The notes beneath the pieces were generated by a model that saw only the letters and a program-made list of their open reading frames with translations, did no database searches and was not told where the DNA came from. DNA of 64,000 nt from Branchiostoma floridae (Eukaryota > Chordata > Leptocardii > Amphioxiformes > Branchiostomatidae), in assembly GCF_000003815.2 (NCBI RefSeq), contig NC_049997.1:3719262-3783261 (forward strand), in the 5' to 3' direction. A program made the translations under genes and the position numbers. Of the stretch, positions 1 to 64,000 are shown one piece after another. Positions within the stretch are counted from its first letter, which is position 1; every line of letters begins with the position of its first letter.

Positions 1-105
1 AAGTGCCTTTCCCAAGGGCACAACGTCGGGGGCACGGTGGGAATCGAACTCAGGACCCATAGATTCCGAGCCGAAAGCTCTACCAGTTACGCCACGCCCG
101 ACGCC
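1..105 (-). mobile_element. tRNA-derived SINE
   Basis: On the minus strand this reads as a tRNA-like head. It has an A-box-like TGGCGTAACTGGTAGAGC, a B-box GAGTTCGATTCC and complementary ends (GTCGGG...CCCGAC), followed by a tail with GCCCTTGGGAAAGGCACTT. The tail and lack of a good anticodon arm argue for a SINE rather than a tRNA gene. It continues past the left edge. Confidence 0.7.
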
Positions 106-210
106 ACAAACATGATTGTATATTACTGTGACAGTCATGCATGCAACATGATTTTTTTTCAGAGCTGCAATTATCTTATGACTGTCAATAAGATTCTTCT
201 TTTGCCTTAC

Positions 211-3200
211 CTCCTCCAGTGCATGCATGACCTGATCAGGAAAGTGGTCGGCCATCATGGCGGGAGAGACCAGAATCTCGGAGAAGTCCTCGTTTTTCAC
301 CCAGAGTGCCTGATATCTGGGCTTCATCTTTCCGCACCTGGCCGCAAGGGAAGGGAAAACATTACTGATTTAACTCTCGGTTAAAGAAATGTGAACTGTT
401 TTTGTCTCAGTCACTACTCATTGCTCTTAATCATAACACTCCATAATAGGTGCGTTCTGAAAGCAATCATTGAGTCAATCAATCGCCATTCGGTTTACGG
501 AATTAAAAGAAAATCTTTGTGTGGCTTCATTGCACCATAAGGCCACACCAATTTAATTTCTTGGTTCACGGATTCGCTCGCTCCTTTTTTTTGGAAAAAA
601 AAATAAAAATAAAAATTACCACTCAGCAAATTTTCACCATTAATGAAACCATTCACCAGCTTTCTGGTGTAGCAAATTGGCCTTTATATTATAAGCTCCT
701 TAAAGTGTGGGTACAAATGCTGTTACTGTACAATAATAGTGTTTTTGTACTTTTTTCAAGCTGAAAACTTTTTTTCTTTATGTTTTGGATTAGCCGTTAC
801 CTTTACCCCAACCATTTTACAATTTTTATTTTCATTTTTATTTCGCCCTCTCGCTCCATATTTTTTATGAAAAAATCCGTGAACCAAGAAATTAAATTGG
901 TGTGGCCTAATTGTGACAAGGAAAACCTAACTCTATTGTTCTACTATCTCAGCCTCTGTCATAGAAAATAATGTCTTCTGCTGGTGACTGTTTCAGTCAT
1001 TTTAAAGTATTCATTGTTTTTTAACGACCATAAGAGCTGTCACATCTATTTTGACAGACTTTCCATCTTGAACCAAAGACTTCTTTTTTGCTTGCTAGCT
1101 TTATAAGTCGAATCAACAATTCACACAGCAAACTTCACAGTTATCTCCAATAGTGTGCAGGAATGTACCATTTCTTCCTGGGGTAGGTGCAGATGTACAT
1201 TGCTCCTTTACATCTCGCCCCCCCCCCTCTACTACAACTGCTATGGTACATTCCATACATAAAACAATAGGGTCCTGGAATGTACCACTTCTCCCTGGGG
1301 TGGTTCCTGACCACGTGGATCATCCTCCCAGGCGGGTACAGCTGCAGGTGTTGGGGGATGTTGATGGAGATGGTACTGGCCGACCTACTGCTGAGGTCAC
1401 GGGTCGACTGGGTCAACGAACTCTGGTCGATGTCGGGCATGAGGTACGGGTCACGCAAGCAGCAACATGGCAGACTGTAGGCTATGATCCTCCACTGGTA
1501 AAAAAGAAAAAAAGATTAATTTGGATTTTCTTGGGAGAGCTGCATGTATCTGTGTCTATCTAATAGTATATAGTCAGCAAAACTGCCCTTCTGTGTACCA
1601 CACTAACACTTGCATCTGTATTTACAATCAATTATGAATAACTTTGCATATATAGCTGTAAGCCGTGCTTAAAGCAGTACTTTTTTTTTTTTTTTAAATA
1701 ATTTTTATTGATTTTCAAAGAACATAAAACACATACAAACACATTTATGGCACTTAAATCATAAACAGAATGACACGTGAAAAACTATAGAACTGCATGA
1801 TGATGATTGAAATAAAGTGAAGGTGATGACAAATAAAGTTGTAGAAGTTGTACCCCAATTACCATTGCAACAATACATAATGTATAAGACATATCACATT
1901 AAACATAACCAAGTAATTTTCCCCATTTACCGATATGCTTTTTAACTTTGTCAAGTCTTCTCGCTATAATACCTTCTAATTTAAAATAAAATGAAATATA
2001 CGACGTAAATGAATTCAAACTAATATGTCTGTTTCGGTGTTTGAAAATAAAGTATTTACCTAGCAAAATAACTAAATTGGACAGTACTTAAGTGGGGGTG
2101 GGTAGGGATGAGTTTTTCTCTCGGATATTAAAGCAGATACATTAAACACCTGAAGTCTCAAACTCAAGTCTGAGTTGAGAACTCAGCCTTTATGATCATT
2201 CGACTTTTAGAATATTTCTTGATTCACAAAAAGTGTGAAAAGAAAAAGACAAGGCATATTGTACAATGTCATGTATGTTAGCTACCAGTTTCTCATCATC
2301 AGAATACTCTCCTTTCACTGTTTCAGGACATACCTTAGGATCAGTGCTTCTTTTCAGCATCTTGAGAAGTTCAAACCGGAAATGTTCCATCTGAGGAAGT
2401 CCCATCCTGGAGGGAATGTACATAGACCATTGGATTTCCTTTACAATCAAAAACTAAGTCAATACACTGCGCATACTGATTATGACATCTTATATACTTC
2501 CAAATATTTTGCTCAAGTTTATACAAAAAGTACATTGCATTCCAACAGGTGGTTTGCAAGAAGAGCTATGATTTGCCAAAAAGCAGATACACAAGCAACT
2601 GGATATGATTTTGGTCAGACATTTCAGATAATATCTGCTATCTTTCATCAGAGACACTGAAGATCTTGTTGGAGATCTATGAATAGTTGTTTGCTGGTTT
2701 CTTACCTTGGTACCACATCTTTCCCCACCACAGTTGATGTGATATAACTTCTGCTGGCATCAACTGCTGTTTTACTGCAAAGAAAGGGAAAAAAGAGGGG
2801 AGGTAAATCAAAGTATTCAAAGCTCACACGTTCAGATTATCACCTGTACCAGTTGTTTTGATATAGTTTGTTTCAATTGCCATATGATAATTCTTGATTG
2901 CTACAATATCATAAAAAGTGTGTTTCCCAAACCCATAAAATGTGTTCTGGATTCCTTCAAACCTATTGTGAAAGGCTATTTTGAAAATCACTCTTTGTTG
3001 AAAAGTCTCACAATGTAGTCAGAAAAAAACTCTCAAGGATTCCGAGAAAATACATTGACTGTATTTCATATATTTCATATACTTCAGTAAAAGAAATACT
3101 AAAAATTGCAATTTTTAGCTGTTTCTACAGTCTGCTACAGCTCTTACCTTTCCATTATCTTCTCAGTTATAGTCTAGTGCTAAAATATAGTCTATAGTTA

Positions 3201-6200
3201 CCTGAGCAGACCACCAGGAGGTCAGGTTGGGATATTGCTTCTTGAGCATGATGGCGAGTATCGCCGCTTTTCTGTTTCTGTTTACAGTCTGCCACAGCCC
3301 TTACCTTTCCATTATCTTCTAAGTTAAAGTCTAGTGTATTCTAAGTTCTAGTCTTTTTGGTCTGCATCGGGTGTCCTGACAATGATTTACGCTAAATTCG
3401 GGATGGCTGACTACACTTTACATTAAATTCACGAAGGTTTAATGCTTTACGCTGCATTCCCACTACGAATTACTTAAAATAAAATAGCTTCCCTACGAAT
3501 TACGGGAAATTAAAAATGCCTGCCTACACCTTACAGAAAAGAGCATGCAGTACCTGAGCAGACCACCAGGAGGTGAGAATGGGAAGCAGCGCAGGTTGGG
3601 ATATTGCTTCTTGAGCAGAATGGCGAGGATCGCTGCGGTACCGGCGCCGAGCGAGTGGCCAGAGATGATCAGTCCGTACGGCTCCTCGTCCATCTGCTTG
3701 GAGAAGGCCAGGTCCAGCAGCAAGAGTTCTTCTAGTTTGTTCTTCACATACACGGCTGACTCTAACATTCCCTGCAGGGAGGAAGAAAATGGATGTTGGT
3801 TTGAAGGTATGAGGAACCTAATCAAAAGTATATAGACCAATGGTTAGCAGCCCCTATAACCTCTGACTTGAACTATATGTAGAAGCCATGACATTATGTT
3901 CAATTCTGGCTGTGCTTCCAACTTGTTCTTTTATCATAAACATCTGATTGTAACAAATTACCCTGCATGGAGGAGTAATGGTTATTACCTTATTGAGTTA
4001 GGTAACATGCATAGTTCAGTGGTTTTTGGTCCTGCCTCTGACTAGAAGCCATAGGTTTGATTCCGACTGTGTCACTCACCAGGCATGCACGCTAACGGAC
4101 AGTGTTGCAGTCCATACAATGGGATGTTCATTGTGCAGAAAAGAGCTAGGGTAATTTCCCAAGTACAATGTACCTGACAGGTACATAGTGTCTGTCTTCT
4201 CTGTCACGACCAGTAGAGGAGCTTTCCAGTGAGCTAAACTAGATCGAGATCAATTCACTTTTTTTTGCAGAATGACAGTTGAACCATAAATGAAACCCGT
4301 TATCACAAAATACCTTAACCCAATGTCTTAGATGTTAGTCCTTACCCTGTGTGCATACCAGTCGTGTGGAAAGTCTTCACTGTAGGCCCTGAAGGACTCG
4401 GCATCAGCTGTCAGGTCAGTCAGACAGTCCTGTGGGACATGGCAAAGAAAACATGCAACACTCTTACTACACACAGCCTCGTAAGTAATTGTTATGGCTA
4501 GTAAAGTTACAGTGACTGTCAATAAATAAGATGCTACATGTACATTCTTGGTATATACAGCTTGATAAGTATACTTGTCTGACATTGCACTCATAGATGG
4601 ACCTAAAGCAATTTTTTTTTGAATTATAGTCTAACTTTAAAAAAAAAAAACTTCTGGTAATGATTGTGAATTATACATTCATGTAATTAGCTCAAAGTAA
4701 CAAATTTACTTTTCTTGATACACAGTTTCTAAGTACATGTACTACTAGGTATTATTTACTTCATTTAATCTCTTAAAATCTATAAAAGAAGTTGTTATGT
4801 TGGAGTGGCCTTACCTGAAGAGAGAGTGTGCCCCTGATAGTCACCACTACAGCTTTCCTGTCGTGGTCGATGGACACGAAGAAACACGTCTCATTCACCT
4901 GCAAGGAAGAAACAGTATACGGTCTTATAATTCCATAAATTAAGCAAGAAAGATTACTGACAGGTATCATGCCCATCAATCCCTGGTCATATTCAAGTGA
5001 TCATATCCATCATCATGTTGTTTTCTATTTTGATTTCAGTATTCATTGAAATCAAGCCTACAAACTATTGTATACCACCATACTACAACATGGCAGTAAG
5101 CATTCATTATTAATCATTACAAACTTAAGGCAAACTTAAGGCAACGTAAATGTAGTCCCATGGCCTTTTTTTGCAGCTGTAGGAGCAGTTGGTTGTTACC
5201 AACAATACCCAGGACACAGTATTGGAAGTCAGAGCCAAACCATCTTCTTCCACAGTGCCTTTTATCTCCCAAACCAAAGTCAGGTACCTGTTTAACTCTA
5301 TAGTACAGTACAGTGATGAGTACAGTGAGGAATTGTGAAAAGTGCCTATCCTAAGGCTAAGGACACAAGTTCTCACCAGGAATGCCAGAATTTGAGCCCA
5401 TAACCTCTCGTGTCCACCAGGGTACAACTTGCCATTCAATGCTACCTTAAGTTTCAGAATACAAAAGAGCAAGGTGTGATTTGAGACTTACAGCAGAGTG
5501 GAAGTTGGCGTAGGTGACTTCCGTGTTGTTGAGACCGTAGTTGTACAGAGTCCGCTTCAGGCCGGCCAGGTTACACTGGCAGCAGTTGTCATGTTCCAGT
5601 GTGCATTCATCGTCATGGTTACGGCAGCACTGGCAACAGCAACAGCTGACAAACACAAGAAACAATTATCATAATAAAAACATAATGTTGCAAGTGAGTC
5701 ATTACACTTGCCATGTATGTCTGTCTTTATCTTAAAACAAAGAATCTGAACCCTGCATTAATATTGCTTAATTTCTTAATTTTTAAGAGAAAAGTGCTGA
5801 TAGCTTTTTCATTACCCTAAAGGAAACATTTTACTCTTGATAGTGAACTGATTCTTGCTTACATGCATACTCAGTATGGTTTCATTGAAAGAAAAGTTAT
5901 CTAAAACTTGCAGTACTGCGTCACATATGTGTGTCTGCATGTTTGTGTGAGTGAGCGTGTGTGTGTGTGTATGTGTATGTGTATGCATGTGACAACACAA
6001 TCACAATGTGATATACCTGAACACATTGGTGTACATGTACATGTCCTACCTGCAGAATTTGAGAAGTTGACATGCTCCTGCAGTTGGATGGGTGTAGATG
6101 TACAGGGGCCATCCATACATGTGCGTGTGTGTGTGTGTGTGTATGTGTGCATACGTGCGTGCACGTGCGCATGTGAGATGTCTCACCTGCAGAATTTGAG

Positions 6201-9200
6201 TAGTTGACATGCTCCTGCACCTGGATGGGTGTAGATGTACAGAGGCCATCCATACGCAGCCAGGGCATACCTCATGTAGTAAACAACTTCCTTAAATTGT
6301 TCCAGTATCTCCTGTAAAAAAGAAAAAAAAACCTTCAAGTCTCTTCCTATTTCTTAATTTATCTTGAATTTATCAAGTTTATACAGAGATTGAGTTAAAC
6401 AATGATTGAAAAGAGATATATCTCTTCAACTAAATAAGATACAGACTGAGATAAATTCCGAATGTTTCGAGTGACATCCATCACTTGTCTTCTTTGTCAA
6501 CAGACACTGAAGAAAAGTAATGGATGTCACTTTGAACATTCGGAAGTTATCTCTGCTTTCATGCCGCTGTAGAGATTTTTTGTCTTGAAACAACTTCAAC
6601 TTGATCTGTAATTCATTTACTGTGCAATTCATTGAATTCAATGTTTTAAATGGAAGAACAATTGTAATAGTAACAAATAACTGTTGAATTTAAAGAAAAA
6701 CTGACCGGGCGACTGAGCTGTACAAACTTGGTGCGGGGGTTGATGGGTACTCCTGACAGGAACTGGTAAGTGTCGTTACTGTGCTGTAAGGGGATAAACA
6801 TCAACAGCAAAACATTAATGTTACAACAAAACATAGCTCATTCTTACATGTATCTCAAATTCAATGAAGGAATGATAGAAAATATCCATGTTGCAACTAC
6901 ATTTGTTTACGTTTGTTTATCAAATTCTAATCAATGAACTCAATGTTTAGTACTAGATACATTGATGAACAATATCAACACATCATGATAGTGCAGAAGG
7001 ACCAGTGGACAGGCTAATGCTGACTCAGCGAAAAGACCTCAAAATGGTAAAACGCTTTTTTTCTGATGCAATAGAGACGAGTTGCAAAATAGTGTGCCAG
7101 CTTATGCCGCCTGGTGTCAAAGGTATCCACCCATAAGTTGGCAAAGATTAATGCAAAGTAGAAGACCTTTCCAAAACAGCACAACCCCCACCTGTCCAAC
7201 GATCATTTGGTCGCTGATATTTCTGCTGCTGCTGCCAAAGTTGGCAAAGAGTAACATAAAGTTCATTATGATTTTTCCAAACAAAACAGCCCCAATCCCT
7301 AAATACCTTTTTTCCCAAAAAAAGGAAGGATATGCACGTACAAAAGTATTAAAAGTAACGTTCAAGGCAATTTTCAGAACACAACAACCCCACCTGTCCA
7401 ACGATCATTTGTCGCTGATGTTTCTGCTGCTGTCGGAGAAGAACCAGCCCAGCGACCACGTCGGACGGCACCAGGTCAACATCGATAAAAAACTCGGACA
7501 GCAGGTGGGCTATCTCCTGGAAGGCATGCTGCAGATAGGGGATAAGAAAGATACAATCATGTATTTATACTTCTTTCACTAAGTCTTAGTCCAAGTACCA
7601 AAGTCATAATTTAAGTGATGATTAATTAAAATTTGCAAGAAGAAAACATGAATGCAAGACTCAAAGTAATGTGCCCCCACCACATTACATGTGGCCTACC
7701 CTGGAAACCAGACTTTTAGCCAGGGCTGGCAGAGAATACAGTCATGTATGTTTGGCTGCCAAGGCATGTCTTCCCAAGTACCATAGATGAGCACACCAGG
7801 GATTTGTCATGCAGGGAGAGTTTACCCGCCAAGCTAGAGTGTGTGACGGACTGGGAATTCTTTTCTGTCCGATTGCAAGCAAATTTCCGTCCCAGACCTG
7901 AGGGACAGGTCCTGGGGCCAGCCCTGATCTATTATGATCATGATAAGTGCCTTTAGCATCCAGCTCCCCACCTGTTGATTGTCCTGCACCCCCGCGCAGC
8001 AGCACAGCAGTTTGCACCTGTGTTCCCAGCTGGCTTCATAAGCCTCCATGGTGAGCCTGGGGGGAGGGGGGGCAGGGACATGTATGGAGCTTGAAACTTA
8101 TAATGCTTTCTAAGTTCAATATTTGACAAGATTCTATAATGCTAAAAAGGCCACTTTTTTAAAAACCCAAACTAATTCAACAATGCACATAATTTGCTGA
8201 ATTAAGGTATAATGTAAAATGTACATCAAGATGGAAAAGATCTCTATATATTATACATATATCAAACAAGCACAACTTGGCATTAAGTTGACAAAGTAAG
8301 CTGAAGTTTAAGAATAAATAATTAACAATAACTATACAAAAAATCTTCATGCAGACACAAGAGGATCTTGTCATAAAAAAAATAGGCCACGTTGATTTGA
8401 TTATATGGATGAGAACTGGCAATACTCAAAACAATGGTAATTGGTCAATTTTGCTACAAAGGAATCTGTTTGGTGGATTATTGGACTCCCACTGCATTTT
8501 AAAATCCCATCTCCATGTAATAAAGGCTAACTGTCTCTGTACCTTTGACTGAAGAAACTTGGTGCAATTGACTACACTCTACTTGACTTTGCTCTTGTTG
8601 AATTCTTGGCCCCCCGGTTAGACCCCAAATGGCTGCCGACATAGTTTTTCCATTTTGTAATTGGCGAAACCTGTTCCTCTGTTTTTTTTCAGGTCTGTTT
8701 TTTTCGGATTGGTCCAAGACGAAAAAAAATGTATTGCACTCGTATGATGTACTGGTCCCTACACCTAACTGTTGGTATACCATACTATGTGTGTTTAGTC
8801 CTATGTTCAACCTTCCTGGCCACTTTGATTTCATACTGAAGGCAACTTTTTTTTTTGGCCAAACTTTTTTTTTATTCGCTCGCTCGCATCAGTTTTGGAG
8901 TTCCCGGAGGATGTCATCCATATAATCAAATCAACATGGCCTTACATGTAGAAGATGTGACTGGACCTTTTTTTATTCTCAACATAACACACAAAGGAGA
9001 AAGTTGAAGACAAATAAGATCCTCTTTAATCATTTATAAGACTTAGTCCTTGAAGATAAAAGATAGGACCAAACTAGCAAACCATGATAAAACACCTTGC
9101 AATCATATACTAGTAAGAGGAAGGAAAAACTGTTAAACAATGTGTTTAGTTGTAGTAATGCCATGATAGCAGTCTGTAGTTAGCAGCAGACCAAAGCGGT

Positions 9201-12200
9201 TATGCAAAGTATAAGTAGCAAGAAAATGGATGCTGTTACTATGGCAACAAATGCAACATCAAAAAGTTATGACAGAGATTATAGTAGATTATAGTGTTTT
9301 GAAAAGCCCCTTAGTCATGAAACGATAATTGTAATTCCTAATAGTATGTAAAATAGTAGACCTTGTTGAATAAGATACAGCAATAATTGATTACCATGAA
9401 AGCATCAAGCATCTGAGGAGGGACAAGGCTTTGGAGTTTGCTTTTAAGGCTCACACTTAAGAAAAGGAATAAATCTCCTTTAAAATAGATGTGCTAACGA
9501 TGTATACAGAACATAGCATTACTGTACATAATCTTGAGCAGTCTTTCATGGTGTTCTATGTAGATGACTTTCACAGTTACTGTGACAATGACTTTCATAG
9601 TCACTGAAAAACAATAGTTTTTCAAATGGGAAATTTGCTGCAGCAAAAATGACTTTGAGGGATTTTTGAAAGCTATTGGAAAAGGCTTGAGAGCTAGTCT
9701 GACAAATTCAAAGCCTCTTGAAGTACTATTGAAAGAAAGAGTTTTAAACGAATATTTGCTTTAGTTGCAAAGCAAGACTGCTACTGGCAGCTGCTTGAAG
9801 AAGATTTAAGCTCATGTGAAAGAAATTTTTAATTTCAAAAGAGTAGTTGTAAAGAAATACAGTCTAATATGAAATTTGTCCTTCAGATTAAAGCCAAGAA
9901 AAAGTCAGAGTTGAGTAATGGCTATGTTTCAAAGTCAACGTTCAGAATCTAGAAGAATAATTCAGAATACACCATGCACATGCACCACCACAACACCGAC
10001 GTGAGCACGTATCGTGCCTTCACCTTTGCGTGACTTTCGTCCTCCAGACATGTGTGTCGGTACGTTTGATCTCTCGCTTGCAGCGTTTCAATTTCACCCA
10101 ATTTCTGCCCGCGGTGTCGAAAACGCACCACGCGGTGATAAGTACCGAGAAGAAGATGACCCAATCACAGATTATGATGCCTATATAAGGGTTGATATAC
10201 GGGAAAGATGGTGAGTTATATGTTTACTTGTGTTACATGACTGTGTAAAGTTGGGAGTGATGGAGGAATAGCCGTTGTCTTGAAGTGATGAAACACCTGT
10301 AATGTGACTGATTAGTAATCTTGGTAGATTAAAATAGAATTATACTTTCTACAGGTTTTCGTGGTAATATTGGGTTTTGCATCTTAAGGCCACACCAATT
10401 CAATTTGTTGGTTCTCAGATTAAAAAATAAGATATGCTTTACTGAAACATAAAACATAATGAAAACGAAGCTTGAGGAATAAGTTTATGCCTTGGTGCAC
10501 TCGCTTTCATGGGCTACTGGGTACATTTTCAGCACAACTTATCCAAGAACTTCAAAGAATCTGTATTGGTGTGGCCTTAACATGTGTTCCACTTGAATTT
10601 CTGCTTCCTTGCCTGCTGTATTTGGCTTTGTAAAGTTAGAGAAAAAAAATTCAGCAAATGTATTAAGGGGCAGCAGCTTGTGGTGTACATGTTACAAAGT
10701 GTTGTTAAAGGTGATGACAATACACACAATCCAGTGGCAGCAAACTGCAGCAACATTTGTGTAACAGTCTGCAACAGCAAACACGGCGGTGGCTGATGAT
10801 GTTAGTTTAAATCGCAACAGTGGTGTAGACAAAATGCCTGGCGCATTGGCACCCCTTTTCATCCACAATGGAACGATCCACCCAATGGGTGGATTGTACC
10901 ATTCCTGCTCGGTGAGGGGAGACCTGACCCACCTCTCTTGTGGTTCTCTGCAGGTGGCTATGGTGAAGAGTGCTGCCAAGCCCTGTAGGACCAGCTTGGA
11001 CCAGTAAAAAACACCTCCCCCTAAGATGTTTGAGGGTGTTCAGAAGGCGAAAGAAGTTTGAAGAATGCAAAGACATTGTATTTCTTTGATAAGAACATAC
11101 AAGTACATGTATATCAGCTTGAATGTGGAATAACGTGTACAAGGTTCAGATCTATAACATTGTAAAACATGACAAATCATACACGATGTTGTCCTTTTCG
11201 ATCTCAAAAAAACATCTTCCCCTAGAATGTTTGGAGGTGTTCATCAGAGGATGAAGGAAGGTTGAAGAATGCAAAGATATCGTATCTTCATTTTTTTCTG
11301 AAACGATCATACACACAGTCCTATATCAGCTTGATGTGGAATAACATGTGCAAGGTTCAACTATCACAAGGTATAACATCATGACAAAGTCACATACGAT
11401 GTTGCTCTTTTCCAAATTAAGAGTTCTAGTCACTATTACCCAAATGAAGTCCATGTTTGAAAACACAAAGAGTTCTACATTTCAATAATAACTGCATGAC
11501 TGTACAATATACATGACACAAGGAGTGGACAGCACGGGACAGAATGGTTTTCTAAAATGTGTAATAGAACAATAGAACTAAGACAGTCACTGTAATGTTG
11601 AAATGAATGATAATTTCATCAGCCATACACTGTATTTCTGATTCATAGCATTACAATTGCGAATGGTATAATTACAATTGCGTATACTAATTGTATAGAT
11701 AAGCTGGTATGAGAAAAATCACTTTCCTTACACTTTAAAATCATGAAAATCTGTGATTGATAAAATAAGTCTTACCCAGTACAGATTTCTTGACCATGTT
11801 GCTAGGGCAGTCGTTGTAGTGCTGTATGATCCACACCACTCCCACCACCGACCACACAAACTCAACCAGCAGGATAACTGAAGAATAAAATACAAATAAA
11901 GAAGGTTTCCTTCTCCTGTATAATGCTAGCTCACCTTTATCTGCAAGGTAACCTATATTCTGTTGTTTTTAAAAACATGATTTAGGGATGTTAAGTTGAT
12001 GGATGGTAGTTTCAAACAGCAATTTTTCAAAAATATTGCAATTTAAACCACCAACCATTGACTTGATAATCCTAAACACCCTGTTCTAAACACAACAGAT
12101 ATACCGGTAGGTTACTCCATGGATAAAGGTGAACTAGCATTATATATTAAGGGAAATTTTACATTTTTTGGTTCTTAAGATAAACATCATTTCCTTACAT

Positions 12201-15200
12201 AGTACAATGTTAAACTTTCAAATTTCCAACAACCACAGTCACCTTCTTCAGGCTCAATACTGATGTAGTAATGCAGAGATACACAATTGTACTCACCTAG
12301 CCTTATGTACAGCAGATATTGCATGGGATCCCTGGGTTCCGTGTATAAGATACTGCCCTTCATGGCGACCCACACAACACACCCCTCCACCAGGATACAT
12401 GACGTCAGGATAACACGTCTTACTACATGTCGTGACTAGTCTTACATTCAGTATCAACACACTCACCTAGCCTTATGTACAGCAGATATTGCATGGGATC
12501 CCTGGGTTCTGTGTAGAGGATACTGCCCTTCATGGCGACCCACACAACACACCCCTCCACCAGGATACATGACGTCAGGATGACCAGGTAACCCAGGATG
12601 TGCGTGTGGAACAGCCTGCAGTCGTTCACGAAACCCTCCTCCACTATACCCAGGATAACCGCCATCACAATCAACCTGCGGAAGGAAAAAAAAGAACATC
12701 AGATCTCAGGTCTCAGACAATTATGACGAAAAAAAGGTAATTCCATAACCTTCTTTTAAGGCTGTATGCAGGGGTAGTGGGTTGTCAATTAATATGAATA
12801 TGAACATAATACACTTTATGGTGTCAAAACAGCAAGCAGTATTGGCGAGTCAGGGAAGAGGCCTATTGTTATACAATTGCCCAGAAGTTCCTTGATGTAT
12901 TCATCAAGTGTTTACTTCTAGTAGAACATCTATTTCAACCTCTGACTTTCTGTTGGCCTTTCCCTCGATAAATTCTACCAGTTTATACTCCACACAGCAC
13001 AAAGGAATCAAATACTCTTGTCAGCTACCAAGATTTATAAGTCGATAAGAAACCTCCTTTCTTTCAGACTACTGCATTAGATCATTGGGCAGGAATGCGC
13101 CCTGTGAACACAGTAACCTTTCTGATTCAAACACTGCCTTGCCAAACACAACCTCTGCACAAGAAGCCATGTCCCTTTGGCCTGGGACGGAAATTTGCTT
13201 GTTTGGAACAGAAAAGTGTCCGCCCCAAAAGTCTTAACTTATGGAGATGAAATTGATGAAAATGTAGATCTAATTAATAGCAAAAACTACTACTGGTAGT
13301 AACAACAAGTAGTTCAAACAATTAATGAGTTGGAGAATAAAGCATTAGGAACTGGAGACAGCTCTGTTTGGCACATTAATTCATCAGGAACTAACAAATA
13401 CATGACTTTGTGTACTTTTCAAAGGTCAATTTTGTCATGGGTTGCTTTTACTTACAATTTTGATGATTTGTTGGATAATTTCAAGTAAGTAGTAACAGAA
13501 TCAGTTGCCTATATGAGGATCTTCGAAAGCTTTTTCCTTAACAAAACAGCTTAATTTTGCAGGACATAATGTACAACTATCCCAGAAATGCCTTCAGTTT
13601 GCAACTATATGATGCACAATTTACTGTATACTTAAAAAAGCACCCTAACATAGCACTGTAGTCCTCAATCTTATGTCAACTTGAAAGAATGGACTTTGTG
13701 ATAACTTGTGATTGTTACACATGAGTCAATTATCCAGCGTTTCAGACTTTCCATGGAACACACAAGGTTGAATGCACACGATTTGACCTCTACGACCTGT
13801 GCTGTGAACTGTGGTATGAGATCATTATCAAACATAATGGAACAAGGGGTCACTGACCTGTGTACGTGTTCATAATGTCAATAAAAATCAATTATTATAA
13901 TCCTCCAAATATTTGTACATCTATTGAATTCCAGATATACAGTCAAACCTGCCCGAGCGACCACCTCTTCTCAGCGACCACCTGGCCATTTCGACCGCTT
14001 TTTCTCGGTCCCGATTTATTTTCCCATTGACGTAAGCATTAAGCGACCTTTTCTCAACGACCACCTGGTCAACGCGACCGCGACCGGCCCAAATTGGGAC
14101 CCATAACGACCGCATCATTTTCAAAATTGAGGTTTTCATCGATTTTTGATGATAACTAGCGCGATTTTGTGCCGAAATCGGCCAGTTTGCGTCGGATTTT
14201 GGGGTTCGATTTACAGTTTACAGTGTGCGTGTTGTATTTGACATTACAGACCTCGCTTCTTTGCGTGCGTGCTGTTTGCTTGCTATTTGCCATTTAACAT
14301 CACGGAAATCATTTAAACTTTGCATCGGGCATGTNNNNNNNNNNNNNNNNNNNNNNNNNNNNNNNNNNNNNNNNNNNNNNNNNNNNNNNNNNNNNNNNNN
14401 NNNNNNNNNNNNNNNNNNNNNNNNNNNNNNNNNNNNNNNNNNNNNNNNNNNNNNNNNNNNNNNNNNNNNNNNNNNNNNNNNNACGTTTTTTCGGTCCCCG
14501 GCCTGGTCGTCTTGGGCAGGTTTGACTGTACAGGCAATTATTACAATTTTCAAGGTGATTAAAAGAACGTATAGTCGTGCATAATCAAGAAAAGGTCCTT
14601 ATAGTACTTGTTTTACAAGAACAGCTAACCTTGTACAATGCTAGTTCACCTTTATTTGTGGGGTAACCTACATGTATATCCGCTGTATTTAGGGATTTCA
14701 AGTCAATTAGCAGTGGTTCTTAACTGCAATATTTCCAAATCATACCAGTCCATCCATCGACTAGCGTTAATCATACAAATATTTTGTCTTCCAGTTTTTG
14801 TGTCTCTCATGACTGTGAGCCTGAAACCTTTTGTACATGCAAGTTATTATTTTTTTTTTACCTTACTTGAAAACATTAAAATCTAATGTTCTTCCCAGAT
14901 TTAATATTCGTACGAGGATAAACAGAACTGAACTGTTCTGCCAATGAACTTCACAAATCAAAATTTGTCTGAACCTTGTTTCTGATCCACACATTTTCTT
15001 CTGCATGAGAAGCAGAAATACAAATTTGACATTCAAAATCAATTTCCACATCATGACCTGAACTTTAAAGGAGAAGTGTCAAAGGAAAGTGACAATTAGA
15101 ATACGGAAACAAGGAATGTCAGAGTCAATGGAAGGGACTGGTGGTTCAAGAGATCCAACCTTTTCTAGCAGGCCAAAACAGATTTAGTATTGTTTCCAAG

Positions 15201-18200
15201 CAAACAATGAGGAAATCCTGTAAATCAGTTCCAAAAGAAAAAAATGCCTGCAACATAAAGCAACGTACAAAGATGTTTCTTTATTTTTGTAAAGACTCAT
15301 CCTACACCCTTTCTAGTTCACCCCTAGAAATTAAAATGATTCAAACTTAATGCCATTGAGTTAATATTTGCAGTGAATTTATTTTGTAGTAGACAGAAAA
15401 TTGAGTGTAATGCTATGCAGCAAGTTAGTGATAGCACTGGTGTACAGTGAAATAGTTTTTGTAGAAACAAACAGGAACATAAAAGCATCACAAGAATTCA
15501 AGATTTACATTTCTTAACTCCAAGCAGAATGTTGCAGTAGGAAATTGTAATGTTTTCTGTGTTAGGTAGTGTCTGTCCAAGAAGCCAAGCCAGTCAGAAA
15601 ACATCACAAATCCCCACCCAACATCTGCTTGGAGATTATATCTTGGACATTTTCCCACAGCGGCACATCAACAAGTGGTTCATTTCCTTCAGGTAAATTA
15701 CAGGTTGCCACGGGAAGAAGAACCTCGTTAGAGCGCTAACGAGGTAGTATACAGACCGCTGGCTCTGCTATGGAGTCCTGACATTAATGTGTGGAGAAGT
15801 ATTTCTGCTTGAGTTGTGATGTCTTGGCTACTTACTGTGGTTAATGATGTACCTGATGACAAGTTTTTGACAACGTCACTCTCAGTCAGACAGCAGGGTG
15901 ATCTGTATTCTATATAATCACCAGGAATTATATCAAATTAAAGGAACCGTCTGATAACGTCAACTCTCATGATATCACAGGTTGCCATAATACCACAATA
16001 TCGAAAAAAACAATTTGTTAGAGAGGCCTAGCCAACATTGTCTTAAACAACATTGGATAGAATATCTTAAGTGTGAATACCTCAGGAATAAGTATGCTGC
16101 ATTTGCACATCTCTTTAATTCATTTCACATCCATGCATCTGTTCTCACATGGCAGTATTACGGTACCTGGAGTAATTCTGTCTTGCAAAATCTTGTAGTA
16201 TAATTCCTAAACAAGTTACGTACCAGCTTAAATGAGCAGTTTTGAAAGCAAAAACTCTGACATTATTAGTCGTGTAACCAAGACAACAAATCTATTTGGC
16301 ATCAATTTTTGCTAAATGACATAGTTTCTCACAATGCCCCATCTCCCTTAGTGACCACAGGAAATCTGGAATTACATCTGCTAAGCAAATCGGATGGTCA
16401 CAACAATAAAGAGAAAGTTTAACACAACCAATGTCTTCTTGTTGAAAAGCTTAGAATGATAAGAAACCAGAAAAAAAGGAGATTCAAAAATTGAAAAAGG
16501 AGATTCAATAAACAATGAAAAACAGAGAACTTCAAGCATCATGCTGACTTGATAAATCTTATAACTTGTATGATGGCCAGGAGTTGACTTCTTTCTTTTC
16601 CTGAAACAGTACAAAATGTTCAATTTTTTCTGTGATATGTGGTTTTTGTAATTTTAGGAGTATAGTTATCTTTTTGTCTGTAAACATGTAAAAGCTAAAC
16701 ATGTAAAAGCAGGCTTTTTCACAGAGCTCTTTTCTTTCAGGATTAAATTGCCACTTTGAAATAATAAAAAATAATCTGAAATTGAAAAGTAGTCACATAA
16801 GACCATTACCATTACATCCCACGGTACTGTCTGAGAGTCCCTCACCCATAAACATCAATCATTGTTGCATGCATATACAGGGTATTGTCAATAATGATCT
16901 GGTTATTCACACTCCATTAAAAGTCATTATCTGGTGATTACAGGGGATTGAGGTGATGGGTTCCTTTGTTTAGTGAGATTTACAACTCTTTAACAACTGC
17001 CTGGCTCAGTGGGGGGTAAGCTTATTGTCTGATCTACATTGCTGTGCAGCTATGGATTGTGGCTATGTGGCTATGTTTGGTTTGGTTTGGTTTGGTTTGG
17101 TTTGGTTGGTTTGGTTTGGTTTGGTTTGGTTTGGTTTGGTTTGGTTTGGTTTGGTTGGTTTGGTTTATTTCGATTTCCATTAGTGATACATCACTACTCT
17201 TCCTGGAACCCAGATTAAAATAAATCAAATTAAATGTTATTCTATTACTTGTGTACTGATTCTTGTGCCGGGGAATGTATTTTCCCACTGTATAGAGTCA
17301 CTCTGATGTTTTGAATATTGATGAGTTGTGCTATGTACCAAATTGAATGTTATTCCAGATTTTCTCTTTGACTTTGAAAGTTTGAGAGACCAAGGATCAA
17401 AATCATTGTACCTCTACTTCAAGCATTCTTACCGAGTCTTCTATGTCCAACTTGTGTCTTTTTGATGATCAAACCATTAAATGTGAATTTTTCTATGCGA
17501 TTGACATCCATTCTTTTTAAAAAGAATAAGAATGCAGATACAATAAGTATACTGTAAATGCAGAAATGTTCGCGGTGGATTAATGTTCGCGGTTTTCGCG
17601 AAGGCCGCTTCACAGCGAATTTAAAACCACCGCGAACATTTTTTCCATAACAGTAAGAGAGTGCAGTGCATGGTGCTACCGCGAAATTAAAACCACCGCG
17701 AAAAGGCCATTTTCCCGCTACCGCGAAATTAAATCCCCGCGAACTTAAATGCATTTACAGTATTCATATATATTCAAAATGAATATTTTGATTTTGACAC
17801 AGAAATTTCAGAGGATTCAAAGCCAGGGCAGTTAACGTTGTAAAATCTAAACTAAGTCTTGTAAATCCTTTCTGAGGACCTTTTTGAAACACATAATATG
17901 AAATATTGTGATGAATACAAAATAAAACAGCTGAAGACAATATCTAATATCCATAATAATTTACACTTACAAAGTGACAAGAGAACCAGGGGACCGTCTG
18001 CTGTTAAATGACTTTCAGCCCAGTAATTTTGAGTCCTAAATGTTGTGTTATTTCCCCCGGGTGCTTTGGCTGTCTTTGAGATAACTACAAGTGATGCTGT
18101 GCCCCTCGGGACCACATTACAGATGAACAGAAAGACGTGCAATTTCCGGGAGCTGAGACCTGTCTCCCAAAAAAGGTCAGGCTTTCAGTCCTTGTAAGCC

Positions 18201-21200
18201 TTTAAAGTACTAGATCTGATCCCTTATATCTTTTCAGGGGAAGGTTGAAACCTAAAGGCTTGTACAACTTGAAGGGGGAAACACTGTCTTTGTTGTAAGG
18301 GTGTTTCATAGAGTCTGCTTTCAAAATGAGGAAGGTTGGCTTCAAAAACAAAATCGTGATTTGAATAAAGTGGAAGAAATAACTTCAATCTGAGTTCTGA
18401 CAAAGATTCTCTAGAAAGAAAAATATGTGCACATTGGTAAATTTTTTATACAACTTCATTAGCTCAATATCTCTGATGGCTCTATTCATTTCCCATATCA
18501 AAAAATGTAACAATACAAGGCTCATACTTTTTTTTTTTATCCTGACAACATTTGGTTAAACTGGGTGCATTTAAAGAATTCAATGTCACAATATTTCATC
18601 CTGACATCTGCTTAGAAATTGAAGTCAAGACAATAAGCAGTGATCAGACTACGGTGCAAATTATTTTATTTCCAGTGATCATGGGTACCAAATTGGTGAT
18701 TCTGAGCAGGTTTACGGATTTAGTGTGCGGAAATTGACTTGAGTAATGTCTGGTACAATAAGAGCTGTGTTATCGTTTTTTCTTGTTGAACCGGTTCGGA
18801 AAAAAAATGTATCTAAAAAAAAAAAAAATCAGTGACCAGATGTTGTTTGTTTTGTTTGAACCTTTGGACCAGTTAAAAAATTAACAGATTATACCGGCAG
18901 GCATTCACATGTTTTGGGGCTTACATGTCCAAAAAAATGACAATTTGAAGAGCAATATTATATAGTCACAACAGTATTTTATTTTCAGTGATCATAGGTA
19001 CATAATTGGTCATTCTGAGCAGGTATACAGGTTTAGCGTGCAGAAATTGATTTGAAAGATGTCTGGTACAATAAGAGCCGTGTTATCGTGCACTCAGCCT
19101 GATTGGAAACACTGCCAAGCTGTTAGTTCTAACATCATTTCCTGCTCACTGAACCGACATGACTTACACGGACTGGTAAGAGGGACAGAAGACCAGCATG
19201 TATAATGTATGCAGTACAGTGGTTAACAACCTTCAGGTTCTGGACCAAGAGCTTGGGAGTTTGAATCCTAGCTGTTTCCTGAAAATCCTGAAAATTGTAG
19301 TTTTAAGTGTTTTCTTCCATCTTAAATATAAACGCTTTCAATGTTAACTTACATATTAACAGTTATATTTCCATATTTGATGGAAAGGAAAAAAGCTACA
19401 AAATCTCTAAGCCCAGTGAATGACGTAAACCTGAGATATTTAAGTAAAAACTGCTGGACAGGTATTACTACTAATACTAGACTACCAGACATGATAATTT
19501 AGAATCCTTGATGGTACATTTTCTCCCTGTATCACAAAACAGCACACACTTGTATGGACTTGAAATAGAACAAAATTAGAACGAAATCAATGCATCGGAT
19601 AAGAATTCTACAGCTCGAACAAAACCATCAATAAATAAGGAGTCACTGTCCATCAGACATCCATAAACCTGCCATCGATAGCCAGGCTTTTAGCCAGGAT
19701 TTTATTTTAAGGAGTCCAAATTTTTTTGGTGAGTCGCGGTAGATGATATAGGCGTAACTACTTTCCATGGTGCAGAGTTTTTGAGAACTTTTAAAACAGT
19801 GCATTCTAAGGTATCCTGAGGGGCAAAATTACTATAAGCGAGATCACATTGGAAAAAATGTGGCCCAAATGACCTAGTGGCATCCCTTTTCAATCAGAAT
19901 TTTATGTTTGTCAGAGAATCTTCTCGACATCTAGTGCGTCCAATTTCTTGTTATTTTAAGAAAAGCATGTCCAAATGACGCCTGGACACTTGCCTGGCTA
20001 AAAGCCAGTGTAAAGATAGCCACAGGAAAACTCACGCCCTTTGTCCTGTTATCTGTAGCGTAGAGATTGCAAGATTGATGAGTGGCGCCATAAGAAATTT
20101 AGGTGTGCAGATTAGGGCACCACTGAGAGGTAATGATCGTCTCCACACAAAATCACGGAAACTGATCGATAGAGAAGGGCAGCGCGAAAGTATTGATCCC
20201 GTTCCACAAGGAACCCTGGGAGTAATATATTGCCTTTGAAAGCTGGACACAGGGTGCTGTTTGTCACAATTTTTGAGCAGGCAGACGTTATTGGCAAGAT
20301 AACTGACACATTCTCTTTGATATCAATATAGACAGTTTGCGATGTATATTAAGACCATAAACTTTAAAGTAAAAATCAAGGATGATATTCTATACTTGTC
20401 TAGAGTAAGACTAAGTATTCTCTCAAAATCAAATGGAAATCTATAATGCTACAGACAAATAATGGAGTTTTCCAAAAGATAACTTTAAAACTTTGAAGCA
20501 TATCCCACCCAATCAATCAGTCTATTAAAAAATAATGCATTTCTGTCTGTAAGACTCTCCCACAAATCCAGTCCTACATTTTGTATATACAGTCGATAGC
20601 TCACTGCCTTGCCAAAAAGCATGACCTAAGGTTTAGACACCATTCATTTTACTTCTAGTTTAACTCTAGTTCACCTTAACCAAATCTGTCATTTAAAACA
20701 TGGTATTTTGGGATATCAAGTCAATGGACGGTGGTTACTCAACTTCCTACAATATTTCAAAAATATAGTTTTTATCAACTTTCAGTTTAAAACCACAATC
20801 CCTTGACTTGAAATACCTAAATACCCTGTTTTTACACACAACGGATATACTAGGTTACCCCATGTAGTAGTATAAACTAGCTATAGTGCATGTTAGATTA
20901 CCAGTTTAACAATTGTAAGGTTTTGTAACATTGCTGTTCCTACTTCTAGTTTCCAGCCCGACATCGCATGGTCACGTAGACAAAATCAATAGAAACCCAA
21001 TTTGGCTCTAACCTTAAGCCAGTATGTAGAACAGACTTCCATCAATGACGGGACTCTGTCAAACCTCACCATATCAGAGCACTGTGCCTGGTCTGGTACT
21101 GTCACCTTGTACTGCTTTTAGTACACTGAGATCAGATGAGTACCTTACAATGTACTAGTAGTGACATGCACATTGTACATTGTATAGATCTATCACATTT

Positions 21201-24200
21201 TTTTTTAAATGAATAGACACTTTTTTTTGATGGTGAGCTAGCTACATGTACCGTAATTGTGTGTATGCTTGTCTCTGAAATAGATAAAGAACATATACAT
21301 AATTCTTTTCGGAACTTTGGAAGAAGATATTCTCGTTGCCAGGAAATATTATTTATATACTGGTAATCATGATAAAATTCAGCACTGAAGCAAAGTCTGT
21401 ATCACTACTCATCAAGACGTACTACAGACTATATCTATAAATGGACATAAAATCAATGTTATTTCCTGGCACCGACTCCTGACCTCCTCTAATGAACAGG
21501 AAACGATGCAAGCCAGAAATATAACTATGATGAAATGAAAAACTGATAAGAAAATATGAGTCCTAATATTGGAGTGCCAGCAAAGCAACAAAACCTGAAA
21601 TCAATATTAAACTGAAACTTTAAGACAGATTGGTGATATTACAACGGATGTACCCAACTTTAGTGTCTCCAAAATGACCAGCTGACAGTATTATGGGATT
21701 TAAACTTGACCCATTTTTTAAAGAGAAAATTTGTATTCAAAGCATACCATTTTTGCTTCAAATAACATGTGGGAAAGGCTACTAATACATTTGTGCATTT
21801 TTATGAACAGAGGTTGCCAGATTATTGGCTATAGGTACTAGTTGTTAATTGGTTAGTACTCAAATTCAGCTTACATCTAATGCTAGTTCACCTTTATCCA
21901 CCAATAATCTATATCTATTTTTTTTAAATATGGTATTGCGGGATATCAAGTCAACAGAGAATTTTCAAAACAGCTGCAATAATTTGAAAATAATGAATTT
22001 GAAACCACTGTCCATTGAACCCTATATATCGTATTCTAAAAACAACGGATAAAGGTTTAAGCCCAGGAGAAAGGTGAGTCTATAATTTCTTGAGAAAGAT
22101 CATATAAAGTCGAAACCGGTCGAATACCGTCTCTGAGCTGTCATTATCCCAAAGCTACCAATGAAAGTGAGAGTCTAATCTTACTAATACCTGAATATAA
22201 CAATGTTACAGACATGTGGTATTTCAAGCCCTGCTATAGGACAAGCATGTTTCCACTGTAAATTCTGCCTATCTCTGGTTCATTAACAGGCCCTGGTCTA
22301 TCACACAGCATGCAGGTATTGATTCCTGTTGTACAAATGGTTCTTCTACTCATTTGTGTTATAAAGGATTGTAACATCGATCCTCATCGCCAGTAATGGG
22401 CATACAAAACACATGCTAGGCCTCATCCATAATCCTCAATTTCCTACATTTTATCGGGAATCATTGGAACAGTGAAGGAAGAAGAATAGGTTTGAATATT
22501 AAGACATTGTTTATAGTGAAATGGAAAAATACTTGAAGCGTCTAGTAACACCAGGGTTTGATTTCTAAAAAGTTAGCCATTTTGTTCTGTGATTTATTAA
22601 AATTTACCACTATGAGTGGTACAGCAGTTACTAGAAGTATACTATATATGAGAGCTGATATTACATTGTATACAATACATGTATGTTCTACGCCAAAAAG
22701 CAGTTACTAAGGAACTGGATTGTGATTTTGGACAATCCAGGGATAATAGCACTTCACATATGGACATTTCTTAGAACAACACAATTCTCTTCTAATCTAT
22801 AGCTTCATCCCTCTTTGCTAAAATGAAATGAAATGCTCCTTACAATCCATGTAGTACTTTTAAGGAGATAAGTGGCAGAAACGATCACTTAGAACATGCC
22901 CTTTGACCTTCCAGATGACCCTGACTGTGTGTTCTGACTGTTTCACATGACCTGAAGTAACCTCAGGGACTTTCTCTTGTGGGACAAGGCCAAGCAAAAA
23001 TAAACTGGGTCAACTTCAGTGTGGCTTGGTGACAGCAGTTCTTTTTCAAGCCTCGTATCCAACCGTATTATAGCTCCCGAGTCTCTTCTATCCTCTCTGT
23101 ATTTGCAGAGAGGACAGAAGAGACTTGGGAGCTATAATACGGCTTGATAAAAGCAGTTCTTTTCCAGCTTCTGTTGAAGATTGATTCATGCAAATCTGAC
23201 AAACATTTCAACAACAAAAAAGGATTATAAATAATAATAAAAGAAAACCTAAATTTTGTTTGGTGACAATTGTGTGTATGCACTTAGGCAGGTATGTGTG
23301 TATGCACAATTTCTTCAACACTTTCCTAAAGTTATTAGATCTACATACAGATATTTTCCCTTTTGCCATTCATGTACATTATCTGTTGGGTTTACGGAAA
23401 AGGCTGGGCTGTCTACCTGGGCTGTCTACCTGGGCTGTCTACCTGGGCTGGCTATCACGTCAGGCTACTTGGACCTACGAAAGCCCATTGCGACAAAAGC
23501 TGTTTTAGCAGTAGGGGTTGTTTGTGCTCAGCGAAGAAGCTGTGTCCGAAGGGTGATTGTGTTATTGTGTGAATGAGCTGTATGAAGTGGCTGTGTGTGA
23601 AGGAGCTGTGTATGTTACATAACCCAGAGGTTCTGAGTTTGAATCAGTTGATATGCCACCGATCTTGTGCACTTGGGAAGGGCTCCTAACACGACTTTCC
23701 TCCCTTCACTAGGGTAGAGAAAATAGTACCTAGCTTCTGTAAGGGCCCTCCCTCAGATAGGGCAAAGAACCCACCAAACTTACGGAAAAGACTAGGGGTC
23801 CTTCCTTCCCAGTGTAAATGGTTCAAACCCTTAAGTCCTATGGCCACACCTGGGGTAATTGCTGTCATATTGAGGTCACCTGAGTTAGCGCCGAAAGGCA
23901 GCAGTTCCAGACCCTTGCACTTTAGCAACGCTTATTTTAAGCTCCTCACAATTCAATTCTCGATCCTAATGTATTGCGCAGAAGCCTGGACCCTGACAAC
24001 CACTATAGAACGGCTCCTGGACGCCTTTCACCAACTAGCCACCAGTCTTAAGACTTATCCAATCAGCCCGATAATTCGTGTTAATAGCCCTTCCCAAGGG
24101 TACAATATCGGTGGCATATCAACTGATTTGAACCCAGAACCTATGGGTTATGTAACACACACAATAGCTTCACACATAGCTTCTTCATTGGGCACAAACA

Positions 24201-27158
24201 ACCCCTACTGCTAAAACAGCTTTTGTCGCAATGGGCTTTCGCAGGTCCAAGTAGCCTGACGTGATAGCCAGCCCAGGTAGACAGCCCAGGTAGACAGCCC
24301 AGGTAGACAGCCCAGCCTTTTCCGTAAACCCTTATCTGTTATCCATCAGAGGAAATACCACTGTAACCTGAAGATTTATTTCCAAAATTTTCAGAAAAAA
24401 ATACATTGCAGCCACCACTGATTCTTTCATAAAAGCTTGTAATATAAACCTAATGATTTTCAGTTTTAACTCCATTTGACTTGTACATATGGTACATGCC
24501 CAGGTCACTGCACATGCATGTACCATAATGACAACTTGCCTTTCTGCCATCAATATTTCCCAGGATATGCATCATACAAAACATGCATCATACAAAACAC
24601 TAGAAGCCCCCAGGAAAATTGGGTCAATTTTTGGTATGAATTACAGGGAAGAGGGCAGGGCATGGCATAGATATTCTTTCTGGGGGAGTTTCATTTCTGC
24701 TGTGTACATAAGGCACCTTTGTTCATGAACAAACCTCAGGTCTTGCCTATTTATAACTGGGAAGAAATGAGGTCAGGTTTTGATACAGAGAGAATAGCCT
24801 TAAACTGGAGGGAGTCAGTACACATGATTATGGATTCTATTCATAAAAAAAGCAGGGGTAGGAGTGGTTGCTGTGATAAAAGGTTTCAAACTGAGAAAAA
24901 AACATTGTATCATTTTGGAGCATTTTATATTTTCAAATGCATAAAAAATCTTATGGTTGTCTAATATACAACATGGTGATGGATGTCACTTTGCAAAATT
25001 GCAAAATGAATTAATTTCTTCCTTTTTTGATACCTATATAAAGTGGTAGTTGAATTTCAAAATGTGACTGACCATTATGGATGTTGAATATTCTATTTAT
25101 AGAAACGTCCTAAGCACAAATAAAATATTTTCCTCCTCTGCTAAGGTATTTTACAGTATTCATTGCAATGTAATGAAACCTGACATTAAAGTAAGACCTG
25201 TTTCTAACAGAAGATTCAAGCGATACAACATGTACATTCTACAAACCCATCCCTTGAGGCAATAGTTGAACAGAACATTTGCAATGTCACCTCTGCCATG
25301 CTGTCAAATTCAAAGAGATGTCAAGAAGTCTTCAACACGGTTAAAATATTTTCCTGCTTTGGTTAGATGTTTTACAGTATTCGTTGCAATGTCATCAGTT
25401 CTGACATTAAAGCAAGATTTCTTACTAGTTAACACTCTAAAAACCCATCCCTTCAGGCAATAGTTGCACAGAACCTTCACAAAGTCACCCCTGCCAACCC
25501 CCACTAACTCAAGTACACATTCCCGTTTCCACTCACGTTATAATCCCATTATGCTGGCAGGGATTGGGCGACGGATTCTCTGCACAGCCCTGATCCAATA
25601 AGGAAGGGCTGCAATTCTCAGGGGTTATGGAACATCATGACAGGGTTACAAATAAGAAGCCTGATGATATAGTTCTTTAAAGCTTCAAAGGTCTAGATTT
25701 TTTTCCAGCAAAGCCTCAGCCATAACCATGATTGTAGGATAGGTTTATGATCATGATTGTCACAGAAAACAATTTGTCAGGCCAGGGGTTACAGAACATC
25801 CTGACAAGGTTACAAGAGGCCTGATATACGTAAGTTGTTCAGGGGTTCAAAAGTTTCCGTATAGCCTGGAAAACCATTGTATGATAGGTACTATGTCACT
25901 ACATGACAAAAAAACTGACAGGTTTTGGCCTGTAGTCCCAAAACATCAAGACAGGGTTACAAGTAAGAGGCCTGATTTACGTAACTTCTGAGGTAATCAA
26001 AAGTCTGCCTGGATTTATCTGCGTTGCCTGCCCTGTGGTCATAACCATTGTAGGAAAGGTTTATGATTGTCACAGAAAACCTGTATTTGTCAGGCTGGGA
26101 TTATAGAACATCATGACAGGGTTACAAATAACAGGCCTGATATACGTAAGTTGTTTAAACCTTCAAAAGTCTAGATGGATTTTTCAGCGAAGCCTCAGAC
26201 AATATCCATTGTACGATAGTTTTATGACTGTCACAGAAAACCTGTATTTGTCAGGCTGGGGTTATAGAACATCATGACAGGGTAACTGGTTACAAATGAG
26301 AGGCCTGATATGCGTAAGTTGTTTAAACCTTCAAAAGCATAGATGGATTTTTCCGCATAGCATAATTATGTTTATGACTGTCACAAAGAAAGAACAGTGC
26401 ACCATGACAAGGTTGCAAATGAGAGACCTGATATACGTAAGTTCTAAGCTAGTCTTCTTTTTTCTAGCCTTTGTTGTACGGGCAGTGCTATAACTAAGAC
26501 ACAATTTAGTCAGGCTAGGCTAGGTCATATCCATAATACAATAAGTTCATCACTTCATGACAGAAAAACCTATATTTGCCAGGGTTACAAAACATCATGA
26601 CCCTTGGTTACATATAAGAGGCTTGGTAAGTTCATAAGACAGTCTCTGGATTTATCTGCATATCCATTTATGACAGAATACTGTAAATGCAGAAACTTTC
26701 GCAGTGGTCTAATGTTCGCGGTTTTCACGCTGGCCGCTTTACCGCCAACTTAAAACCATCGCGAACATTTTTCCATGGCAGTAAGAGACTATAATGCATG
26801 GTGCTACCACGAACTTAAAACCACCGCGAAAACTGCTCTTTCCCGTTACCGGGAAATTAAATCCCCGCGAACTTAAATGCATTCACAGTACCTGCTGGCA
26901 CCTGGGTTACAAGCAAGACAACTGGGAGGAATAGCACTATATGATGATAGATGCATTTGCAGTCTAGAAACTATGCAGCAATGTATACCTTAAACTTTCA
27001 AAAACTACATTATAATGAAAGACTACTTTCTACAATAAAAACTTAAAAGACCACATGACTCACCATGCCAGATGTAGTAGCAGTAGAATCAGCCCAGGCA
27101 CCACAAGGTCATCTGATCCTACCGACCACCGCCGATTAAACACCACCAGTCCCGGCAT
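211..27158 (-). CDS. DAGLA: sn1-specific diacylglycerol lipase, DAGLA-type (3' end beyond window)
   Basis: This enzyme cleaves diacylglycerol at sn-1 to make the endocannabinoid 2-arachidonoylglycerol at the plasma membrane. Sixteen coding exons with GT-AG borders and matching phases: 27064-27158, 12467-12675, 11776-11877, 10024-10180, 7972-8056, 7394-7528, 6706-6783, 6187-6311, 5492-5645, 4815-4898, 4346-4429, 3554-3771, 2706-2774, 2334-2406, 1286-1494 and 211-337. They give 668 codons. The start MPGLVVFNRRWSVGSDD matches the vertebrate DAGLA start. Exons 1-4 hold the four membrane helices. The nucleophile elbow GHSLGAG puts Ser near residue 476, GKDVVPR puts Asp near 528, and PPGRMIHVV puts His near 616. 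The order and spacing agree with human DAGLA (Ser472, Asp524, and a later His). A Cys-rich insert lies in exon 9. The exon ending at 1286 uses a weak GTACAT donor. The tail after residue 668 is to the left of the window. DAGLA is preferred over DAGLB because of the start and membrane exons. Orthology is inferred from memory of the family. Confidence 0.93.
541..907. mobile_element. Harbinger-like MITE 1
   Basis: It starts GGCCACACCAATTTAATTTC and ends with the inverse of the same sequence. It is flanked by TAA on both sides (538-540 and 908-910). A TWA target duplication with GGCC termini fits PIF/Harbinger. No transposase is encoded in the 367 bp. Confidence 0.82.
1150..1185 (-). repeat. Short copy of DAGL exon 15 edge plus donor
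   Basis: About 36 bp around the GTACAT donor of exon 15 (near 1286) recur 117 bp further downstream in the sense direction. They include the first intron bases and about 16 exon bases. This is the shortest and weakest of the five exon-edge copies in this gene. Confidence 0.6.
1495..2333. other. DAGL intron 14, no gene seen
   Basis: It contains a T-rich run at 1681-1700 that could be the reversed poly(A) tail of a degraded retroelement, but no domain or second landmark supports this. Confidence 0.4.
3202..3267 (-). repeat. Truncated copy of DAGL exon 12 (3' part plus donor)
   Basis: This region matches the 3' end of the nucleophile exon (3554-3637), with an internal deletion of about 17 nt and a few substitutions, and it keeps a GT donor (GTAACT). 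Both it and a flanking block (3124-3180, repeated at 3284-3345) lie in intron 12. The Ser elbow itself is not included. Confidence 0.82.
3554..3771 (-). CDS. DAGLA: Lipase nucleophile exon (exon 12 of the DAGL gene)
   Basis: This 218-nt exon runs from phase 0 to phase 2 and carries the alpha/beta-hydrolase nucleophile elbow GHSLGAGTAAIL. The Ser codon lies near 3652. The exon ends with FSPPGGLL just before the donor at 3553. The next exon (2706-2774) completes the codon as Ser and holds the catalytic Asp in GKDVVPR. A truncated copy of the last third of this exon lies in the next intron at 3202-3267. Confidence 0.93.
4005..4215 (+). mobile_element. tRNA-derived SINE in DAGL intron 11
   Basis: A tRNA-like head with TAGTTCAGTGG (A-box) and AGGTTTGATTCC (B-box) is followed by a body with CTAACGGACAGTGTTGCAGT and TAGGGTAATTTCCCAAGTAC. 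Ends are approximate. Confidence 0.65.
5330..5435 (-). mobile_element. Degraded SINE fragment
   Basis: On the minus strand, a B-box-like GGGCTCAAATTC and a tail with AGTGCC resemble the SINE at the left end of the window. The A-box is not clear. Confidence 0.35.
5950..6180. repeat. GT-rich microsatellites in DAGL intron 8
   Basis: Two GT/TG runs (about 5955-5990 and 6119-6172) flank the truncated exon-8 copy. Open frames rich in His and Thr on either strand here are caused by these runs. Confidence 0.9.
6050..6119 (-). repeat. Truncated copy of DAGL exon 8 (3' part plus donor)
   Basis: These 70 bp match 6187-6256, the 3' end of exon 8, with about four to five mismatches, at an offset of 137 bp. 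The copy is still open (peptide PLYIYTHPTAGACQLLKFC) and keeps a GT donor (GTAGGA). It lies between two GT-rich microsatellites in intron 8. Confidence 0.85.
6450..6560. repeat. 110-bp imperfect palindrome in DAGL intron 7
   Basis: AGATAAATTCCGAATGTTTC and on to GTGACATCCATCACTT is inverted as AGTAATGGATGTCACTTTGA and on to CATTCGGAAGTTATCT, with almost no loop. It could fold into one long hairpin in the pre-mRNA. Confidence 0.8.
7180..7233 (-). repeat. Truncated copy of DAGL exon 6 (3' part plus donor)
   Basis: About 42 nt of the 3' end of the exon at 7394-7528, followed by the same GTGGGG donor and about a dozen intron bases, recur here roughly 200 bp downstream in the sense direction. One inserted base shifts the frame. 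The flanking intron is itself duplicated (7136-7190 resembles 7239-7297), which points to tandem duplication across the exon-intron border. Confidence 0.8.
8385..8941. mobile_element. Harbinger-like MITE 2
   Basis: Terminal inverted repeats GGCCAYGTTGATTTGATTAT of about 28 bp are followed inside by the GGATGA subterminal block. Flanks are ATA and TTA, a slightly decayed TWA target. It is homologous to the element at 34190-34820, including an internal block with CCATACTATGTGTGTTTAGT. Confidence 0.8.
8942..10023. other. DAGL intron 4, remainder
   Basis: AT-rich, with no ORF, transposon terminus or repeat that I can support. Confidence 0.4.
10388..10576. mobile_element. Harbinger-like MITE 3
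   Basis: A 189-bp element with ends GGCCACACCAAT, flanked by TTAA on both sides. Its left terminus resembles MITE 1. Confidence 0.75.
11005..11415. repeat. Two-copy tandem repeat of about 200 bp
   Basis: Units at 11005-11203 and 11207-11415 share AAACACCTCCCCCTAAGATG/AAACATCTTCCCCTAGAATG, TTGAAGAATGCAAAGA and GTGGAATAACRTGTRCAAGG. It lies in DAGL intron 3. Confidence 0.8.
11919..12144. mobile_element. MITE of the TATAATGCTAG family, copy a
   Basis: Ends TATAATGCTAGCTCACCTTT and the inverse, 226 bp, in DAGL intron 2. Inside is a second inverted feature, GTTACTCCATGG against GGTAACC. Related copies lie at 14634, 20655 and 21878. The superfamily is unclear because target duplications are not decisive. 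Confidence 0.7.
12291..12411 (-). repeat. Truncated copy of DAGL exon 2 (3' part plus donor)
   Basis: The 121 bp here match 12461-12581, the last 115 nt of exon 2 plus its GTGAGT donor, with about three mismatches, at an offset of 170 bp. The reading frame is still open, and the copied peptide includes MKGSILYTEPRDPMQY. The copy has no polypyrimidine-AG acceptor: the sequence just upstream in the sense direction is unrelated. It lies in intron 2 and is probably not spliced in. Similarity this high means a recent tandem duplication or an assembly artefact. Confidence 0.85.
13940..14528. mobile_element. Tc1/mariner-like non-autonomous element with a gap inside
   Basis: Inverted ends CAGTCAAACCTGCCC are flanked by TA on both sides (13938-13939 and 14529-14530). 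Internal repeats of GCGACCACCT occur. The N run 14335-14482 sits inside it. TA duplication and short inverted ends fit Tc1/mariner; no transposase frame is seen. Confidence 0.72.
14335..14482. other. Assembly gap
   Basis: 148 N inside a Tc1/mariner-like element. Confidence 1.
14634..14768. mobile_element. MITE of the TATAATGCTAG family, copy b (5' fragment)
   Basis: It begins CAATGCTAGTTCACCTTTAT and follows copy a through GGGATTTCAAGTCAAT, then degenerates. The right terminus is missing or decayed. Confidence 0.55.
17073..17166. repeat. (GGTTT)n pentanucleotide microsatellite
   Basis: About eighteen near-perfect GGTTT units, with two 4-bp interruptions (TTGGTTGG). Confidence 0.95.
17552..17760. 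mobile_element. CTGTAAATGCA-ended MITE, copy 1
   Basis: Ends CTGTAAATGCA and TGCATTTACAG with TA on both sides, 209 bp. The interior is built of repeated TTCGCGG and CCGCGAA blocks, so the element is self-complementary and GC-rich compared with its surroundings. Confidence 0.8.
18655..19092. repeat. Duplicated 120-bp block, offset about 318 bp
   Basis: 18660-18776 and 18978-19092 share CAGTGATCATRGGTAC, ATTCTGAGCAGGT and GTCTGGTACAATAAGAGC, ending GTGTTATCG. No element ends were found. Confidence 0.75.
19200..19285 (+). mobile_element. tRNA-derived SINE fragment
   Basis: It contains GTACAGTGGTTAA as an A-box and GAGTTTGAATCC as a B-box 40-odd bases later. The tail is not clear. Confidence 0.45.
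19683..20008. mobile_element. hAT-like element, CAGGCTTTTAGCC family, copy 1
   Basis: Ends CAGGCTTTTAGCCAGG and its inverse, with internal GGTGAGTCGCGGTAG and CATCCCTTTTCAATCAGAAT. The flanks do not show a clear target duplication. Confidence 0.65.
20655..20885. mobile_element. MITE of the TATAATGCTAG family, copy c (degraded)
   Basis: It shares TAGTTCACCTT, GGGATATCAAGTCAATGGAC, CCTTGACTTGAAAT and ACGGATATACTAGGTTACCC with copies a and d. Terminal repeats are worn. Confidence 0.55.
21878..22075. mobile_element. MITE of the TATAATGCTAG family, copy d
   Basis: It begins TAATGCTAGTTCACCTTTAT, keeps GGGATATCAAGTCAAC and CCATTGAACCC, and ends near ACGGATAAAGG...AAGGTGA. Confidence 0.6.
23063..23142. 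repeat. 80-bp near-perfect palindrome
   Basis: An arm starting CCGTATTATAGCTCCC and running to TCCTCTCTG is followed by a loop of a few bases and its inverse. It is flanked on both sides by a near-identical direct repeat, AGCAGTTCTTTTTCAAGC and AGCAGTTCTTTTCCAGC. Confidence 0.85.
23388..24331. mobile_element. Foldback (long-TIR) DNA element with 9-bp target duplication
   Basis: The arms 23388-23693 and 24078-24331 are inverted copies of each other, near-identical in the outer 160 bp, starting GGGTTTACGGAAAAGGCTGG. Target duplication TTATCTGTT occurs at 23379-23387 and 24332-24340. Each arm has three 13-bp repeats GGGCTGTCTACCT and an internal tRNA-like B-box block (GGTTCTGRGTTYRAATC) with a CTTGGGAAGGGC tail. 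A 9-bp duplication with long arms fits Mutator-like elements best, with Merlin as an alternative. The left arm has about 50 bp extra. No transposase is present. Confidence 0.85.
23945..24052 (+). pseudogene. Non-LTR retrotransposon reverse-transcriptase C-terminal remnant
   Basis: Between the foldback arms, a short open stretch reads LMYCAEAWTLTTTIERLLDAF. It resembles the LYGSETWTLT...RLDAFH motif that follows the polymerase domain in RTE/CR1-type retroelements. It is a small fragment with no flanking domains. Confidence 0.5.
25108..25500. repeat. Two-copy tandem repeat of about 230 bp
   Basis: Both units carry ATATTTTCCT, TTTTACAGTATTC, TTGCAATGT, CTGACATTAAAG, AAACCCATCCCTT and GGCAATAGTTG in that order. 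They lie upstream of the larger 160-bp array. Confidence 0.75.
25620..26660. repeat. Decayed satellite array, unit about 160 bp, about 7 copies
   Basis: The landmark CATCATGACAGGGTTACAA and variants recur near 25631, 25795, 25953, 26107, 26269, 26400 and 26589. Each is followed by AGGCCTGATATACGTAAGTT and, in most, TTTATGAYTGTCACAGAAAA. Copies have indels. The array lies in the first coding intron of DAGL. Confidence 0.88.
26681..26888. mobile_element. CTGTAAATGCA-ended MITE, copy 2
   Basis: Same ends and TA flanks as the copy at 17552, 208 bp, with the same internal CCGCGAA blocks and a few substitutions. Confidence 0.8.
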
Positions 27159-27265
27159 CTTCCAGCTGATAACACCCTCCTTACCAACACAACTGTCTCA
27201 CACCTCCGTTCTGTGATCCTTTAGTCTCCCCTCGCATTAATAATGGTACAGTCCATTCTTCTATC

Positions 27266-27520
27266 TTCTTCTGTCATCCTCCATATAGATGTTATAAACC
27301 ACACCTTGCATTCGGAATATTTTCTTGACAAATCCCTCGAAGGCTTTTCTGTCAGGAAATCTACTGCTGTTGCATTCAGCTATAAAATGCTAAGTATTGT
27401 CTGTCTTCTTCCGTCATCTTCCATATACATTGTAAACGTTAAAAGCCACACCTTGCATTCAGAATATTTTCTCCAAGAGAGGTTTTTCTGTCGGGAATCT
27501 ACTGCCGCTGCATTCGGCTA
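27266..27520. repeat. Tandem duplication just upstream of the DAGL start codon
   Basis: Two diverged units of about 135-145 bp lie side by side. Each contains a CCACACCTTGCATTC block, a TCTGTC block and a CATTCNGCTATAAA block. They sit 110-360 bp upstream of the lipase ATG on the minus strand, so they may lie in its 5' leader or in the intron that precedes it. Confidence 0.6.
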
Positions 27521-28804
27521 TAAATGGCAGACAAACTTGCTTAGTATTGGTGATGTCTTCAGATGGCAACCTGGACAATTTCATTACCAGGCACGGAGGA
27601 AAATTCGTCTTCTCTCATTGGCCTGTTTCCCGGTAACCTCATATGAACCCTCGTCATATCAAGCGTGGGCCTTATAGACAATTCATTAACGTCATTCTGA
27701 CATCGTCATGGCAACCGTACGAGGATGAGTCACAGCATCCGTAGCATCTTCCGCCCGCACCAGCATTTCTCCTCCAGCTGCATTATCTACACCAGACAGG
27801 TGGTACCAGCACACACCTGGAATGAAGAAGCTATATTTTCAGACATGATTGTCAAGTATATGTCACGTGTACATTCATGAACTACATCAATTAGGCTAAG
27901 GACACAATTCCAAACCTGGGCCCGGCTGGGATGTTTACAGAAATGAAAAACAAAAATGTTTATCAAGCAATATTCACATTAAGTATATGGTTACTGACTA
28001 TTCTTTTACGTTCTTTGTGTTCCTTTCTGTTGTCTTTTATATCATACCTTCCGTTCTCAAAGCTGCCCTGCAAGATTGGGAAATATGACCTTAGAGTTAG
28101 AATAACTGATATGTCGATCAGTTTCACAGTTTAAAGGGGTACATGAATTAGTTGAAGTAGTTTATTAACTTGAATGTTATAACATTCAAAGCAATGACCC
28201 AGCAACTATTTTGAACAGAAGTGTTCATCAATCTCAATCACACCACCTCTTTAATGGCTGGGCCTGAAACCTTAAATCCCCATGTTAGATATGAGCGATT
28301 ATCCAGTCTTAAACATCTACCATTACATGCTCGGAATTGTCATCATATTTGAAGAGTCGAACACTCCAGGGTACTCCTAACATCAACATACAATCACTTC
28401 AATAACACACCATCTGCTGGGCTTATTTATATGTGATTGGTACCTTTCGTCAATTTGTTTGAGTCTATCAATCCACAGCACTCTAAACTGCAACACACAC
28501 ACTGAAAATCCACTTTAAAACCCACCATCTGTACCTTTTATATAATTGTGTGACTGGGGGGCTTTAAATCAATCCTTTACTAAATCAGTGAGACGTACTG
28601 ACATACTCAGGTCTGCATCACATTTCTAAAACGGGGCCAGCCAGGCAGCTTTTGGGAACGAAAAGCGTGATATAAAAGACATCAAACTAGACACAAGACA
28701 TAAAGAGAATATTCATGGGCATTATTTGTGTGTATTTTTATGTATACATTTCCATTTTCACTTCCACAGCCCAGCTAGGCCCCAGTTTGGAAATGTGACG
28801 TTAG

Positions 28805-29220
28805 CAGGGCTCTAGCTAGTCCATTTTAGCGTAGTGGGCCACTATGCTAAAATTTGTGACCACTACGCTAATATAAGGGCCACAACGCTAATTTTTAACT
28901 AGTGTAGTGGTGCTTTGCTATCATTTGCTTGTTCAGCAATGCCTAATGAATGTCTGAACAATGAAAAATGATGACATGACACTCAAAACTGACCAAACAA
29001 TCCTCCAAATTACATAACAAAATTATGTGATACTAATAGTAACAGAGTGCCAACTTTTAACTCTACATTATTGTAGTACTAGTACATTGTCAAAATCCCA
29101 CCGTGGAGGGGCAAGACAACCTCCCCCCCCCCCCCCCCCTTCCACACCAATCTCCTGATTGTTTGCTTTGCTACCATGCCATTCCCACTATGCTAAAATG
29201 AAATCCTGGCTAGAACCCTG
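28805..29220. mobile_element. CAGGG-ended hAT-like element with internal GCTAA repeats
   Basis: Ends CAGGGCTCTAGCTAG and the inverse of CTGGCTAGAACCCTG. Inside the left part are several repeats of CACTACGCTAA/CCACTATGCTAAAA. A poly-C run lies at about 29125-29140. I see no clear target duplication. Confidence 0.6.
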
Positions 29221-29708
29221 CAGCTGGTTAGCCTTACCAGTACCTCTAAAAGACAATGTGAGTTACAGGATTCATTTTAAACCCACTTTGATATAAACAT
29301 CTATCACTTGTCTGCAGGGCATTTTCTCCATACTGTGGACAGGTCTCATTAATTTTTCTATCAGCCTATTACTTTAGAGGGGTTATTTATTGTTTCTTTA
29401 AAGAGATGGCTTTGAGGCGTTAAAATCTGTGGTAAGTATGATAAATTGAACCATCTGTCGAGGACTTATTTCTTGGTTTAAGTTACATAGAATCTCCAAT
29501 GGTGTAATCATAAAATGAGTTTCTTCACAGTGCTGCATACACCATTAATTCAGATGGAAAATTATTTATTTATTTCTGTTGTTTTAATAGCTATATTAAA
29601 TATAGAAATACAAGTACATGAGTTGACAGTAAGACAAAGGTGCCCCGAATCTCATCATGTTGTCATCTTGCAAACATCTAGATCAACATACCCAATATCA
29701 TATACAGA

Positions 29709-30070
29709 CAGGCTTTAAGCTAGGATTTTATAATAGGGAGTCCAAACTTATTGGTGAGTCGCGGTAAGTGACTATTGTAGGGGGGTCTGGGGGCATCCAC
29801 CTTCCATGGTGCACAGTTTTTCATGATTTTAAGTTAAAACAGTGCATTCTAAAATTCTAAGGTATCCCAAGAGGCAAAAATACAGTTACAGATGTCACAG
29901 TAGAAGACTGTGACCACAGATGACCTAATTGCATCCCTGGTCAATCAGAATTTCATGCTTGTCAGAGGATTTTCTCCCCAGAAAAGGGCGTCCAGGGGCA
30001 TCAAATTTCTTGTTATTCTAAGAAAAGTGCGTCCAGATGACGCGTTGACGCATGCCTGGCTAAAAGCCTG
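29709..30070. mobile_element. hAT-like element, CAGGCTTTTAGCC family, copy 2
   Basis: Ends CAGGCTTTAAGCTAGG and CCTGGCTAAAAGCCTG, with an 8-bp target duplication TATACAGA at 29701-29708 and 30071-30078. An 8-bp duplication fits hAT. It is homologous to copy 1 over its length; a short fragment of the terminus also lies near 7708. Confidence 0.82.
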
Positions 30071-30078
30071 TATACAGA

Positions 30079-33000
30079 TCCATCTAGTAATAAAGTAGTA
30101 TGTTAACTCCTCAAGTTATGGTGTTCACAAACAGATACACACACACATACATACACACACACAAACTGCAACATTACTAGTAGCCTTTTTGGCAAAGGTT
30201 TAAAAAGTCATACAGCCTCTAACACTTGGGACAAACTTTTAAAGGTATCAAAGAACCAACCCTAAGTAAAAATCAATGCATGCAGAAATGTCAAGCATGA
30301 AATCCAGTCTCCGTGTTACAACCAAGATCATGGTTAATGCATCGCCATCCCGGGTCTGACATTTTGATGGAATGTTATATTTTCCGCAACCAGCCTATGC
30401 ATTTCGTGACCTTGTAGAGGGTGCGCTTGGGCACTTATCCAGGGGTAACTGTTTTGTGTAGCTCATATTTTCAAAGCAAGTACATTTTGTACTAGCAGTA
30501 GAATCCAAGTACTTACTCAGTAAGTGTGTCTGTTTGGGTTTAAGTATGTTCATAGTACTAGTAATCTGAATACACTTGTAGTTGCAGTTCTACCAGTTAA
30601 CATGACATTGTGCGTTACATATAATTGGAAGGTACATACACGAAAACGTCTCACAGTGAAACTGTTAGCCAATTGTAACATGCAACGCGAAGGGTTCATG
30701 AACCATACGAATGCAAATTTCTTATCCAAGTATGTTGTACAAATGAATGTGTCAAAAATTCATTCATCAAAACCTGACCACTCTCAGGCAACTAGCAATA
30801 GGGCTCCATGAGTTTGAGCTCATAAAAAAGCGTGCCATGTTAGGGCACCTCCCGTTAGTTCAGAGCTGGTAGACTTAGCCATACAAAAATGTATATCAGA
30901 TCTATACATGGGAGAGGCTACTATTGTCTTGTAAGTTGTATTTTAGTCCGTCTATTTCTTTTTCTGCTGCAGTTACAATCATTATGTACATGTATATTTT
31001 CCATATGCTAATATCGTATTATACTCAAAGGATATTGATACTGTACATTTCAGCAAAGAGAGCCCATTCTATAATTAGTGTACTTCTCGTTTATTATGGT
31101 AATCTCCCCTGCTAGACTAATTAATGGCCCTAAAGGTAACATAACATTATGTTATGGAGTCGGTTTGCTCATTAAAATCAGGCCTACCAGATGTACTACA
31201 AATTGTGCATCCAAGAGAATTTCCCAATCGGAACTTTAATTAACATGTTCAATCCATCATAATATTTGTAGTTATTAGGAAGTGCTGCTGAAAATAATCA
31301 TTGGTATAATCATATCTCCGAGCAGATGCTGGGATCCGATAGAAGATGATGATAATGTTTAATTTCATTCTGTTGGATTCTATTTATACTTATAATTAGC
31401 ATTTACAAAGATATCTTACACATGCACATTGCAGAGGTTTCATTGCTACATTTTTTTGTACATGGGGATAGGGTCAAGTAAAATGGTCATATGTGTACAA
31501 TAAATATTAAAGGCATACATGTATGCCAGTAGGGTAGTTACTAAATAAAAAGGATTTGGGACATACTTTTTATTTCATATCAGAATGACTAAAAAATGTG
31601 ATAAAGAAAACAATGCAACAAAAGAGGTATTACATGTGATTGCATACAACTTTCAAAACTGCCCATGAAGACCACTCAGGGGACTGAAACATCTGGAGTA
31701 TGTGGACAGGTGGTTAGTATACTATACATGTAGACAGGGTTGTGTCGATGGGAAAATCATCTAAGGGACCAGCAAAAAACGCACAAGCTAGGTAGTCCTT
31801 ACTGAGTATGTAAAGGTGGTCATTACAGGTTGGTTGCAGTCAGGTATCAAAGATGCATCTGCATGTGTACATCAGTCCTGCTGCATTCAGTGCCTGAGAA
31901 TGAAGTTGTATTGATTTTGTGTGTCACACCTTGACTCCTGTGTGGGGTCGATGGACCTTGGATATCTGACATTAAAGATTCAAATCAATCCCAGAAAACT
32001 GGTCAGGACTGCATCAGAAATTGACCTTTATATATGTATGGAAACTACCCAGTCTCTATCACTGTGGCTATGGTTTTTGAGTATAATGAAACATCCAGTC
32101 GTATGTCATTCAGTTTAATACGATTTTTGACATTAGGCTTTTCAATGCCTTTTATCATTCAATCATAAGTCACTGCTTAATATTTCAATGAAACATTTTG
32201 AAAACAAAATATGTAGGGTACATGCATGGAACCTAGCCTGAGTTATGTTTTAAAATAGCCATAAAGTGGACGCATAAAACTATAGACTATAGAAAATTCA
32301 TACACAATAAATGCTGACACTTAATATAAAAAGTACACACTACTGCAGTCACATGTTTGAATTTATAGACAGTTCACAATATCTTCAACCATGACAGCTT
32401 TATGTAATTTACTTTCTGTCATACCTGTGACGCGAAAACGTTCGATACGGGTGTTCCGTATAAGACCGGTTCGAAAGGCGTATCACACAGGCTCCATTCG
32501 AATAAATCGAACTATTTCGAGCGGGCCGAGTGCGGCGCCATCGAATGTTCAAATACCTGATTCAGACGTTGGAACATTACTGTTGCAACACTTTTTGTTC
32601 TAGGGCACCAAATTTGTTCAACTTCTGGCGCATTTCGCATCAAAACATGGGTTTTCTTAGGTGGGTATGACATTATAAAATACAACACGATGTATTCCGC
32701 ATCACCCTCTGTCCCACCTGATACCTCGGGTGATACGGAATACACCTTGTTGTTTTAGTATTTTACATGAATCACTACCATTAATACATGTACATGTACC
32801 ATGTTCAGTGTTACTACCATCAGAAGGCTGACAGCTGTATTCTGCCCTAGGACAGGAAATCACTGAGCCATGATGGGCAGAGATGCTGCTGCTATTTTTA
32901 TCTCACTTCTCCCTGGAGTCGGCTCTTTCATATCGGCCCACAGAGGGAAGATGGCTCAGAATAATCAATGAGATAGGAACCACTCGCTCAGACACTCCGA

Positions 33001-34189
33001 ATACAGATGTACGTACGGGGAATAGGTGATAATGTTAAAGTACATGATGCAAATGATCACCAAAAACCATGGAGCAGATACTATCCAATGTGATGTGGTC
33101 AGTTTATCACCCATGCTATTGTACCCATTTAAAGTAGAAATTAAAGCTTTGAGTTCTTTTCTTGAAATTTCAAGTAAAAAAAGCATTTATCACTGCTTGG
33201 ATGCATACAAGGTTTTTAAAAAGATCAATTGCAAAAAAGAAAATTCACATCAAACGTTCTACAAAAAGATAATTATCGAAATCATATTCATATCAAAGCA
33301 ATTTTTGACTGATACGATGAATCTTTGAGTGTTTCAGTGGACATAACCATTTCATTTATATCTTGGCTTTTTTCTATAATCTAAAAAAAAAGACAAATCG
33401 AAGGAAAAAATCATGGTTTACAATGTGCACCCCTACAAACCTTTTCTGAATGGAACAGTCTTAAAAGCACAGCTGCATATGGGTTGATGCCAGTAACCAT
33501 GGTGATGACATGTGGCTTTAGAGACATGCTTGTTCTTTGACAGTGCACCTGTGTTTGATGGAACACTTCATTTGGAATCTGATTCCTTTTGGAGCTATAA
33601 GTGCCTGGAAAACTCATTATCACCATTAATGCTGTGATGATGTGGACTTGGAATGTGAGATGAGGTCACAGGTTCCATATGTATATTATGTAAGTTGCAA
33701 CAGCTGTGCTGAAATACAATGTACTTCTGATTCATCCGCTCCAAAACACAATTTGTCAAGCACCCAGTTATATTTAGTAACAGTTAAAATCATTATGATA
33801 TTCACATAAGATTGCTTTCTGTACAGAATAGGAAACTTTTATACTAAAAGGTTGTACATTTTTGTATGTTGAAAAAGACATGTTGCCACAGTAGGGTAAA
33901 ACCATTCCTTGATGATATGGCAATTACTTTTTAAATTGCTCAAGGCAACCCTTATGATATAATATCTGATACATTTAAAATATGCCTGGCCCCATTGAAG
34001 ACAACTGCATCATGATATTTCAAAAATTTTACAAATGTAAATGATTTTAATCACTTACATTTGTAAAATTTTTGCAGATAGCAGCAGTACTGTTTATTTT
34101 GAAAATTTTGCCATGCTAAAAGAACTACATGTATTCTGTACATGCACATCACTGTTAAATCCAATGCATCTATACTTAGTATATCGTAA
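30079..34189. other. Non-coding stretch upstream of DAGL
   Basis: Apart from an AC run near 30130-30165 and the inverted repeat at 32676, I see no gene, element terminus or strong repeat. Confidence 0.4.
32676..32755. repeat. 80-bp inverted repeat
   Basis: CAACACGATGTATTCCGCAT and its near-inverse ATACGGAATACACCTTGTTG are separated by about 20-25 bp. A GC-rich, TCGAA-rich stretch (32425-32560) lies just upstream; its origin is unknown. Confidence 0.65.
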
Positions 34190-34820
34190 GGCCATGTTGA
34201 TTTGATTATATGGATGACATCCGCGCTCGCACCAATTTTCGGCCATTTCCAAAAAAAAAAAGTTTTCAACCACACAATAAATTGTGCAAAGCAGCTGTGA
34301 AATGAGCACAAATATTCCGTAGATTGAAAAGAAAGTATCAGAAAACAGATAACTAATCATAGTCTAATGCCATAGAATGCCAAAATAAATCTAAAGTCAA
34401 AGAAAGGACAGGAAGACTTCTGTACCTTTGACTGTAGAAACTTGGTGCAATTGACTATAAACTCTACTTGACTTCCTCTTGTTGTCTTCTTGGCCCCCGG
34501 TAAGACCCCAAACACCTGCCGACATAGTGTGTCCATTTTGTAATTGGCGAAACCTGTTCCTCTGATTTTTTTCCAGGTCTGTTTTTTTCGGATTGGTTCA
34601 AGAAAAAAAAATGCCTTGCACCCGTACGTACTGGTCCCCACACCTAACTGTTGGTATACCATACTATGTGTGTTTAGTCCTATGTTCAACCTTCCTGGCC
34701 ACTTTGATTTCATACTGGAGGCAACTTTTTTTTTTGGCCAAACTTTTTTTTTATTCGCTCGCTCGCATCAGTTTTGGAGTTCCCAGAGGATGTCATCCAT
34801 ATAATCAAATCAACATGGCC
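34190..34820. mobile_element. Harbinger-like MITE 4
   Basis: Near-perfect inverted ends GGCCATGTTGATTTGATTAT continue into ATGGATGACATC. TAA flanks both sides. It is a longer relative of MITE 2. Open frames inside both elements are by-products of this homology, not genes. Confidence 0.85.
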
Positions 34821-34934
34821 TAACTACACAGGCAAGTTTTCCCACAGTCCACTTAAATGTCACCAACACTAAGTCAGTTCATCCATCTCCTTCCATTAAA
34901 GTCCCCAGTACCATGTTTCACAGTCTTTACTATG

Positions 34935-35372
34935 CAGGGCTCGAAATACCACCTACATATGCTGGGAAGTGCAGGTTAAAAAAATTGGAGCTGTGCAGGT
35001 ACATGTACATGTATTTCTGGCGTTTACGTACTGGGTTTTATATATAAATGCCTTATAATGTATGTTTACATGCTGTGCAGGTACATGTACATGTATTTCT
35101 GGCGTCTACGTACTGGGTTTTATATATAAATGCCTTATAATGTATGTTTACAATGTATATGGATAGTTGTTAGCTGCAATGACCGTTACCACCTACAAAA
35201 TGTATGTATAAATGGAAAAATAACACTGGTTCCTGAACAATTTCAGTATGATCCATACTTCCTAAATTCAGACTGGTGCAGGTAAAATTTGTCTGGTGCA
35301 GGTAATTTTCAATGTTACCTGCACCAATGCAGGTCCTTGTATGTAGAAAAGAGTACAGTATTTTGAGCCCTG
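34935..35372. mobile_element. CAGGG-ended hAT-like element with 5-bp target duplication
   Basis: Ends CAGGGCTCGAAATAC and the inverse of ATTTTGAGCCCTG, flanked by CTATG at 34930-34934 and 35373-35377. A related, more degraded copy lies at 40036-40430. The 5-bp duplication suggests the hAT5 group. Confidence 0.7.
34990..35153. repeat. 82-bp perfect-looking tandem duplication inside a transposon
   Basis: Two adjacent 82-bp units start GCTGTGCAGGTACATGTACA and differ at one base or so. The duplication is internal to the hAT-like element at 34935-35372 and is young compared with that element. Confidence 0.85.
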
Positions 35373-35377
35373 CTATG

Positions 35378-38300
35378 ACACGTGATACTGTCGCCTGAAT
35401 GGCCTCACTCTGTGTACAAAACATGCTGCCATTGAACTTTGCATTGAAGTATTGATGTCACCGGAAACTTGTATTCGCTTAGGACAAGCGCGACACAATG
35501 GTACACTTTGCATTGAAATGCTTGCCGCTTGGGAAGTTAACATTCTTTTTGGACAAGAACAATGTGACGTTTGTCCCTGTGACTTTGTTATGGAAGGCTA
35601 TGGAAGGGGTAGATAGAAACCCTGATGGCTCTTTCTTCAGTCAGAACTATATTAAGACAGGACTATGAAGAAATTGGGCTTGAAAATATACACTGTCAGG
35701 TTCATAACTAGTAGTAAGACCTTAATCTTTGCATATTAGGGTCTGGGTGTATAAGCCCTCTCAAATCTAGCCTGATTAAATCTCGCTAATAGCAGCCTGC
35801 CCAACATTCGCCAGGGGAGGAACCAGTTACAGATAGACAGTTATAGCCCCGGAAAGCAGAGTTTGCGTTACACATCTCAAATCCAGCCCATCAAACTGTA
35901 CAAGGCCTATGCAGACTATATGTTGCTGCTATAAATAATATGGCATTCTTTACGGGAAAATATATTCTGCATCTACGACCAGTTTTAGGTAGTTACATAA
36001 TGATTGTATCAGTCACCTTCCATCAATCTGACAGCTCTGACATACATGTAACGATTACCTGTCTGGTAATGGTACTGATACTGCAAGCAATATTTCTCAT
36101 TAGGGCTGAGAGTAGATTAACTTCCTGTTACGTCTAATGTATTGGTTTTAGATAGCCCTTAGAGGAGGAATTTTCACTTTAGTTACATCATCCAATGACA
36201 TAATTTTTTATACATACTAGTAGTAATATTCCACCAAGGTCATCCAGAATAATTCTTTATGGGTGATTTTTTTTTTAAATAATCTTTTAAATCATATATG
36301 TTGAAACAATTTTATGTTGTACAACAAAATCTATTTCTCTGGCCTTTTCAAATTTTCTAGGTTAAGTATCCTAGTGCACATACATTTGTACCCCCCCCCC
36401 CCCCCCCCAAATGAATGTAGAGTATTTTGCTTTAATTCCTGTAAACAGCCTAATCTAGGATAGTACTGTGGCACTAGGGAATAAGCCAATAGCCCCCAGC
36501 TCCTCTCAGTCTGAACATGACATACACATTCCATCAAACAAGGCAGGTTCTACACTAGGCCACCTCCCCAAGGACCAACACCATTTGTTCCCCATTGAAA
36601 TTCCATCATGGTGCTCTAAAGTGTACATTAATAGTTAGGTAGCCTGCATATCAAACTCATTCCAAGCTAGTTAAAACTTACATTGAGGATTCAACATACA
36701 TTCAGCAATCTATGAAACATGAATTGTAATTTCTATAGTCTGTTTTAATTACTTGATTTTTGCAGCAGTGTTTTATTTTTGTTTCAGTTCACTGTTATAA
36801 ATTCACATGGAGTTGAAACCATTCTCATAGTAAGGGATAATAAGGTTGTGATACAAGGGGAACATAGTGACATTTTCATGAATTTGCAATGGAAAAAAAC
36901 GTGAGGATTATATAAAAGCAACAAACGTTTCAAAATTTACACTGCAGCTATCTGTGAGTTGTAACCAGATATACTACCGGTTGTCTTGGAATACATGTAC
37001 ATACACAACAAATTTGCAAACTGTCAAGATTAAACAACCACAACTTACAGATAACTGTATAATACACACGATAAAGACCGCCAGAACAATCATACCGCTG
37101 ATACTTTTATAATCTTACCATTGCAGATAAAGCACAAATTTCCCTTGGGTCTGTCTCAAAACGACAAATCAAATGGCAACTGTTACAACAGATCCCCCCG
37201 ACTCCAGACAAATCCTCCTACATCCGATTCAGGTCACAGAATCTTATCACAGACTCCGCTGCTGACAGACAGCCAAGAGGATTGTACTGTAGGCTGATTA
37301 TTAGTGAGTCAAGATGCCTTCCCTTGTAGTTGCACAGTTACAGAACATTCGACATACTCTCTAAGTAAAACCTCCATCAACTATCAAGCTCAAGGCACCA
37401 AGAGTTGAATACGAAGAGAGACAATTGACTAAAAAACGAACCATGTTTTACTGAGCAAAAAGAGGCCACGTCTAGTGAAATAATAGACGTAAAACGATGA
37501 CAACAAGAACATTAAGAGACTATGGGTTTTGTTTCTACTACTAGTACTAGGATACACCATGATAACCCAATACAATTTTGTTAAGATTACAAGTGCAGTT
37601 GCAATATGCCACTGCATCACCTCTTTTTGACTCGCAGTATGATAAAGCAAAGATTGTAAGGTACATGTATATGCATACATGGTTGCATACATGCATGGGC
37701 TTTGTTTCTACTGGGGTACACCAACACTTACCATTGATAATCCATTTCAATTTTGCTACTACTGTAAGATTACACTGCAATATAGCCCGGGTACCATCCT
37801 ATATCTATCAGGGTTCCTTACTAGTATACATGCTTAGTTGCTACCCTGAAAAAATAGTCTGGGAATGGTTAGGCCTATTTTTTTAGGGCAGCAAGTGTAA
37901 GCTCGGCCCTGTAGACAAAGTCGGCCATGGGACCCAGGCTAACTGCAATATGCAAGAGCAAAGTCATGTGTCACCTCTTTTGGATACGGAGTATGATCAA
38001 GCAAAGCTTGACGGTATTACTACTAGTAGCTAGAGGGAATAAGAATCAGCTTGAATGATAGCTATATGCTTTTAATTTCTATTCTTGCTTCATATTGCTT
38101 GGTGATCATACTGTTGGAATATACATGTACTAGGTATTACTAGTACTGTATTGATGCACCTGTACAATGTAAACAGGCTACAATCACAATAACAAAGGTG
38201 TTGGACTGGGAGCCTTCCTTGCATGAATCAATAACACATAAATACCAGGTATCACTGTTGAATACAACATTATCCTTTAATCATCCCTATAGATCCATAC

Positions 38301-40035
38301 TCCTCATGGCAAGGAGAGATAAAATTCCTTTCAACGGAGTTCATAAATTTCTCAACCGACACGCACTTGATATAGATATCCCTTTGGATTTTGCACACAC
38401 TTTGAGAATGCACGCACACATGTATACATGTGTATGCATACATATTTTTCTGAGGGGACTTAAAATACCAATTAAAGCTGTACCCATTATCACTGCATCT
38501 GTAATTGCAGCCATTACAACTGATGTATGTGGCATGAACACCTTTCGAGGGTCCTCTTGGGGTTTACTGCTATTATGGTTCTAGAATTAATTCTGTGAAA
38601 TTATAGATTCATTGACTGTGACATCTACTGACAACACATCTTTCTAAGGCCTTGGCTGCTTTAAGTTAAACTTTAAGTCAGTGTGTGGGGGCGTGCAATG
38701 TCAATTATAGGAGTTCCTCCTTCTTGTCTTAATACAATCAGAGCTTCAATTTGGGGGGAGACGTAAAATTGATTGCTGAGTAATGGATTTATGACGTCAA
38801 GAGTTTGCCAAAAAATGATTTGAAATCCCTTGGGGTTTTAGTGAGATCAGTAGTAAGGGATAGATCATGAAATGTTGTGGAGGATGCACCGTGCACATGT
38901 CATATTTTAGGAATTCCACTGTACTTTGAAATTATGTTCAATCATTATATATCAATCTCTTAAGTCTCAACTGTTCTAATATGGATTTTATTTTTCAGAG
39001 GGAGGCAAAATGTACATGTAGGAATTCTGATTTTGAAACTCATGTGTAAGTTTTATCACAGAACTTGAGAAGCTTAAGTAATATTGCCCCAGCCAACCAG
39101 GCAGTTGCAATGAAAATGATAAAGATGAGATGCTTCTGAACCGAGGTAAAAACTGTTTCATCGTTTAAATCTGTTAATCTATAGATTTTTTTGCCACATT
39201 AGCAGGGAAGAGCCTTGATGCTTTTAACCCCAGTCAATGTAAGAGGTTGACTGACCGAGCATGCACAATCTGTTGGGCCTCAATGATCAATAAAGCATAC
39301 TGACTTAGTCCATACCACAGATTTATATCAACGATTATCATTGAAACTAGATTCCAAATTCCAAAATGTTAAGTCCATTATAAGTTATAGACGAATATGC
39401 TTCAATGATGCTTTAGGAGGAGGAACTCATGTGATATCATTTTGAAAATGGAAGTTCTTAGATTTCCATTATTGATGTTGGCTGCTGAGAAAGGCTTACC
39501 GTAAATCTTAAAACTTTCACGGTGGTTTTGATTTTATGATTCTCGCTGTGACCTCTCAATCATGAATCCATATCAGTGCAAAAATCCATGACATTATGCA
39601 TTTCAAATATATGACTACTGATCTACAGAATTATTTTACGGTCCTTTATATGGAAAAAATAACAACACCATGAGATGATTTCACAGTACTTTAGTCGCAA
39701 AGTAACTGTTCAAACATGGCTTTTGTCTTGAATCATTGAACATTTTGGCCTTCCATGAAACGACACACCTGAATATGATAATCCAACAGCCCAGAAAACA
39801 AAAAGAAACCCAATACTGCAAGAACAACACACATAATGCATGGAGCAATATTGAAAAAGCAATAAAACAGATTGATTTACACAAAATTTATTTCCCGTGC
39901 CTATCTACAAAGCCCAGCCACCCAAGTCAGGTAAAAGGGATGTTTTTCTTCACGTATGGCTGAATCCTATAATAGCAGGTGCTTAGATGTCTTCTGTACG
40001 GTCCCTTCAACAAAGGACTGCTTCAACTCATACAT
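35378..40035. other. Non-coding stretch, AT-rich
   Basis: It holds a poly-C run at about 36391-36408 and the diverged repeats at 37500-38010. Nothing else can be supported. Confidence 0.4.
37500..38010. repeat. Diverged local repeats
   Basis: Blocks with GATAA...CAATTTTG, AAGATTACA...TGCAATAT and CACCTCTTTT...AGTATGATNAAGCAAAG appear two or three times within 500 bp. Boundaries are vague. Confidence 0.55.
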
Positions 40036-40430
40036 AGGGCTAAAAATATCACCTGTATATGCAGGTTAGTGCAGGTAAAATATTAGCTGTGCAGGTATTT
40101 CTGGTGTCTACCTGCACTGGTCTGTGCACTAGGTTTCATAAATAAATGTCCTATGATCTAGATGTCTGTGGACTGTTCATTTTTATTTCTATACATTACT
40201 GGGCAAAGACTCTTTCAGGGGTATCCCGCCCAGGCAATTTGTTTGTTATTAGTTGCATTGATTGTTACCACCTACAAGTATAAAAGAAAAAATAGCAATT
40301 GTTCCTCAACAATTTTACTATGAATGATCCATACTTCCTAAATTCAGAGTGATGCAGGTACACTTTGTCTGGTGCAGGTAATTTTCAATGTTACCTGCAC
40401 CAGTGCAGAAAAAAGTATTTCGATCCCGGC
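40036..40430. mobile_element. Degraded relative of the 34935 hAT-like element
   Basis: It shares blocks with TCACCTG, GTGCAGGTATTTCTGG, TTTCATAAATAAATG, CTGGTGCAGGTAATTTTC and TTACCTGCACCA in the same order. Terminal sequences are worn (AGGGCT, ATCCC). Confidence 0.6.
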
Positions 40431-40571
40431 AGACGTCATGCCTACTCCCACAGGTAGATCACATTTCCCACTCCTTTCTTTTCCTCACCCCGCCCACAAT
40501 GGTCTTATACAGCTTGTATCCACTCAACCTGGCTAACGAACCAAGGCTAAAAAAAAAACGACCTCACTCTC

Positions 40572-40932
40572 CAGGGTTCAAAATACTGGGTTCAGTGCAC
40601 CCAAAATTGGAGCCGTGCAAACATTTTTTTTTTTCTGTGAGTGCACTGGAGCACCCAAATATTTTCTTGGGTTTACAAATGTAAAGATATCAAAGTCTCC
40701 TAGTAGTATACACTATTTTTGTTTTCTTGACATCTAATATTCTAAGTGTTAGAAAGATGATAAAAATGTCTGTAATGGTACTTGTTTAAGAACTTAAAAG
40801 CTTGTATTGTAAGTAAGTTTTGCATTTATATTATTAGTTTTTTTCATGACATTCTATTTCATTCTATGTACAACCAATTTTTAAGCTGGATGCACCAGTG
40901 CACCTTATCCCAAAACTGAATTTCCAGCCCTG
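40572..40932. mobile_element. Second CAGGG-ended hAT-like family with 5-bp target duplication
   Basis: Ends CAGGGTTCAAAATAC and the inverse of GAATTTCCAGCCCTG, flanked by CTCTC at 40567-40571 and 40933-40937. Inside, AGTGCAC and GCACCCAAA blocks appear. Confidence 0.68.
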
Positions 40933-41513
40933 CTCTCGCTTGTCTAGAGGCAGAGGGAACATAGGGAGATCCATGCCTTCTGCCCTACATACCAGATTTG
41001 TTATGGTTGTTGTACAAATTGCCCATGTCACGCAGAACAGAAAGGGAACACGTTTACATATCGGGAGAAAACAGAAACTGGGCGACCTAGACGAGAATGT
41101 ATGGCGCAGTTTCGCACTCCTAGTCCTGGTGTAAGTTAATCCGCTATGTAACGGCCATATCACGATGACAATTAGACGACACAGACTTTGAAATGGATAA
41201 AGTATAACGGCTAGACCGGTGACTCATCGTATACAGAGACAGGCGGTTCCGATATTTGAGCCTTGCATTTCCGCTTCTGTTTTGGAAAATGGGACAGGAG
41301 GCAAAATATGCATTGTGTTGCTAAATCCAAGGGGTTAGCATACTGAAAGAAAGCATATGAATAAGGCATGCGTCTCTTTAACCAGTGCGTGTGTGCGCAC
41401 GAATTCAGATGGGTGCTATATGTTTTCTATGCACTGTTGTTGTTTACATCCTACACAATTACAATATCTGCGCTAAAAATAACCATCAAAATACAACACA
41501 AAAAATACGCTAC

Positions 41514-41740
41514 CTGTAACTCGTAATGTATTCCTTGTGCAGTAACCCAGAGATCGGCGGTTAAGAGAATCCCAGCGCGTCTTCCACCCGAAGAAAGCAG
41601 CACCACAACATTCCCACACACCACACCGCGGCGTCTGCTTCGGAAATGAGCTGACATAACCTTTCACCCCAAATATCCCATTAGCCTCTGCCTGGAAGTG
41701 ACGACTTTTATGTAGGGAACACAAAAGCGTGGAATTTCGA
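41514..41740 (-). other. Possible 5' non-coding first exon of the DAGL gene
   Basis: On the minus strand the sequence is open and fairly CpG-rich. It ends at a good donor (CAG then GTAGCG, with the exon edge at 41514). Nothing coding is recognisable here and the next lipase exon lies at 27158. If this is a leader exon, the first intron is about 14 kb and the gene starts head-to-head with METTL25. The upstream limit is a guess. It could also be an unrelated open stretch. Confidence 0.3.
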
Positions 41741-42314
41741 GACATAGTCAAACCTTAACAAAAATAGGACATTTTTACAATGAAAGGTTCATTCTATATG
41801 TCTTTACTAATACTTATCTCTAATTTGACCTTATTTTTTATCATTATGCTTGTATATTTGATCATATTTAGATTTAAATTTCTTCTCACCCCCTTCAACG
41901 GGGGTCGAATTTGTGTCAATCCAACATGGTTCCTGTCATGTTCGTACGGAATTTTCAGAACCGCGTTTTTGCGTTTTATTGCTGCAATACGTAGTTATTT
42001 GGGAGGACAGTGATACTCTTGATAAACAAAGGTACGAAGACCTATCTTGCTAAGTTATGTTGGATGTCCATCTTGCAAAGTTGAGATATCAAGGAGGGAA
42101 TTGTTTTGGGGGAGGGGCGGGCTTTGTGTCGAAACGAAGCAAAGTCCAGTGTTCTGACTGTCTCAGCATTGGAAGACCACTTTGGCACTATATATAAATG
42201 TTCCAGTGATGAGAAAAGAGACCGCTACTTTTATATATTTGTCATATTCTCCCTTTGCAATCTCTAAAAACCTTTATAGTCAGAACCTCCTTTTTACTTT
42301 TTTTCCCTCTACAG

Positions 42315-42427
42315 GTCGCGTGCTGATCCTATGGCCTACCTGAAGTTGTCACATACTAGAGTCGCCTCGTAACCCTTAATGTATGTTTGATATTATGTGC
42401 CAAAGAACGAACTCCTAAAACTTAATA
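42315..42427 (+). promoter_or_regulatory. Probable 5' leader of METTL25 with an intron acceptor at 42314
   Basis: A long pyrimidine run ending CCCTCTACAG at 42314 looks like a splice acceptor placed 113 bp before the ATG. A possible partner donor is AAAG/GTACGA at 42031. This would make a non-coding first exon upstream of 42031, in the interval that may be shared with a minus-strand start at about 41.7 kb. No core promoter motif was identified. Confidence 0.35.
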
Positions 42428-45400
42428 ATGGAAAACCATCAATCTACTATGTGGACAGTTTCTGAAGACAGCCATCATATCCTGCACACAAGGCTTGAAA
42501 ACCTGTGGTCCTTTCTCCAGTCCAAGTCTGACCTCATCAATGCACATCTTGTAGACTTCTTCACAGAAGACACGTGGGACAGACTGGTACCTAAGGATCT
42601 TCAAGACGAGCTACTGTCTCTTTCTGATCCTGATCTTTCCTCCTTGCCAAGTTCAACTACACTTCAAAGGAAAAGAAGTCAAGCAACAGAAACTGAAGAC
42701 GACAAAGAAGAACACAAAAATACTCTTTTGTTAAATGAAAGTACAGATCTAGACTCTAGCATAGGCAATGCAAAAGCTACAGAAAACTTTTGTGGCAAAT
42801 GTGAGTGTGAAAAGAGTCAGTCATCTCTTGAAGAGTTTAGAAAAGAAGCTCAACAGTTTGTGTTAAGCAATTCAGGGATCTGTGCAAGTCTTGATGAAGT
42901 TTGGAGGACACTTGGAGTTGACTCTAAGTCTAAGGATGAAGACAAGCGGAGATTTGTTAAGGAGCACATGTGTGTGAAGAAGTCTCATGAGGTGGAGGTG
43001 TTGTCAGGAGTGGTGGCTAAGCTGTGCCAGGTGTGTCACGTAGATCAGGTGAGAAGCATAATTGTGTTGTTCATGCATGCTTTTTGTGTTGAAAAAAATG
43101 TAACATCCAATGGCTACATGTACCTCTTGAAACAAATAATGTACAAGAAAACATTTATAATACAATAGAATTGATTTATCAAATTTAATTATTTAGTAAC
43201 TTTGTTGTTTAGAAAAAGTAGGTTGCAGTCTGACGTCAGTTCAAGAGCTTAAGTCTAGTTTTGAAGTCCCTAGAATACTACTTAAGTAGTCAGCAAGTTC
43301 AGAAGCTCAAACATTTTTGTTTAAGAGTTAGTCAGTATAAAAGACAATATTATGAACATTTTTTCTGTATTCTACCATTCCGTACTATTAATCTGTCTCA
43401 GCTCCCTAGTATGATTGCTTCCAGTCAAATGACTTGTACTTGACACTTGTTATCCATACTTTATTTAGGTGGTAGACATTGGTTCAGGTAAGGGCTACCT
43501 GAGTGAGTGTCTATACCTGCAGCATGGACTGACTGTATTGGGGGTGGATGCATCAGACTCAAACACTCATGGAGCCAAGAAGAGAAGCAAACTTCTGGAG
43601 AGACAGTGGACTGCATTGGTCAACAGACCAAGAACTTCTGCTAATAAGGAATGTATCAATGACAGTGAACCAATCAGGGAAGTTGTTGAAAAGAACAGTG
43701 AGAGTGAAGTAGCAGGCAAGGAATCCTGTTCTACAGAACATATAGGTGATGCAACACAGCAAGAAGTTAGCAGAGAAACTACAACACAGAAGCAGACAAG
43801 GTGTTCAAAATCTAAAGACAGGGTGAGCAGTAAACAAGGATCCTTTACTCCAACAACAGCCTATATCAACCCTGACACAGACCTGGCTGATTTAGTTGGG
43901 GTTAGCAACAGTGATGAAACTCTAGCAGATTTGAGAGTGAGTATCAATGACTTTCTGTGATGTCATGATATCATTATGACATTCAAAATTCCTTATCTTT
44001 GTTTTTGTTTTTGCCATATAGTAGAAAAGTAGATTCATTTATAAATTCTCACCTGTGATCTCTTTCTTGTAGCTTTGTTCCCCATACCTTGCATTGTCTT
44101 GCAGTGCTGCCCCTTGTAGCATCTTGTGGTGCCACTCCTTTTTGTGACCTGACCTTGGTTCTCTGTGTACCAGTTGTTACTGACAGGTCTGCACACATGC
44201 GGTGACCTCTCCCCCACCATGCTGCGCCTATTCGTGACCTGTCCCCAGGCTGCAGTCTTGTGCAGTGTTGGGTGCTGCTATAACCTTCTCACAGAGGTAG
44301 AGAAGCCAGGTACTTGATTCTTTTATTACCCACGCACTGTCGATACACGATCTTTTTTGCTTAGCTTAGATATCAATGGAGGTCAAGACTGCAGTGACTT
44401 CCAACTTTTACTTGTCTTTTAGAACATGTGCTAGGCTCAAACCTACAGCTAGAAACAGTGATAAGATTACCTGTGTATAAGAAGTGGATTCAGAAGTTAA
44501 GGGTGACAAATTGACCAGCTAGCCTTGAAAATAAGGGATTAAGTTCAATCTTTATGATAGAAAAAAATTAAGCTGGAAACAGCCTTTCTTTAAAGTACAT
44601 ACCAATGTATGTCCAATGTAAATAAAAATTTTACCCCAATATTATATTCTGATAGGTGCCAAAGAGGAGAAATATGGTTTCCCTCTGAGCCAGCTCTTAC
44701 AGAGACGATGTCATGTCTCTGTTTATGTTTATGTTATGTTATGTATGGTTATATGTTATAATTTTTACAGGTGCTATAGATGAGAAGTGTGGCTTCCCCC
44801 TGAGCCAGTTGTTACAGACCAAATCTGTCCATCTGGGCCGTACAGCGCGCATGTTGTCCTGCCAGGCTGTGGAGAGGATTAGTAGAGAGGGTCGGCTCCC
44901 CGCCATGTCCCTGTTCTACAGAGCTGTGCTGCAGGTTATCGTCAGGGACAAGTTTGGGCATGTAGACAAGTGAGTGGCACCAGCAATTTTTTTTGTAGTT
45001 TCAATCGTGTGGCTTATAATGTCTCTTATTTCCAGGGTAGAAGCTTTGCCTGCAACTTTAAGCTGTTGAGATTTGGGTTCTTTTTTTAGTAACTTAGATA
45101 TGAGTTTTGGAGGTAAAGGCAAAGGAAAAGTTACTCCCATAGTCTTTGAGGCTTTTTTGAGTCAGTTATCCACTGTGTCTATAGGGCACGATATTTGATG
45201 TGGAGTCCATCCGTCTCCTTGCACTGCCTTTTACCTCCTCAACTCAATATATTTGTAACAATGTAATCAATGTGGTAATGATCCAACTACTATTAGGATT
45301 GAAAAAAGGATCTATTTTCTTTCTTTTTTCCTTATAGCAATAAAACAGTTGGAAAGGTGGCAGCGAAGAGTAAAGGCTTTGTGGACTATGTGAGACGAGC

Positions 45401-46633
45401 CCTGAGGAGACTACAGTTGGAACATGCACACCTGTCTGATGAGGAAATCAACAGATATTTTGAGCAGTACCAAGGAAAACTGAGACATCTACATGCATTC
45501 ATACAGGTGATTTACACATAGTTGAACATACAAGAGCATGCTCCAGAAGCAGACACTCCCTTACACTGTACTAGTAGGTCTTTGACAGCAAAACCAAGCC
45601 AAGAGTGCACTACCTTTTGATTCAGCTTACTTAGGAAACACTGGAAATTTAATTTAATCATATTTAGGCCACAGCAAGTAAATTTTATGGATGACATCAG
45701 CGCGCGCATTAATTTTCGCCTGATTTCAGAAAAAAAAAGATTTTTTTTCTTCTTGGGAGATGGTCAACGTGCAGATAAAGTACCAAAATGGGCAAATATG
45801 TTGAGTTATAGGCTAATGGTTGTACTTGTAGAAGTAACACTAGCCAGGAGGCCATGACTGTAGTTATAGAAGTGAAACTAAAAATTTAGTTAAATAGTTG
45901 TAAAAGTGGCCCCAATATGGAAGCCATGGGTGTTGTTGCCATGTTGGTAAGTGACACCAGTGTACCACACTAGTGTCACCTTTACCACGTCTTGAATACA
46001 GAAATGAATGCCTTGTAGGCTGTGATACCATGTTTCGTCGCTTCGATTCTTTTTTTGTCACGTTTAGTGCGTATATATGGAAAATTTAGCCATCTTGTTT
46101 TTTTTTTGCCCTATCTCACTATTTTTGCCGTCTACAGAGGATGTCATCCATAAAATTTACTTGCTGTGGCCTTATGAATTTATACAGTTACTATGTATAT
46201 TGTGACAGAATTATTATATAATTATGTTAGAAATAAGGATGTGTGATTAATTGCACAAAACTAGACTGAACATCCAGACTGACAGAAAAATGAAGGGCTT
46301 CTTACAATTAGGTGCCTTTCAAATGTGAGAAATGGCACTCCACATCATACAATACATACAAGACATGACTGTAAACTACACTGCATTTGGTGCAGGGAAT
46401 GATTACTTGTTTTATTTTATATATTTTTCATTCTTTTGCAGCTACGTGCCTGCCTTGCACCTTGCATAGAAGCCTTCATCCTCCTGGACAGGCTGTGCTT
46501 CCTGCATGAACAGACAGGGGTCTCTCATGCTGCACTGGTCCATGTGTTTGATCCTGTGATATCTCCAAGATGCTTTGCCCTTGTGGCCATCAAGAATGAC
46601 TGTAATATTGTAACTTCTCAGGAAAATGTCTGA
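42428..46633 (+). CDS. METTL25: METTL25-type probable S-adenosylmethionine-dependent methyltransferase
   Basis: Six exons with GT-AG borders: 42428-43048, 43469-43936, 44174-44309, 44771-44969, 45338-45506 and 46442-46633. They give 594 residues, close to human METTL25 at about 600. The N-terminal NAHLVDFFTEDTWD block matches the family start. Exon 2 opens with the SAM-binding motif I, VVDIGSGKGYLS (residues about 208-219), followed by GVDASDSNTHGAKKR. A variable acidic/Ser-Thr stretch follows. Exon 3 carries GLHTCGDL and VGCCYNLL, exon 4 NARM-like GRTARMLSCQAVERI, exon 5 FVDYVRRALRRL, and exon 6 LAPCIEAFILLDRLCFLHE and SPRCFALVAIK. The biochemical substrate of METTL25 is not something the sequence shows. 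Exon 3 is placed at the CAG before TTGTTACTGACAGG because only that choice keeps phase. Convergent with the NTase-TPR gene. Confidence 0.93.
44651..44715 (+). repeat. Truncated copy of METTL25 exon 4 (acceptor plus 5' part)
   Basis: The sequence from the TAG acceptor through about 55 nt of coding-like DNA (GAKEEKYGFPLSQLLQ) mirrors the start of exon 4 at 44771 (GAIDEKCGFPLSQLLQ), 118 bp upstream of it. After that it diverges. It is too short to replace exon 4 and has no clear donor, so it is most likely a degraded tandem duplication across the acceptor. Confidence 0.75.
45667..46171. mobile_element. Harbinger-like MITE 5 in METTL25 intron 5
   Basis: Perfect inverted ends of about 32 bp (GGCCACAGCAAGTAAATTTT and on to GGATGACATC), with TTA on both sides. 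It shares the GGATGACATC subterminal motif with MITEs 2 and 4 although the outer termini differ. It lies inside an intron of the methyltransferase gene. Confidence 0.87.
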
Positions 46634-46713
46634 GTAGACTCAGTAGTAATGAAACTAAGAATAAGGACAATGAAATGTTCCATTGAACAGTTATGGAACA
46701 TTTTATTAGAGAA

Positions 46714-46719
46714 AATAAA
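46714..46719 (+). terminator. Polyadenylation signal of METTL25
   Basis: AATAAA lies 81 bp after the METTL25 stop codon, a normal distance for a polyadenylation signal. The cleavage site was not identified. Confidence 0.6.
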
Positions 46720-47369
46720 ATACTATACAGTCATATAGACTCAAGTCGATATTTGTACTGGAGGAAATTGTATCTACTTCCAACATATTTCATATGAGTG
46801 GGAAAAAGCTCCAAAAGCCAAGTGGATCCATATCTTGATGTAACCAGACACTTAATGAGATCAATACACAATGCATAGCTCATTTTATAACAAAGAAAGA
46901 CTTAGAACTATTTACTGTATGAAAGCGTGGACATTCTCAATTTATTCGATCATGATTTGTACTAGTCCTAGTTAAACTCAAGTTACATTGTGTGCACACA
47001 AATCCTGTTTTGTGCATACAGCCTCATGATTCTGCCTTGTGTAAGGTACTTACTTCAAAGATAGTTGAGATAGTTATCAAGCATCAAAGTAAAATGTATA
47101 AAAAATGCCATGCATAAATTATGTTAATGAGTCAGTCAATTGCATGATATTTACAAAAGCTCTAAATATTCATGGAGGTATGAGGTCGCCGAACTCTAGT
47201 TTTAAAATTATTTCTTTTTGGCTGTATAGAAGTGTTTACATTATGAAAACATCAGTACTGCCTGCAATGCCTATATTTGTATTCCTATCAACTCTAATTA
47301 GCACTTCATAATCAGCGGAATCTGTACGTGGAATCTGTATGTTCTTTGGAAATGTGACACAAAACACTG
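46720..47369. other. Convergent 3' intergenic space
   Basis: About 740 bp separate the METTL25 stop (46633) from the stop of the minus-strand NTase-TPR gene (47370). Minus-strand AATAAA signals occur near 46941 and 46701, so the two 3' untranslated regions may approach or overlap. I see no other gene here. Confidence 0.5.
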
Positions 47370-50300
47370 TTAGGATGCCATGTTTCTATCGTTAATCATC
47401 TGCTTCATTTTTGCTGCTTCATTGAAATATCCGAGGGCTTTCCTGTAATCACCAAGGTTTTCCCAGGCAATACCTAAGTTCTTAAGTGACATGACAATGA
47501 TAGGATGTGGTGTGTTTTCACCATAGATACTCTGCATCATCTCCAGTGACTGTTCATAATAATTGACTTCCTTTCTGTACTCTCCAAGATTCCCATAAGC
47601 GGCACCCAAGTTGAGAAATGAGCCAGCTATGTCAGGATGTGCAGTGTTTTCACCGTACATGCTCTGTTTCATTTTGAGTGACTGTTCATGATAGCTGATG
47701 GATTTTCTGTAATCGCCAAGCTGCGCCCAGATGGCACCCAAGTTGTTAAGGGAGTTATAAATGTCAGGATGTACAGTGTTCTCACCATGGATCCTCAATT
47801 TCATCTTCAACGACTGATCAAAATAGTTAAGTGCCTTTCTGGGATCACCAAGGCTTCTCCAGTTAGTACCCAAATTGTTAAGTGATACGGCAATGTAAGG
47901 GTGTGCGGTGCTTTCACCATAAATACTCCGATACATCCGCAGTGTCTGAGCATTATAGCTGATGGCCTTTTTGTAATCATCCAGGCCGTTCCAGGCAGCA
48001 CCCAAGTTATTTAGTAACATGGCAATGTCAGGATGGGTGGTAGTTTCGCCATAGATACTCAGCATCATCTCTAGTGACTGTTCATAATAACTGACAGCCT
48101 TTCTGTATTCTCCATGGTGGCTGCATGTTATACCTAAGTTTTCAAGTGTCTTAGCAATGATAATATGTGCTGTGTTCTCACCACAGATACTTTGCATCAT
48201 CTGTAGTGCCTGTTTATGATAGCTGGCGGCCTTTCTGTAGTCACAAAGACCTCTCCAGGCGACACCCAAGCCGTTAAGTGACATGGTAATGTTAATATGT
48301 GCTGTGGTCTCACCATAGATACTCCGATTCATCTGTAAAGACTGCTCAAAATAACTGACAGCCTTTCCATAATCACCGAGGCCATTCCAGGTAGTTCCCA
48401 GGTTGTTGAGTAATGCGGCAATGTTGTGATGTGGTGTACTTTCACCATGAATAATTTGTATCATCTGTAATGACTGTTCATAATATCTAACGGCATTTCT
48501 GTAATTACCAAGGTTGTTCCAGGTGGTAGCCAGGTTTGAAAGTGACTCCACAGTATCGGCATGTGCAGTGCTCTCACCATGGATACTCTGTCTAATCTTC
48601 AGAGACTGTTCATGGCAGCTGAGAGCCTTTCTGTAATCGCCGAGGTCACTCCAGTCCTTACCTAGAGTGGCAAACTCTGTTGCAATTTCATTGCTTTCAC
48701 CATGGATGCTAAGCATCATCTGTACTGACTGTTCCTTGTAGCTAAAAGCTTTCTTGTAGTCGTCGAGCTGTTCCCATGAGGCAGCCAAATTGTTGAGAAC
48801 TGAAGCTATGTCAGGCTGTACACAGTTGTCGTCGTTGATACTTCGCAACATTTGCAATGACTGTTCGTAATAGGTAATTGCTTTTCTGTGATCACAGAGG
48901 GAGTTACAAGAAACACCCAATCTAACAAGTAGAATGGCAATCGTAACGATACTAGCTTTCATTTGCCTTGATTGCACATGATAGCTGATTGCTTTTCTGT
49001 GATCGCCCAGCTTGCGACAGGCGTCTCCCGAGTTGATAAGACAGGCAGTCACGTCGGTATCACCACATAAACTCTGATGCATTTGGAGTGACTGTTCCCA
49101 ATAGCCAACGGCCTTTCTGTGATCACCAAGAGCAACCCAGACGTTTCCCAAACTGTTGAGTGATTCGGCAATGTCCGAATGTGCATCGTTCTCACCATAG
49201 ATACTCTGTCTCATCTGTAGTGACTGTTCCAAGTACCCTATGGCCTTTCTGTGATCACCAAGAGCACTCCAGGCGTTTCCCAACTTGTTAAGTGATTCGG
49301 CAATATCCGAATGAGGAGTGTTCTCACCATGGATACTCTGTCTCATATGTAGTGACTGTTCCAAGTACCCTATGACCTTCCTGTGATCACCAAGTTCCCC
49401 CCAGACTTTTCCCAACTTGTTAAGTAATACGGCAGTGTCGGAATGAGCAGTGCTCTCGCCATCAATACTCCGTCTCATCTGTAGTGACTGTTCATAATAT
49501 CGGATGGCTTTTCTCCGATCGCCAAGAATACACCAGGCATCACCTAAGCCACGTAGTGATAAGGCAATTTTAGGATGGCTCGTGTTTTCACCATGGATAC
49601 GGCGATTCATCTGTAGGGACTGTTCATAATAGGCGAGAGCCTGTCTGTTATCACCAAGGCGTAACAAAGAGACGCCCAAATGAAGATAGCATTCAGCAAT
49701 TTGAGGATGGATACTGTTTGCACCCAGAAACTGCCGATATATGCTAAGCGACAATTCAAGGCAGGTGACAGCCTGTCTGTCATCACCAATCTCGCTATAT
49801 GCGTCACCCAAGCACGTAAATGAGAGAGCCCTGCTAATCTGTGCAATCTCACGAAGCTCAACATCGCTGGAACTCAGCCGTAGTGACTGTTTATAGCAGT
49901 TGATGGCCTTTTCATGGTCACCTAGGCTGCTATGTGCCTGACCCAGTTGAAGAAATGAAAAGGCGATTTCTGATTTCGTAACGCTCTCTCCAGACAGACT
50001 CAGCATTATACCCAGTGATTGCTCGTAATAGCTGAGGGCTTTCAGGTGATCACCAAGAAGGGTGTAGGCGTTGCCCAATTTGGAAAGCGACTGGGCAATG
50101 TCACGATGAGGAGTGTTCTCACCATAGATACTTCGCCCCATCTGCAAAGACTGTCCATAGTAACTGGCGGCCTTTTTTAAATCATGACGTTCGATCCAGA
50201 CGTCGCCCAAGTCGTTGAGAGACTTTGCAATATCGGGATGTGCAGTACTCTCATCATAAATGCTCCGTCTCATTTGAAGTGACTGCTCGTGAAAGCTGGT

Positions 50301-50893
50301 GGCCATTTTATAATCACAAAGGCTTAACCAAGTGCCGCCCAACATGCTAAGTAACTCTGCAATGTTTAGATTTCCAGTACCTTCAGCGTCGTCAGACAGA
50401 GCCCTTTGTAATGCTCGCTCTATGCATGTCTTTGATTTTTCGTAATCAGACATGTAATCGTACATCGATTTCTGTATGTCCATACCTAAGTATTTGTCAA
50501 AACAATATAGCAGCTCTTCCTCCAGTGGCACTCTGCGGACAAGTTTTGAGATGAACTTCTGTAACGGCGCAGCTGTGTAATAGTATCTCAAGAGTTGGTT
50601 TGTATTTGAATAATGAAACACCTTCTGCAAGTCTTTGTCAGTGTTTGGACCTGCAGCTGTCGTCATCTCCGATAACGCCGACATGTGTTCCGCTTGACCA
50701 CGGTTGTTCTTGTATGCCCGCAGCCTCAGTTCTGCAGAGATGCTGACCATTACCATCAAATGATGTGCGTTCTCACTACTGATGACTCCGTTCTTATTCA
50801 TCTTTTCAATAGTCTCCCAGATTGTGGTAGGCTGAATGTCACACGAGAGTGCCCAGCAACAGATTGCAAGACTTGAAAATCGATAGATATGTT
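47370..50893 (-). other. Array of 23 tetratricopeptide repeats
   Basis: Downstream of the gap the frame is open from the last N to the stop at 47370. The first part ([10 protein letters not shown], then [10 protein letters not shown] and AELRLRAY) looks like the helical end of the nucleotidyltransferase region. It is followed by 23 TPR units with the pattern [27 protein letters not shown] and linkers like [13 protein letters not shown], as in kinesin-light-chain or nephrocystin-3 type TPRs. Neighbouring units are often very alike (units 8-10 and 19-21), which suggests growth by internal duplication. The Met at 50801 is internal, not a start. Confidence 0.88.
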
Positions 50894-53800
50894 NNNNNNN
50901 NNNNNNNNNNNNNNNNNNNNNNNNNNNNNNNNNNNNNNNNNNNNNNNNNNNNNNNNNNNNNNNNNNNNNNNNNNNNNNNNNNNNNNNNNNNNNNNNNNNN
51001 NNNNNNNNNNNNNNNNNNNNNNNNNNNNNNNNNNNNNNNNNNNNNNNNNNNNNNNNNNNNNNNNNNNNNNNNNNNNNNNNNNNNNNNNNNNNNNNNNNNN
51101 NNNNNNNNNNNNNNNNNNNNNNNNNNNNNNNNNNNNNNNNNNNNNNNNNNNNNNNNNNNNNNNNNNNNNNNNNNNNNNNNNNNNNNNNNNNNNNNNNNNN
51201 NNNNNNNNNNNNNNNNNNNNNNNNNNNNNNNNNNNNNNNNNNNNNNNNNNNNNNNNNNNNNNNNNNNNNNNNNNNNNNNNNNNNNNNNNNNNNNNNNNNN
51301 NNNNNNNNNNNNNNNNNNNNNNNNNNNNNNNNNNNNNNNNNNNNNNNNNNNNNNNNNNNNNNNNNNNNNNNNNNNNNNNNNNNNNNNNNNNNNNNNNNNN
51401 NNNNNNNNNNNNNNNNNNNNNNNNNNNNNNNNNNNNNNNNNNNNNNNNNNNNNNNNNNNNNNNNNNNNNNNNNNNNNNNNNNNNNNNNNNNNNNNNNNNN
51501 NNNNNNNNNNNNNNNNNNNNNNNNNNNNNNNNNNNNNNNNNNNNNNNNNNNNNNNNNNNNNNNNNNNNNNNNNNNNNNNNNNNNNNNNNNNNNNNNNNNN
51601 NNNNNNNNNNNNNNNNNNNNNNNNNNNNNNNNNNNNNNNNNNNTTTCCTAATACACTGACAAGATGGTAACCCTTTCTTTAGATATAAGGATAGGTCGTC
51701 TTGCAGAATTTTGGTCATGTTGGTTGGTGTACGGATAAGTTCGCATGTTTCACCTCTCCCCAGTGGAGTCTTGCATGCATGCGGCATGCTTCCATCGAAC
51801 GCAAACCCATGCGGCGTTACAGAGTCATGGAACCAGTTGTCGGTGGGGTCGTCAGAGTCGAAATTGTTAAGCGAACTAATCCCCATGGCCGGCAGAATGG
51901 TTTCTCCCAGATTGATGACTTTGAGATGCAGAAAGTGGGTGAGATTTCGGAAATACTTAACATTGTCTTCTGTTTCCTTCTCCACCAAAATGGCAAACTC
52001 CAGATCAGAGTATGGTGTTACTAACCCTGTAGCTTGTGAACCCAAGCCTATCATGGCGTACTTACAGGGAGAGGGACCCATTACCTCAATACATTCATCT
52101 ACAAGACTAGATATGAACGTTCTTCGTTGATGAACAATTGTCTGAAACAATGCTTTGATTGCTTCCGCTCTCTTCTTCTCCACTTGTCTTAGATTTGGAT
52201 CGTCATCATCAAGGCTATACGGATCCACCTGCAATTCAACTCGTTTGATCTCTTTTTCTACATAGTCCCGATATTCCTTCAGCATGGATTTGTGTTTCTC
52301 TACATTATCTGTGTCTACTGCTTGATCAATATTCAGTATGTGCTTAAGAAATGATTTGTAAGTTTCTTGGATCGTTTGGTATGTGTCTTCCCCCCTTAAC
52401 CTTACTAGTGCTGCATTACAGAGTGCTGCAGCCTTGGTGAAATCCTTCCCTTCTTTTGACTGCATTCCTCTCTTCAAGTAGACATCGCTCAACTTGTGAA
52501 GGGGCTCTGCCTCTTTGCTGCTTTGACTTTTGTTTGAATCTGTATACGTATAAAGCAGGTTGGAAGAATCATATTTTTCCTTACCTGCATGTGAATGCAT
52601 TGACATTTTCAGCCCAAATGTATTTTGTATGCCACTGTTTCATGATATGAAAACCAACTGACTTGAAATCTGGTACAGTAATAGCTATGCGATGTGTTCA
52701 ATGACTCCTTGTTGGACTATGATTGCAGCAATTCATAATTTCTTACTTTTCTCATAAGAGGATCAAATGATCTGACATTTAGGATGAGGGATCTATGGAT
52801 TCGGATCTGTCTTTTTATCAGAATTATTGGATTAGAGTTTTTCATTGCTTTTCGTATGCAGTCCCATAATACATATTTCAGGTTACTGCATCACTGTATG
52901 TATATGAAAGCCAGTTGACATGGTATTAGGTATATATATACATATATATTTTATCCATGCACATTTCAAGAATGTACGTCTTTGAAATGGTTCATTTTCT
53001 GCCTTGCAGATAAAGAGTGAAAGAATATATATTTTAGTTGCTGCGTCATGGTATTAAAGCCAAATTTTGTTGTTGTTTTTGTTTGTTTGGGGGAGGGCAA
53101 ATTATTTTTATTTTATAGCAATATTTATTTTATAGCAATACATTACAGCACTCACCTCTTACATGAACGGTTTTAAGTGCAGCTGCAAAGCTTTCTTCAG
53201 CTTTGTCCAGGTCTCCTGCTTGCAGGGCACTGTAGCCATCCTCTAGATGGTCCTTGTACGTCCTATGAGAAACAAACATACCATAAACAAAGGAAGCTGC
53301 TGCAGTTTACAGGGTGTCTTTTTAATTAAGATCATTTTTGTCAAAGAACTTTTTGTCTGATATTGTGTCCCTGATTCATTTTCTAATAGTACCATTAGCC
53401 TCAGACTGTCTTGCCAGCGGTAGATTTGCTTTGAGATATGGAAGGATTATGGGGGGGGGGGGGCTTAGAGGATTGTGTGTCTTTTTAAAGTTGTAAAAAT
53501 CATCAGGAATTTCGTTCAATAAAATCATTATGAAACTCACGAACCTGTCAGTATCGTCATTTGTTTCGTCATTGACGCCGATGGCCTCGACCTTGCCACT
53601 TTGTAATGTCTGCTTTTCTGTGGAAAAAGACAATGATGGTGACAATGCCTTTGGCAATGCATATTTGAGTCACTTGGGACCCATATGATATGCATTACTC
53701 ATATCGACAAGGAGACTACATATATATGTCAAATGTTAACATGTACGTCCCAGTCACTGACAACAAAGGTGTTAATCAGTGTTTATATGACCTTAGGTCA

Positions 53801-54948
53801 GAGCGGCGCCATTGAGTCACCTGACATTTGCAAATAGCGCCCAGATCTACGACTTTATAAACAAGCTCAGTGTGAAAAAACACATAAATTTAGAGCAGCT
53901 TTTACATTTTGATATCTGTGGAATCATGCTCTGTGAAGAGCCATACTTTGAATGCATATCTTGACATTGGAACGTAGAGCGTATAATATTACAACATTTA
54001 GCTTTGAACATTATAGTTTTTCCTGTCTGACGACTTGACAACGCTATCAACGGGCTAATATCGGCATGTGTGATTACTACCTTATGTATGATTCTCGATT
54101 AAAGGTGTATTAAGTCATTAAGCACCAAATGATTAGAATATTTGATGGCAGAAAATATGCGTCTAAAATCAATATTCACAATATTCATCATTAAACATAC
54201 AATGATGCTGTAACCCATGGCACATGCTAGGTTAAGTGTCTATACCTGAAAGTAAAGGGTTGTGCTGCTCTATAGACACGCCTGGATGACTGTCTCCTTG
54301 TCTCGTATTATCATTCCGGGGTGGAAGGTGAGACTTCTCAGTAGAATATGGCTCCTCAGAAGACGGTTGTGTCTCCTTGGGAAACGGTTGTGTCTCCCTG
54401 GGAGACGGTTGTGTCTCCTTGGGAGTCGGTTGTGGCTCCTTGGGAGACGGCTGTGGCTCCTTGGGAGACGGTTGTGTCTCCCTGGGAGACGGTTGTGTCT
54501 CCTTGGGAGACGGTTGTGTCTCCTTAGGAGACGGTTGTGTCTCCTTGGGAGACGGTTGTGGCTCCTTGGGAGACGGTTGTGGCTCCTTGGGAGACGGTTG
54601 TGGCTCCTTGGGAGACGGTTGTGGCTCATTGTGAGACAGTTGTGGCTCCTTGTAAGACGTTTGTGACTCTTGGAGAGACAGTTGTTGCGGCTTCTGATGA
54701 GATTCCTTCATGGGGTAGGCATGATCTAAAGGCGACAAGATTGGAGGCATAAAATGGTTTTGCAAGAGATTTTATCCACATTCAGAATGAAGTTCATGGA
54801 GAAACAAGTGTCATGCGGCGGTTAGAGCATTCAAAACTAGCCGGACTACTAACTTGAAGAAGAAGAGAGCGGCGACGCCGGCGAGGAAAGCTAGGACTGG
54901 ACTTGATACACATTTGTCAGGACGAGGTATCAGAGACGCTCATCCGTC

Positions 54949-55019
<71 letters not shown>

Positions 55020-56584
55020 AGGGGGGAGGGAGAGGGGAGAGAGAGAGGGGGAGGGAGATACATGGATTGCCATCATATTTGGTAAGTCGATAGGGAATGG
55101 AAAGGCGAAGGCCAGGGTCGATTTTCGGCCCACTGGTACGTGACCTTGGTATTACAGTAGAACTTGCGGACTAAATTGAGATATGAGGTCTCCGAACTCT
55201 TGTTGACGAGCGCTGTAACTGACATATCAAGAGTGCAAATTTTAGATGGCCTCTGTCAATGATTCATTCAAGGTATTGACTCGGGTGCCAATCAGCCATT
55301 AAAACAAAGATCAAAGCGATATCTTGTTTACATGATTAAATGTCTGCTCATCTACTAAATTGATAACAGCATGTTACAGAAGCGTGTATCACGGATACCA
55401 TGAAAAAGGACATAAATGTACAAGTACTAAATCTAAAGAAATCTATCACTGTTTTCTTGGGACTCATATGCACTGCTGAGGGTAACTTACATCGAGGGAA
55501 ACCCTATAAATATTTATGAAGAAATACCTGAGCGTACGTCCCGGTGACACACAAAGGTATTTATCAGTGTGTATATGACCTTAGGTCAGAGCGGCGCCAT
55601 TGCGTCAACTGGTGTTTGCTAATTCCGCAAACTTCATAAACCAGCTCAGCGTGAGAACTCCATTCCTTAGAATACCTTTCCTTTGTTTTTATGGTACATT
55701 TACATTTAGGCTGTATGGAGGGTCTAAATACAGCTTATGCGTGTTTCTGCCCTATTTGTGACTCCGCATGAGAGACACTAATAACAGAAAACATTTCATG
55801 AGAAAACAAATGTGTAACCTTTTTTTTAAACGTCTGCATGATTCCGCATTAAATATGAAATGAGATGCTTTTAACAAAACAGTTTGTATTCTCGTTACGG
55901 AACGTGTCTTTACCTGAAAGTGTAGGGATGTGCTGCTGTATTGATACGCCTGGTTGATTTTCTGGTTGTCCCGGCAGTAGAATTAGAAGGTCCTGGGATG
56001 GAGAATGAGGCGGTTGTCTTCTAGAAGACAGTTGTAGCTCATGATGATGTGGTGGACAGTCTTCATCTACCGGCGATGCAGTTCCCTGTTCATTCAATTC
56101 TTGCGGAGGCACAAAAAGATAATTGGATTGAATTATGGTATTCTTCTGTATTAGATGCTCTTCAGCTAGATTAACAGTTTTGGTATACTCAAAGTGTCTA
56201 TATCGAAATGGGCTAACAAGCTTTACTTTTTACCAACCCTGAATTGATTTTTGAAAACGACGTAGACTTGTATGTCGCGTCCATACATTTTTGCTGTGAG
56301 TAAGACTTGAAACCTGCATTGATAGCTCTTTTTATATAGAACGTATATGAGTATCTAAAGACAATGTGAATAGGTTCTCTAGAGCTAGAGCTGGACCCAC
56401 ATGGAGAAAGATTAGTAGTTCTAAGGTGTGAGGAACCCCGTAGCGTCCGGTCGAGTATTTGTGTAGCCATAAAGATATGATACGAAGTATACATCTATAT
56501 CGTTTATTCTTTTAAAAGCATAACCTTACCTGTGACGGTAGGTCGGATGTCCTTAACTAAAGTCCTGCTCTCCCTGCACCCCAT
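47370..56584 (-). CDS. Predicted N-myristoylated nucleotidyltransferase-TPR protein
   Basis: Six exons with consistent phases: 56530-56584, 55914-56099, 54246-54725, 53545-53617, 53156-53262 and 47370-52584. They encode about 2,000 residues, with a 750-N gap inside the last exon. The first exon begins MGCRES, which fits the N-myristoylation pattern MGxxxS with an adjacent Cys that could be palmitoylated. Exons 2 and 3 are Pro/Ser/Gln-rich linkers, both phase 1-1 and both ending in PGVSIxQHxPxLS. Exon 5 is TPR-like ([20 protein letters not shown]). The last exon has a further TPR-like segment, then a Pol-beta-fold nucleotidyltransferase motif (GLGSQA, then PYSDLEF: GS near 482, Asp/Glu near 494 and 496), then 23 TPR units of about 42 residues. 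Similar NTase-TPR proteins are known to me only as uncharacterised invertebrate sequences. The acting substrate is unknown. Confidence 0.85.
50894..51643. other. Assembly gap inside the NTase-TPR exon
   Basis: 750 N. Frames on the two sides do not agree with a 750-nt coding insert, so the gap length is nominal. Confidence 1.
51644..52584 (-). other. Nucleotidyltransferase domain segment of the NTase-TPR gene
   Basis: This is the 5' part of the last exon. After a TPR-like stretch and a charged helix, GLGSQATG is followed by [12 protein letters not shown] at about 51980-52045. It has the GS...DxE layout of GlnD/PII-uridylyltransferase-like members of the Pol-beta superfamily. The metal-binding acidic pair is intact. 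A third acidic residue, which some members need, cannot be placed with confidence because the gap begins shortly after. The exon start at 52584 is chosen because it joins in phase with the exon ending at 53156. Confidence 0.75.
54378..54650 (-). repeat. In-frame 21-bp coding minisatellite (PSPKE[PT]Q)n
   Basis: Within linker exon 3, about 12-13 units of seven residues ([21 protein letters not shown] and variants) lie in tandem, with two or three degenerate units ([14 protein letters not shown]) before them. Because each unit is 21 bp, gain or loss keeps frame. The paralogous exon 2 lacks this expansion. Confidence 0.92.
54950..55060. repeat. TA and GA microsatellites
   Basis: A (TA)n run at about 54958-54988 passes directly into a (GA)n run and purine-rich GA/GGGA sequence to about 55060, in the intron between the two linker exons. 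Confidence 0.9.
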
Positions 56585-57612
56585 GATCAAGGACTATGCT
56601 CGAGTACAAAAAATCTACGCGTAAGGCCAAACGCATAGCTACACACTAATCGGAGTGATCCTCATGTGATTTGCCCCCTCGCTGCCCCCGGTAGTTGGTT
56701 TTCAGGGGCGACGTTGTGTTTATCTATTAATACCCACAATGTGACGGACCCGACTTAAAGCTGACAGGCATTGACATAGTTATTAACAAAGGCGTTTGAA
56801 GTGTATGTTGAATGGCAGCTACGTGCCAGAGAAACAAACATCGCCCAGGTGGCACACCTGTCACTCGCCCGATAGCTACCGTCCGTAACCGAGGCACGCT
56901 GATAGTCGATGGGCAATGTGCCAATCACAATGGCAAAAGGGCAATGTGACCAGCACATAAATACCATTGACAGTCTACCTTCGCAAGAAAATATTTACTT
57001 TGTAACAATACAAAGACTATTGACATTTTCTATGTGAACTAGTTCTTTACAAATACAACACCATCAAAGCAGTACATAACACAGTTGATACCTTGGATCA
57101 TACTTGCTTGTGAGAAAAGAGATAATTGCTCTATTTAGCTGTTTTCACTTGAAATGATGTTATTATTGGTTTTACATGGTAGTGATGAAGGCACTTTTTT
57201 AAAGAATACAGCAATGGCTGCAAAATATTTACACTATCAAATGAAGACAGAAAGCACCCAGGCTTGTACCCTAATATGCTATTGCAATTGACACGTATAC
57301 AGTTGATAACGTTTTGTATGAAGACGTCGCAGGCACAACAGTTGTCTGAATATCGATTGCTATACAAATGCAATGGGGATGAGAAGAAGAAGGAGATAAA
57401 TGCAGACACGAGACACCATTGCAGATGATGCAAACTCCATAAGTATAAAAAAAAGTTTCTAACTCTTACCTTCTACGCAATATAGTAAAGACCAACGTGT
57501 TGCATAATCACTCTATCACATATCCAAGTGTTCTGAGCAGGCTATGAATCTAGTCATATTATAAACATGTATATACCATTAGAATGAAAAGCTAAACGCT
57601 CATGACATGGCT
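56585..57612. other. Intergenic space between two head-to-tail minus-strand genes
   Basis: About 1 kb lies between the start codon of the NTase-TPR gene and the stop of the gene upstream of it. It must hold the 3' untranslated region of one gene and the promoter and leader of the other. I found no clear TATA element, conserved coding exon or repeat. Confidence 0.5.
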
Positions 57613-58590
57613 TCAAGAATCCTCTAACTTAACAAGCAGTCCATAGAGTGCGTGCCCTCCCCTTTCCCTAGTGGACCACTCCAGCTCTTCATTTTTGAAG
57701 AGAGGGTCGATGGTTTCTTTCCTCTTTTTAGCACCCACAGTTTCCGGTCCAACCTTGTAGCTACCCGGCCGAATACACAACTGGAAGGCTACACGAGCTT
57801 TGTAGACCTTTCTGCTATGGGTGACGTCGTGGAACCTAAGGAAAGATGCAGTTATAAGCGCAAACGTTTGGGTAATACGATGCTATTGACAAATATGACA
57901 CTGTTGAAAAAATAAATACTACTACTATTTCGGTGAGAAAGAATTGAACCCCTTGTACTTTTAGATCTGTATGGTATAGACGTGGACATGTACTTCCTTT
58001 TCAACTTCAAACTGCAATTTATTGCTTTTTAACTTGCAAACTTGGTACCTTAATAGGTGGCATGGATATGTGGAATCTAACAGACATTAGTAAATACGTT
58101 GATGAATATACATCCAGGTAATAAGCTACTACAAAGACACCGGATGGCTGTCTAGAACCGTGGCATCTGACAGTTTTCCAAAATCATATGCAGTTTCTTG
58201 CAAATTGAGTAATTGCTTTTTGGCGAGACAGTAAGTAAACATATTCTCAAGACTTAAGGCAGCGAATGCATTATCACCCACTTTTTGGTAGTAGCGTAGA
58301 GATCGTGCCCAGCGTACACGATGCTTGGTGACACGAACACTTGTATGGTGTCTAACCAGTCCGGCTGATTCTTAGGATTCAGGTGGCCCTTCCTGATTGG
58401 TAACTCATAGCCACCCATTGCTACGTCTCCTGTTCACGATGGAAAAGATAAACATGTTACAGAATCAACGACAAACGTCCAGAGTTTTGTTTTAGGTTAC
58501 TCTTCCCCCCCCCCTCTGTGATTGTGATTGTGACTCTGTGTGTGTGTGTGTTTGCGTGTATGTGAGTGAATGAATTTGTGTGTGTGTGTT

Positions 58591-58634
<44 letters not shown>

Positions 58635-60972
58635 GTTCCTAATTTGCATAGTTGATGCCATACAGTCTATAAATAGCAAATGATTGGACTGTCGACATTT
58701 TGACCTCTGTAAGTTTAGTTAAAGGTGTATAACCAAACTTGTGTGCGTGCGCGCACGTGTGTGTGAATAAATGAGTGTTTGAATGTGTGACTGTTATGAT
58801 TAATCAATATGTTTCTGATAGTCAATAATGAATCTGTACATTCATGCCTACCTGGAATGAGAAGTATCGAGCTTCCTTGTAGAATCTTCTTCACCGTCTC
58901 GTGCTTTGTCCCATGGTACGCGCGGTGCCAGTTAGAGAACACGTTTAACTCACTGTCCCCAAAGGTTGCTGGTACCCTGTTGAATAAAGTACACACCGCA
59001 TTTGTGTAACTGAACTAGTCCACAAAGAAATGTTTAATGCATATAATGTGTTTACCATATCATTCTTAAAATCAATGCCAGATTGTTTCCAGGGCCTCTA
59101 CAGACTACTACCTTAGCTCCAGGGTCAACCTGTCTCTAAGAAAATTCTACATTAGCACCCTCCCCCTTTAGATCCTGATAAACACGATGTATATTATCAA
59201 GATCAGGGGTCCGGTATCTAGGCTGCCTAATTCTTGCCTAGGAGAAAACAGTAGGTATTGACTCTGATAAATCTTTGAATGATACTCTATATGCATAAAA
59301 TTCTCATGAAGTTTCAAAACGTCTGTGCAGGCCAGGCAAACAGGTTGTCGTCGGCAAGTGACAGTGAGTGTCTACTCCATCATCTCTCGAGACAAAAGGA
59401 TGCCAACAACAACAAAATTCTAAATGCGGCTTGTGCTAGGTCATGTACTTTTTTTTTAACAGGCAACCATTGAACAAGCGAAGCAGGATTATAAAAAAAA
59501 TCCTTTCCTTCTCACCTGAGACCAAACCTGCACCAGCCGACAGGAAGCGCGTACCTTTTCTTCGGGTCGCCCCTGAGATACGAACCCCTGTCTCCCCGGT
59601 CTTTGTGACATTTCTCGCAGAAGCATTTGTCTTCATCAGGGTTGAAATAGCTGGCTGTAACATGAGGACATTTCATATTCATATACACTAATAAATTATG
59701 AGACAAACAACAGCAATTTTGAAGTTAAAAATTCTCAGCACTCTTTGGAAGAAAAATGCCTACCTTCTATGTTCAATGAATCTTTGAACCTCCTACACGC
59801 CAACCAGTAATCACAGATGTTACCCTATTAAAGATAAGAGGAGCAGAACAAGATTCAAGTTTTGCTCGGTACATTCACAACAGCATTAATATTAGTACCA
59901 CGAAACCTTATAAGACCAAATTCCAGAAGACAAACCTAGAAATGACAGAAACTTCCATACCGATCCAATCGTCAAAAAGTCGCCTGCGTGTAAATTTGAA
60001 GATAGAATCTTCTTGTTGTATTGGAATTGCAACAAAGCAATACAGAAGAAACCTAAGACAGCAATGCTGATTGTCGTTGTCCCTAATTCTCTAAGACGGT
60101 GATAGAATATTTACAAAAGGTAACCAATACTCACAGTGGGTGCTGTTATTTCGGCCATCGCAAGGGGCGTTGCAGGTTTTTCGCCGCGTTCACACGGATG
60201 ATACAACACTCTCGCCCCCGGGAAGATGTGTACCTTTGAGAGGGCACCTTTACCCTTGTCCACTAGCTTTAGCATGAACTCCAGCCTATTGGTCCTGTCG
60301 CAGTAGAACTTGAAGTCCTTTCCATATTGGTTGTTCACCATCTCCACATCAGGGCGGATGTTTCCGTTGAAAAGTGCGCAGAATGTTTCATTTTCCAGCA
60401 TGACGACTGGAGGGGTTGGTGTGCCTTCCTGTTGAAGAAATGTTGCAAAGTTAAGTATTATCACAGGTCTACCATGTGTCTTCTCCTAAGATTTTGATGG
60501 TAAAGATAGCTGTTGGGTCAGTAGATTGTTATCCACATATGTCTTGGACGCGGAAATGAGTGTCATTCATGAAAGAAACAATCTCTGGTGTCCAGTGCAG
60601 CCAGGGATCGAACCCGTGACCTTTCGATACCGTGCCGGCCTAATCAATGGTCCAGAGACATACACCTCATAAAAACGCAACCAAATTACAATGTGTAGAT
60701 TTGCAGAGAAAAATCTGCCGAATTTTCTTTGCTGTCCAGTTTACATTCCTTATTATGTGTACCTGTAAATGAGATTATCATCGTTGCTGTCGCACTTTGC
60801 AAAACAAGACACACCTAAATTCTCACCTGTAGCTCGTACTTGTCCTTAAATATGGTGTGACAGATGCGGTCTTCCACAGACTCCTCAAGCACGGCCTCCA
60901 TCCGGGCAGTCATGATGCCGTCCTCTTTGGGTTCCAGCCACTTCTTGAAGATGACAGTCCTGACGTGTCTGG
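57613..60972 (-). CDS. Uncharacterised protein with Cys cluster, HGT-motif domain and conserved C-terminus (5' end outside window)
   Basis: Seven exons chain with consistent phases: 60827-60972, 60135-60428, 59764-59824, 59516-59654, 58852-58976, 58282-58429 and 57613-57835 (stop TGA at 57613-57615). They give about 377 residues of the C-terminal part. Visible blocks: a charged N-terminal part (FKKWLEPKEDG); DEDKCFCEKCHKDRGD with a possible metal-binding Cys cluster; YALPVGWCRFGL; SNWHRAYHGTKHETVKKIL, with an HGT motif like that of ADP-ribosyltransferase folds; FVSPSIVYAGHDLYA; and a final block with RPGSYKVGPETVGA, DPLFKNEELEW and ERGGHALYGLL. I recall similar C-terminal modules in uncharacterised invertebrate proteins and possibly in neuralized-like protein 4, but I cannot name the family with confidence. 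Exon 60827-60972 starts in phase 1, so at least one more exon lies upstream. Confidence 0.75.
58530..58635. repeat. GT microsatellite
   Basis: A long (GT)n run broken by a few TTTG units lies in the intron between exons 58282-58429 and 58852-58976 of the HGT-motif gene. Confidence 0.93.
60575..60665 (-). mobile_element. tRNA-derived SINE in an intron of the HGT-motif gene
   Basis: On the minus strand a B-box GGGTTCGATCCCTGGC follows GATTAGGCCGG at tRNA-like spacing. It lies in the intron between exons 60135-60428 and 60827-60972. Confidence 0.5.
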
Positions 60973-61019
60973 CTATTGAGGGCCAAGTGTCGCAAAATTA
61001 AACATATACATAGAACGAT

Positions 61020-61215
61020 TTTTCTCTCACACAGAAGAGTTGAAAAAAGGTCTCACACACAGACAGATTTTTCTCTCTCACACATCAGTGGAAAAAATTC
61101 GCACACATTGACAGATTTTTCTCTCTCACACAACAGTTGAAAAAGGTCGCACACATTGACAGATTTTTCTCTCTCACACAAGAGTTGAAAAAGGTCCCAC
61201 ACATAGACAGATTTT
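61020..61215. repeat. 45-bp tandem repeat, about 4 copies
   Basis: The unit contains GACAGATTTTTCTCTCTCAC, ACACA, GTTGAAAAAGGT and CACACA. It lies just upstream of the first visible exon of the HGT-motif gene. Its CTCTCTCACAC motif also appears in the larger satellite at 62.1-64 kb. Confidence 0.85.
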
Positions 61216-62109
61216 TAAAAGGTGACTTTTTACCCTGTGTCGTCCTATACAATTCTTCACAAATGTTATAAATGCAAGCATGTACACACGGTTTCTCAGT
61301 TCAACATGTACTCTGCTCTTCAATATAGAGGCTATAACATTCCTGACACAACAACGATTTTGGTGTTTCCGCCTCTTATTCTTACTCAGCGCTTATGTTT
61401 ATGCTCACGGAACTGTATATGCAGACAAAACAATATAACGTTATGCCATCGTTGTATCAATGCATTAGTTTATGATGATAAGAGACTTGCTAATTCAAAT
61501 ACGTCACTTCAAAGCATCATATTATTTAAGTGAATACAGTGGCCGCTATTCAAATCCATTTCTATTTCAGCATTCAAGATACAATGGCCAGCATGACTTT
61601 GACTTTTGATCTGTTATATAGCTTATATGATTTGCTTTTTCCCAAATTGAGACACTGTCTCACTGTCCCAATGTCTCTGGAGTCATAGAATGTACGCACA
61701 TATGTCATATAAGTTGTCCTTCAAAGACTCAAACTTGCACGCTCGATATCTTTCTTAGATACGCTTTCAGATCGTTCTTGCAGTCACACATAATATCTGT
61801 CAAAACAAATATCACCCCAAAACTGAGGCTGAATTTTTTCACATACACATCCAAGTCACTCACCCATGATAAGAGAGCTTAAAATGAAAAAAAAACTGAT
61901 TAAAAGATCCTTGTTCGGATGTATAAGTACGACGACTTTAAAGTTTTGGGGGTTGATTGCATTCTTCACATTGTACAGACACCAGAATATGGCGCGTAAA
62001 CAAATGTGCATTTTTTTGTCTCAAATATACGCACATATCAACTCTCAAACACAAACTCAAAATATTCTTTCCCAAAGACATCATATTCTTTGATACAGCA
62101 GACATCTAT

Positions 62110-64000
62110 TATTCTGACACACAACACTAGAATTCACTCTCACACACAGAACAAAAAATTCTTTCACTTCGAAACGCTTTCCCTGCCAACCCGGCTGGAG
62201 GAGTGAGCGATTTTTTCGTCGATATGAGAGCGTAGTAGTAGAAAAATAAATTCCTTCGGAGTAGTAGAAGAATATCTTTCTTGAGCTTTTTTAACTTCCA
62301 AAGGGCAATGAACAGTGTCATTTTCTTCAGCTTGAAATGATAAACCTTTCTAACAATGGCATTCTGTTATATAATATATATACATTTCCTCGACAATCAT
62401 ATTATTCCGACACACAACGCAGAAATTCTCTCTCACCCACAGGACAAAAAGTTCTCTCACCTCGGGGGCTTTCCCCGCCAACCCGGCTGGAGGAGTGAGC
62501 GATTCTTTTGGTTTGAGTGAGAGCGACATTTTGTCGATGTGAGAGACCTTTTGGAGTAGTGGTAGAATAACTTCCTTGAGTTTTCTGAACTTCCAAAGGG
62601 CAATGAACAGTGTCATTTTCTTCAGTTTCCAATAATAAACATTTTTAACAATGGCATTCTTTTATATCATAAACATTTCCTCGACAATCATATCATTCCG
62701 ACACACAACGCAGAAATTCTCTCTCACTCACAGAACAAAAAGTTCTCTCACTTCGGGAGCTTTCCCCGCAAACCGGGCTGGAGGAGTGAGCGATTTTTTT
62801 TGCTTTGAGTGAGTGCGAACTTTTGTCGATGTGAGAGCGCTTTTGGAGTAGTGAAAGAACAACTTCATTTAGTATTTTTTACTTAAAACGCAAAATAAAC
62901 GCTGACATTTTGTTCAGTTTGAAACGATATACACTATACAATACCAATCACTTATACCAAATATTAAAGATATTGTCTTGACAATCAATCTTTTTCCGAC
63001 ACACAACACTGAAATTCTCTCTCACACACAGAACAAAATGTTCTCTCACCTCGGGAGGCTTCCCTGCCAACCCGGCTGTAGGAGTGAGCGATTTTTGGGG
63101 TCTGAGTGAGTGCGAACTTTTGTCGATGTGAGAGCGCTTTTGGAGTAGTGAAAGATCAACTTCGTTTAGTATTTTTTACTTAAAACGCAAAATAAACGCT
63201 GACATTTTGTTCAGTATGTAACGATATATACCATTTAATATCAATCACTTATACCAAATATTAAAGATATTGTCTTGACAATCAATCTTTTTTCCAACCC
63301 ACAACGCTGAATTTCCTTCTCACACCCAGAACAAAAGGTTCTCTCACCTCGGGAGGCTTCCTTGCCAACCCGGCGGTAGGAGTGAGCGATTTTTTGGGTC
63401 TGTGTGAGTGCGAACTTTTGTCGATGTGAGAGCGCTTTTGGAGTAGTGAAAGAACAACTTCTTTTAGTATTTTTTACTTAAAACGCAAAATAAACGGAGA
63501 CATTTTGTCCAGTTTGAAACGATATACACTATACAATACCAATCACTTATACCAAATATTAAAGATATTGTCTTGACAATCAATCTTTTTCCGACACACA
63601 ACACTGAAATTCTCTCTCACACACAGAACAAAATGTTCTCTCACCTCGGGAGGCTTCCCNNNNNNNNNNNNNNNNNNNNNNNNNNNNNNNNNNNNNNNNN
63701 NNNNNNNNNNNNNNNNNNNNNNNNNNNNNNNNNNNNNNNNNNNNNNNNNNNNNNNNNNNNNNNNNNNNNNNNNNNNNNNNNNNNNNNNNNNNNNNNNNNN
63801 NNNNNNNNNNNNNNNNNNNNNNNNNNNNNNNNNNNNNNNNNNNNNNNNNNNNNNNNNNNNNNNNNNNNNNNNNNNNNNNNNNNNNNNNNNGACACACAAC
63901 GCTGAAATTCTCTCTCACACACAGAACAAAAAGTTCTCTCACTTCGGGAGGCTTCCCTGGCAACGCGGCTGTAGGAGTGAGCGATTTTTGGGGTTTGAGT
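62110..64000. repeat. Satellite array, unit 291-299 bp, at least 7 copies, open at the right edge
   Basis: The landmark GACACACAAC starts near 62117, 62409, 62699, 62998, 63296, 63593 and 63891. Each unit then has AATTCTCTCTCAC, GTTCTCTCAC, a GC-rich GCCAACCCGGCTG block, GGAGTGAGCGATTTTT and GTCGATGTGAGAGCGCTTTT. Identity rises toward the right. The gap 63660-63890 is inside the array. No unit carries a believable coding frame. Confidence 0.92.
63660..63890. other. Assembly gap inside the satellite
   Basis: 231 N, about the remainder of one satellite unit, so the size may be realistic. Confidence 1.

What the first reader, a model, noticed from the sequence alone, without database searches (positions are those of the whole stretch)
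1150..12675. Five DAGL exons each have a truncated 3'-edge copy, with its splice donor, in the next intron
Exons ending at 12467, 7394, 6187, 3554 and 1286 are each followed in the sense direction, within 110-360 bp, by a partial copy (12291-12411, 7180-7233, 6050-6119, 3202-3267, 1150-1185). The copy includes the exon's last 16-115 nt, the GT donor and some intron. All five lie downstream and all five carry the donor; no acceptor-side copy was seen in this gene. The likely cause is tandem duplication across donor sites, which is neutral because the first donor still works. The repetition in one gene suggests either a duplication-prone genome or a process tied to exon ends, such as templated repair from splicing products. 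The spare donors could also affect splicing.
Basis: seen in the sequence. Interest (0 to 1): 0.75.

Follow-up and report, generated by a model that had tools for sequence, protein, structure and literature searches.

The report
Duplicated exon edges in lancelet DAGL gene
Five exons of a lancelet diacylglycerol lipase gene carry a decaying copy of their end in the next intron; such tandem "mirage" duplications are already described in lancelet genes, and in a sample of other genes they were no more common at exon ends than in ordinary intron DNA.

Summary
In the DAGL gene (minus strand, 15 exons modelled) the exons ending at 12467, 7394, 6187, 3554 and 1286 each have a direct partial copy 117-352 nt downstream. 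Shuffled sequence gives no such pairs. Donor-only is not general: the neighbouring methyltransferase gene has an acceptor-side copy.

The kind is known. Tandem repeats across exon-intron boundaries in amphioxus are called "mirages" (PMC3087553; PMC3902484).

In the window's own genome I sampled 107 exons of SLC6, myosin and CCT genes. Of 214 exon edges, 9 were spanned by a short-range tandem duplication; 9.5-10.5 were expected from the non-coding background of the same loci. Five were donors, four acceptors (row strands). So no process tied to exon ends is needed: a duplication-prone genome suffices. DAGL looks rich (5 of 6 events on an edge, rotation P 0.017), but it was chosen because it looked rich. 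Splicing effects could not be tested; a full genome scan was not possible.

The parts
12461..12584 (-). DAGL exon end with donor (exon 12675-12467), source of copy 1
12291..12414 (-). copy 1: 118 nt of exon end plus donor GTGAGT, 97% identical; spacer and following intron unrelated; 4 substitutions in 3 codons, amino acids unchanged when whole codons are read
7371..7432 (-). exon end (exon 7528-7394), source of copy 2
7168..7231 (-). copy 2: 39 nt exon end, donor and intron start; 1-nt insertion; related intron also at 7293-7240 vs 7188-7137
6170..6255 (-). exon end (exon 6311-6187), source of copy 3
6034..6118 (-). copy 3: 69 nt exon end, donor GTGAGA changed to GTAGGA, about 17 nt of intron; CA-rich sequence follows on both sides
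3551..3636 (-). exon end (exon 3771-3554, Lipase_3 match), source of copy 4
3119..3267 (-). copy 4: 83-nt exon end with 17-nt deletion, donor CAG|GTAACT, then duplicated intron (3354-3278 vs 3193-3119); the spacer holds about 200 nt with no counterpart after the copy
1265..1304 (-). exon end (exon 1494-1286), source of copy 5; weak donor
1148..1188 (-). copy 5: 19 nt exon end plus 21 nt intron; retention up to it would be in frame (117 nt, no stop)
11006..11412 (-). purely intronic tandem duplication of similar kind (offset 201, 75%)
44753..44818 (+). acceptor and start of the exon beginning at 44771 in a methyltransferase gene (Methyltransf_32 in an earlier exon; METTL25-like by recall)
44639..44703 (+). 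acceptor-side mirage: copy of the acceptor and about 48 nt of exon start, 114 nt upstream, 79% identical

Best explanation
These are amphioxus 'mirages': short tandem duplications (unit about 100-200 nt) that happened to span an exon-intron boundary. The genome makes short tandem duplications often in non-coding DNA. Those that cross a splice site are tolerated, because the original site still joins the exons. The intronic copy then decays by substitution and indels while the true exon is held by selection. Shown: the copies, their tandem nature in three of five, decay in four (codon-level amino-acid changes, indels), no excess at exon edges in a sample, both sides affected. Inferred: neutrality, normal splicing, the species, and replication slippage or unequal exchange as the DNA mechanism.
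For: Copies beyond chance. Spacer related to the intron after the copy at 7394, 6187 and 3554. Decay: 17-nt deletion in copy 4, 1-nt gaps in copies 2 and 5; 9 synonymous and 6 non-synonymous single changes, which fits a constrained exon plus a free copy (P 0.11) better than all change in the copy (P 0.005). Sample of 107 exons: 9 of 214 edges spanned vs 9.5-10.5 expected. Sides 5 donor, 4 acceptor (with row strands). Rates follow each gene set's own background: SLC6 6 of 60 edges vs 8.2%, CCT 3 of 94 vs 5.0%, myosin 0 of 60 vs 1.5%. Published mirages of both boundaries in globin genes, with differing copy number between haplotypes (PMC3087553 section 16), and splice-site repeats in PGBD5, where Sanger and Illumina data were rechecked (PMC3902484 passages).
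Against: Within DAGL 5 of 6 events sit on an edge (rotation P 0.017; donor 0.003), more than the general model predicts, though chosen after the fact; with a stricter rule (8 nt on both sides) only 3 of 30 DAGL edges count, against a background of 8.3% that includes the copies. The neighbouring gene has 1 of 12 edges spanned against 1.2%. Copy 1 is 97% identical over exon plus 6 intron nt, yet its spacer is unrelated to what follows the copy, so it is not a simple two-unit tandem; a repeat dispersed through the genome begins about 32 nt after its donor (12265-12218). Species and splicing were not shown here.
Confidence: 0.88

Rival explanations
1. Assembly artefact: the two divergent haplotypes were both kept, so the end of an exon from haplotype B follows intron sequence of haplotype A.
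For: Amphioxus is very heterozygous (PMC3087553 passage). Copy 1 is 97% identical and keeps the amino-acid sequence. One published mirage appeared aberrantly assembled in the draft (PMC3087553 supplementary legend).
Against: Copies 2, 4 and 5 are 76-89% identical with frame-breaking gaps, unlike functional alleles; no N gap lies beside any DAGL copy; the spacer and following intron of copy 1 are unrelated, where alleles should align; PGBD5 repeats were rechecked in raw reads by others.
Confidence: 0.06
2. A process aimed at exon ends (repair templated by splicing products, or R-loops at donors) makes the copies.
For: All five DAGL copies are on the donor side; donor rotation P 0.003.
Against: No excess at edges in 107 other exons; 4 of 9 spanned edges are acceptors and the neighbouring gene has an acceptor copy; copies continue into intron; duplications that touch no modelled exon edge are common.
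Confidence: 0.04
3. The copies are functional: spare donors or part-exons that regulate DAGL splicing.
For: Spare donors equal the true ones at 12297 and 7192 and score higher at 3202 (7.3 vs 5.0); copy 5 would add 39 amino acids in frame.
Against: The spare donor at 6050 scores lower than the true one (9.5 vs 11.4) and 1169 is as weak as 1286; use of the other four would add 1-7 stop codons; copies 2 and 4 are frame-broken; PMC3087553 and PMC3902484 say that mirages in globins, Adh3 and TnC do not disturb splicing.
Confidence: 0.05

Closest known systems
Amphioxus "mirages" in globin genes BflGb6 and BflGb9 (PMC3087553, section 16 read; named for Adh3 by Canestro et al. 2002, which is not held and is known here only through that paper)
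   Same: Direct tandem duplications of an exon-intron boundary, unit about 150-160 nt in globins, on either the 3' or the 5' exon edge, with splice signals in many copies
   Different: BflGb6 has 3-6 copies at 81-100% identity and differs between haplotypes; DAGL has one extra copy per site, at five sites of one gene, 76-97% identical; polymorphism not tested here
PGBD5 60-bp and 108-bp tandem repeats overlapping splice sites in lancelet (PMC3902484, passages read)
   Different: More copies; copy number differs between two lancelet assemblies
Intron gain by tandem genomic duplication (PMC4974935 and PMC3443670, search listing only)
   Same: Internal gene duplication that copies splice signals
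   Different: No new intron is made here; the original intron simply holds a copy

Membership tests
amphioxus mirage | direct tandem repeat spanning an exon-intron boundary | tested here: met
   tandem unit shown in three of five, copies 1 and 5 only partly
amphioxus mirage | unit length in the published range (10-160 bp, PMC3087553) | tested here: inconclusive
   offsets 117, 136, 170, 203 and 352 nt; the longest contains a stretch with no counterpart, the others are in or near the range
amphioxus mirage | both exon boundaries can be affected | tested here: met
   acceptor copy at 44639-44703; sampled genes 5 donor, 4 acceptor
amphioxus mirage | normal splicing uses the original site | not testable with these tools
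   no RNA data; the 15-exon join is open
amphioxus mirage | copy-number polymorphism or somatic instability | not testable with these tools
   one assembly only; the copy 1 region has one full-length match among the scored candidates in the genome
amphioxus mirage | host is a cephalochordate | not tested
   genome G000 is unnamed, 513,431,437 bases; Branchiostoma floridae is inferred from recall of assembly size and repeats
diacylglycerol lipase (DAGL) | class 3 lipase domain with GHSLGAGTA motif in the spliced protein | tested here: met
intron gain by tandem duplication | duplication creates a new intron inside a former exon | tested here: not met
   copies lie inside introns of the modelled gene; coding frame unchanged

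The most novel reading that the evidence does not exclude
Some genes, DAGL among them, attract tandem duplications to their donor sites, for example through replication stalling at R-loops over exon ends, so that a per-gene or per-site hotspot exists on top of the genome-wide duplication rate.
Probability: 0.06. Interest if true: 0.6.

Novelty: new member of a known kind. Interest (0 to 1): 0.22.

Why it matters
It adds one gene with five mirages, a second gene with one, and up to eight sampled exon edges with such copies (a ninth, L031, is a repeat-rich case), and gives a rough rate: 9 of 214 exon edges, no more than the intron background of the same loci. If that holds genome-wide, splice-site duplication in amphioxus needs no special mechanism, and its supply of spare splice sites for intron gain follows from a high tandem-duplication rate. 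It is also a warning for gene annotation in this genome.

Tried and rejected
Rejected: chance similarity; an exon-end-specific mechanism as the general cause; retro-copying or splicing-product repair (copies contain intron, are adjacent and in direct orientation); whole-exon duplication (only edges copied).

Corrected on the way: the donor/acceptor split of the SLC6 loci (4:2) treated every locus as forward; loci are in contig orientation, and with the row strand L024 is acceptor-side, so the split is 3:3 (one search shows the spanned edges; its own label for L024 is also wrong, because both strands had one stop). Several exon borders of the methyltransferase gene were off by 1 nt; the donors were corrected, so the donor scores are not used. 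L027 and L031 were listed as exonic; on inspection L027 looks intronic and L031 is a GT-rich repeat; L031 stays in the 9 of 214 count because the background was counted by the same rule. L076 overlaps its exon by 5 nt only. The L023 copy lacks the donor and the L078 copy has lost its GT. In one search two changes in one codon were scored singly: at copy 1 CTC to TTA is synonymous as a codon though scored as one N and one S.

Limits of the sample: exon ends are ends of profile matches (12-nt slack, also given to background points); some loci overlap, so part of the background is counted twice; unlabelled exons lie in the flanks; the SLC6 and myosin genes include related neighbours; L001-L008 (lipase, 0 of 8) were not; L009-L012 are not exon samples. 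In the window only two genes were annotated. Families PF00067 and PF00225 were asked for once each and never answered.

Led nowhere: a positive control on the published globin mirages (family PF00042) was asked nine times and never answered. Canestro 2002 is not held (with a wrong DOI from memory, by its PMC id).
Full report
What was checked. The finding says that five exons of a DAGL gene on the minus strand each have a truncated copy of their 3' edge, with donor, in the next intron. I rebuilt the gene: 15 exons with AG/GT borders join into a single open frame, and the open frame around the exon 3771-3554 matches Lipase_3 (E 1.4e-7).

Beyond chance. At the score used (>=40, offset 15-800) the window holds 56 direct pairs in 20 segments; five sets of dinucleotide shuffles gave none. 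Direct pairs outnumber inverted ones 48 to 6 within 600 nt.

Anatomy. For 7394, 6187 and 3554 the sequence between exon and copy is also related to the sequence after the copy (0 of 500 shuffles as good), which is what a tandem duplication of [exon end + donor + intron start] leaves; at 6187 this rests on a CA-rich stretch. At 3554 the spacer holds about 200 nt without a counterpart after the copy, and directly after the donor only 3 nt are shared. At 1286 the copy covers 19 nt of exon and 21 of intron (P 0.004 for the intron part). Copy 1 (12467) is different: 118 exon nt and GTGAGT at 97% identity, but the spacer and what follows the copy are unrelated (P 0.3). A 48-nt stretch of a repeat dispersed through the genome begins about 32 nt after the copy's donor (query 436-483, window 12265-12218), so later rearrangement is one possible reason; I did not resolve this.

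Age. Copy 4 has a 17-nt deletion and copies 2 and 5 have a 1-nt gap in the exon part. Scored singly, 9 of 15 substitutions are synonymous. If all changes lay in a free copy 3.9 would be expected (P 0.005); if the exon accepts only synonymous changes and the copy all, the fit is acceptable (P 0.11). This agrees with functional exons and decaying copies; it does not prove it.

Not donor-only. The gene at 42.4-46.6 kb (methyltransferase domain Methyltransf_32, E 1.1e-7; METTL25-like by recall) has a copy of the acceptor and about the first 48 nt of its exon starting at 44771, lying 114 nt upstream (44639-44703 vs 44753-44818).

Other genes of the same genome. I sampled exons by family search: SLC6 (30 loci cut of 103 matches listed), myosin head (30 loci cut of 142 matches), and 47 exons of eight CCT gene regions (of 60 matches). 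By the plain listing, 7 of 30 SLC6 exons (two of these, L027 and L031, not convincing on inspection), 0 of 30 myosin exons, 3 of 47 CCT exons and 0 of 8 lipase loci had a tandem partner. By one automatic rule for edges and background alike, 6 of 60 SLC6 edges, 0 of 60 myosin edges and 3 of 94 CCT edges were spanned, against background rates of 8.2%, 1.5% and 5.0% (7.0%, 1.5% and 4.7% if pairs touching an edge are left out). Pooled: 9 of 214 observed, 10.5 or 9.5 expected. Using row strands, the nine are donors L023, L037, L042, L078, L079 and acceptors L016, L024, L031, L076.

DAGL itself. Of six short-range duplications in the gene at this score, five cover an exon edge. Rotating them round the gene gives 2.1 on average and five or more in 1.7% of rotations (donors only: 0.3%). 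Tandem Repeats Finder adds short-period arrays off the edges that this test leaves out; they would weaken the excess. With a stricter rule (8 nt on both sides of the edge) 3 of 30 DAGL edges are spanned against a background of 8.3% that includes the copies themselves, and 1 of 12 edges of the methyltransferase gene against 1.2%. DAGL was picked from a long sequence because it looked striking, so this is weak evidence of a local excess.

Splicing. Scored with a small matrix from 15 other donors of the two genes, spare donors equal the true ones at 12297 and 7192, are lower at 6050 (9.5 vs 11.4), higher at 3202 (7.3 vs 5.0), and uninformative at 1169, where both are weak. Using the first four would add 1 to 7 stops; using 1169 would insert 39 residues in frame. 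No RNA data were available.

What is known. The globin paper PMC3087553 (section 16 read in full) reports minisatellite-like tandem duplications of exon-intron boundaries in BflGb6 (acceptor side, 150-160 bp, six and three units in two haplotypes) and BflGb9 (donor side, 157 bp), says they were named "mirages" in Adh3, and says that the data suggest no interference with splicing. The PGBD5 paper PMC3902484 (passages read) adds 60- and 108-bp repeats over splice sites, cites troponin C, and reports that reexamined Sanger and new Illumina data confirmed the sequence. In the lists I saw from my searches (three of them cut at 12-20 rows) there was no survey of how often mirages occur genome-wide; most subscription papers are not held.

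Verdict. A real feature, correctly seen, of a known kind. The exon-end-specific reading is not supported by the sample; a duplication-prone genome plus tolerance of boundary-crossing duplications accounts for it.

Noticed in passing
window 44639-44818: Acceptor-side mirage in the methyltransferase gene, mirror image of the DAGL copies.
   Followed up: yes
window 8384-8942 and 34360-34820: Two related stretches (similar translated open frames) of a MITE-like element; the first is bounded by a 29-nt inverted repeat.
   Followed up: no
window 45666-45698 and 46140-46172: Perfect 33-nt inverted repeat about 440 nt apart inside an intron of the methyltransferase gene, like a fold-back or MITE.
   Followed up: no
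window 12265-12218: 48-nt dispersed repeat just after copy 1; 41 further matches listed in the genome, of the best candidates scored.
   Followed up: no
window 47438-50380: Long array of 132-nt units that reads by eye as TPR repeats on the minus strand.
   Followed up: no
window 54349-54685: Sixteen copies of a 21-nt unit, open on the minus strand as a [11 protein letters not shown] repeat.
   Followed up: no
window 62107-63659: 298-nt satellite-like array reaching an assembly gap at 63660-63890.
   Followed up: no
L024 1717-2847 and L016 1126-1540: Acceptor-side arrays with several overlapping repeat pairs in SLC6 genes.
   Followed up: partly
myosin loci L043-L072: Fewer tandem duplications of any kind (background 1.5%) than SLC6 (8.2%) or CCT (5.0%) loci; cause not studied.
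   Followed up: no
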